The position numbers were made by a program, and so were the translations under genes. The notes under the pieces are model-generated. The model was not told the origin of the DNA. It searched no databases and saw nothing but the letters and a program-made list of their open reading frames with translations. DNA of 64,000 nt, from the NCBI RefSeq assembly GCF_029227915.1, contig NC_079883.1, positions 3,286,001 through 3,350,000 of the forward strand, given 5' to 3'. Positions within the stretch are counted from its first letter, which is position 1; every line of letters starts with the position of its first letter. Positions 1-64,000 of the stretch are shown here, one piece after another. Origin of the DNA: Hydractinia symbiolongicarpus. Lineage: Eukaryota; Cnidaria; Hydrozoa; Anthoathecata; Hydractiniidae.

Positions 1-119
1 ATTAGGTCTCACGAAAAGTACAAACCAGATATGCTAACCCAATTTCCATGCTTTGGAAAAAATAATCTCGCCTCACTAATATTCCCACGTCACTAGTATT
101 TTTTTATTTTTAACATTGA

Positions 120-580
120 ACCGCTTCAGAAATAGGCATAATAAAGCCAATACGTTTTTAAAGTTGAATAATTTTCACGAAGTTTAATTTCGCTAATTTA
201 ATCCATTTCGCGAAAATTTCCTGAAAGGTTAATTTGCGAAAATAAAGCTTCACGAAAATGACTATTTTGCGGAAATTAAATTCGCGAAAGTTTTAAAAAC
301 TTTTTTTTTTGTTTTCTCAGTGATTTTTTTGTTAGTAGTTAGCAAAATATGTCCAGCCTCTGTTATATTAGAAAGATCAATTAAAGGCTATCTCGATAAA
401 CAGACTTGAAATATTAAAATAGCAAAAAAAAATGCTAGATTCGTGAAAATAATTCTTTACAAAAAACCTTAAAATAATTCATTTGCAAAAAAACGCAAAA
501 TATCCTGATTCGCAAATAATTAATCCTCGCGAAATGTTTTTCTGGTCTCGCGAAATAAACTTAAAGGTAGGTTTTCATAC
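120..580. repeat. CGCGAAA-rich interspersed repeat
   Basis: The motifs TTCGCGAAA, TTTGCGAAA and TTCACGAAA recur many times in both orientations through this stretch, separated by AT-rich filler. The same motif cluster appears at about 12715-12800, 13080-13150, 37330-37400 and 37770-37880, always in introns or between genes. No reading frame covers it. It looks like a dispersed, internally iterated non-autonomous element; exact ends are not visible. Confidence 0.5.
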
Positions 581-1843
581 GACTCTATTTTCCGTTTGAG
601 CTAGAGCACTTTGCTCTTGAGTTTAAACTTCTGGAAATCAATATCCTGCTTGAGAGAAAAGATATACGGAATAAAATGGCTTTCGTACATAGAAGAAACC
701 TTTTCCTACGAAATTTAAAAATAATAGCAACAGAAAAGAAGCGGGACCAAGGACCCCTGATCGGGACTCGGGTCGCAGGATTCTGGAGCAGGGATTCGAG
801 ACTCGGGACTCAATATTTCAAAATGTGTAAAAAACAGACTAAAAAAGATACCGGAAGTCATCAACGTTTTTTCTAATAAAAAATATACACAATATACAAT
901 ATAAGCTCTGATAAAAATATACACAATATAAGCTGTGATAAAACAATGTAGATCAAAAAAAACAAAATCGTCAAAGGAGAAAAGGGAACATTATGCTCCA
1001 TAATTATAGTCGTTACTGTGGTTAAATATAATACACAATTTTATGCGAAGAATAAAAACGCAATGAAGTGAAAGATAAAAAAATTAGATAAGGTTCAGGT
1101 CTGTTGATAATTCGGACACTTTTGAAACAATAACAAAAGATATATATATATGTACAAGATATACCAGATGTTTTTATAAGAACACTTAACTTAAAGGAAG
1201 CCCTCAAATGTTCTTAGAATGCTTTTAGAATTTAAAGCCTTAAATTTTCTTCCATTGTTCCTGATTTCCCCTTGTTTTATCATTTTTGAAGTAAATATTT
1301 ATATGTTTTAGCCCCATCGTCATAGCGTCCTTTACAAAGTTTTTGCCTGTTCCATCTCATTCTTTACATTTTAACTCCTTCATAGCTTTGTTGTGGCCTT
1401 TATATTCTCACAGTTACACAGCTTTTCGAGTAACGTGATATTCCACAAGATAAACAGTACGGAACGATTCTCTTCCAATTTTTTATTTCCGGGAGTTTTG
1501 TTCACATCCAATTTGGGTGGACTGTTTGCATCTGGTGGTATTGCTGGAATCTTTAAGAGATTAAAATACACCAAAATTCAAAAAAAATACAAAAACACAA
1601 TTTGTGAGGTTAATAATTGTTTTTCAGTAGTTATCGGTGAGCTTCGGCGTTTTCTTGGATGGAAGAAATTAAAATAATAATAATTGCGAAAATCTCAGTT
1701 ATCTTGTTTGTTTCCAGTCAATATCAATATACTTCGTTAAATGGATCAGGACAATCTCGTCCACAGAGATTCTTTTTACCTTTTAAATATGCGCGAAAAA
1801 AGTAGTTTTTTTTCCTTTGTGCTGCGTCCCAGGAAAATATTAT
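581..1843. other. gene-free stretch
   Basis: No exon with family similarity and paired splice sites was found on either strand. The longest open frame (1393-1677, plus, 94 codons) overlaps an opposite-strand frame of similar length, has low-complexity content and ends without a splice pattern, so I do not call it. Confidence 0.5.
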
Positions 1844-1847
1844 TTAA

Positions 1848-2137
1848 AGGGGAAGTTCGGTCAAAAATTATATTTTCATAATCAATAGTCATAAAAGAAA
1901 AAAAAGAATACGATAATTCTTTTTAAATGAAACCCTTATTTTTTTGAAATAATCTCTGTTAACCACGCGTAAAAACACCTCCGTAGACTGACCCCTTTAC
2001 GTTTTTACGAAGGCTGGGTCGAGTTTGAATTATGACGTTTTATAGTTCAAAAAGCGAAGTTCGGTGTTGGGGATTAGGTGTAATCACACGAAGAAGCGTT
2101 TTGTAATAAATTTATTTTTTTTGACCGAACTTCCCCT
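1848..2137. mobile_element. 290-bp MITE with TTAA target duplication
   Basis: The ends are inverted copies beginning AGGGGAAGTTCGGTCAAAAA (from 1848) with its complement ending at 2137. Both sides are flanked by TTAA (1844-1847 and 2138-2141). A TTAA target duplication is the mark of piggyBac-type transposition, so this is probably a non-autonomous piggyBac-mobilised element. It has no coding capacity. It differs in its ends from the piggyBac relic at 24183-26824, so that relic is not its obvious parent. Confidence 0.7.
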
Positions 2138-2141
2138 TTAA

Positions 2142-2713
2142 GTCAACCTAGACTATCTTTGCTCAGAAACTTGAGTCAATAGACACCCTTGTTCCCAAGC
2201 GTTTTTGCTTTTGAGATATAAAAAGGACGAACGTTTATCTTTTTTCGCGGTAATGACAATGCAAGAAAAACCTGAGAACGAGATTGCATGAAAATACTGA
2301 AAGTTCGTGTATGAAAGACGTCATCCTGTCGTTAATGACGTCACCACGCAACACGGCAAAGTAGCGATATAAGGAAGTGAATATGAAAAACCTATTAGAA
2401 AACATAGACACATAGAACAGGTATAAAAACTTAATGATGTGCATTACGTCACTTATAATGAAACACGAAGTTAACTAGAGGTACGTGATCTGAGAATATA
2501 TACATACGTTAACTGAGATTTTGTTTAAATTAGATACATATATATAACAAATATGTTTAGTTTCAATTATACATGCAGATTTTTGTTTCCATTTGTTCAG
2601 GATCTAGATCTAAAAAAATACAATCGAGACCAAACTCTACTAGTTGTTGATTTGAAGTTACTGTTGTGTGAAGGTGACTGTTAATAAAAGTTCGACTGCA
2701 AAGCAAAAATTGT
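2142..2713. other. gene-free stretch downstream of the secreted-protein gene
   Basis: AT-rich sequence lying 3' of the minus-strand gene at 2714-3403. It may include that gene's 3' untranslated region. Short open frames here have no recognisable content. Confidence 0.4.
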
Positions 2714-3403
2714 TTAAGTTTCGATAATGCGGAATTCTGTTTTACCATGATAATCACAGTCGGCGGGGTACACTACTAATGGAGCATGGCGCCTTGTGTA
2801 CTCCCCGTGATAAACGTGCACACAGAGAATCCCTTCAGTCACAATGTTAATGTAACTCTTATCCTTCGTTCCAACGAAAACAAACATCCAGCCTAAAGCG
2901 CAATCTTCCGTGAGTTTAAGGTTTTTATTCACAAAATTAACATCGGGGACATGAACACACAAATCTCCAACCATCAACCTTCCGAAACCATCCATCTGAA
3001 AATAGGTGTATTTTGAGGAACATAAATCAAGCCTTAATGTCGAGTTTTTATACGAGATGCAAAACCCTGGCCCATGTGTTAACTGTAATTGAAAATTCTT
3101 TTTTGCGTAGGAATGAAACGTGTAACCAAGAGCATATCTCATTTTGTGTCTAACCCAACCTTCTGTTATTAAACTGCACGTAAACGTGTTGTTATCGGGA
3201 TGATGAAGAATGTTTATAAAAAAACATCCTGGCGTGTTGATACAATCCCAAAAGCAACCTGTTGATCGCTGAACTTGAGTTGTAGATAAGACAAGAGAAG
3301 TATTTGTTACTTTAGCATCATCAGCAACATGTTGGAAAGTAAGTTCCCGGTAGTTTGCCAGTGCTGTAGAGATATATGTGATGAAGTTAAACAGTTTCCG
3401 CAT
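2714..3403 (-). CDS. small secreted protein with PAN/Apple-like and lectin-like regions
   Basis: An intronless 229-codon reading frame. Residues 1 to about 17 form a hydrophobic N-terminus that reads as a signal peptide. Residues about 20-80 have the cysteine pattern of a PAN/Apple domain: a CFWDC motif followed by PGCFF and a later TCSL. The rest (about 95-229) is Cys-rich and built of short beta-like blocks (GFCISY, LDLCSS, DLCVHV, ILCVHV), which resembles a ricin-B/beta-trefoil lectin fold. I infer an extracellular carbohydrate- or protein-binding protein. There is no transmembrane segment after the signal peptide and no catalytic motif. It stands alone, with no neighbour within several kb. 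The Met start is chosen because the signal peptide follows directly. The PAN assignment is moderate and the lectin assignment weak. Confidence 0.65.
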   Translation of the reverse strand: MRKLFNFITYISTALANYRELTFQHVADDAKVTNTSLVLSTTQVQRSTGCFWDCINTPGCFFINILHHPDNNTFTCSLITEGWVRHKMRYALGYTFHSYAKKNFQLQLTHGPGFCISYKNSTLRLDLCSSKYTYFQMDGFGRLMVGDLCVHVPDVNFVNKNLKLTEDCALGWMFVFVGTKDKSYINIVTEGILCVHVYHGEYTRRHAPLVVYPADCDYHGKTEFRIIET

Positions 3404-5390
3404 TTTTCAATTTCTGTGTAGTGAAGTCCACAATCCTATCTTCTTGATGGGCGATATATAGAAAATGAAAATAAAGATGCTGTATAGAATAAACAACAAG
3501 GAACTTCGTGGACACTTAAAGAATAAGGTATAAATATTTAACAGATGCTGATGTCATACCGAGACCGATCACGAAATTTGCTGGTGGTTCCCGATTGAGC
3601 TCAATTAGCCTTAATACAATACATGTTGCGTACAGAAATCTACGTTTGATATCGCCTATATGTTCTCCCAACATTTAGCAAGTGAGATTGAAATTTCAAA
3701 TAAAGTTGCTCGTGCAATCTTAACTACTTAACGTTTCACTCCCCTATCATTTTAGTCCAACATGGTATTCTGATGAATTTTAATGTATTCTGTGGAATGG
3801 TTAATTTTTGACGAGTATATACTTTTATTGTCAATACGAAGAGTCATTGGAAAATAACCAAACATATACATCAGAGCTCGAAATTATAAGCTATACTGTA
3901 TTCTGTACCGACCGATGACTAGTACATAATTGCGCAAAGAATGTGTTTTTCACATAGTTTCCCGTTTTGTTAAATCGCATGTGATAGACTGGGAACAAAA
4001 CTATCCTATGCAAATTACACGTTACTTCAACGGTAATGCTCAATTCCGGGGACTTGTGACTTAAGGGGTGGACTGCTACGCAATAAATAGAGATGAACGC
4101 TTTTTTAGAAAATCTCATTTTTGTGTTATGTGGAAGAGTAAAGGCTTTTTTTTAGGAAATTATAACGGTGGTGAAATATAAATATAGAAGTTATGTATGT
4201 AACAGGTATAAGTAATATATCCCTAAGCATAATAAATTTTTCTCTCTACGCAACGTCGTCCCAACGGTTTTTTGCCTTTTTGATATCGAGGCGGGTAAAG
4301 TAAGAGCTAGTGGCTTTGGCATAGGCAACAAAAAACCTGGGGATGAGGATGCTCTCTACGTTAATAAGTAATAGCGAACTGCTTAAACGAAAAGATAGAC
4401 ATGAAATTTTGACATGAAATTTGAACCTTCGAACTGGCGCAAATGCTTTCAATTTATCCTTGTTAAGCTATACACACGTATAAATACTGTACCGCTTCTG
4501 TCTGGTGTCATGTTAGAAACTCATCAGACTCGCCCGAATAGTTATAAATAAATCAGCATGGAAAATCTTGTGTAAAAGGTTTTAAAACTTAAGTTTGCGA
4601 GTGTTTTCAGCTCAAGGGCAAATGGGAGGTTAAAAGCTCACCTTTGTGGTCACTCATTGTAACATTCAACGGGTATACCCTTTAATATTAGCGAGGACAC
4701 AAGCACATAATATATATCACCACTACTCTCACAACCGTTAATAACCTGGAATAAGGTTCGTCCTTCGTGAGTGTCCAATCCTCCTAAATTGTGTTAATTT
4801 TTGCATAGGAGCCCTGAATGGATTTTTCCAATAAAGGCTTAATGTCGTATATTTAAGCAGAGCTACGTCACAACCTCCTTCCCAGGGTCTTGTGCCCCCT
4901 GAGCTGTTTTTTCGGAGTGGCCGCTATCAACTTCAAATGGGTGTGTGCGTTTGTTTCCTAGGTAATTTTATAAACCAATTGTTTACGGTTTGAGTAATCG
5001 AGTCACAAAATGGCTGCAAAGCCTGCCTTGGACGCCAAAATGCAATTGAATGGAAGGATTAGGTTCTTCTCTTCTTCCTGCTCTTTTACTAGTTATATGA
5101 TAGTTGGTAGATCTCATGTGGCTACTGCCTAGTGTTTTCTTTATTTTAGTAGTGCATGTAACTAGCTAGCTAGAATCTCCTGGGATCCTTCTGCGTGCAT
5201 GTTGTTAATTCACTCGCTACCTACCTTCTCTAGCCTGATAGTTAGCTAGCTCGATGCATATATGCACCTATGGAGGGTTTTGTGAATTTTTTACAAACCA
5301 TACTTCTAAACATTCTGGGAAAAAAATGGGCTGACCCATTTTGTAATTGCAATCCTGGAATTTTTACTTGTTATTAAATCCTTGTGTGTT
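3404..5390. other. gene-free stretch with one short MITE
   Basis: Contains the upstream region of the secreted-protein gene, a short element of the CAACCTCG family at about 4246-4353 (left end GTCGTCCCAACGG, right end CCTGGGGATGAGGATG), and AGCTAG-rich sequence near 5160-5260. No exon could be supported on either strand. Confidence 0.45.
4246..4353. mobile_element. short MITE, CAACCTCG/CTGGGGACGAGG family
   Basis: About 108 bp with a left end resembling CAACCTCGTTCCCAG and a right end resembling CTGGGGACGAGGTTG. The internal part (TTTTTGCCTTTTTGATATCG, then GCTAGTGGCTTTGGCATAGG) matches the copy at 13942-14041 over most of its length, so the two belong to one family. Confidence 0.6.
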
Positions 5391-6465
5391 CATGGCCGGC
5401 AGCCGGCCACTGATATCCGAAATACTAAATGGCCAGCGGTTGAATATTTGTACTATGTTATGCCAGCCATCGATTTTCCGAACATTACACCGGCAGTTAT
5501 AATTTCCTTTTCTCTCATGCCGGTGACTGATATTCCATATATTATATGTCTGATAGTTTGAAAATTTATATCTGTATAGCTATAGTGCTGGAAATGGAAG
5601 ATTTTTTTGAAGTTTGTTTCAATTGTGAAATTTACATCATTCATAAACGGTTTGATCTTTCCATTGATTGTTCGATCTTTCGATTGAATATACAACGACC
5701 TTAACTAACGTAATGTGAAGCTGTGCAACACTGTAAACGTAGTTTTGGTGAGGTTGTTGTTAATGCAGCTCGCTAGTGTAGACAAATTAAATTGGAGTTT
5801 TAGAGTTTTTACTTATATACTATTTTATTACCTTCATTTGTCTTATTTTCAACGTAAAATGGATACACAAAATATTTCATCTCCGAGTGGCGATGAAGTT
5901 GATGCTTTCAGAAAGAAATGGGAGAAGAACGTTCTTGATAAGAAAAATAATAAAACAGCAAAGAAAAAAAATGTGAGTTTTAAACAAACAACTTTGAAAC
6001 AATTACCAAAGGCATTGAATTGGTTTTGTTTCGTATGCACAAAGAAATACTCTAAAAAGTAATTTTACATGAAATTGATAAACAGAAAACCAAACTTAAA
6101 CCATATTTTCGTTTCGTTTATTGTCTCAACAAAACTCTATGTTGAAAATACTTAAGTGTTAATAAAATACATTGCCGCAAACTTTGGAAGTACATAGGTA
6201 GCAAGAAACGATATAGCACAAAATGTCACCTTTTTAATTACATGGAAATTATTCACCAATGATATAATTGAAAAATAAATTGAGGAAATTAATGACTGGC
6301 ACATATCATTTGCAACTGCTGGCTACTTACTATGTATAACATTAATGATTGGCACATAAAACACATACACCTTAAACTGCCGGCAATTTAGTATATAGGA
6401 TAACAATGACTGGCACATAAGTTACGTATATTTTAACTGTCGGCCGTATAATATGAATATGTTCA
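5391..6465. mobile_element. fold-back element with iterated subterminal inverted arms
   Basis: The left arm (about 5391-5590) repeats blocks resembling GCCAGTCAT and ACTAAATGGCCAGCGGTT / GCCGGCAGTT. The right arm (about 6291-6465) repeats the same blocks in the opposite orientation; for example, the complement of the right arm carries ACTAAATTGCCGGCAGTTTA, matching ACTAAATGGCCAGCGGTTGA at left. Each arm shows about three iterations. Between the arms lies a plus-strand open frame (5859-6062). The structure is that of a fold-back or subterminal-repeat DNA transposon. The right end abuts a SINE fragment at 6467. No target duplication could be fixed. Confidence 0.55.
5859..6062 (+). CDS. small ORF inside the fold-back element, product unknown
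   Basis: From the ATG at 5859 the frame encodes 67 residues: an acidic/charged start (MDTQNISSPSGDEVDAF), a Lys-rich middle and a C-terminus with a CxxC motif (FCFVC). The frame is open upstream to a Met at 5715, but that extension is hydrophobic and looks less protein-like. A possible splice donor (GTGAGT) lies at about 5971, so the frame could also be a first exon. I do not recognise a family. It lies centrally between the inverted arms, so if real it is carried by the element. Confidence 0.3.
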   Translation: MDTQNISSPSGDEVDAFRKKWEKNVLDKKNNKTAKKKNVSFKQTTLKQLPKALNWFCFVCTKKYSKK

Positions 6466-6466
6466 G

Positions 6467-6690
6467 TGGCGCCGGGGTTCAATTCCCCTTGGGGGCGATT
6501 CAATGTGGGCAATTCAATGGGTTAACCCATGCCATGTGATGGAAATTGGGGAGATGGTGCACTTTGTGGGCTGTTGGATGTTGCAGGGAGTTGTCTGGCA
6601 GAGCGCTGACCCTATTGAGTTTGCGTAGCTCAAAGAGAGCATTAAATACTCCAGGAATCCTCATTTACATTGTTTTAATAAATTATTGGG
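6467..6690 (+). mobile_element. tRNA-derived SINE (family B), deleted copy
   Basis: Matches the fuller copy at 21341-21699. The B-box segment GGGTTCAATTCC is kept and is followed by shared blocks: GGGTTAACCCA, GCCATGTGA, GGAAATTGGGGAGATGG, GTTGGATGTTGC, TGCGTAGCTCAAA and GCATTAAATACTC. The A-box part of the tRNA-like head is missing. Confidence 0.7.
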
Positions 6691-6705
6691 TATTTTCCAG
6701 CGGTA

Positions 6706-8020
6706 TCAAGGTTGGAGATGTTCTGGTCGATTCATTTTTATGAGCATTATGGAATTTAACGATGTTGAATGGTCTAGACTTGATCTAAATTTTGTAGTCT
6801 TTTTACCGATCATCAAAAAGATTCTTTCTTCAGCCGCATTGCTACCATCATACCTACTACCATCATACAAGGCTTTATGAATTGTCAACAATGCATCATC
6901 TCTTTGGTTTTGCAAGCAAATGTTTAATTTTGAAAACGAGAGTTCTTCAGCTTTCAGATTTCGAATTACCTCTATCTTAACAAATTTTGTTCATAAATTG
7001 CTGCATCACATTGTACAAGCATTGAATTAATGGCTCTCCTGTTTGGAAAAATTTGTTGAGATTGGTAAATGTAGGCAAGATTGACTGGAAAAACATTAGA
7101 AAATTTCTGTCATAGGCTTACTTAATGAGTCGGAAAGTCGAAGAAAACGTTTAGCATGCATGATAGAAAATAAGTTTTTTAGCCATCCTATTTTCTTAAC
7201 TCCCTGTTAACACACCTTTCTGTGCATAACCATCTGTTGGAAATATACTTTATCACCTTTTGATATTCTTCATTGCAAAAGTCATAATATTCTTTTAAAA
7301 TAGACTTTCGTTTAGATGACTTGTCAAACCAATAAAACAGGTCTACACGGTGATCTTCTAGATCGAAACTAGTGGTGGTTGAAGAAGCACCTGAAGCTTT
7401 ACTAGCAGCATTGTGTAGTATGTGGCATGGGCGACTGGCAATCACAATTTCTCGGTTCTTTGCAAGGGCTCTTTATTTAATAGAGTTATTAGAGTCAATG
7501 TTTGCATTAGTATTGTCAATGCCAATTGCGCTAACCATATCCCAGGATATCCTGTGTTTTACAAAATGCTGTTAAACATAAATTCTGCAGTACTTGAAAA
7601 CCGACCTTCTAACATGTTCATGTCAAAAAATTTTGTCATTATTCTGCCAAAGGTTATATATATCGAACATTCTTACACTTATGGGAAACATTTTCTTCAG
7701 CCCTGCCTCGTTGCTCCCGTCAACCAATAAACTAAATACATTCGCCCTCATATCACTGACCAATTCGGTTTAAAAATGTTGTCCTATGCAGTTTATAATA
7801 GCAGCCTTTTTGTTCTTCCACAAAAAAAGCTTTGGGCTGCCTTGCTGCCCTTAAATTCTTGCTTGACATACTGTGTCATGTGGTTGGAAAGATTAAGGAA
7901 TGTGTTGTGGTGAACTAACATTAAAGCCAGTTTTACCTCGGCAGATATGGATAGATGAATTTCAGTTTCATTTTGTTTCGGAAGGTTTATTTGTGTGTTG
8001 CCTGAAAAAAATAATGACAA
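6706..8020 (-). pseudogene. decayed hAT-type transposase
   Basis: Two minus-strand fragments carry recognisable hAT-like transposase content of the kind found in KIAA1586/ZNF862-like proteins. The upstream one (8020-7793) includes SAEVKLALMLVHHN and ends with a CGRTK motif. The next (7445-7188) includes CHILHNAASKAS, a DLFYWFDKSSKRK stretch and ISNRWLCTERC. A third open piece (6915-6706) may be a further remnant. The pieces lie in order but are separated by stops and shifts, so no complete transposase is encoded. No terminal inverted repeats or target duplication could be paired. The family call is secure for the 7188-7445 piece and less so for the others. Confidence 0.7.
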
Positions 8021-8825
8021 AAGTTTCGTGCTTATGCACTTTGCGTAATGACGAACTCAAAAAAAATTGGAAAGTCCTTGCATCAGAAAAAACTTGATAA
8101 ATTGCTTTACAAAAAGCTTAACTTTTTTTAGGAACATTGTTACGAAATGTAACACATAAAATAGCGATCAAACTCTAGAAATGTGGTTTCACTAGGCATT
8201 TTTTTTAAAAAAAAGTTTGAGTTATTGTGATAAGAAAATAATAAAGAAAATAACTGACCTTAGCTGGTTTGGAATAGCTGGTTTTATATTTTTTAATTTT
8301 TTAAATGTATGGGTTTTATACAATTTTATCACATACACAACTTACCCACGCCAACAGAGACAAAATGGTAACCGAATTGCGAGAGAATCGGCAAGTTTCT
8401 TGGTCTGGCTTAATGCAGGAATCTTTTTGAATTATTTTACATTGTTTTTAAAAATTTTTGAAGGCAAATGCTGCTTAAACAGGAGAATATTCTTTTAAAC
8501 AGGAGTATGGGAGGTATGTTCAAAACCGGGAGTCTCCACTTAAAACGGGAGGGTTGGAACATATTTCGTAGAACGAAAACTTTTCGGCTAAAATAAACAC
8601 TAGCTTATGTTAGTGTATTTCAATTTACATTGAGACATGATCCGATTCTGAATTTTACACAAACTCAAATTGTCCTTTCAAAAACTTTGAAGCTTATGGT
8701 ATTACTACTGCATAACACATTATGTTTTTATGTTATATATTTTAGGTTGTAGTAATATTTAAAGTTTAAACTAGCTGGCTGTGTAGCTAAAAAGAAATTA
8801 ATCTCAATATCCTAACTGAGCTGTG
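8021..8825. other. stretch upstream of the DNAL1 coding start
   Basis: Should hold the promoter and 5' untranslated region of DNAL1. An open plus frame at 8217-8498 has no known similarity and is not supported. Short CGGGAG-containing repeats occur at 8480-8555. No TATA box or other promoter element could be assigned with confidence. Confidence 0.4.
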
Positions 8826-11800
8826 ATGGTAAGAGAAAGATATTCTATCAGAAGGATATATTAAAATTTATATGTAGGGCTGTACATGACACCTATTTTT
8901 TTTTTCATTGGAAAGTTTTTGAGATTTTTACCTTCTAATATTGATTTAAAAATGCATTCTTTTCCATATTAAACATGATTAAGCACAAAATTTAGTTTTT
9001 TTAATACAAAATTATGAAAATAACCCATCAACAATCCACAAGAATTATTAAAACATATTGCATGTTTATTTTTGCGAAAACATTAAATCATCCTGTAAGG
9101 ATGATTAAGTAACTCCTGTTTTAAAACTTTTGTATGTCTTAAACGTTAAAAAAATTGTATATTGTAATTGTAGAACATGAGTGGATAATTAAAGGAAAAT
9201 AGCCTTACTTGTAAATATGTGTACTTCAATAGGAGTATTATTTTGTTTAGTCAAAAGGTACGACAATCAAAGATGCCCTTGCAAAATGGGTAAGAGTTTT
9301 TCCTCATATTTTTAATTAATGTTAATTTTGGAAAAAGTTTATTCTTGCATCACATGATTTTTTAAGGACTATTGGCTAAGATTTGGGTCAAAACTAAGCA
9401 GCTTTAAGCAACTGCCCAGGCCTAAAATTTGGAACCTTAAGCGACTAAGGCTTAAATCTTGATAATCTAATACGAAACTTATAAAACAGTTTTTCAAAAT
9501 GAAAAGTTTGTCTTTGTAAAAAGTAGTAACATACGAAGATAACAAATGCAAAGGTAAAATCTTCAAAATTTGCTATTGATAGCAGCAAATTCCAAATTTT
9601 GTAAGAACTTGACCTTGTAGCACACCTGAAAGCATGCAAAAGACTTGGCGTGCTATTTGCTACACGTGTGCCAATATCGACCTAAGAAGCTTGAACACTC
9701 ATAATTTTTCCCTTAGATCAGATTGGAAGGGGGTCATTAATATACCCCGTCCAACCCATGCTAGCATGGAAAACGGACGTTAAGCCGAGAATGATGAATG
9801 ATGATGATAATGAGCAAAACTGACACTAAAAGCATATTTTTTTCCTTAGCAACTGAGACTGAAATAAACAATAAAGTGGCTTTAAAAGAACGTGTATAAT
9901 GATTTTTTTTAAGGAAACTGAAAATGGATGTAAAGCTTCAGAGGCAGACAGAGTAAAATTATATGCTCAGTACCCATCAATAGAAAAAATGGATGCATCA
10001 TTATCAACTTTATCGGCATGCACGTAAGTTGTACTAAAAACTGAAGCATTAATGTCTAATGAATTTTTTAATTCATTTAATGCTTATTCTAACTTATGGG
10101 GTTGTCAGCAAAAAAAAGAGGCCCAGGACAAGCAAGCGAGTGTCATTTTGGCAAAAAATTTACATTAATCAATTCACCTTTATAATATCTGTGCATTAAT
10201 AAAGTTTAAATGAACATCCCTTAGCAGGTCTAAAATTACTGATGACAAAAAATTTGCTATTACTTTAATATGACATCATAATTTATGCAGCATAATTAAA
10301 TCTGAAATTCTTTGAATGTGAATATCTTGAGAACAAAAAGAGCTTATTTAATTTAAAAAGATTTGTTAACTAACTTTTTCCGCTCTATATAAGTACAACA
10401 TCATTTTATACCTTGGGTTCCCTTTAATAGCTGGTAACCAACTATTATTTAACCTGGTTTTTCACTAAATGAATAAAGAATGCGCAAAAGCATAGTTCAA
10501 ATGTTTTTTTATTTAGCAATACTGATCCCGCTTTCTGCTTCACCTACTAATTTTTCAATATTTATTTTTAGTTAAAAGCACCTTCAAAACATTTGAAGAA
10601 ACGTTCTTAAAAAAGATAGATAAAACGTTGTTGTCGAATGGCTTTTAAAACTTAAATTTTTAAAGTAGTGGTTTAACCCAACCTTTAACCTAAAGTTGTA
10701 GGGTCTGTTTAACTTCAACTGGTGTTGAATTTATTTGATTAAATTGTTTTGTTTTAATTATAGTATGCTATCACTCTCAACAAACTGTATTGAAAAGATT
10801 GCTAACTTAAATGGTTTAAGTATGTTCTCGAGTTAAAATAGACATTTTTGTATACTTTTAATTAAATCTTAAGATGTCAGCAAAACAAATCTAGAATCTT
10901 TTTGAATTTATTTAGAAAACTTAAAGATACTAAGTCTCGGTAGGAATGCTATTAAAAATCTTAATGGCTTGGTAAGTTCAATTATAGGCTTTTGGTATAT
11001 TTTGATAATGTTATCAATGTGATTCAACAGCTGTTTATTTGCCCCAATTTTGTGTTGGTTGTTTGTTGATATTTTCCTGCATTATTTTTTGTGCCTTTTA
11101 ATTTAGGAGGCTGTAGCGGACACTTTGGAGGAATTGTGGATATCATATAATAATATCGAAAAGTTAAAGGGAATTGGTGTTTTGAAAAAGTTGAAGGTTT
11201 GTTGATAACTAGTTTGTTGTAAATTTTTCTTTGTACAGCCTATACTTAATGTTTTAGATTATTGAGTTTCTTCATCTAGGTGTTATACATGTCTAACAAC
11301 TTGGTCAAAGCATGGGAAGAATTTCAAAAACTGGTAATATTTGCATTACTTTGTTTCGAGACTTTGTTTTGGTTGACTTGTGTTAAGAAATTTTTATTAA
11401 AATCAATTTTTTATCATTTTTTATGATCCAAAGATGGCTCCAAAATCGAGAAACTTATGATATATGTCAAACTGGATTTAAGTTTTATATAACCTTTCTT
11501 TTTCCCTCACACCCAAGATGAAAATCAAGAAAATATAATATTCCAAAATCGTCAATCCCTGAAATTAACCAACAGGTACATATGCTACTATGCCACCATT
11601 ATTTTGCTGCTGCTTGTACGACCCTCACTCTTTTTTAAGGACCCTGAACCTAGAATTTTAAAGTTAAGCTTTCAGGGATTAGGGTTAAAGTTTGAGGGAT
11701 TAGGGACCGTTCAAGTAATACTTGTTGAAATATTAATTTGTAAACAAATAGAATTTTACCTACTTCAATTTCAACATTATTTCTCTTTCTCAGCGTCCCC

Positions 11801-13834
11801 TGTGGAATTTTTAAGCATGACATTTTCTGCTGAAACACTATAAATAAAATATTGGCACTTTTTAAAACCGGTCCATCTATTTCTTACATGTAAAGAATGT
11901 GGGCTTTCTAATCAACAGAAAATTAGTTTTACTGTATGACTATGAAATATTTAAACATACCCCCTCCATCCTTACCTCCCTCCCTGACTTCGGTTTGACG
12001 TTTATTTTATACATTTTTTTTGATTTGTGGTTCATCCCCAAAGAAATTCATCATTTTCAATTTGCTAGAAAAAATCTCGAGGCGGAGGTTGTCTGTTTTT
12101 TAAGAAAATGTGAAGAGTGAACATACTAAAGCAAAAGTTAAAGCTTTTATGAAATCTTGTTTTTTTTTGGCTTTTTCCCTTAAATTAAGCAACCGTTAAT
12201 ATAAATAAGGTTGTTTTGTTTGTTTTTTAAAAATAAAAAACAAACAAACAAACAGAAAGGTAAGCTTGGTTGGAGAAGGAATGTTCTTGTACAAAAAAAT
12301 ATTATTTTTTAGGCTGAACTATCTTCACTGGCAGATCTTGTTTTCGTCGGTATGTCTTCTTCTTGTTTATTATTCCTTGGGCGTGCACTGTTGAATGAAT
12401 AAGGCCTGCCTTCTTGTAGTGTAATCTCTATGCACCATCTGACGTACAACTTATGAAATTGTTAAATGTACTAGAAAACAAAAACATGTACAGGGCAATT
12501 TTTTCCCCTCCCCCTATTCTGACTGCTAAGGGCCCTGAACTTAGCGTCCGTCTAAAGATATTTCTATTTTTTTGCAAAAAGGTGTTTTCTTTTTCGCTTA
12601 GGATATCGTTCATACTTGTGCAAATTTGAAACAAAAATGTGTTTAATATTAAGAATCGTTAAATGCGAGGCTATGTAAAGATTACTTTAAAGTTATATTG
12701 GCAAGTTGTCCTTTCGCTAAAAACTAAATTTCGCAAAGAGAAAAAAAAAATAATTTTTTTTTGCTGTATCGTTTGTACGAGTCCATTAGCGAAAAAAAGT
12801 TCTTGTGAAATCTGATAAATTTAGCATTCTGAATGATGATCAACGAAATTTTTTATTTTTTTTGTTTAGGTAACCCATTGGAGGAAAAACATTCAGCTGA
12901 AGGAGACTGGAGAGAGCTTGCTACAACAAAACTACCAAAGCTTAAAAAGTTAGATGGTAAGAACTATTTTTTGAAAATCCGTTACTTAACTGAAAAATTT
13001 AAAAAAATAATACTCAAAGAAAAAATTTCAAAATGATTTCGAAAACCACAGCATCATTGCACTATAACGACTTGTACCTTAAAGTTTTTCATGCTTTTTA
13101 TTTTCACGCGATCGTTTTCGCGTTCAATTTGTTTTCGCGCGATCGTTTTCGGTTTTTTTTTATGCATCCTTTGATTTTATAATTTTTTTGCATTTTGTTT
13201 TTCAATCATTTCAAATTAGGATATCTATTCTATTAGGAATGTCGGGGATTGTTAGGAGTTCTAAAATATCTAAATGTCTGGAAAACATCAGAAAAGTAAG
13301 CAATTTCCTTGATATGTCAAGGTAATGTGAGTAATGATCGATCAGAACTGGATTCCAGATTGTTTAAAAGCTGGGATAAATGTCAGGAATTTGTAGTAAA
13401 AAATCGTTGGAAATATGTCAAGAATACGGGGACAATAAGCAGGTAATATTGAATGGATACCCTGTGAATAGAAGCATCAGAACCATTGGAAGAACACAAA
13501 ATATTCATGGTGTTTTTCCGACAAAAACTCCGTCTTTGAACCGGATTTCTTACCACCTGCCTGTCGTAACGTTGACGAAGTTGGCCACTGTAGGAAATTT
13601 ATTTTTTGTCATATGGGCCTGTTTTTGTCCAGTGATTCTCAGTTTAATAAGCATAAAAACCGGAGGGGACTAAATTGCACGAATGAAGATTACTTCACGC
13701 GATTTTGAATATTCGCGCACTTTTGCTGGGCGAAAAGGAACATATCGCGTTGCAACAAATCAGTTGTTTTTTATTTATTTATTTTATCTATTTTAGGTAT
13801 TCCTGTTGTTCGGCAGGAAGAAGACGACGAGTAG
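8826..13834 (+). CDS. DNAL1: axonemal dynein light chain 1 (leucine-rich repeat)
   Basis: Ten coding exons: 8826-8828, 9251-9289, 9914-10023, 10764-10819, 10916-10971, 11107-11196, 11280-11333, 12313-12349, 12870-12956, 13797-13834. All have AG/GT borders and consistent phases, giving 189 residues, the usual length of the family. The product is the LRR light chain that binds the motor domain of the outer-arm dynein gamma/DNAH5-type heavy chain and links it to the axonemal microtubule in motile cilia. Diagnostic strings are [95 protein letters not shown] and [11 protein letters not shown], with an acidic C-terminus. Exon 1 contributes only the initiator ATG, directly followed by GTAAGA; an in-frame TGA at 8817 precedes it. 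An AATAAA lies at 13922. The gene is intact and very probably functional. Confidence 0.95.
9715..9812 (+). mobile_element. LINE 3'-end fragment in DNAL1 intron 2
   Basis: About 100 bp matching the last part of the LINE at 17840-19206, including the shared string CATGCTAGCATGGAAAACGG, and ending in ATGATG-type microsatellite. It is a short 5'-truncated insertion with no coding content. Confidence 0.75.
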
Positions 13835-13941
13835 AATTTTTAGCAAACTAGACTTTGTGATGTGTCTGTAATAATAAGATTACTTTTGTTGTCGAATTTG
13901 ATTTGACAGTGGCATTTTGTAAATAAATTGCGGTTTATACT

Positions 13942-14041
13942 ACAACCTCGTTCCCGGGCCTTTTGCCTTTTAGACATCGAGGCCGTCAAGTAAGCGCTAG
14001 CGGCTTTAACATAGGCAACAAACTCTGGGGACGAAAATGGT
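13942..14041. mobile_element. short MITE, CAACCTCG family
   Basis: Starts CAACCTCGTTCCCGGGCC and ends CTCTGGGGACGAAAATGG, an imperfect inverted pair. The interior closely resembles the copy at 4246-4353. It lies just after the polyadenylation signal of DNAL1. Confidence 0.65.
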
Positions 14042-14284
14042 TTATTCTATACATAACCAGAATTTCTAAAAAATGCGAATCAGCTCATCATCATCTTGTG
14101 CTATTTCCGTCCACAATCATTGGGAAATAATACTTGACTGCGCATGCGCCAACGTTATTGTTGAATTCCAAAGTTTATATTTGTGCATATATTTTTCTAT
14201 ATTATAGATTACTAATATATTGTTGTAATATATTCATGTTTTAAAAGTATATTTATTAAATCTACTGTTGTTTTCTTTTATTAA

Positions 14285-14616
14285 TACTGCGTTTACACTG
14301 AGCACTTATAAACAAAAGCGTAATAGTTTGAAAACGGAAATTTTTTTATCTGTTTACGTTCGTATGTCAAAACGTATAATTTTTTAAATTGTTAAAGTTA
14401 ATCATATATGTGCGTTTTTGTCAGTTTACATTAGAAAATTTATACGGATTTAAGCAGTTATTACGAATTCAAACTTATCCGGAATCTTTTCCTTTTTTTA
14501 TTTGCTATCCTTTTCAAATTTACAAAATCTAGTATAAACGCAATTCTTATAAATTCCTATGATTAGTAAGTTGACTGAAGAATCCGGATTAATTTGCTCA
14601 AGTGTAAACACAGTAT
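14285..14616. mobile_element. about 330-bp MITE with TACTGNGTTTACACT ends
   Basis: The left end TACTGCGTTTACACTGAGCA and the complement of the right end (TACTGTGTTTACACTTGAGC) form about 20-bp terminal inverted repeats. The interior is AT-rich and non-coding and contains further partial inverted repeats. TA dinucleotides sit at both borders, which would fit a Tc1/mariner-mobilised element, but TA is common in such AT-rich DNA. Confidence 0.55.
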
Positions 14617-14956
14617 AAGATTGTTAAATTTTTTGACTTGAATGACTCTTTTCTTTTTCATTTCGTCAAACATCGGTTTGACGAAATAAAAATACAAACT
14701 CGAACCCGAAATATAAATTATGGGTTACCATAAGACCAAAAAAGTTCAATAATATTTTACTACTTTTTCGTATGTGAATTTAACCTAATGAATTTTTTGC
14801 AGCTAGGAGCTTGCAGATAGACCTTCCTCATATTTGTTTCTTTGATATTCTGCCTGTTTTATCTTTTACATTTATAAAAACTAAATAGCATAGTTAAAAA
14901 AACCTCGTATGACAAATGGTGAAAAATTCAAAATTGCACAGCAAGATACATAACGG

Positions 14957-15237
14957 ACTTATCGCCGTGTTAGAGCGTACGCCTCCAGTGCGGAAGGTCT
15001 TTAATTTAAACCACGGTCGATTCATGCTAAATAGTATGAAAGTGTGAATCGATCCTTTCTGCTTAGCATTCAGCATGAAAATAGGATTTACTTTTTGGCA
15101 GTTGTCTAGTTAAGCGGTTGTTGTGCTTGCACGCCTTCCGTGGCTCAAATGGGAGCTTTAAATGCTCTAGACAGGACCCTCATTAATAACAGTTCTATTA
15201 GGAACTGAAGAGGTTTTCCAATAATAATAATAATACA
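14957..15237 (+). mobile_element. tRNA-derived SINE (family A), copy 1
   Basis: Shares blocks with copies at 19595, 31318, 53176 (inverted) and 59553 (inverted fragment): CCAGTGCGGAAGGTCTT, GTGAATCGATCCTTTCTGC, TTAGCATTCAGCATGA, GCCTTCCGTGGCTCAAAT, GGAGCTTTAAATGCTCTAG and a terminal AAT-type repeat. The head is decayed here; the copy at 31318 preserves tRNA-like A and B boxes. About 45 bp of sequence after the tail is also shared with copy 2. Confidence 0.75.
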
Positions 15238-16902
15238 ACATACTACGACCATTTGTTTTTTTCTGTATCCGAACCTACCTTTGAAAACGAGTCATGGAAT
15301 TGTAAACTGTATTCGGCCTTCATGAAGTCAAATCAAGTTAAGATTATGTATACACGCCAAACTTATCTTTCCAAACACGATTACAACAATTATGTTACTT
15401 ATTTTAAATTCTCGCAGAAAAAAAAGAATGGTTTTAATGTCTTATATAAGATAAGGTAAAGAAGGTATACATACAAATTAAGGTACAAAAATTTCGAAAG
15501 GTATAAGTTGACATTCGCAGGCACAACATGAATTTGTCAGTTGGGTACCCTACGAACCTTGTTCCCAGGGCGTTCTTAGCATTTTATTAATTTGATAGCG
15601 GCTGTTCAGTAATAACGGTTCAGGGGACAAGGGACCCTGTGGACGAGGACTTTCCTCGTATTCGCACACGAATTTGACTAATGCTGCCCGGAACTTTTAT
15701 TGCAAAGCATTTTTATAAAAGATCTAAGAGTATCTAAAATAACCTTTCTTAGCACATCCTTGTTTCAAAAAGGCAAAAAACCCTGGGGATGAGATTGTTT
15801 GCTTAGTTAGTCCATTGGAAGAAAAACATTTAACTGATAACTGCAATCTCGTTCCCAGCACCTCTTCGCTTAAATATCATTGTTCACAGAGATTTTTGCC
15901 TTTTTGATGGTAATTTTTTTTTTTGCTGGCTTCTCTAAAAACATTAAAGAGGCAAATATATTTGGAAACAAATTGTGTTTGTTTAAATCAGGGCACGGGC
16001 AGGGGTATACCCCCGTTGTTTTTTTTTGCGAGAAGCGACTTTTGCACTACAAAAAAAACGACGATCTTGAACTTTGTCTCCACGTCATAATAAAGATTCG
16101 TCGGCCCCGACAGAATTGACTAAATCATAGAAATAAAATAAATAGAAAATTCATGGTGGTCGCAAACATTTCCTGCCCTAAAAGATGAATCCATCGTCGC
16201 AAATATTTTCAACCCATGCTTCCCCTTAATAAGGCGAAAAATTAATTCAGGTGCACATCTCTAAATAGGATCATCGCAATTACTCGCAAAAACTTCGAGT
16301 TTGGGGCAAAACGTTTGCGACGGATTCGTGGCACGGATTGTTTTTCACCACCCTCCTGCTGCCGTCTCTCATGGGGAAAAAAAGGTCGAACTTGCAATTA
16401 CAAACACCTTTGTGTAACAAACTCACGAAAATTGAATGGAAAATGAAAGCACTGGGCTAAAATTTACCGGGATGCAGCGCCCTTTCCCAGAAAATAGTCA
16501 GCTTTCACTTTGAACAGCCGGGGGTTTACACTCAAAAGATAAAATAGGCTGTAATTCAAACTTTCATTAAAAGAAATCCAATAAAGCATAAAATTAATAT
16601 AAAGTAAATATAAATGACTTATTTATTGAGATACCTAGATGTAACATTATTTTCTTCGATTACTAAGTTCATTAATCTGTTATAGCATCTCCGTTTTGTA
16701 TAACCGGCACTTGTTTTTCCCGAAGCCAGCCCTGTTATGGCGGGAAGACAAAGATAAATAAACTAAACTAAGTCACAAAAAAGTAAAGAGAAATTCAAAT
16801 AAACATCATAAATAATAGCTAGCTTTTAAAAATAATATGCGGATGCTTACTATAAAGATGTTATAAATACTAAGTGATGTTTGTTGAACAATTCCAATAA
16901 AC
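15238..16902. other. gene-free stretch before the ANK-HECT gene
   Basis: Holds scattered CAACCTCG-family ends (left-type near 15551 and 15842, right-type near 15640 and 15781) but no supported exon. The open plus frame at 15253-15459 overlaps the sequence shared after two SINE copies and is not called. The last few hundred bases should contain the promoter of the gene starting at 16903. Confidence 0.4.
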
Positions 16903-19900
16903 ATGAGCTCTTCTGAAGAAGACGATGTCAAAGAAAAACGAAATAAAAAAAGAGTAAGAAGGCAGATTTGTGATAATTCTAGTGATGAAGGTGATATAAT
17001 TGAAGGTAAAAGTAATGCAGAAACTAACCCTATTCAGGAAGACGACACTGTTAGAGGTAAGGTTGTAACAGATCAAGAGGAAGAAGATTCAAAAGAAGTT
17101 GTGATAAAAAATAAACGAAAAAAGGTTTCCATAGTAGACAGCTCAGACGATGAATTTAATGTTGGTTACAGCAATAACAGAATGGCTGATCCTGGAGAAG
17201 GAAAAAGTATTTCATGTGATACAGTTGAAGACTTAAATAATTTGTCCAGAAGTAAAAAATGCAGTCCTGAAAGTTCTAAAGGAAGGCGTTTACGCAGATC
17301 ATCTAGGATAAATGTTGGAAGTGAAACATCTTGTACTAAATTTACCAGTGAAGATGAAAATTTTACTAATGAAGGTACACCTAAACGTAAATCTTCACGT
17401 TTACATGAGAAGGACGTTGTAAAAAGCAACAAAAAAATTCCTGTTAAAAGTGATATTTTAGATAAAATCTCTCCCTGGAAGACAAATAGTCCATCTATCA
17501 ATTTAAGATCATTCAAAATGAAAAAAACAACAAATAATTTCATGAAAGAGTAAGTATATACATATTATATATATTATGTATGTTTTTCAGCCTTCAAAAT
17601 TAGCTTATATGGCCTTATTATAGATACCTTTTGGGACATAAAGTGCTTGCAGCCTCTTTGACTAAAGATAAAACTTAACGTGCCAATTCTTCCAATTTTG
17701 GCAGGTTTTTCTACGAAGTTTTACTGGCCGCCCGATTTACAAACTGTAACTGAAACTACCGGTTCCTTGTTGTACTATATGACATTCCTTATCTCTAGTG
17801 TGCCTAAGTGAAGACTTATGAGTTAGAAAAAACTTTCATTTCATAATTTGTACTGCCAGGGCATGGCACTAATATTTTTACTCAAATAGCTTCAGGAAAA
17901 GTATTTAGCAAAGAGAAAGAATCTCTATTTTGCCTTTGTAGATTTAGAGAAAGCTTTTGATAGAGTGCCACGCAAATTTATTTGGTGGGCTATGAGAAAA
18001 TTAGGTGTGGATGAGTGGCTAGTTACGATGGTGCAGTCTATGTACAACAATGCTAGAAGTCATGTCAGGATTAACGATTCACTTAGTTATGAATTTAGTG
18101 TAAATGTTGGTGTACATCAGGGTTCTGTACTTAGTCCTATGTTGTTTGTTCTAGTCTTAGAAGCACTGTCGATGGAGTTCAGAACAGGTTGTCCATGGGA
18201 GTTATTGTATGCAGATGATTTGGTTCTCATAGCAGAGTTGATGGAAGAATTAGTTGAAAAGTTTGAGAAGTGGAAGAAAGGACTAGAAGAGAAAGGGCTA
18301 AGGGTGAACACAGAAAAGTCTAAAGTCATGATTAGTAGCATTGCAGCCAAGTGTGACCTTGTAGTTGGAAGGTGGCCTTGTGGAGTTTGCAAGAAAGGGG
18401 TTGGTAGTAACTCAATTTTTTGTCAGACTTGCAAGCATTGGGTACATAAGAAGTGCAGTAGTATTAGTGGAAGGTTAAGAGCTGACATTCAGTTTGTATG
18501 TAAGCGTTGCAAAGGTGAGATTATAGAGAATGAAGTATTTCCAGCTTCAATGAAGTACAACTATGGCTCGTTAGAGATAATTGATAATTTCTGTTACTTA
18601 GGTGATATGTTGGGCAGTGAAGGGGGTGTTGGAAGAAGTGTTACTTGCAGGATAGGTTCTGCTTGGAAAAAGTTCAGAGAGGTACTTCCTTTGTTGACTA
18701 GCATAGTCTTGTCAATTGAGTTAAAAGGTAGGTTGTATGAGGCCTGTGTAAGAAGTGTTATGTTGTACGGTGGTGAGACATGGCAGTGAAGTAGGAAGAT
18801 CTTGACGGTTTAGAAAGGAATGATATGAGAATGGTTAGGTGGATGTGTAATGCCAGTCAGAGAGACAGAAAGAGTTCAGATGAGCTAAGAAGCAGGCTAA
18901 GTATCCGTAGAATTAAAGATGTTATCCAGGTAAGAAGATTGAATTGGTTGGGGCACTTGGAAAGAATGGAGGGGGATAATTGGGTAAGAAAGTGTAGAGA
19001 CTTGATAGTTCCTGGGGCAAATCCCAGAGGCAGACTGAGAGAACTTGGCAGGAGGTTATAAGGACAGACGTGATACAGAGGAAGTTGAGTTTAGATCTAA
19101 CACAGTCTAGATCAGATTGGAAGAGGGTCATTAATATACCCCATCCAACCCATGCTAGCATGGAAAACGGACGTTAAGCCGAGAATGATGATGATGATGA
19201 TGATGATTTATTCTTTGATTACTTTGCCGAAGTTTGCATTGGTTTGTTGCATTGCTTCAAAAGGGGTGATAATCATTGCAACACTTTCAAATAGAGAAAA
19301 TCACAACCCTCGCCAAGAACTAGCTTTGAGATTGTGTCGTGCATTTTATAAACCTGACAGTCACTTTTCATATAATCTTTTTCATATAATCTTGTATTAA
19401 AATACAAGAACAACAAGTCATAGTAAAAGAGAAAAAATTTCATCGATTTAAAAAATATATAAAATTAAACCAAATTTCATTAAGAATATTTGTTGTGCGC
19501 ATTACCATTACATATTAAGTTTTACTTCTAAATGTTGAAGTATAGAGCAGGTGAGGTATAAGTGAAATGTTAGAATGCATATCTCTTGATTTGTGTAGTG
19601 TTCAGTGCGGAAGGTCTTTAATTCAAACAACGACCGTTTCATGCCAAATACTATGAAAGTGTGAATCGATCCTTTCTGCTTAGCGTTCAGCATGAGAATA
19701 GGATTTATATTTAGGCAGTTGTCTAGTTAAGCGATTGTTGTGCTTGCATGCCTTCCGTATCTCAAATGGAAGCTTTAAATGCTCTAGGACCCCCTTGACA
19801 GGACCCTCATTAATAGCAGTTCTATTAGGAATTGTAGTGGCTTTCCAATAATGATAATAATACAACATACTACGACCATTTGTTTTTTTCTGTATCCGAA

Positions 19901-22900
19901 CCTACCTATCTAAATTAAATAAAACTCACAAGTAGTCTGGTTCACTGTAATCACAAATCATAAATAAAAATCCAAATGAACCATTAAGGAAATATTTTTT
20001 TTAATATATGTTGGATAGGTATAAATATTTCTAGTAGTGTATTATATATACAAATGAAAATGTTTTAAAAGTGTGCTGGACTGATCGAGGATGATAGGAA
20101 TGAGATGAAAATGTGTTGGCATGGATGAAATAGGAAAAAATGTGAAAAATTTTAATACTAAAAATATTAAAGCACAAAGTAACCATTTTAAAATTCGATG
20201 TAACCATCTGCTTATTGGACCAAATTTTTGTATGATAAGTTAATAAGTGGTGACTTGATGCTATGACTATCTCATTTATCTCTTTTTTTATCTCTCCTAA
20301 TCTTAATGCACCATAATGCATAAAAATTTTTGCTTATTATCCTGAAAATTGTTGAAAATTTCACTTCTGTACTTCTAGCCAACATTTTAGTCTTTGACTA
20401 AAAGCACAATTGGTGTTATCTATAAAATAATACCTTTATACACCTGTCGTTCTGTCTGTCTGTTTGTCACGCAAAATGGTAGCCTAGCTGCGCAAGTAGT
20501 GAGATGCATGCAATGCAGTATAAGAAGTACGGGCAATTGACTAGTAAGCAATATTGACTTAAGCTAATTTTGTGTGTAATTTTTACAAAAAGGATGTTTT
20601 TCATCTCATTTGTTTAACGGCAAAGTTATCATTTTAACATCACGTAATCACATAAATAAAGCATATTGGCCGCAATACATTAAAAGAAAATTAGTTAAGC
20701 CATTGCATTGCGCTTTTAACGTGAAGGTAAAATAACTCTGAAAATGTTGAAAATAACTGTGTGGGTAACTGGGGACCACCTGGGCCCAAAATAAGTCCGA
20801 TTTCCTGAAACTGGGTAAATCCACCTGATTTCAAAAAGGGGGTTGATGATGTCATTAAAAGAAATCTTTTAACCCTAATATCTCTTCAATCGTTCTTTGA
20901 AAGTATAATCGTACACATTTATGTGTTAAACTAGACAATAGAGGCAATGCATAAACACATTTCTAAAAAGAAATTTTTATGTATTGACAGGTCATTGCCT
21001 ACTTCATTAAAATTTAAATGATGCATCATTTCCATTTTCTTCTGCCCAAGTGGATTTTTCTCTAGGCTTATCTATTATAATAGTTGGCTAAGTATGTAAC
21101 ACCCAGTGTTTATTTATGTGTATGTATATATTTATTTTCTTTGAAAGGGCATGTCTCAAATGTTAATTGATAAATTAAATGTCACCACGTGTTTATCACA
21201 AAATAAGGCGATGTTCAGTCTTGAAAGTTTACAAAAATCAGCAATGTTCACACTTTATTTGAAAGCTGTTTGCTTTTGATTTTCTTGCCCACCTCTGACA
21301 AAAAAGCAAAACCCTTATGGCCCCATCAGTGAGTTTATTTTATGTGGCGCCGTAGATTAGTGGTTATAGCTTTCGTACTCTGTGCGGGAGACCGGGGTTC
21401 GATTCCTCTTGACGGCGATTCAACATGGGCGAGTGAATGTTACCATAGCCCCGGGTTAACCCAAGCCATGTGAGGGAAATTGGGGAGATGGCACACTGTG
21501 TGGGCCGTTGGATGTTGCCGAGAGTTGTCTAGTAGAGCGTGGGCCCTACTAATTGGGTCTGCGTAGCTCAAAATGAGCATTAAATACTCTAGGACTCTCC
21601 ATCTAAGCCATAGCCCCTCCTGGAAATAATAGAGAGGGTATATCCCTCGATATTTGTGAGGCTAGCCATGTAAAATATACACATCTGTCTATCTATCTAG
21701 AACACACAGTTACAACACAGAAACTGTATATGACCTTGAGGAAGATTGGAATTCCGAGTATGACTTCATTGATGACAGCGATGTGGAGGAAGAACATTAT
21801 GTGAAAAGAAAATCGAAGAAGTTGAAAAATTCAAAGAAAAAAGGAAATGTTAAAAGACAAAAGGAGGTTTTCAGTGATAGTTCAGGAGATGATGACCCTA
21901 GTCATGGATATTCACATAAAACGAAAAGAAACAGAATTATTAGTTCTGATGAAGAAAGCCAAGATCATGAAATATCTCATAATAATGACAACGAAGAATT
22001 TGCAATAAGGAGACCATCTTTAAGTCGTGTCAAAGTAAAAAAAAACCTAGTTGCTTTGCAAAAACTCAAGCAATTAAGAGCTGTTGGGAATCTTCCTATT
22101 GAACAACGTGAGACTGAAAAACAAATGTATAGTTCGCCTAACCAGTTAACCTTTAGTTACCTTCAAGAAAATACATCAGATGAAAATTTTATTGTTGATG
22201 ATGAATCGGAAGAAAATGATAGTGATAAAGAGCATTGGTCTAATTCTTTAAGTGACCTTCTGAAATCTTTTAGAAATGCAGGACCTCCTGCAACTAATAT
22301 AAGAAGGAGAAAAAGATCAAAGAAATCAAGACTAAAAAATGCATTAAGTGATGATGACGATACTACTGAAACAAACTTTAGCCTTTCAAAGGAAGAAAAA
22401 CGCTTATATGAATGTGTTACTATAAATGATATAGAATCTGTTTCTGGTTTATTAATCAAACACAAGCACTATAAAAATCTACGGGACGAAAACGATTACA
22501 CAGCTTTACACATTGCTGCCATGAAAGGATTTCTACCAATGGTAAATCTATTAATAAAACATGATGCGGATTGTAACATCACAGACTCTCTTGGATTTAC
22601 TCCACTTGCATATGCAGCACTTCATAAATTTCCCCAGTGTTTAAAGACTTTGCTTGAAAACACAAATATGGAAATATTTATGAGGAGTTTAAAAAAAGCC
22701 CTGCAAGGCTGTAACTTATTACATTTAGTTGTATCGGTCATGCACAATGATGAGATTACTTCTGAGATGAGAAGTGAGTTAGAAAACAGTATAAATTTGT
22801 GCATAACAGCAATAAAAGAGTTCAACAAGAAAATGTTTTTAAGCTTGCTCTTACAAACAGATAAAGGACATCACACACCATTGTTAATGGCTTTGGTTAA

Positions 22901-25900
22901 TGATTTACCCCAGGTTTGTTTTTTCCTAAATCACACGATATTATTTGTAAGCAACCCAATTTCTAAGACTCTGTCTCAAGTAAAAAGCTTTTTAGCATCT
23001 GTTAGATTTAACAGCCATAATATTCTGAAAAACGTATTATTGTTTTAGCAGCACTATACCTTGTTAGAAACATAAATGTCAGAATCAAAGCAAACCAAAA
23101 ATTTATTGGGTGCCAAGCAACCAGATAAGCAACTCAAGGAGTACAAAGAGTTCTTGTTGTTCTTACAAGGTTTCACCCCAAAAATGAATTGTTATATAAA
23201 AGAAAAATGTAAGAAAGCAAGCATATTTTATCTTTCCATAGGCTGTAAAATTATTTCTTGAAGTTTTATCTAACCAACAAGATCTGTCTGTTATTGAGTT
23301 CCCATTGGAAGAAGGCGTAACTTTTCTGCATTTTGCTGTACAACACTCCACAAGATGTTTAGCGCAAGTTTTACCACATTTTAAGCATTTTATAAACAAA
23401 GTTGATTGTAATGGTAAGTTTTTCTTTTCTGTGAAGATAAATTGTTTGGAAAATGCAGCATTTGCTGCCATGAATATTTTGTGACCCAAACGAATACATT
23501 GTGGATAGATATGACTGCAGGTACTATACTAACCAATTTTATGGAATATAATATCTGTGAACTGTAGAGACATATTTTTCTGCTGTTTAGAATAGCTTAT
23601 AGCTACCTAAAATACAGTGGCCAAATTTTGCTGTTGCTAAAAATATTTCAAATTTTCGATTCAAAAAAATTGAAGCGTGAAAAAGACCTCTCGGAATTGT
23701 AAGCTGTTTGAGACAAAACCAAATAAAACTGCATTCTTATGGTAATTTATAAAAAAAAATTATCTTATGAATCCGAAGCACAAGAGACTATATAAGAAAG
23801 TGTGAACTACTAGGCTTTACCTTCAAATTTAGATAATTAAAAACTTCATTACATGTGGGTTTTATATTTTTTTTAAAAATTAAAACTTATCAAACTTATC
23901 AAAATCAAAAATATAATTGTATAAAGCTTAAGTTTAACTAAAATATTTATTACACAGCCACAAGTTTAAACAAGCCTATTGAAGAAGCTTCAAAGAAAAT
24001 TATAATATAAATCAAAGATAAGCAAAGCTTCTAGTATTGTAAAATTTTGATATTTTGGGAGATTGCATTCTGGTTAAGATTACTTAATGTCATGAAAAAA
24101 GGACTGATATCTCCATAAAGCTGTAAAAATAGAAAGGTGTAAAGCTAGCAAAATATCAAAATGGAATCACATGCGTCTTTAACCCTTTCGGTACGGAGCA
24201 AGAATTCCCCTATTTCCGAGAGTAAAAACCTATTATTTTAAAACTACATCTAATGCAATCATATTGAAATTTTCAACCTTTTTTTCTGAAAAAACTTAGC
24301 GGAAAATGGAAAAAAAGAAAATTTCATGCACTCCATCTGGACCAAAAATCCATAACGGCGGATAATTTTTTTTTTTAAAAAGTGTAACTTTTCGTTTTGT
24401 TCAAGCTTAAAAGATATATTACTTCAAATAAAGTTGTAAATATGCCTGAATCCATGTACCTAATTTTAAGAGTGACCTACTGCAAAAAATGGTTAAAAAG
24501 TTTTAAGGTAAACACAAGATATGACGGTTTTAGTGAACTTGAATTTGAATAAAAATCTGCGGTAACAAGCAAAACAAAAGAAAAAGTCTCGGAAAAAGTT
24601 TGCTGAATTTGATTCCTCATACTTAAAAAACCAAATAAATGTTACTCGTTAGTAAGAAAAAAAAATCATAAAAAATTAGTATATATTGTTCATAGGACAA
24701 AAATTACTAATCTTCAGCGCTGTAATGAAGCTTATATATGGTATATTCTAAAACAGTTCTCAGGGTGAAGTTCTGGTTTTGAAGGGCAATAACTGTCCCG
24801 AAAAAGTAGTTCTCAATGGCAACCTAGCCTGGTTTTCTGCGACTGGGACCCTAAAGTTCTCTTGTTCTTCAGGAGTGCCAGTTGATAGAGATTTTATCAC
24901 TTCTACAACAAATTCTAAAAACGACATTGTTGATCCGCTTTTTTTGGCATGAATTTTGTGAGCATTTAGAATGGTCTGCATAATCAACTGCAATGCAATT
25001 TTACAGTACCACTTATAAGACTTTCTGAGTGTTTGAAGATTGTGCAATTGCTGATCCACTCTGTCGACACCTCACATATGTTGGTTGTATGATTTAATGG
25101 CAGTTGGCTTTTTACAGTCTCAGTATCTCGTTTCACTGGTTCCATTGTAGGTTGATGGCATGTGGTAAGCATAAAGACAACCTTTTGCTTTCCACCAGCT
25201 TTATCTTTTGAAGACCGATATTTGACAGCAACCATTGTGTCTTCCTTTTGACAATAGAATGATGCACTTCCTTTTTATAGGTTTACAGGAACAATGTCTT
25301 TAGAATAGTTGTACCTGTTTGATCTACTGGTACCTACCAGATGCGTTTTGTTCTCAAGAAAATATGAGGCAAGTGACAGGCTTGTGTAGAAGTTGTCAGT
25401 GTATAAAATATATTCTTTTCCAAGGAACTGGTGCATCAGGACGGCTGGAATTCTCTCAGTGGTAGGCATGTCTCCGTTAGGGTCATCATCTTTGAACATT
25501 CCCTTCCCGCAATATATAAGGAAATCAAGCGTAACTCCATCAGAGGTGCACAGTTCGTAGATCTTTATACCAAAGCGGGCCCGCTTTGTTTTTATATACT
25601 GCCGGAAATGCAGGCAACCTTTGAAGAGGACAAGTGATTCGTCAACAGACAGACACTGACCAGGGGTTTAAACACTTTTGTATCTCATTTGAAGTAAGTC
25701 AATCAATGGTCTTATGTTATGCAACCTGTCTCTATTTTCATCATCTTTGTCGTACTCTGGATCTTCATTGTTGTTAAAGTGTAAAAAACGCTGGATGAAG
25801 TAGAAGCGATCTCGTTTCATCGTTTTGGCGAAAATAGATGTATTCGAGTATTCATCGTTTACCCAATATATTTTTACAGAAGGTTTATGTACCACCTCAA

Positions 25901-28900
25901 AAAGCAAAACAATAGCAAGAAATTTTCTTATTTCCGCTACAGTAACAGGGTCCCATGCTACGTCACAGGTAGCGAAGTATTGAGCAGCAAAGCGATTTGT
26001 CTCGGTGACTAACAAATCCCAGAACTCATTTGTGAGGTAGAGATTCAAAAAATCTAAGGGTTCATTTCCATTCATTTCTAACATTTAGTCCCTCAGCTTC
26101 TGAAAATGGAAAATCTTTTAGATTTACAAATTCTTCTTCGGCAACTTCTTTCCAGTGTGCTATTGGGTGGCGTTGATTCTGATGATTAGCTGCTAAGTTA
26201 CGTGGTATTTAACCGGCCACTGCGGTGCCTCTCAGTCTGCCTCTCCTTCTGGGTCCTATTCGTCCTCCACGAATTCTGATTGCTCTAGCAGCAGCAACAT
26301 GTCCACCTCGTGTCCTTACTCTTCCAGCATGCCCGAGTCCTCTTCTTGCAGCAGCAGCTCCGTGAAGTCTTGCTGGGCTCTTCCAACATGGGGCCTCTTT
26401 GAAAGGTTAATCAGCAGTTCCTCTTCACTGTTAGGGCTACCAGCTTCAGTATCAGTATCATTGTTTTCAGAATGTCTTTCTTTTTCACCATCAGCAGAAG
26501 TTTCCTCTTGTTCAAGAGGAACACCTGGTGGAGCTGTGGTTATAGTCTGATTTTCTTTTGACTGCAGTACATCTTCGGATTCATGAACATGGCTTTCAGG
26601 GATATTGAAAAGTGATTATTTTTGAAAGAACAATGCTATGAACAAACGGGTTTTTTCCCTGATTCGGAAATTTATTCTAGTTTCGGAACATATTTTGCTT
26701 TGTAGTCTGGGAAAAGCCGTATCAATTCCATTGGCTGATTTTTTCATTGGCAGGCGCACTGCCAACGTGGAAATTTTAATGATTTCTATACGCAGTCACA
26801 CTGCCAATGCGTATACCGAAAGGATTAAAGCCTTGAAATACCCACAAAATTTTGAGCTTGAACCAGGACAGCCACTCATCACTAAAAATTAAAATGCTAT
26901 TGTGTATTTAAAAGATAATAAATTTTGATATAATTATATTTATGTAAACATTATGATAGGGTTTTCACCACTGATGTATGCCTGTGAACTTGGCAAAGAT
27001 GACAGTGTAGCGCTTCTCCTTCTCAATGGTGCATCAATTCATACACAGGTCAGAATTATACTTACTCTAATCTGCACTTAAAGGGAAGAAACACATTTAC
27101 CTAAAGATACCTTAGCAGTAAAAGCATTTGCATTATAACTTCGATTTTCGCAAACGTTTTTTCCATAGAACACACCAAAATTGGCCAACCATAGAAGTTT
27201 TTTCCTGCCAATTACTCATATTTTTTAAAAACGCAAAAGTTCACTTCTGCAGAAAAACAAAAAAGGAACAACTAAAACATTTTTCCTTATCTCTCTACTT
27301 TATACAAACCAATACACTGAATATTGTCACTATGGAACTGCAATGTTGTCATTGAAAAAATATTACCGATTAGTCACTGTTAGAAGATGTTCCAACAGCG
27401 CTATGCATTTCTGACAACAAAATTGTGAAAACACAGTCTTTCTTCCTTCAATCTATTTTAAATCTTGATTAAGTATAAACAAGACGTATGATATACATAA
27501 ACTAGCTCACAAAACACAGACATTGACATTCATAATCAATTTGAGCAAGCAAAGATTGCATTAAATGTTTACAACTCGTGCTACTGTGCTTCCATGACTT
27601 TGAATTACACTGATACTTTAGGACTGCAAGTCCACAGGTATGCTATCTTGTCTAAATAGTTTCATCACCATGTGCATAATTCGCTAAATGGTACCGCTCC
27701 CACTTGGAAGGTTGATGGTCCTCAGATCGAAACCGATGACGTTACATTTTCTCCCATATTGTTATATGGACTTTTCTATACATATTTTTACTCTTCCCTA
27801 ATTACAATTAGACAAACCATTTCTTTGCATATTGAAAAAAGTTAAGTGTAGTTCAGTTGGGTTTGATCACAGAACTAGACTACAAGATTCCCTTGACTAG
27901 CGCGTGCTACTCTTAAACCTAACTTTGATCCCTCTTATTGCTCAAGCTGTAAAACATCCAACCAATACACATGCGACTTTTAGTGCAAAAACGTTGTAAA
28001 TTTGTTGATATGATTTAAAAATAAACACTTTTAAATACTGCTACTGTGGTTGGGTAGTTGGAAGTGACTATAATTTTTTTTTTTCACCTTTTCTTATTTT
28101 TTTGCTTTATATTTCAGGAAACAGATTGTTAAGCCTAGGAATGAAAAATATTTGATTTTCCAACAAAATCCTAACAAAAATCAAATTGACCCAGGTGAAG
28201 AAACCTAGGTCAACAAGGGAGGCGCTCAAAATCAGTGAAAAATCCCATTGTAGTACAGACGCCTCATCTCCCTATTAACATCTAGTCTCTACGAGCTAGA
28301 TAATAAGAAATTTGGTAAATATTAAAGATACGTGATCCACAAAATGTTATTCCTGCAAAAAAATTAATGCAAAAGCTATGTTTACAAATTTATCTGCAAT
28401 TTTATTACTATGAACATTTTTTGCCTTAATGTTGGCATATTGTTGTTTGCTTTTGCCACTTAAAATTTTTTCTAATCTTTGCTAACATTCATAAATTTCT
28501 AACATAGCCATGTTATGTGGTTCAAAAGTTTGCAAAAGTTTGCATCTTCAATTTTTCCTCTTATCATAGGACAAAGACTGGACAACACCCCTTCACCTAG
28601 CTGCTGCAAGTGGAAATTTAAAATCGATTGAATTGTTGATTTCTCATGGTCATAGTGTTAATTGTCTTGACAAGTTTGGTTGGCCGCCTTTACTGTACGC
28701 TAACTTTAAAGCAACCCAATCTTCTGTTATCGCACTGTTTAGAGCTGATCCCAAACAGATTTTTTGCTTAAGTAATCTGCTGCACAATAATGACGAGGGA
28801 ATGAGGAGAAAAAATGCTAAGGTTTGTTTCATTAATTTGCTATAATATCTATCATATATATATCATAAATTTAAAGCAACTACAATGTATCAAAATTACA

Positions 28901-31614
28901 ACCGCTATGTCTTTGATCACATTTAAGTATCTGTGCCTACAGCTAATAGGTATAGGCCTATTAACTTGTCATTAAAATTATTTTTCAGGTAATTCAAGAA
29001 ACCCTACTGTCAATCTCGCATATTGACGCATATTACACCATTTTTAATGATTTTATTGCATCAAATATGTCACTTCTTGATGAAAACGATAGTGGTTTGT
29101 TTACAAAAACATGGAGGATGATTTTAAACTTTGAAAACAAAGTGCGCTGGTTAAGAACCAAGTATGCTCTGCTTAACCAAAACATTACCCTACATTTCTT
29201 CTACTTTTCAATCATTATACAGGGGTAAATTGTATTTTAACATTGTTCCTGTTTTACTCTTTAGATATTGTCTGTCTTATATGTCAAAGGTTTATAATAT
29301 CACAGTTGATCGCAAAAACGTGCTACAGTCAGCGTTAGATCATTACACCTATTATGGATTTTATCTTGCCAACATAAAAGTAAAGTTCAAAGGGGAAGCA
29401 GGTATGATATATATATATATGTTTTTAGTAAGGTTAGAAATTTAAAAGTTGAGAGACAGTAAGTTGGCTTTTTATGTATTTCTTAGTTTTGTCCTATGTC
29501 AATCAAATCAGCATATAGTTTTAAAAAAAGAGGAATATCAATTCTCAACTTGGTTTTAAAAAATATAATCAGGGTTGCCACCAAATTGGCGAAATCAGAG
29601 AAATCAGGAACTCTTAAATTTGATCAGGGAAAGAAGGATTACGGATAATCAGGAAATTTTTGTATTTTTAATTTTCATGTTTTTTGTAATATATATATTT
29701 TTTTCTAAATCCTTAATCCTGGTGAAATCAGAGAAATCAGGAACTCTTAAATTTGATCAGGGAAAGAAGGATTATGGATAATCAGGAAATTTTTGTATTT
29801 TTAATTTTCATGTTTTTTGTAATATATATATTTTTTTCTAAATCCTTAAGTTCATTATTCATCAAACTCTTAGCTGATTAACTGAACTTCATCATGACCT
29901 ATTTTCTCAATTTCCTGGACCTTCACGAGCTGTTAATTGTTTCATAGTAGAGACATTGCAGAAACTGTGCACACATCTGTTTAAGTAGAGCTTTTGGAGT
30001 TTTTTGGCTGCCAAGAATTGGTCAACCTTACCCCTAAACATTTAAGCTTATTTTCTAATAAACTTTACTTTTAAAGCAGCGTTAACTCACAAGCCTCCTT
30101 CCCCTTTTCCACTTCGCATGTTTATGCAGTGTGGCCACTCATACTGAAATAACTGGAAATTGTGGAAAATCAAAATGTTTAGTTACTCACAAATGATTCC
30201 AAACATTTGGCTCAAGTCGTAGAAAGACAGAAAGTTTTTCACCAATTTTATTAACTGATTCAAATCATGGTAATTAAAAACTGAAAAATATACTTGAAAA
30301 AGGTACTGAAATCTATGGAATTGAAATTGAAATTTTAAGTCCTATTAATTATTTATTTATTTATTCGCAATTTCACATTAAAAAAATTGATGACATCACA
30401 AGTTTTGAAATGACATAATCAATTTTGTCATAAATTAAACTATTTCCAGCAGATCAGTTAATTTCATTAATTATTCTTAGAAAAAGTATTTGACAACATA
30501 TAAGACACATATATTAATTAAAATTTTGTTCCTGTTACCACCAAAAATTGATCCTATATTAAAACCAGCTTTAAGTTGAAGCATTTATTGGGGAAATTTT
30601 AGGAGTGAGGCTTTTAACAGAGAAAGTTAAGTTGAATTTGTGAAGAGAAATTAGGTGTTACGCATATGAAGGTATATGTTTGCATTTTCAATAAGGATTA
30701 TGTTGTGGTGTCTAATTCAGTGTGTTTAACAACTTATCACTTTCTATTTTTGTAACAATGTAAATTTGAAACCATATTCAATTTCAAAATTTTTTAAAAA
30801 AACGTCTTTTATTATTACATGTATGATGTTAACATAATATTACATAAAATTATCATGGAAAGACTTATACTAAAAGTTCTGTTAGTATACAATTTCTTTG
30901 TTTTATTGCTTTTCGAAGTGCAGTCACATATGTAATTTTCTCATTTTCCATCTTAAAATTATTTTGTTTGTGTTTTAGGAAGTTGTTTGGGACCAAAAAG
31001 AGAATTTATCACTTGTTTAGTTGAAAGTTTAATTGATACAGAGAAAAAATTACTGACTCAATTGGATAACCAACATTACAGGTAAGAGGTTGTCTTTTGG
31101 CAAGTCTTATTTTTGTTGGAAGGTTTAATGCTAATTCTTTATTAAACTATTTTTTTTATATTTGGAAATTTTAAGATAATTTAACTCGCCTATAACTTAT
31201 TTATTTTTGTCTTTAATTATTTGTTGCATTATTTCATTTCTTCAAAGAATGGAATATTTTTTCTTTATTGTGACATGCAAGTGCATCAAGTAAATGTTTT
31301 ACACAAAAACAACACACAACTGATGGCCTTGTGGTAGAGTGTTCCCTTCCAGTGCAAAAGGTCTTGGGTTCAAACCCCAACCGAGTCATGCCAGAGACTA
31401 TAAAATTGTGAATCGATCTTTTCTGCTTAACGTTTAGCATGAGAATAAGATTGATATCTCGCTTATCTAGCTGAGCAGCTGTTGATCTTGCATGCCTTCC
31501 GTAGCTCAAATGGGAACTTTAAATGCACTTGGACTTCCTTCGTAGGACCCTTGTTGATAGCTGTACTAATAGGATCTAAAGAGGCTATCCTGTGTAAATA
31601 ATAATAATAATATT

Positions 31615-31666
<52 letters not shown>

Positions 31667-34600
31667 GTAATTATCATAAATAGTTTGAAACTAACAAACT
31701 AGTGTTTTTGTGAAAATCAAACTTCATGTAATAAACTTGGGTAAGAAATAAGAAATTTTATTTTACCAATTTTATGTTTAGTTTAGTAGCAAACAGTTAC
31801 TTCATGAACCACTTGAGGACAGCCTTAAAAAATTTGGAAATAAAAGAAGAAGAGAAAGAGAATAAAAATCTATGTGGTGGTTTAAATACAGATACTAAAA
31901 ATGCATACAGTAAAAATTGTGCCATCGAAGAGAGCACACCCTCACATTTATCTTTTATTGAAAAAATGGAAAGTAAACTTAACATATTGGACAGTGACAT
32001 GCTGAAAGCAACATCAAGTTGTATGTCAGATGAATCATCTAATTTGTCAAAATATATGCCATCTGTCAGTGGTGATATCACCACTGAAAAATCTACTGTG
32101 GATGTAACTGATTGTAACATAATCCCATTTTCGGATGGTGACATCACAACTGCAGAATCTACTGTGTATAAGAACGATGGTGACATAATTCCATTTCCTG
32201 ATGGTGAAATCACCACTGCAGAATCTAATGTGGATAAGAATGATGGTAACATTGTCCCAATTCCTGATGGTGATAATTCACCATATGCAGAAGCAATGTC
32301 ATGCTCTAAAGACGATACGGCATGTTACGCAGACAATATGTTAAATATAAGTGATGTTGATATGCTGGCTGCAGCTGATGGCTATACATCAAAACCATTA
32401 AAGATTTCTGTTATAGAAATAAAAGACGAGGATGATCTGCATGCACCAGCTAATATCTGTACCTCAAAAGAATTAATTACAACAGGAGACAATGTATCTC
32501 CAAACACCTCTGTTGTAGAAGCACAAGGAAATACTGATATATTTGCCACAGTTCCTGATTTTGCTCCAGAAGTGTTGGTTAGCACAGAGGATAATGGCAT
32601 ACTACCCGTTGTGGCTGTTGAAGAAACTATTTTAGTTACTAGTGAAAATATTCCAGTCGGCAATGCCAATACTGAAACGACTGCTACACTACACAATATC
32701 ATAGAAATGCCTAGCATTGTGGAAAACCATAATGAAGACGTTTTATCAAATATAACAACCGAAGTGAAAAATGAAGAAAAACCCCCAGTCAAGGTACAAT
32801 ATCTCAATATTAATAATACCCTTCTGTTCACAAGAAAAACGTCTATTGAATTCGTTGTGTTATCCTTATTTCCCTGAAATGCGAAAAAATAATAATATAC
32901 ATTGAATAAGATTCTTGTTGTCTGATTATTGAAAAAAACGTGTAACTGTAGAATTCAAAATCGAGACTTCACAAATCAAGAACATTTAGAACGAAGAAAA
33001 TACTCTTATCCTTATAATGCCCATGTTTAGCTCAAGGTAACCTCCACCCTGAAAAAGGTTGTTTTCTTCCTTTCACTCGAAAAAAAGCATTTTCAGGTTG
33101 TGGACAGAATCTTTTGGTAGGGTAAAAATGTCACATGAAAATAGTAAACATAAAAGTAGCTGTCGAAACGTAGCCTAGAATAAATTCGCTTGTTCATGAC
33201 ATGATAATATTTACATTATCCAATGTCCCTAGTACTGTTGTTTTAAAACATTTTCCTGCTCTTAAAAATTAACCCAACTTTTGAAGAAGATACTGAGGAT
33301 GATCTCTTGATAGCTAATGTGTTTCTTACAATTTGTATAACAAAATACTTTTTAGCTGTACACAGATTACCAAACTGATTTAAAGAATAAACTTGTATCG
33401 ATTCACTTCTTTGGTCATTTTGTTGCACAAGTTATATTGAATCCAGATATTAACATCAGGATTCAACTTTCGAAAGCAGTTATAAAACAGGTTAGTGTTT
33501 TGTGTTGCATTTATTTTAAGATGGCTGGTTAAGTAAAACTATATAACTCCTGTGCCTGTGCAACTTAAACCTATTTTTAAGTGTTTTAAATATTTAAGTA
33601 AGTTTTTAGGTTAAGTATTTAAATTTTTTGTTTTTGCTATTTCTTTATTCAGTTTTCATGGTTCCACCACTCTATGAGACTTAGGCATCCCTTTTCTGTG
33701 GCACCAGCAACGATATTTTGATTTACTCCCACTCTATATATTTGCGGAAGAATTATTTACGAATCCAAACGTCTGAACTTTTTTTTTTAAAAAAAAGGTC
33801 TACCTTACATCCTTTGCATGTTAAAGTATAAAAAAATTCAAAATTTAGCTGGTATATCCTGCATATCCTAAAAGAATAATTAATTCCAGCCACTACTCGC
33901 ACCTATCATCTTTGAGACGGAAAGTAGGGTTAAGACGAAAAGTCAGGTTAAGACTGAAAGTCAGGTTAAGACGGAAGTTCGGTTAGGACGGAAAGTCAGG
34001 TTTTATTATATGGTCTGGTCGTTCGCCTGTCGAACACATTCCGGTCGTCATATATTCAAAAGTAGCGATTCGGCTACCATTTTAAACAGACATTGGGTAT
34101 TATTAGTATAATAAACTAGTTGTCAACCCGTGGAATAATCCACGGTGTCGCCCGTCCTGTAATTATCGTATTTCGTGTTTCCGTAACAGACTATTACAAC
34201 AAGCTACTATTATAGAGATTTTCGGTACATTTGTTGTGTTTAAAGATACATGTTTATTTTAGCTTGTTGGTATTCCTTTAAATCATCCTGAAGAGCTTTC
34301 AGAAATTGATCCTCAACTATACTCAAGTATTAAGAACAATGAAATGAACGAATTGGAATTACCTTTCTCTGTCACAACTCTCAATCCGTGGAATGACCAA
34401 CTTGAAGAAATACCTTTGACTGATAAAGAAGATGACATCATCTTAGATGAAAACAAGGTAACTTATTTTATTTAGGGGTATATTTTAGTTGCGTGTATCT
34501 TCTACTATTTCTGCTGGGGGGAGAGGACTGATATTTTTAAATTTCTTTCTTGCTCGGGGGAGCAAAACAAATAGTTGTTCTCTGGTTAAGGGGAAAAATT

Positions 34601-37600
34601 AATAAAATTATTCTGATAAAATATGTACTTTTCTGCAAACAATTTTTTAAAATAACGTGTATATGTAAACCTATTTTGAACATATTTATAAATTGTTTGC
34701 ATTGGTGAAAATTGAAACTTAAGGAACTTAATATCGTGTACATGTGTGTATTTAAATTTTTGCCTTATTTTATATAGAATTAAATGTTTCTGTTATGTGC
34801 ATTGTGAAAGATCTCTGTAATGTAAATTATGGAAGATCTTTGTAATGCACATTGTAGAAGATCTCTGTAATGCACATTGTGGAAGATCTCTGTAATGCAC
34901 ATTGTGGAAGATCTCTGTAATGCACATTGTGAAAGATCTCTGTAATGCACATTGTGGAAGATCTCTGTAATGCACATTGTGGAAGATCTCTGTTATGCAC
35001 ATTGTGGAAAATCTCTGTGATTTTTGGAAGACGAAGGTATACATTAGCGTACTAACGTTTTATAAAATTACAGTGTTTATTTTTTTTGTTTAGGAAGAAT
35101 ATCTGAAACTTTTGTCCTTATTTAAATGCGAAACATCCATTGCTGCTGAGCTTGAAGAATTTAAAAAAGGTTTTTATCAGGTAAGTTTTTAACTTCAGTT
35201 CCCACGACCTTGCTTTCATGAAAAAGGGAGGGTGGAACGATCAGTTAAAAGGCAATTGTACTCTTCCAGCGCATACCGTCATAGTTTAAATGTTCCCGGT
35301 AAACAAAAAATCTATGTTTTTTTCCGTCATTGCATTGAATAGATATTGTACAATTACGTTATTCCAGGAAATTAACGTGCAACAAGACGTATGATATACG
35401 TAAACAACCTCGCAAATAGAGTTTACAAAAAGTCTATCAAATTGTGATTTCTGTTACGAAGTTAGACACGACATATTTTGCTATTCAGATAGGCAATAAT
35501 ATTTGTTACGCACTACGCAGTTATTTCTCAAAATTGATTTGTGAGATTTTCTTGAACGGAACCATACCAAAAAAACAAAACAAAAAAAAAAAAAAAAGAA
35601 AGTCACTCAGTGAGAAAAGCAAATTAAAAAAAAATAACATACCAACGGCATTTAGGCGACAAGAAATCAAAATTTTGATGTCACCATCATGTTCAGCATA
35701 CTTTTTTTGTTAACTGTGCCAAATTTTGTCGAAAACAAACACCAATTTTGGCCTGAAACGTCATTTAGATGACTTCCAAATACTTGAGAGTTTAGGTACG
35801 AAGTTTAAATCTGTGACGTTGCAATTGACCATTTGGGACAAAGTTAGTTAAGAGTATCCTGGCAGGCGAAAAAAAAAAATAAAAAAATAAAAATAGGAAC
35901 CAAGATGAGATTCGAACACACGACTACTCCCGTGTCGGTGCTCAGAGAGGCATTAATTTCCATTCTTGTAGGACACATTTGCGTTCGAATATTAATTTAT
36001 AAAAAACGATATTTGCCATTAATTTTTTAGCAAATCAAGTTTTTTAAAAATTATTTGGGAATCCTTTTAATTTAAAAACTTTTTTAGGCTTTTCCTAGTT
36101 TAGGCGCCTTTTTCAATTTCTAATAATTATTTGTCTTGAAAATATGAAGTTTCTCGCTTTGATGTTCATGTTTACATTTTTTGTATAATAATACCAAAAG
36201 GGTGCAACGCACAAAGTGGATAATGTTTAAAAATCTTCTTATAACCTTCATAAAACCTCCATATATATTTGATTTATATATCTAAGTAGATTTCTCCACA
36301 TGTGAAATTATAAACATGTAGTTTTTTTTATTCTTGCATTACAGTGTATTCGTCGTGACGTCATCAGCATCTTTAACGCAGACGAATTTGCTCTCCTATT
36401 GAATGGTGTAAACAAAATCGATGTAGCTGACTGGAAGGCTAATACTCAGGTATGGTGTTTTGTTTTTTTTGTGCTTGTTGGTTTATTTGTTTTTGGTTTT
36501 GTTTGTTTGTTTCGTATTTCCGCTCTACACATGGCTTCCTTTCAAATAGCACATCTACATTTTAATACTCGTATAAGTCCGTCCGTCACACAAAAATATA
36601 CTGAAAGTATCGAGACGTACACCATGCGGTATAAAAAGAACGGGCGAGTTTTGTAAAAGTCGTTAAACGCCTTTCTTTAGTTAGATAATGATGTGCGCCA
36701 ACAAGATTATTGCAAAAGGAGTTTATGAAGAAAGTTTACTATTGTAATGATAATAAAGTTATGTTATATAAAGTTATAAAAAATCACATTATCAACGATA
36801 GCTTGGGTTTTAGAGGACTGCTGGTTAAATAAATATCACTTAGTGCATTAAGATTTTTGTAGCCAGAGCAACAATTTCTGCCATACGATGCATGGTGAAT
36901 AGAAAACTCGAAGATCTTAGCCGCTCGTATAAAAGCGGACCCCAGCACACTGGCTAGCTCAAGGGCGACATGTATTTGACATTATCTGTTGAATTTCAAT
37001 TAGCTATTAGGCGGAAAGCTTTTGGTGGAAACAACCATTTTTTTGCTGTTGTTGCGAAAATCTTGAAACAGCGTTGGAATGCAATATAGTTTGTTTTGTT
37101 TTCGGGTTTTATTGGTAATAAATGTTAAACTTATTGTTTTAGTATGCAACTTGGACATTAAGCGATCCAGTTATTACATGGTTTTGGAAAATTGTTGAAA
37201 ATCTGAAAGATGAAGAAAAATCGCTTTTGTTGAAGTTTACCACGGGTTCACCTTGTGTGCCCATGGGTGGTTTCAAACAAATGCGGGTACGTAAGTTTCG
37301 TTTTAATGAACCGTTTAATAATTTATATCGTCAATAAATAAATTTTCGCGAATCTACAGATTAAAAAATTTTCTTTGGCGAGATAAACTTTCGCGATTGG
37401 TGATTTTTTATGTTCTTACAAAAGAAGTGGCCTATGTTTCTTATGATAGAAAGGTGTTTTTTAACGATGTAATTTTCTTTCTAATAGTATTTAAAAACTT
37501 CTATTTGCAAATTAGGTTCATCGTCAAAATCACAAACAGATCAAACACATTTTTAGGCTCGTCTTCTTCCGGCTCCCACGCATCGTCGTCGCCATCGTCT

Positions 37601-38605
37601 TTTTCGCCAATAACTCGGTTATAAGCCATACATACATTTGAAACTTCATCGCTTTTGTTTATTTCAAGTTTATTCCAATCTCGTTCCCAGCGCCAGTTGT
37701 ATCGGGAGGGCAAGCCGAGGGAGGGCGAGTCAAGAAATAACTTTTAACCAGCATTTTTTTTAAATTTTAGTGGATAAACTTTCGCGAATCGACAATTTAG
37801 AAAGTTTGTACTGAATAAACTTGCGAATGGCCATTTTTGAAAGTTTCACGAAAAAGGCCAAAAAAAGAAATTCGCGAAAGTTTCTCTCGTGAATATAGTT
37901 TAATATTGAGCTACGAATTTCAAAAGATATTTCCTTTCTTTAACGAAGTTATTTTTTAGGTTTTTTAGTCTTTTCAAAACAGGAGATATTTGATACGGGT
38001 TTCCTCATCTTTTCGAAAATTAAGAAAAATTTCAAAAAAAAATTCAGGATTTTGAAAGCAAAACAGAAGAAATTTTATATTTTTTTATTGATAGAAAATC
38101 CATGTTACTGTGTATATTCAACTAATTGACACCCTATTTTTAATATTCTCAGGGATTAGGAGGTCCAACTCTGTTCACCATCGGTAGTACCAGTGAAAAA
38201 GATAAGGTTAGTGCTTTCAGGTTTTTAACAACAATCTTCTGCTGATAGGTAAGAGGGGTCCCCAGTTGTTATTTAAAGTATTCGTCTTGTGATCGAGTTC
38301 CAATGGCGCTCTCCCATGTATTTGTTTATTTAGTCAGCAAGCAAGTTAAAACAATTCTGTATAGAACTTAGTTGCAATTGGAAGGGGAGGAAAAACAAAC
38401 CATTAAGAGGGAATCCCCAAAAGCGGTAAACTTCCTGTTACGTACTATTTTTTACCATGTTCTTTTAATCTATAACTTTTAGTTACCACATGCATCAACG
38501 TGCTTCAACTTGCTATCTTTGCCAGTGTACTCAAGTGAAGAAATATTCAAAGAAAAACTATTGATTGCAATTCGTCATGGTTGCGAAGGATTCGCTTTCT
38601 CGTAA
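16903..38605 (+). CDS. ankyrin-repeat HECT E3 ubiquitin ligase with acidic inserts
   Basis: Sixteen coding exons: 16903-17549, 21701-22913, 23242-23413, 26960-27048, 28570-28821, 28989-29161, 29265-29401, 30979-31081, 31782-32793, 33356-33490, 34263-34457, 35094-35180, 36345-36449, 37143-37286, 38153-38206, 38483-38605. All phases match: 1546 residues plus stop. Residues 1-445 are disordered, rich in SSDDE-type acidic serine clusters and basic KKRK stretches (likely nuclear). Six or seven ankyrin repeats span about 450-775 ([24 protein letters not shown]). The HECT domain runs from about 855 ([20 protein letters not shown]) to the end, with the catalytic cysteine in [14 protein letters not shown], residue 1513. 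HECT ligases take ubiquitin as a thioester on this cysteine and pass it to substrates; ankyrins would select them. Odd: about 320 acidic residues (945-1266) interrupt the HECT N-lobe. An in-frame TGA at 16885 supports the start; AATAAA lies at 38722. It is not a clear orthologue of HACE1 or HECTD1. Confidence 0.88.
17840..19206 (+). mobile_element. 5'-truncated non-LTR retrotransposon (LINE) in ANK-HECT intron 1
   Basis: Encodes part of a reverse transcriptase: [15 protein letters not shown], then [11 protein letters not shown], then the catalytic [12 protein letters not shown] (YADD box at about 18208-18219), then the thumb region. Unusually, a PHD-like zinc finger follows (18375-18515: CGVC, CQTC, HKKC, CKRC spacing), before a C-terminal region with [15 protein letters not shown] and, in another frame, [13 protein letters not shown]. 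Stops at about 18787 and a frame change near 18800 break it. The 3' end is the string CATGCTAGCATGGAAAACGG followed by an ATG microsatellite tail. It is not functional: the 5' part and endonuclease are missing. Confidence 0.9.
19595..19863 (+). mobile_element. tRNA-derived SINE (family A), copy 2
   Basis: Shares the family A blocks and AAT-type tail with copy 1. After the tail it continues with TACAACATACTACGACC and about 30 more bases that also follow copy 1, so the two copies share a 3' extension. The tRNA-like head is degraded. Confidence 0.75.
20425..20545. repeat. dispersed repeat with TCTGTCTGT and CGCAAAATGGTA blocks
   Basis: Carries TCTGTCTGTCTGTTTGTCAC, CGCAAAATGGTAGCC, a GCATGCAATGCAGTATAA block and ACTAGT. 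Related copies lie at 36563-36655 and at the distal end of the array at 49829-50165. It is a subfamily of the CCCGTGG...CCACGGG repeats described at 42885-43265. Non-coding. Confidence 0.55.
21341..21699 (+). mobile_element. tRNA-derived SINE (family B), near full length
   Basis: The head has pol III-type boxes: TAGATTAGTGGTTATAG (A box) and GGTTCGATTCC (B box). The body shares long blocks with 6467-6690. The tail (CTGTCTATCTATCTAG) runs directly into the 3' splice site of ANK-HECT exon 2 at 21701, so the polypyrimidine tract of that acceptor seems to be SINE-derived. It is not called as a tRNA gene because the acceptor stem ends do not pair in register and the repeat body follows immediately. 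Confidence 0.8.
24183..26824 (-). mobile_element. piggyBac-family element, whole but decayed
   Basis: Bounded by TTAA at 24179-24182 and 26825-26828. Ends are CCCTTTCGGTACGG at left and the complement of TCCTTTCGGTATACG at right, a 12 to 14-bp imperfect terminal inverted repeat. It contains the minus-strand transposase relic at 24760-26084. It lies in intron 3 of the ANK-HECT gene, opposite to that gene. TTAA targets and these ends are typical of piggyBac. Confidence 0.88.
24760..26084 (-). pseudogene. piggyBac transposase relic (PGBD4-like)
   Basis: Recognisable from the N-terminal part ([44 protein letters not shown]) through [49 protein letters not shown] and a C-terminal [10 protein letters not shown]-like region. 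The Asp of SVDES and the Asp of YTDNF belong to the family's catalytic triad region. The frame is broken by an in-frame stop near 25667, another near 25273, and a frame change between 25059 and 25235, so no active enzyme is made. An RG-rich open stretch upstream (about 26220-26400, minus) may be its N-terminal tail. Confidence 0.88.
29588..29851. repeat. two-copy 133-bp tandem duplication
   Basis: Two nearly identical 133-bp units (starting 29588 and 29721) lie head to tail in ANK-HECT intron 7. They differ at only a few positions (GGCGAAATC against GGTGAAATC, TTACGG against TTATGG), indicating a recent duplication. Non-coding. Confidence 0.85.
31318..31668 (+). mobile_element. tRNA-derived SINE (family A), copy 3, with long AAT microsatellite
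   Basis: The best preserved head of family A: TGGCCTTGTGGTAGAGTG (A box-like) and GGTTCAAACCCC (B box). The body shares GAATCGATCTTTTCTGC, GCCTTCCGTAGCTCAAAT and AACTTTAAATGC with the other copies. It ends in an AAT/ATT repeat array of about 70 bp (31597-31668) only about 110 bp before exon 9 of the ANK-HECT gene. Confidence 0.85.
32071..32268 (+). repeat. coding 66-bp tandem repeat, three copies (ANK-HECT exon 9)
   Basis: Three 66-bp units start at 32071, 32137 and 32203 and encode 22-residue repeats of the type [14 protein letters not shown] followed by DIIPFPD. They lie inside the acidic insert of the HECT domain. The frame is kept in all copies and substitutions are scattered, so the array is older than a few generations but still alignable by eye. 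Confidence 0.9.
33915..34003. repeat. 18-bp tandem repeat, about five copies
   Basis: Imperfect copies of GACGGAAAGTCAGGTTAA in ANK-HECT intron 10, with length variation in some units. Non-coding. Confidence 0.7.
34108..34220. repeat. dispersed repeat with CCGTGG/CCACGG hairpin
   Basis: A diverged copy of the repeat family forming the arrays at 40800-41090 and 42885-43265: ACTAGTTGTCAACCCGTGG, AATCCACGG, CGCCCGTCCTG and GTGTTTCCGTAACAG. It ends about 40 bp before the acceptor of ANK-HECT exon 11. Confidence 0.6.
34794..35030. repeat. 25-bp tandem repeat, about nine copies
   Basis: Unit GCACATTGTGGAAGATCTCT plus GTAAT, repeated with small changes across ANK-HECT intron 11. Both strands read open through it because 25 bp is not a multiple of three and the unit lacks stops in places; the resulting frames (minus, 34780-35044) are repeat translations, not genes. 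Confidence 0.9.
36563..36655. repeat. dispersed repeat, same subfamily as 20425-20545
   Basis: Contains GTCCGTCCGTCACACAAAA, TATCGAGACGTACACCATG and GTATAAAAAGAACGGGCGAG, which match the block order of the copies at 20425 and 50035. Lies in ANK-HECT intron 13. Confidence 0.5.
37330..37880. repeat. CGCGAA-rich repeat clusters flanking a CAACCTCG-family end
   Basis: Two clusters of TTCGCGAA motifs (about 37335-37400 and 37775-37880) lie in ANK-HECT intron 14, with a left-type MITE end CCAATCTCGTTCCCAGCG at 37676 between them. A minus-strand open frame at 37501-37713 with an acidic stretch falls here; it has no splice context or family match and is not called. Confidence 0.45.
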
Positions 38606-38989
38606 CACCCTGCTTACAGAATGATTTTCGTGGTTAACTTATTCTATTTTTAAGATTTGTTTATTTTTAAACACTTGTAGAGTTTTGTAAAATGATAGTC
38701 TAAGAGTTTCTTTAAATTGAAAATAAATGAAAAGTAGTATTTTTTTTCTTCACTCACACTGATATGCGCATTTATATTACTCCTCAAATTCAAGGTTTTT
38801 GGACTGAAGATCTTAAAAATTTAAAAAGCTTAAGAAAGAATTTTACTCAAAAATATGCTAACGTTGTTGCATAAAATTTAAAACTTGTGGCTTAGCTTAC
38901 TGCTTTTCATTTATCGATGTGCAGTGAAATGGTGACCTCTAAGTACAGATTTTTGCTAGTATAAAAACAACCCGATGTTTGTGTAACCT

Positions 38990-39346
38990 GACAACCTCGT
39001 TTCCAGCGCTTTTAGTCTCTACAACGCCGCGCTTTATTACACCAATCTGGTGTCAAATTTATCTGCACAGATTTTCATTTCGCAATGAATCCTTGGCGAG
39101 CAATAAATCCTTGGCGAGCAATAAATCCTTGGCGAGCAATGAATCCTTGGCGAGCAATGAATCCTTGGCGAGCAATAAATCCTTAGCGAGCAATGAATCC
39201 TTAGCGAGTCGAAATCACCCTGCTAATAGTTTCAGGTCACGAGAGCTTTCATTCTCGAGTATCGAAATAGACATCGCTAATTTCCCCAACTTTCTGCTTA
39301 AATTCTGAAAAGGAATATCACACCCTGGGACCGAGATTGCTTCACT
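38990..39346. mobile_element. CAACCTCG-family MITE expanded by an 18-bp tandem repeat
   Basis: Left end CAACCTCGTTTCCAGCGC, right end CCTGGGACCGAGATTGC. Inside (39085-39210), about seven copies of an 18-bp unit like AATCCTTGGCGAGCAATA run head to tail. The array reads open on the plus strand as a repeated NESLAS/NKSLAS hexapeptide because 18 is a multiple of three. It sits between the converging ANK-HECT and tetraspan genes. Confidence 0.65.
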
Positions 39347-39349
39347 AAC

Positions 39350-39825
39350 GAATTTGATGATCTTAAAGAAAAGATCTTACTGAATGGCAGTATACACTAA
39401 GAATTCATTTTTTCATTCTCCGCTTAGGACTGGAAGGGAGTCATTTTCAACGTTGATATCCCCAAAGAATGTTTAAAATAAAACATCAGAGATTCCCCGT
39501 AGTTTTTAACCCATCTGCTGACTAATAAAATACAATATATAGGCATTAAACATCCATCATGTTGGAGAAAAACAAAAACACGTGCACATTTTTTCTATTT
39601 TTTCGTGCAATACCATAAGTGTAATTGATGGAGAAAAGTAATGGTCACACAAATTAAATATAATAAAGAGAGACTGGACGCACCAACCTATTGAAGCGAC
39701 ACTGCGTAAAAATCTTTAGGTGACTAACTGGTTTTAGATTAAAATATGGTAAGTCAGTAAGCTGTCAAATATTTCTGCGTTAGTAACATTGGTTCATAGA
39801 AAGACAAAAACAAAAACAAAACATA
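39350..39825. other. short gap between converging genes
   Basis: Presumably holds the 3' untranslated region of the minus-strand tetraspan gene. No other coding signal is seen. Confidence 0.4.
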
Positions 39826-42800
39826 TTAATAGTGTGCTGCACCATTTCCGTAAGCAGCATTTCGTGTTCCAATTTGACGCACTTCGCCCCTGTGTTTGTC
39901 AGAATAGTCTGGATCGTACTGCTCTTCGTACCACTCCGTGTACTAGAAGGTAAAAAATAAGTTACTTTGATTCCTCTGCTAGTAATATTATTTCATACCT
40001 TAAGAGAAGAAATTGTCTCCGAAAGAAAATATATCGGAATTTTGATTCGCAATCGGAAGCTGGGGAATTGTGCAAAACGCTTAACAAGATTTGTAAGAGT
40101 TTAAAGAATCCGAAATAGTAAACGTAAATTGTTGTTTTACTTCTATGCCATACTTAAAAGTAAATTTTGGGCTGTTCTTATAAAAAATTACAAATATCAG
40201 TCGAATCCTTGTTTAAAAAATGCGGATTATAAATTTGTAAAAACAAAGTAAATTCACAAAAATCAATTCCTCATAATTTCTTTCATGAGGGAAAACAGTA
40301 AAAAATGGCTAAATATATCTTTATGATATGTGACCAAATTTATTAAGTGCAATTCGATTCCAAATAAACGGATAACCTGCGAGTATGAATAGCTAGTATA
40401 ATTTTTTAGAAAAAAACTCGCATTAGTGAATTGTCGTTTATTGTAAGGAATAGTGATTTATTTGCCATCATTTAATAGCCCTGAAACCCTAAATAATCCT
40501 AACAAGGAAACAAGTAACCTTATATTGATAAAACGTTAAAACTTTAACTTACCATCCATGGAGCACAGCAAACCGTCATAAAGGAGAGATAGATACCCAT
40601 TATTGTTGCGATGAATCCTCCCGAACATAATGCTATCAAGGTGATCAACAGGTTGACCATGGATTTCAACTTGTCACAATCGTCAACTAAACAAAAGAAT
40701 GTGTCTCAGGATAAACATACCAAAATGATAATAGTGTGTTCGCTCTTCCTTCATTTACTGCATTTCATGTGTCTCACTACTGCGATTGCTACTTCACGTG
40801 GCAGACATAAGGAATAAATCCACGGGTTTGCCCGTCCTTTATATATCGCATTTTGTGTTTCCATAACACGACTTTTTTCTCGCGCACAAACAGCTAGACA
40901 AAATTCGGGTAATATTGAAAAGACTAGTCGTTGCCCGTGGAAAAATCCACGGGTTCGCCCGTCCGTTATATTTAGCCGTTGCAACAAAGTGGACAAAAAT
41001 ATATCGCATTTGGTATTGGTGCGCAATTTAAAAATTTCGTGATTCCGTTACAGGACGCCGCTTTCGCGGACACACAGACAGACGACGGCTCAACCTCGTC
41101 CCCAGGGCATCTTGTATCTTTTCTGACCCCGGGACGGCGATACGAACATGGCCCTGGAGGAGGCCTCGTCACGTGACCCTCCAATACACAGTATTTCTGT
41201 GTGTAATATTTAATGAGATTTGTCTCAATGTACCAAAGTTTTAATATAACCTTGCAGAGCTAAGCGAGATCGGCCTTTTACGTCACAGATGCGTGCGGCG
41301 AGTTTGTTTTGATTCCTCTCATCGCAACACACAAACTTCTCGCATATTGCCCTTGATTGTTTTGTGTAAATGTATAAATATACAATAATGTTATTTAGGC
41401 TGCTGTTTACTTGAAGAAATTCAAGCAATTTAGTTATGTGTATTTCACTGAATTGGTTGACTAGCAAGCACTGGGTTGCAAAACTTGTAGCTAGGGGAAA
41501 CTTGGAAATTAGTAAATGATTTGCCCATCTGAACATAGCACTTCGTTGGTTCTCTAAGGTGCAGATATGGCTACATAATTTTCAAATGTTCGTATCATTC
41601 TAGGTGCCCGACTGAAAGTAGCTAGGCAGAAATTTAACCTCATATTAACATTTACATTTTTTATTCATTTTGGCTGAACTTTAGAATTCTCATTTACCGT
41701 GAGTTCATATCTGTGTCTGCATTACTGCTTTTATATGATGACAAAGATTTTGCTGTATTTAAACAATACTTAGCTGAAACTGAATTCAACTATGGTGGAC
41801 TCACTGCTTGCAGTTATATTGGGTGAAAAAGGCTTCAGAAGAGTATTTACTTTAGAAGTATTTTTTTCTTTTACATTTGTGGCCTTAACATTTCCAAAAA
41901 GCCACCCATTACTGATAAATTCTGCTTTTTCTTTTCTTAATGACATGTTTTAAAACGCCTTGCAGCTTTTTTATTTTTTACTCAGCAAGCTCACATTTAT
42001 TTTGTATATACACTTAATTTGCATCTAATTTATACAAAAACAAGGTTTTTTTCTGTTTAAAACATAAATAATTCAAAAATTTTATCAAAAGCATTATGCT
42101 GGTTTGAAAATCGAGAACGACAAGTCTGCGTGTGATCTGTTTTCTCGATTTAATGTATCACTGCCTTAATAGTTTAGCTGAATTAGGCCGGATAAATGTG
42201 CATTCAATGATAAAATGGCTCCGACGGTTAACCTATTGGCTTTTTATATCTTTTATAGTAACCAAAGCATATAAGGTAATAAAACATGCCCACTAATAAC
42301 AACCTGATATAATTTAAAACGTAATGTATATATATTTTGTAAAAAAAAAACATTTTCGATACTTTGTGCAAAATTATTTTGTCTATAAAGGACATGGGCG
42401 GCAATTTTATGCAACGTCAGTCTTTGCAAAAAGCTGCAAATCAAACCTGGCCACTTGGAAACAAATTGAGTTTCTTTCTTTTGTTCTTACCTTGATAGTG
42501 TGTTAGGTATAGTGTGCTAGCTAACAACTTTTCTAGCTTTATTAAACATTCCCAGCTATTGAAATATTGTCATGTAAGCAGTATTACTTTATGATGTCTT
42601 ATTTTATACTCTCATTGCTTAGTAATGCTTTTTATTAAATTTTTCACTTTAAAAAAAACTTGATACTGCTGATACACCTCCGCCATTTTAAAACGAACAG
42701 CTTCCTCCTGTTGGTCACAGACTCGCCGCCTCGCCAAAATGTTTTGTATGACGCAATAATTATTTGACATATCCGCGCCAATCAGGTTTCATATCGGACC

Positions 42801-45277
42801 AGCCTCCTCCAGGGCCATGTTCGTATCGCCGTCCCGGGGTCAGAAAAGATACAAGATGCCCTGGGGACGAGGTTGACGACGGCTATTATTAAAGAGACTA
42901 GTCGTTAGCCCGTGGAAAAATCCACGGGGTCGCCTATCGCGTTCCCTCATCCTTTAAACTTACCCGTCGCCACAAAGCGGATAAAAATATATCGCATTTG
43001 ATATTCGTGCGCATTTTAAAAATTTTGTGTTTCCGTTACGGAACGCCGCTTTCGCGGACACACAGACAGACGACGGCTATTATTAAAGAGACTAGTCGTT
43101 AGCCCGTGGAAAAATCCACGAGTTCGCCCGTCCTTTAAAATTTTCCCGTCGCAACAAAATGGCTAAAAAATATATCGCATTTGATATTCCTGTTTCACGT
43201 CTGTCGCACGTCTTCCTATCTCAGCGGGGGTTCCGTGCAGACGGCTATTATTAAAGAGATATCATTTACGAACCTTTGGCAGGCATAGGGAAATTTGTTC
43301 CACAAACGCAGACATCATTTTGTCTCGTACATTCATCATTATCCAAAGCTCGCTTTGTTTGCTGCCAATGATCCATCCAGTATCTTAATCCACTGACCAC
43401 TGCCCCCGTGGAACAAACCACCATGACGAAAATAGCGACAATTAAGAAGATGACCGTCTAAAATTAACGTTATAACGGTTTCTATTAGACGGCTGAATCG
43501 TTTTGTTTAAAGAATAAAAGTTGGTGCAACCAATTAGATTTAATAACAACCTAGTTCCCAGTGATTTCCCCGGTACCTATTGACAGGAATCCTAGGAAAG
43601 AGGTTGCTTTGATACAGACATCAAACTCATCAGTAAATATGTCGTTATATACAACATACTATAACAGAACAAAAAGATTTTTTATAAGATAGCGTAGCAA
43701 TAAAAGTTTGAAAAATAATTAATAATAAAAATAGAAAACATATTAAGTATACCGCAGGTTTCGATCTTGTAATGGTTGGAATCAAAGCGAGACATCCTGT
43801 CACAAATAACTAAACGAAAAAATATACAATGCTGAACAAAGCTACTTTTCATGACATCTTATGTTAAATAGTAACTATCGCAGCAAAATATAAGAATTCT
43901 TACCGGTATTCCCACCCATAAATGAAAGAGCTCGTCCTTCAGGTCTCCATCATAGGACTTCATAGCAGCAGAGCAACCTATGATTGCAATCCCGATCAGA
44001 ATACATAATAAAGCAACCACAACAAACCATGGTCTGTACACTGACGCGACTTTGTTTTGCAGACTTGGATTGTACCGACTGAACTAAAAAACAAATATAA
44101 TAGATAATTAAAACTTATTAGGGTATGTGTGTTCAAGGAGGTTCAGTGTGTTCAATGCTTCACCACCCTGGGTTGTAATCAATAAGGGTGGGGAAGAAGG
44201 CGACCATCCATCTTTCCTTAAAATAAAATACATAAATAAATAACGGGATCACTTTAAATGGGTTGTGTATGTGATATTCAATTTTTGGTATATTTTTTTG
44301 TCTGTCGTTTTTATAAGCATAACGCTTATAAGCATATTCAGGCTCAGATAGGGGAATTTTACGTGTTTAGCATGTTACTCAACCCTGGTGAGTCCTTCTC
44401 GTCTTTGTTGTTTTTCTTATGTACCCATAGTAGTAATTAGACGCAGTCTTTTAAAGCTTAATTAACTTTAATTGACCTTGTGCAATTTTACCTTTGGTTT
44501 TGTGATATTTTTAAACAAAAAACGGGACTTCATCTTATCAATATAGCTTTTTTTTTAATTTATTTCTCCAATATATAAACATAAAGTAAGCAAGTCTAAT
44601 TGTGTTCCAGCCTGATTTCAAATTTTCACTTTGCGGGTTAAAATTTCAAATATTTTACACTCATGTAAGACCCAACCAAGGGGCAGAAATTCACAACCTC
44701 GCCCCTCGAAATAAAAAAGCCGTGACTGCGCCTCTGCTCGCGCTAACCATTGTGGATATTCACTAATATTTCAACTTTACTTTTCGTACCTCGCGGTACA
44801 CGACGCATCGAATATTTCAGGTTAAAGGAAAATAGAAAAAGCATATTTTTGTTAGGTACAAACTTTATGTCGACGCTGATATTTAATTAAAAGTTTCTAA
44901 GTAAAAGTATTTTCAAGTTCAAGACGCATTCTCCACTCAAGAAAATAACAAACAGGACAGAACAATGTTGCTGTCATTTGATTATGGTTGCTTCGCTTAT
45001 TATTTATTTATTATTTTAAAGAAGAAGAGAAATGTTTTCATTCAACAATCAAGTTTCAGAAATATCAGTTTCTGGAGAGAAAACGAGCCTTTAACAATAT
45101 TGGCTATGAAGCAAATTATGAGATCCAGAATAATGAACAATCACTCGGCATCTAATATTTTTTTGTAGGGATTGATGATCCAGCTTCCCCAAACTGTGTG
45201 TTTGACTTAAATTTGACGCTATAAGAATTTCTTACCGGTTTTTTTGTAATTTTTGTATTATGCCACTGACTTGTCAT
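39826..45277 (-). CDS. four-transmembrane protein, family uncertain
   Basis: Six coding exons on the minus strand: 45277-45236, 44083-43904, 43809-43753, 43457-43274, 40686-40553, 39942-39826, all with AG/GT borders and consistent phases; 237 residues. The protein has a short basic N-terminus, then four hydrophobic segments: about 35-55 (WFVVVALLCILIGIAIIGC), 70-90 (WVGIPLFVTGCLALIP), 95-118 (TVIFLIVAIFVMVVCSTG) and 165-190 (NLLITLIALCSGGFIATIMG). The loop between segments three and four is Cys-rich (DECTRQNDVCVCGTNFP, then DDCDK) and should be extracellular. The C-tail is cytoplasmic and Tyr/Asp-rich (YTEWYEEQYDPDYSDKHRG). Both termini are predicted inside. The topology resembles CD20/MS4A-like, MARVEL-like or TMEM-type tetraspans, but no diagnostic CCG motif of true tetraspanins is present. 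I cannot name it. Confidence 0.82.
40800..41090. repeat. tandem units of the CCCGTGG...CCACGGG repeat (left part of array)
   Basis: One full unit (40917-41090) and a partial one (about 40800-40915). Order of blocks in a unit: ACTAGTCGTTGCCCGTGG, AAAAATCCACGGGTTCGCC, ATATATCGCATTTGGTATT, GTGATTCCGTTACAGGACGC, CGCTTTCGCGGACACACAG, ACAGACGACGGCT. The array is interrupted at 41091 by the 1785-bp element and resumes at 42876. Confidence 0.75.
41091..42875. mobile_element. 1785-bp DNA element with perfect 74-bp inverted ends and 9-bp target duplication
   Basis: The first 74 bases (41091-41164, starting CAACCTCGTCCCCAGGGC) are the exact complement of the last 74 (42802-42875). It is flanked by the direct repeat ACGACGGCT (41082-41090 and 42876-42884), which occurs once in uninterrupted units of the host repeat (43070-43078). 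A 9-bp duplication with long terminal repeats fits a Mutator-like element. The interior is AT-rich and has no convincing coding region, so it is non-autonomous. The shorter CAACCTCG-type elements elsewhere in the window share its ends and may be deletion derivatives. It lies in the largest intron of the tetraspan gene. Confidence 0.9.
42876..43265. repeat. tandem units of the CCCGTGG...CCACGGG repeat (right part of array)
   Basis: A 194-bp unit (42885-43078) followed by a second, slightly diverged unit (43079-43260). Each opens with ATTATTAAAGAGACTAGTCG, followed by a short hairpin (CCCGTGG, AAAAAT loop, CCACGGG), and ends ACAGACGACGGCT. The tandem layout and hairpin are reminiscent of repeats carried by Helitron-like elements, but no Helitron end or replicase is present. 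Confidence 0.7.
43551..43612. mobile_element. very short CAACCTCG-family MITE
   Basis: About 62 bp running from CAACCTAGTTCCCAGTG to CCTAGGAAAGAGGTTG, an imperfect inverted pair with almost no interior. Confidence 0.5.
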
Positions 45278-46386
45278 TTTTGTTCGCTTCTTGAGACAAG
45301 ATAAGTCATATACACGTAGCCTCGAATATAGTCATACAATTTCTGCTCTAATCTCACCTTAGAGAGATACGCTTTCATGATGACCTACTTGCACTCCTCC
45401 GTTGATCCTTTTTATCGTCAATAACCTGAATTCTTGTCACATCTAACAAGAAATCCATGGAGAAGCATCTCATAGGATTTTCTTTTATCTGATTGCATCT
45501 GATTTCTTTTATGCTGTTAAATAAAAGAGGGATAATGTAAATTGTTATTGGCAATTAAGTTGCCATGGTAACAAGATGCATGAGTAATACATGTCATATT
45601 TCTTAATTGGAAAGCCACTTGAACGCTTCGGCACACAGTAAAGCACTGGGTGATGGAGAGCCTGGTTGACCAGCTTCCACATACAAAACATATTGCTTCA
45701 ATGCTTCTCTTTGCTGGCGGCGTATAGCACACACCGTAACACGTATATATTTTTCCTGTTCAATGTTCTGTCGTCGCGATATCGTTGTTGCCATAAACGA
45801 ACTAATTAAATTCAAACAATAAGCCAAGGTAACGATACCGTACATAACAAGTTGTTTTGTTAGCGCGCTCAAAAGATTATGTTACGCCTGTGTATAACAT
45901 TGTTACTCTATGACTAACAATATGAAAGCTATACTTCTAAATCACAATGCAAAACAAACTGCGCAGTAGAATCGAACACACCACTGACAGCATTAAAGAG
46001 AGATGGTAACGAGAGAAAATTTAGAACTTTTAGGTCTGAACATTTTGCCGGCGTGTAAGCCACATCATTAAGCCTAAACTGTCCATCGCGACAAAACCTT
46101 TTCCTCGCGACAAGTGTTGTCATGGAAAAGTTGATCTCAATAGAAAAAAAAGAATTGACTATAAAATATTTTCTATTTTGTTCGCGAAAAAATGAGAAAG
46201 CGTAAAATTAAACATATTCTACAGAACACAAGAGCACACAATGTGGATATTTTTCAGTCTCAAATGTCCGCATGACGTCATAATACTACTTTCCAGTCTC
46301 CAATACGCATTTTCGTTCTACGCTTTTAAAGCAACGTTTTTTCTTCGTAAAGATGAAAGTACCGGGTCTGTTTCTCTATGATGTAA
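45278..46386. other. gap between tetraspan gene start and SEL1L stop
   Basis: Should contain the tetraspan promoter and the SEL1L 3' untranslated region. A minus-strand open frame at 45872-45603 (89 codons) starts with a hydrophobic segment (LVMYGIVTLAYCLNLISSF) but has no known relative; I leave it as an uncalled candidate. Confidence 0.4.
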
Positions 46387-54675
<8,289 letters not shown>

Positions 54676-57632
54676 CTCTATTTTAATTTTAATGATATAC
54701 CCATGAAATTGTGTGTTTTTCTTTGTAGAGCTAAAAATCATTAAACTTTATAGGTTTTTTTACCCTAACTAAGCATTTCTGCACATACCTTTAGCCTATT
54801 AGAGTGCAGTTCTCAAAGAAGCAGTACAGTAGCATACAATTTGCTTATAAAATATACAGTTATTCACAGTCAATAACTAGTCCTTAGCAGCTCTATTTTT
54901 GGAGAGCAACGTAGAGGTCATGTTAACCTTGGTCTATAGCTTGAAGCATGGCTCTATAAAAGCAAAGTGGACTTTGCTCCACCATGATTGTATCGCTTCT
55001 TTGAACTTGAACGAATTCCCTCATTCTTAAAGCTAGGTGTCCACCAAAAAATATTAGTTATAACAAACTCTCTCCATAAGGAAACGACTAAGTGTTTGAA
55101 CAAACGAAAATAATCAAATGTAAGACAGCTAGCGAAGCGGGGCTGTCTTCAGAAACAAGAAAAGGTTGGTGTTGCAAAGAAATCTGATTTCAGTAAGTTA
55201 AAACCTTTTAAATAATAAAATTTTCAGGATAATGTTTTCTCATGTATATCTTTTTAATTTTACAATAAAATAGACACCTCAAAAAAATTGCCAACAGGGT
55301 GATTACGCGCCTTTAAAAAATGTTTGTCATGAAAAGTATCCAATTTCAAGTTTTTTATCATGAAGGAAAAGTCGATTTATTCAGGATTGATTTTAATTCT
55401 GCTAGCACATTCTTTATTGGTCAGCAATTCTCAACAGCATGCCAAATGTTCTTTGACCCATGTTTTTGTTTTGACACTCACACAATTTAAATTTTAAGTC
55501 AAAAATACAGAATCAGTTACCAACAGCTTTTTTAAGAAAACTGTGTGCTTGTTCTCACAATTCTTTTAATATGAGACAACAATAGTGTAGAATCTCACAT
55601 TTACAATAATTATGTTACTAAAAAAATAAAGGATCAAGAAAGATCATTGGCATTCTTTTAATGTTTAAAACCACCAGTTGTTACAAAAATGAAAAAAAAA
55701 TAATGCTATATACTAAAAATTTTGTGATATATTTTTTTAAGAAAACTTGCAATGATCATTTTCAATGTTAGTAGGCACCCAGCCTAAAGAATTTATTTCT
55801 TAAATTAAGGATCCACTCCTGTCAACGGAGATATCCTGTTAATTTTGAACAAAAAATTTTCTATGGCCCATAATTATCTGTTCTCTGACTGTTTGAAACC
55901 CTGGTTTTGCATTTTGTAAATAATTCCAGCCCTATGAATTAATGACGGCATTCAGCTTTGCCGTCAAGAAGCCGACGTAAAATTTTGCAGTCACAACTTT
56001 TTATGTGAAAGAGGGACCATTGTTGGTTCTGGTAATTAATGTTTTCCTGTATGCAATAAATCACTCACATCACACAAAAGATAATAGTTATAACATGCGT
56101 GCACAAAAAGTTTGAACTTTCATGTTAATGTTTGCTTTCGTAAAAACCATTTCTGATCTTCATTTAATCTTTTGAATGTATGTGCTGCTGCTTTATTTTT
56201 AGTAGAAAGATAAAGAGTTTATTTTAACACAGGGGGTCGGATAATCCACATGCGGTGTAAAAAGTGTAGGCGTTTTCAGGTGAGCTTGGTGTTTTAAAAA
56301 ATATTCGCCTGCAAAAAACTGCATGGATCCGAACAATGCCAGAAAAAAGCACCTTCCTTCCAACTGTCTTCCGCATGGTAAGTTACAGGGAATTGCATTT
56401 CGGGAATGCTCAGGGCAACTTCGGGAAAGTGCTGGCAGTTTCGGAGGACAACCACCAATTTTATTTGAAAAGTGGCCCGAACCCGCCCTTATATATGCGG
56501 GCATTTATGCTCTTATTAATAATGACTACCCTGCTGAAAAATACGGACCTGTAATTTATTTATAAGTATATATCAGGAGACATTTGCTGACGGGAAAAAT
56601 GTGACTCAGTATATCCATGAATACAAAAATATATTAACCACTCATTTTTTCCACAGAGGGCCTAGCTAGCTATTCGGCAATTCAGTTAAGCTTTGTTGCC
56701 ATAGTGGAATCACATTTGTGCTACATCCACTATTTTTTAAATTTCGCAGGGTAAAAACAAACCTAGTTCGTAGGGGGAAGAATGCTAAAAAAATACGGAA
56801 GTGAAAGATAATTAGCTAACGAAAGGTAAGCACAATAAAAATCTGTCTGGAAATGATGCTTAGCTATCTAGACTTTGCTCCAAAAAATTATCTGTGCTCA
56901 AACTTCCTAACATTGTTCTTAAAACTCCAAAAATGTGTCTAGCTCTGCACTCTCTTCACCTAAAATAAGAAAACTTTTTACCTCCAAAAAATTGTTATAA
57001 CGTCAAACCGAATCGCCGAATAGCTATTTTTATCTATTTATCCGCCACTTTGCAAAGTCAGACCATTTTGCAAACTATGTTGGTTCACATTTTAGACAAT
57101 TAATGAAAATTATAATAATAATGAACTTCACAAATGGTCTTAAACATACGCTGGTGGTGGACGAGATACTGTGATATAATTCCTCTCTGTCTAATTGCAG
57201 GAACCTTAAATCTAGGTCGACAAAAACTAGAGCTAGAAGCTAGCTAGCAAAACTCTCAAATCGTGAAACATCCACATAGAATATATAAAAAAATTTAAGT
57301 AAACTATGAAGTCTTGCCGCTCATAGAAAAAAGTTACTGTCATTGCAAAAATTAAAAATATCAAGTAGGAAAAGGACACGTATGATTTGTTTTTGTTTAC
57401 ATCCAACAGCTCGCGCTACCATCTTGTGTGATAATATCTTACTCGTGTACCAAAGGAGATATATCGTCCCATAGTACAAAAGTGTTATGCAAAATACATA
57501 TTCTGCCCTGTGCGAAAGTTTTAGCAGCAGGGCAATTTAAACAGGTGAATAAAATAATAAAAAAATAATAGACCGTTGTATGGTACAGTCTTTATAAAGA
57601 GTAAATCCTTTTTTATTTTAAATAAAATTGGT
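54676..57632. other. divergent intergenic region between SEL1L and MEMO1
   Basis: About 3 kb that should hold the SEL1L promoter (minus strand) and the MEMO1 promoter (plus). Overlapping open frames on both strands at 56199-56565 have no recognisable content. No paired element ends were found. Confidence 0.4.
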
Positions 57633-60600
57633 ATGGCTACTTCAAGAAATGCCTCACATGCTGGCTCTTGGTATTCTGGCTGTGGTAAAAATATTTTCTT
57701 TTTTTGTTTCACTTTTATTGCGTTGAAACATATAAAACTGAGCAAAAAAATCTGTGTGAACGAAAAAGCATGGAAAAACTGTATGAAAACATAAAAACCT
57801 ACAGTATTCTTTGCCTTAGTAACTTTAATTTTGAATAGGAACAAAACATAATTTCAGAATGTAAAAACCTGTTTTCATTTTTTTTTTGGAATATTTTTTT
57901 TAATTTGATATATTTAATTTAGATATAATGTAGTTTTTTGTCGTCAATAACACTTAATATTAAAAAAACTAATGTTGCTACTTTTTTAAAACTTTTAGTA
58001 ATAATTCAAAGCAACGTTTAACAGTGCAAACAGAAAAACCCTACTTTCAGGACTTTTCCCTTCACGATAAGATGTAGAAAACAAATTAAATTTCAATACC
58101 AAAGAAAAATAAATCTAAAAATCTAACTTTTGACGTTTTTGAAAGATCTAAACACACATTGTGAGAACATTTTTTTTTTGCTATGCGATCTAAAAAAGCT
58201 TTTCTATCACCGTTCTTCATTCTTAAATTTTTAAAACGCAATCTAAAAAAGCATTTCTATCGCCGGTTTTCATTCTTTAACTTTTAAAATGCCATCTAAA
58301 AAAGCATTTTTATTGCCGCTTTTTGTTCTTAAACTTTTAAAATGCCATCTAAAAAAGCATTTCTATCGCCGGTTTTCCTTCTTAAACTTTTAAAATGCCA
58401 TCTAAAAAAGCATTTCTATCGGTGCTTTTCGTTCTTAAACTTTTAAAATGCAATCCAACGAAGCTTTTCTATTGGCGCTTTTCTATAATTATTTTGCTGT
58501 GTTATAAAGTTGAGAGTATCAAAAAACCTTATGTAGAAAACATTTTTTTAGCTTTTTGTATTAGATCAGAATTCCATTTAATTTTAGAAAAAGAATTGAA
58601 TTCACATTTGGATGGTTGGTTATCAAGAGTTGATGTAAAAGCACCTTCAACGAGAGCATTAATTGCACCGTAAGTAGTAACAAGAACTTTTTAATTCACA
58701 GAAGGCTGGAACTTTTTTTACCCTCTTTGCCCCTCTAAAAAATGACAACAAAAAGTTAGAAAAAGGTAATACTAGGTTGAATATTGATGCTAAAATATAC
58801 TGTGTTGAATCGTTGGAGTTAAATAACCTTTCCAGGGACTAAACAAGAGATTAGTGTGTGCAAAAATAAGATACATATGTTTTTTTAGCCATGCTGGATA
58901 TGCTTACTGTGGTGCGTGTGCTGCATATGCTTACAACCAAGTTGATCCAACAAATATGTAAGTTATTTTTCAACATTTTTACGATTTTTATCTATACAAT
59001 CTTGGTCAAAGTACGAAAAACCATAAATTTCGTATTTCATTGTCTACAATTCTATTCATCTAGAAAGCGTGTGTTTATTCTTGGACCTTCACATCATAAA
59101 TCTCTACCTGGTTGTGCTGTTACGCAAACACATACTTACGAAACACCTTTATATGATTTAAAAGTCGACTTAGAAGGTATGCTTTGTTGTCAGAAAAGTC
59201 AGATGTCAGAATTGTCAGAAATTTTAGCAACCAGAAATTTTTCTGAATTGAATTTTGTGGACAATGTGTTAATTGATCAGATTGAGAAAGTTCACAGGAA
59301 TTTATTTTTGCAAAGATGATTTTCTGTAATTTAAATATTTTTTTAATGAAAAATTTTTTAATAAATAATTGCACATTCGTTATTTAGTTACGGAAGAGTT
59401 ATTAGCAACTGGTAAATTCGACAAAATGAGTATTTCTGTAGATGAAGATGAACATAGTATTGAAATGCACTTACCTTATATTGCAAAGGTGATGCAGAGG
59501 TAATATACATGTTTGTTCACATTAATATTACTTACCGAGTACAGCCTCACTTCCTAATGCTGCATTTAAAGCTCCCATTTGAGCTAAGAACGTCTTGCAC
59601 ATAAAGCAATTGCTGAACTACACAAGCTACCAGTCAGGAAACATGACTTTGAAAAATAAGGCTTACACAGACTGTTGACGTGTAAAATGTTGAAGCTGGC
59701 AGACATATTTTAATTAATTGTGTCCCATGTATATAATTAGGGATAAAATTGAGCGCTGTTAAGTAGCCATAAGTGGACTTTTTTTATTTCTTTATTGTTC
59801 ACAATAGTTGTATGGTGGTCAAGAGTGTTTCGCTAGGCACTGCTATAGGGTAGTGAAGTAAGTACAATAAGTGGATTTTGAGAAATATGCTTTTTTGTAA
59901 TTCGTTTTTCAGCAAAAGGAATAATTTTACAGTTGTTCCTGTACTTGTTGGCAGCACCACTCATGAAAAAGAAGCAATGTATGGAAAAATATTTAGCAAA
60001 TACCTGCAAAACCCAGAGAATTTATTTGTCATATCGTCCGATTTTTGTCATTGGGGAAAGCGATTCCGTTATACTTATTACGATAAATCGAAAGGCGCTA
60101 TACACAAGTCAATCGAAGATTTAGATAAAACAGTATGTTAAAATCTTTTAACTTCATCTTAAGCGGCTAAACTTTGACGAGTAGAGAATTTGGTGAAATT
60201 TGCTAAGAACAATCCTACATTAACTATTTAAGATTTAGAGAAATTCCCCAAATTTAATTTAAGTAAATAATCCCCAAGTTAAATATACGTCAAATTTTCT
60301 CCCCTGAAGTATTAAACTAAATAAGTAAAAAATCTTTTAAATAAAGTTCGTATTTTTAGGGTATGAACATAATTGAACAGTTAGATACAGCTGGCTTTTA
60401 CAAATACCTAGATAGATATTCCAATACAATATGCGGAAGACATCCCATTGGAATCTTTTTAAATGTAAGTTATTTCTTTACATCATTTACGTACTTGAAC
60501 CTCCTATTCCCAGCTCAATACACACGTCGACCAGTACAAGTATCTACCTTAAGGGAATTAATTTCCGCGAAACACTCGAGTTTTTGTCAATGTCGCGTAC

Positions 60601-60788
60601 ATTAGTTCTCGCAAAAATCAATTCCCTTTAGATACATTATTCTTCATCTTTCTTCCTTCTAGGCTGTCAATGATATGAAATCTAGTGTTGCGTCTTTTAA
60701 ATTTCACAATTATGCTCAAAGCAGTCAATGCAAGAAAAGTGATGACAGTTCTGTTAGTTATGCTGCTGGAACGTTGACGTTGTCATGA
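57633..60788 (+). CDS. MEMO1: MEMO1 family protein
   Basis: Eight coding exons: 57633-57684, 58588-58669, 58889-58957, 59064-59176, 59388-59499, 59913-60132, 60360-60464, 60663-60788; phases agree; 292 residues against about 297 in vertebrates. MEMO is a cytosolic protein of the class III dioxygenase-like fold that takes part in receptor tyrosine kinase-driven cell motility and binds a redox metal. Diagnostic strings: [90 protein letters not shown] and NYAQSSQC. His46, His78 and Cys241 line up with the metal-site residues His49, His81 and Cys244 of the human protein and are kept. The Met at 57633 is preferred because it gives the family N-terminus; a Met 19 codons upstream (57576) is in frame. 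Confidence 0.95.
58172..58495. repeat. 53-bp tandem repeat, six copies
   Basis: Unit GCCATCTAAAAAAGCATTTC, then TATCGCCGGTTTTC, then ATTCTTAAACTTTTAAAAT. Copies begin at 58185, 58238, 58291, 58344, 58397 and 58450, so the period is exactly 53 throughout. In MEMO1 intron 1, ending about 100 bp before exon 2. Confidence 0.92.
59553..59640 (-). mobile_element. fragment of SINE family A, copy 5
   Basis: Inverted remnant with GCATTTAAAGCTCCC, ATTTGAGCTAAGAACG and TACCAGTCAGG, with an internal deletion joining body and head. In MEMO1 intron 5. Confidence 0.55.
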
Positions 60789-62440
60789 CGCCTGTTGAAG
60801 AAATCTATTTATAAACTGATGTATTTAAATGCTATGAACTGACGATTAAAAAAAAAACGATTATCCTTACATTTATGAGGAATAATTTTCTCGAAGTTTA
60901 GCCCATGTTTAAACAGCTCTCTCTGGGGGTATGCCAGTTACATTTTTTTTAAACAATAGGTTTTTTCAAACATTTTTTATAACAACACGCTAAAAGCCTC
61001 TGTGCAACCTACCGGTTTTGCAGTTAAGAAGATTTGAGGAATTTTAAACCGTTTTTGAGGTGGAAACTACGTTTAAGGATATTTCCATATTTTTTCACAT
61101 GAATTACGAATGTTTAGGGAGATTTTAAAGGTTAAGAACAGTTATGTGATGGATAACATCAATACAGACAGAAATAACTTCTTCTCCTTCCGTGGGGTTA
61201 ACCTGTATACTATACCTGCATACCTGTATTATATAACCTGTGTATTGAGACCACCTAATACTAAATTCATTAAAATCACTCAACGTCAGGTCAACCACCC
61301 AGTTTAAAATCAAATGGTTGATAACAACATCAAAAAAATCTCTTAAACTGTACATCTAATCTCGTCCCATCGGCTTTCTAATAAAAGTTTTCTAATAAAA
61401 GCGAACAAATCATTTTATAAATTAGTTACTATTTTCATCAGCATAGTTAATAGTCCACACAGTAGAACCAGTAGCTAAACATATTTCTTAAAATCTTTTT
61501 TCCAGCTCCTGTCTTTTCAAAGGGATTCTCTATAAATGATATTTTTGTATGTTGTAGAAGATGAAAAGTTAACTTAACCTTATTACATTTTAAGATAAAA
61601 CTATCAACAGCAAAATTTCCATACCAAATCAACACATGTGGACCAAATCTACAAGGTCTATTCTTTATTTCTTTTTTTTTAATTTTTTTTATCCTTATAA
61701 AAGATCCCAGCAAAAATTTAAAATTCATAAATCATAGGTAAGGTTTTCAAAACACAGTTACTTCGAAATTTAGTTTTCAGGATAATTAATTCCTGAGACC
61801 AAGATATAAAGGTTTTGATTACAGCAAAATTCATTTAAAGGAAGGTTGAAAACTTTTAAACTAATCAACAAAAATATACACCTACTACGGTGGAAAATAT
61901 TTGGGAAATCGTCCGTTTTTAGCCCTTTCTCGAAACAGGAAAACACCATCACTTCGCAGTTTTACTTTAGCAGGAGTGTAATCTTAGTAACCAATATCAA
62001 AAACGCACTAGCTGCACTTTCCACAATGTCTGCATTATAAAACATCTACTTTACTACCCAGAAACATCCAAAATATGGTTTATTTTTTGATTTTAGCAGC
62101 CTTTGAGATTTCGGACCTAATCAAATATCGTAAGTCTTAGGTCTGCTGTGAGCATACTTGCCAAGTTCGCAGTGTGTCACTCTCTAAAATTCCACACTTT
62201 TCCCTGATATATTACGTCCAGTGGTGTTGCGCGGAATTACTAATTCTTCTCTCGTATAAAAAAAACTCCTTGTCGAATAAGCGTCAAGATTGTATTAAAC
62301 AATACCAGTATCAAAACAATACTAAAAAGTGCGGGTTATCCATTCTCATCCCAAGCTCTTTGAGATACCTACTTTCCGGGTTTATCTCACAGAGCTCTGG
62401 GGTCGAGAAAGTGATTTATTTTTAATGTTCAAGCTTCACA
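60789..62440. other. intergenic region after MEMO1
   Basis: Contains the MEMO1 3' untranslated region (an ATTAAA at 60845 is a possible polyadenylation signal) and a diverged fragment of the 62684-63086 element at about 61890-62040. No exon supported. Confidence 0.4.
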
Positions 62441-62445
62441 TGAAC

Positions 62446-62551
62446 CTCGATCCCAGAATCTGCTATAGTTTTTGTATATCTGACGGCGATATGACGGATC
62501 AATAAACGTAGCGCTGGCGAGAAACCTAAAGACCTGGGGGCGAGATTGGCT
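62446..62551. mobile_element. short CAACCTCG-family MITE
   Basis: About 106 bp: left end CCTCGATCCCAGAATCTG, right end GACCTGGGGGCGAGATTGG, with a CTGACGGCGATATGACGG block related to the family interior. Confidence 0.5.
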
Positions 62552-62683
62552 TTTCAACTTTCTACAGTTCAAATATTGCTAAAAATTGAAAATATTTCGA
62601 CTTTTAATGAAAAAAAATACACATTGTTGCTCACACCCAATATTGCTAATACTAAAGTTTTCCTTAGTAAAGTTGGATATATA

Positions 62684-63086
62684 CTGCAATCCTGGACATA
62701 ATATTATTGGAAAAGGCCGATTTTTGGCTATTTCTCGAACTGGCCAAATGGAATCGCCTTGTCAAAGTTCTGCAGCCGGTAGGCTGCAAAAGCTTCGCTT
62801 TGGGAGTTGTGTAGGCCAGCTAAATAGCGTCGAAAATGCGCTACTGGCAGTTTCTGCCATGTCCGCATTTCGGAACAATCCACAAGACGGCCCGCTAAGG
62901 TGATAAAATTCGGGGAAACGGGTGTGCTTACGTCAGCAAAAATTAGTTCGTTTTCGATCATTGACAAGTGAACTTTGACACGTTCGTAATGACTTTGTCT
63001 TTTGTAGAAACAGTGTTTATAACTGCTTGTGGGACGAACTGTGAAATTCGGCCCGCTTTTCCAATAAATTAAGTCCGGGATTGTAG
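62684..63086. mobile_element. 403-bp MITE with CTRCAATCCYGGAC ends
   Basis: The left end CTGCAATCCTGGACATAATA and the complement of the right end CTACAATCCCGGACTTAATT form an imperfect inverted pair extending about 35 bp through ATTGGAAAAG. The open frames inside (62586-62903 plus, 62728-62967 minus) are shadows of one another and not genes. Related fragments lie at 47950-48135 and about 61890-62040. Confidence 0.7.
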
Positions 63087-63349
63087 TTGCTTATAAATAC
63101 AAACACGTGAATACGGGAATAGAGAAAAGTCGATCATATGAAGATATTTCCTTCATCTACATGAATATAAATACAGCTATATAAAAAAAGATTACGAAAA
63201 TGTCAATCACCGCAATAAAACGTTCCCCACAAAATACTCGAGAAAAAGAAATTTATTAAAAAACTTTGTTACATTCCTGTTTGCCAAATGCGCTATTATT
63301 TTAAGTCTTATAGATTAAAAATAGATTAAATGATTATATTTATAAATAT

Positions 63350-63547
63350 CTAAAGTCTTGCTTTGGAGAATCCTGTCTTTAATTTGGATGACGCAAATCG
63401 AACTAAACAGAAAATTAGTTAAAACACAGAAAAAGGTTTTAAAGTATAGAAATTAGCAGAGAAAAAGAAAACAACATACCAAGTGTCCGTTTAGTGATTT
63501 GCAATTTCTCTGAGTTTACATCATTTATTAAGTTTTCAAAATTTTCG
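63350..63547 (-). CDS. probable last two coding exons of an unidentified gene
   Basis: On the minus strand, an exon at 63547-63480 (acceptor TTATTTAG, donor GTATGTTG) joins in phase to a terminal exon at 63402-63350 (acceptor TTCTGTTTAG, stop TAG). Together they read ENFENLINDVNSEKLQITKR, then TLVRFASSKLKTGFSKARL and stop. Charged, helical-looking composition and matched phases suggest real coding sequence. Earlier exons would lie at higher coordinates, mostly beyond the window. I do not recognise the family. Confidence 0.5.
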
Positions 63548-63833
63548 CTAAATAAATAAAAAAATACGTAAATATTGATAAAGGCCGTTAAAAATGTATT
63601 TTTGCGGAAGGAATGGGTTGCATGAATATATTCTTGCGTAATATATGTTATTAGTTTGGCCTTATAATTTTTTAATATTTTAACCTATCAGCAAAATAAA
63701 AAACATAAATACATTTATTACTAACAAATTCATGTTAATTACTATCGCCTAAAAAAGGTAACTTGTGTCGCCACAGAAGCTTTTTGTTGCTCACAACATT
63801 TTTTGTTACTCACAACATTTTTTGTTACTCATA

Positions 63834-63920
63834 ACATTATTTTTGTTGCCAGTAACAAGATACAAAATCAAATCCATTTGATTTGGTTTTGCATCTTGTT
63901 ACTGGCAACAAAAATAATGT
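63834..63920. repeat. 41-bp palindrome with 5-bp loop
   Basis: Left arm ACATTATTTTTGTTGCCAGT and on to CAAATC; the right arm is its complement with two mismatches. Preceded by tandem ACAACATTTTTTGTTACTC units (63780-63832). Together they look like the core of a small fold-back element near the window's end. Confidence 0.8.
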
Positions 63921-64000
63921 CTGTAACAAAAACATGTTACCAGCAACCAGAAAACGTTACGCGTAAGAATATTCTCCGCCATTTGCTGCAACAATTCTGA

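What the first reader, a model, noticed from the sequence alone, without database searches (positions are those of the whole stretch)
31782..32793. HECT catalytic domain split by a ~320-residue acidic insert in a single large exon
Exons around it are 87-195 bp and encode contiguous HECT N-lobe sequence, but exon 9 is 1012 bp. Only its first 20 or so residues ([19 protein letters not shown]) look HECT-like; the rest is acidic, Ser/Thr-rich, and contains three 22-residue tandem repeats. It falls between the N-lobe core and the segment beginning [13 protein letters not shown]. The insert keeps frame on both sides. It may be a tethered regulatory loop, a substrate- or E2-binding segment, or intron sequence that became exonic. 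HECT domains rarely tolerate insertions this size.
Basis: partly seen in the sequence, partly recalled or inferred. Interest (0 to 1): 0.75.

Follow-up and report, generated by a model that had tools for sequence, protein, structure and literature searches.

The report
Ubiquitin ligase with giant floppy insert
A colonial marine animal related to jellyfish carries a ubiquitin-attaching enzyme whose catalytic domain is interrupted by a real protein-coding stretch of over 300 residues that is predicted to be floppy; several relatives carry shorter inserts at the same spot, many with one shared small motif that may be a docking site.

Summary
Exon 9 (31782-32793) codes for residues 930-1266 of a 1546-aa protein identical to Hydractinia symbiolongicarpus LOC130656537. 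Skipping it shifts the frame. A close relative's insert is encoded on a 4,851-bp contig, best read as spliced mRNA.

The protein is an uncharacterised ligase with acidic N-terminus, ankyrin repeats and HECT domain, separate from HACE1 in a tree. The insert lengthens a turn between two N-lobe helices. HACE1-like proteins have 12 residues between the same anchors (9 of 9 rows); this family has 7-26 (sponge-, protist- and algal-type rows, Hydra) up to 348 (Hydractinia), with 56-319 in other cnidarian-type rows. AlphaFold leaves residues 961-1263 unstructured while most of the HECT core stays confident. So this is an extreme of a hypervariable loop, not a recognisable foreign domain.

An unnamed relative carries a GRF zinc finger at this spot. 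Best reading: a flexible docking tether inside the catalytic domain. The loop is shown at sequence level; its function is inferred.

The parts
16903..38605 (+). Whole gene: 16 coding exons, 1546-aa ANK-HECT protein (LOC130656537 of H. symbiolongicarpus)
   Evidence: identical to P0002; only copy among the 15 matches found in the 480.9-Mb assembly, the others outside the gene being 28-41% identical HECT pieces
16903..17549 (+). Exon 1: acidic/basic low-complexity N-terminus (residues 1-215)
21701..22913 (+). Exon 2: rest of the low-complexity N-terminus and first ankyrin repeats
23242..28821 (+). Exons 3-5 (23242-23413, 26960-27048, 28570-28821): ankyrin repeats
28989..31081 (+). Exons 6-8 (28989-29161, 29265-29401, 30979-31081): helical linker and start of the HECT N-lobe up to residue 928
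31782..32793 (+). Exon 9, 1012 bp: residues 930-1266 plus one base of codon 929; end of an N-lobe strand, a helix, then the unstructured insert
   Evidence: skipping it gives a stop after residue 937
31876..32784 (+). Part of the insert predicted without structure, residues 961-1263 (pLDDT below 50)
   Evidence: model residues 519-821, offset 442
31987..32013 (+). Motif copy 1, LDSDMLKAT (residues 998-1006)
   Evidence: looser pattern only; modelled as helix at pLDDT near 32-34; the relative P0003 has [10 protein letters not shown], which meets the strict pattern
32070..32292 (+). Tandem repeat, 66-bp unit, 3.3 copies; 22-aa in-frame units
   Evidence: P0003 lacks 22 residues here, one unit
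32350..32376 (+). Motif copy 2, SDVDMLAAA (residues 1119-1127)
   Evidence: strict pattern; P0003 has GDVDMLAAA here, which fails the strict pattern
32410..32436 (+). SUMO-interaction-like stretch VIEIKDEDD (residues 1139-1147)
   Evidence: seen by eye against a recalled consensus; windows 0.87 identical to P0003; no test of binding
33356..38605 (+). Exons 10-16 (33356-33490, 34263-34457, 35094-35180, 36345-36449, 37143-37286, 38153-38206, 38483-38605): rest of the HECT N-lobe and the C-lobe
   Evidence: PF00632, residues 1270-1545, E 7.3e-69
38501..38503 (+). Catalytic cysteine codon, C1513 in HASTCFN
   Evidence: Cys in the Rsp5 C777 column; number checked

Best explanation
The gene encodes a HECT-type ubiquitin ligase of an uncharacterised ankyrin-HECT family. 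In the N-lobe, the short turn between two helices has become a long, acidic loop predicted to be disordered. SHOWN at sequence level: it is a real coding exon; inserts sit at the same place in cnidarian homologues with widely varying length; it is nearly absent from Hydra; the HECT core is complete and predicted to fold around it; 7 of 9 long cnidarian-type loops share a short acidic-hydrophobic motif. INFERRED: the loop acts as a flexible docking tether inside the catalytic domain. The motif (two copies in Hydractinia) holds a partner or substrate close to the ubiquitin-loaded active site, the rest is spacer, and its length changes by repeat gain and loss.
For: Gene model and exact database match. 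P0003 (1519 aa) comes from a 4,851-bp contig with no room for the introns of a 21.7-kb gene, so a spliced transcript is the likely source; it carries the loop, lacking 22 residues (one repeat unit) and 7 residues. Segment lengths: 12 in 9 of 9 HACE1-like rows; 7-348 in the family (22 of 23 rows; Nematostella by hand anchors). AlphaFold: residues 961-1263 below pLDDT 50, HECT blocks of ten mostly 85-96, some 66-83. Hydra, without the insert, has the same strand-strand-helix-helix order with a 6-residue turn. Shared motif: observed score 148 against shuffles 122.9 +/- 5.8, 0 of 300; 0 of 200 with shuffling inside 10-residue blocks. The strict pattern hits 7 of the 9 cnidarian-type rows with loops over 50 residues, always inside the loop; in all 61 database proteins held it occurs only twice elsewhere, in P0021 and P0024. 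Shuffle mean at most 0.006 per loop.
Against: No partner, activity or expression was tested. The pattern was defined after seeing the loops; with P0012 left out and P0014 kept, 4 of 200 global shuffles reached the observed score, and without both, 1 of 200 local ones. P0002 and P0003 meet the strict pattern at different copies. P0014 and P0015 (185 and 184 residues) lack it, and Hydra, sponge-type and protist/algal-type members with short segments lack loop and motif, so neither is needed for family function in general. The loop changes faster than the rest: identity to P0003 0.82, against 0.95 and 0.96 for the two HECT parts and 0.91 for the N-terminus; motif windows (0.87-0.93) are above that mean but other loop windows reach 1.00. 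No Pfam family matches exon 9, ubiquitin-interacting motif included, up to E 10. Differences between repeat copies show no third-position excess (16, 8, 15).
Confidence: 0.6

Rival explanations
1. Neutral elongation: the turn tolerates anything disordered, and repeat slippage lengthened it in Hydractinia without a function.
For: Length varies from 26 (Hydra) to 348 (Hydractinia) within hydrozoans; the repeat differs by exactly one 22-aa unit between close relatives; lower identity; no third-position excess between repeat copies.
Against: A motif recurs in loops of separate lineages above shuffles in most controls and is nearly confined to these loops.
Confidence: 0.22
2. Autoregulatory lid: the acidic loop covers the E2 or ubiquitin-binding faces of the N-lobe and is released by phosphorylation or a binding partner.
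For: The insertion point follows the stretch that in Rsp5 holds exosite residues N513, Y516 and Y521. The loop is acidic (net -41 over 318 residues) and the [ST]D-x-[DE] motif resembles a CK2 site (recalled). HACE1 is autoinhibited by hiding its E2 site (passages).
Against: AlphaFold predicts no confident structure in the loop. The Y516 position is K in Hydractinia and Tyr in only 1 of the 11 family rows checked (the F618 position may be an offset Trp), and Hydra manages without the loop.
Confidence: 0.12
3. Exonised intron or transposon-derived coding sequence.
For: One large exon among small ones; transposon remnants lie in introns 1 and 3 of the gene.
Against: The insert DNA has no other match in the genome by a search that skips simple repeats; cnidarian-type relatives have shorter inserts at the same site, most with the motif.
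Confidence: 0.05
4. Gene-model artefact, the true transcript omitting most of exon 9.
For: No Hydractinia RNA was examined here.
Against: Exon skipping shifts the frame; after 31786 the first in-frame GT is at 32065; the relative's short contig keeps the loop; 380-codon open frame.
Confidence: 0.02

Closest known systems
HACE1 (ankyrin-MID-HECT ligase)
   Same: Ankyrin repeats plus C-terminal HECT; best PDB sequence match and Foldseek ranks 1-3 by E-value (TM only 0.21-0.30 for the whole model)
   Different: Falls outside the HACE1-like clade; long acidic N-terminus; HACE1-like rows have 12 residues where this has 348. The flexible insertion of HACE1 lies in its MID domain (passages).
Uncharacterised ANK-HECT proteins: Hydra LOC101238367, Oculina LOC144636654, Dysidea 'HACE1-like', eukprot CFRG4899T1 (Creolimax, name inferred from the prefix)
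   Same: Same architecture and same clade
   Different: Shorter segments (16-172)
HUWE1 with its disordered acidic substrate-recruiting loop
   Same: A disordered acidic loop of a HECT ligase that recruits substrates (unassembled histones; PMC13196369, passages)
   Different: The HUWE1 loop is, as I recall, outside the HECT domain; substrate recruitment is untested here
TRIP12/UFD4-type HECTs
   Same: Longer than the NEDD4 type at the same N-lobe site (60-110 between wider anchors in P0057, P0060, P0061, P0062, P0009, P0010; Rsp5 47; grouping of some rows recalled)
   Different: Tens of extra residues, not hundreds; no shared motif was sought

Membership tests
HECT-type E3 ligase | HECT domain above curated cut-off | tested here: met
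   PF00632 233.2 bits, cut-off 23.9
HECT-type E3 ligase | Catalytic Cys in the C-lobe | tested here: met
   C1513 lies in the Rsp5 C777 column
HECT-type E3 ligase | Ubiquitin thioester and ligase activity | not testable with these tools
   needs biochemistry
HACE1 | Ankyrin repeats followed by HECT | tested here: met
HACE1 | Groups with HACE1-like proteins in a HECT tree | tested here: not met
   7 HACE1-like and 21 ANK-HECT rows on opposite sides of a branch, 100/99; long-branch warnings for 5 of 37 rows (3 in the family), unusual composition in 3; no vertebrate HACE1 was in the tree
HACE1 | Short segment at this N-lobe site | tested here: not met
   12 in 9 of 9 HACE1-like rows, 348 here
ANK-HECT family (provisional name) | Acidic N-terminus, ankyrin repeats, HECT; one clade | tested here: met
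   acidic N-terminus judged by eye
UIM-bearing protein | Match to a Pfam model in the loop | tested here: not met
   none for exon 9 up to E 10; of four other loops two gave only unrelated weak matches (E 0.081 and 5); HMMER filters may hide weak short matches
NEDD4-type exosite | Aromatic residues at Rsp5 Y516 and F618 | tested here: inconclusive
   Y516 position K; F618 position P, with a neighbouring Trp that may be the equivalent

The most novel reading that the evidence does not exclude
An ancient HECT subfamily, spread from algal- and protist-type members to sponges and cnidarians and not seen in named bilaterians here, uses the inter-helix turn of its N-lobe as an insertion port. Lineages have loaded it with different docking modules: an acidic motif-bearing loop in cnidarians, and a GRF zinc finger (a nucleic-acid-binding fold, recalled) in another. 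Substrates would thus be held by the catalytic domain itself rather than by N-terminal domains, perhaps on chromatin, since another member has CW and Tudor domains.
Probability: 0.35. Interest if true: 0.65.

Novelty: new variant of a known kind. Interest (0 to 1): 0.45.

Why it matters
HECT ligases are thought to choose substrates mainly with domains outside the catalytic domain. A catalytic domain that tolerates, and may use, a disordered loop of 300 residues next (by alignment) to its ubiquitin-handling stretch would be a different way to recruit partners, and the natural series from 26 residues (Hydra) to 348 (Hydractinia) makes it testable by comparison. The family is not among the 16 animal subfamilies of the one survey whose classification section was read here (PMC2837046); a later eukaryote-wide survey could not be read.

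Tried and rejected
A known folded domain in the insert: no Pfam match for exon 9 up to E 10, no confident structure. A copy of the insert elsewhere in the genome: none found (which skips simple repeats). A second copy of the gene: none found; other hits are distant HECTs. An Rfam RNA in the window: none at gathering score. Loss or retention of the canonical exosite: unclear because of a one-residue alignment offset. Showing a HACE1 orthologue in this same genome: the search did not complete, so co-occurrence of both families in one species rests on Clytia alone, where P0046 is named and P0005 is only inferred from its TCONS name (one search shows them to be different proteins). Three-dimensional distances from the loop to the active site: coordinates are not given, so only order and secondary structure are used. 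Grau-Bove 2013 HECT survey: not held, so novelty of the family is not settled. Searches behind statements about print: (open-licence papers only).

Full report
WHAT IS THERE. The window lies at G000:C9:3286001-3350000 of a 480.9-Mb assembly. Joining 16 exons by their AG/GT borders gives one open frame of 1546 residues, 16903-38605. A protein search returned LOC130656537, uncharacterised protein of Hydractinia symbiolongicarpus (P0002), identical to the model over all 1546 residues. Pfam finds ankyrin repeats and a HECT domain (residues 1270-1545, E 7.3e-69); the first part of the HECT domain is not in that match, presumably because the insert separates it. The N-terminal 440 residues are low-complexity, rich in acidic and basic residues.

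EXON 9 IS CODING. It is 1012 bp, starts with the last base of a split codon and ends on a codon border. Leaving it out shifts the frame and gives a stop after residue 937. Apart from a GT at 31786, no in-frame GT occurs until 32065, so no simple alternative donor removes the insert while keeping the N-lobe; splice-site strength was not scored. The open frame is 380 codons, against a mean maximum of 138 and highest of 177 in 40 simulated 64-kb sequences. P0003, 87% identical by BLASTP, is a 1519-residue frame on a contig of only 4,851 bp, while the gene here spans 21.7 kb; the contig must be nearly intron-free, so an RNA source is inferred. P0003 carries the insert but lacks 22 residues (1042-1063, one repeat unit) and 7 residues (1170-1176).

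WHERE IT SITS. Between the strand ending ...SLVANSYF (F936) and F1285 of ...HFFGHF there are 348 residues. In the same alignment columns, 9 of 9 HACE1-like proteins and the Willaertia protein P0041 have 12. Of the 23 rows I assigned to the family, 22 could be measured there: Hydractinia 348, P0003 319, P0004 94, Clytia-type P0005 56, Hydra 26, P0012 (groups with the coral Oculina) 169, Oculina 172, P0014 185, P0015 184, sponge-type P0016 18, Dysidea 22, Creolimax-type P0047 16, P0007 104, P0018 79, P0019 78, and 7-20 in P0021, P0025, P0026, P0050, P0033, P0048, P0051. The Nematostella record P0017 has an apparently unrelated N-terminus and was measured by hand anchors, 319. In 24 of 25 other HECTs, and in Rsp5 (47), a wider span is 43-110; P0030 lacks the start column.

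STRUCTURE. AlphaFold2 on residues 443-1546 with 29 sequences gives mean pLDDT 72.4 and pTM 0.64; blocks of the ankyrin and HECT parts are mostly 85-97, some 61-83, and residues 961-1263 are below 50. The helix before the insert (933-959, last block 66) and the one after (1264-1294) are predicted; inside the insert two short helices (984-994, 999-1008, the latter over motif copy 1) appear at pLDDT of only about 32-41. The Hydra protein, which lacks the insert, shows the same order: two strands, a short helix (793-799), a six-residue turn and the next helix (806-832). So the insert sits in a turn between two helices. No relative with a mid-sized loop was folded. Foldseek ranks HACE1 structures 1-3 by E-value, with low whole-model TM (0.21-0.30), and many other HECTs. 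The segment before the insertion point corresponds to Rsp5 residues 503-535, which include N513, Y516 and Y521, where mutations abolish or reduce ubiquitin binding (PMC9282857, passages; alignment). Those residues are not kept here, and the fate of the F618 position is unclear.

FAMILY. A maximum-likelihood tree of 37 HECT sequences with family loops cut out (21 of the 23 family rows, leaving out P0019 and P0026; 7 of 9 HACE1-like rows, leaving out P0040 and P0043; P0041; 8 other HECTs) puts the family and the HACE1-like rows on opposite sides of a branch with 100/99 support; 5 of 37 rows have long branches and 3 an unusual composition. The cnidarian plus sponge-type part has 100/96. Members named by a source are Hydractinia, Hydra, Oculina, Nematostella, Dysidea, Perkinsus and Hyaloraphidium; Creolimax and Clytia are inferred from record prefixes. 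No named bilaterian fell into the group in three word-limited searches. P0018 also has CW zinc finger and Tudor domains, and P0007 has a GRF zinc finger (E 5.7e-12, residues 807-851) inside the N-lobe segment where Hydractinia has its insert. The animal survey whose section 6 I read (PMC2837046) lists 16 subfamilies and no cnidarian ankyrin-HECT of this kind; it dates HACE1 after the chordate/echinoderm split (passages), whereas HACE1-like proteins of Clytia, Dendronephthya, Amphimedon and Capsaspora appear here.

MOTIF. Seven loops (P0003 and P0015 left out as near-copies of P0002 and P0014) were searched for the best shared 11-residue stretch: score 148 against 122.9 +/- 5.8 in 300 shuffles, none as high. 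In a second run with 200 global and 200 ten-residue-block shuffles each: all seven loops 0 and 0; without P0014 0 and 0; without P0012 and P0014 0 and 1; without P0012 but with P0014 4 and 0. In the full set the stretch chosen in P0002 was [11 protein letters not shown]; the SDVDMLAAA site was chosen when P0012 was left out. The derived pattern [ST]D-x(0,1)-[EDA]-[LM]-[LM]-x-[AGST] occurs in the loops of P0002, P0003, P0004 (twice), P0005, P0012, P0013 and P0017, not in P0014, P0015, P0007, P0018 or the four short loops tried. Over whole proteins it occurs nowhere else in these seven; in the 61 database proteins held (P0001 being a piece of P0002) the only other matches are one in P0021 and one in P0024. 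P0002 matches at copy 2 and P0003 at copy 1; the other copy in each misses by one residue. The pattern was fitted after the fact. It resembles a short acidic amphipathic helix, and loosely a ubiquitin-interacting motif without its serine (recalled); Pfam does not support the latter.

MECHANISM. Shown: coding loop, position, length variation, predicted lack of structure, complete HECT core with C1513, shared motif. Inferred: the loop is a docking tether, comparable in principle to the disordered acidic loop with which HUWE1 recruits unassembled histones (PMC13196369, passages). Faster change, repeat-number change and near-absence in Hydra argue that much of the length is spacer, and leave neutral elongation as the main rival.

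NOVELTY. The gene and protein are already in databases without a function. What is new here is that the insert is an extreme case of a family-wide variable loop, the shared motif, and the GRF domain at the same place in a relative. I rate it a new variant of a known kind.

Noticed in passing
P0007 residues 807-851: A GRF zinc finger lies inside the HECT N-lobe of an unnamed ANK-HECT protein, at the site where Hydractinia has its insert.
   Followed up: partly
P0018 residues 175-221 and 294-336; P0019: ANK-HECT proteins with Tudor and CW zinc-finger domains (P0018 scanned; P0019 by the Pfam domains listed), suggesting a chromatin link.
   Followed up: no
window 24760-26084, - strand: Separate transposase frames inside intron 3 of the gene; two of the three scanned match DDE_Tnp_1_7 (piggyBac type as recalled).
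   Followed up: partly
window 17890-18786, + strand: Reverse-transcriptase frame followed by a PHD finger in the same open frame, in intron 1.
   Followed up: no
L018 1553-3475; L019: HECT frames of about 640 aa without introns occur at 9 places with near-equal scores in the Hydractinia genome, and a shorter HECT piece at 12 more, one of them with a stop. Beside one of the latter lie a SAM-like and an integrase-like frame (labels by eye), as if HECT were carried by mobile elements.
   Followed up: partly
P0037, P0039, P0042, P0046: HACE1-like proteins in a soft coral, a sponge, Capsaspora and Clytia, older than the published survey inferred.
   Followed up: partly
window 34800-35030: Tandem repeat of a unit of roughly 25-30 bp (atgcacattgtggaagatctctgta...) in intron 11, seen by eye.
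   Followed up: no
window 58870-59316, + strand: Memo-like protein piece (PF01875, E 1.8e-10).
   Followed up: no
window 48221-54591, - strand: Possible Sel1-repeat gene with an acidic N-terminal exon; only one sub-threshold Sel1 match.
   Followed up: no
PMC9926710 gene table: A HECT-domain gene, HyS0116.7, is listed in the table of Hydractinia sex-locus gene content (one passage); whether it is this gene was not checked.
   Followed up: no
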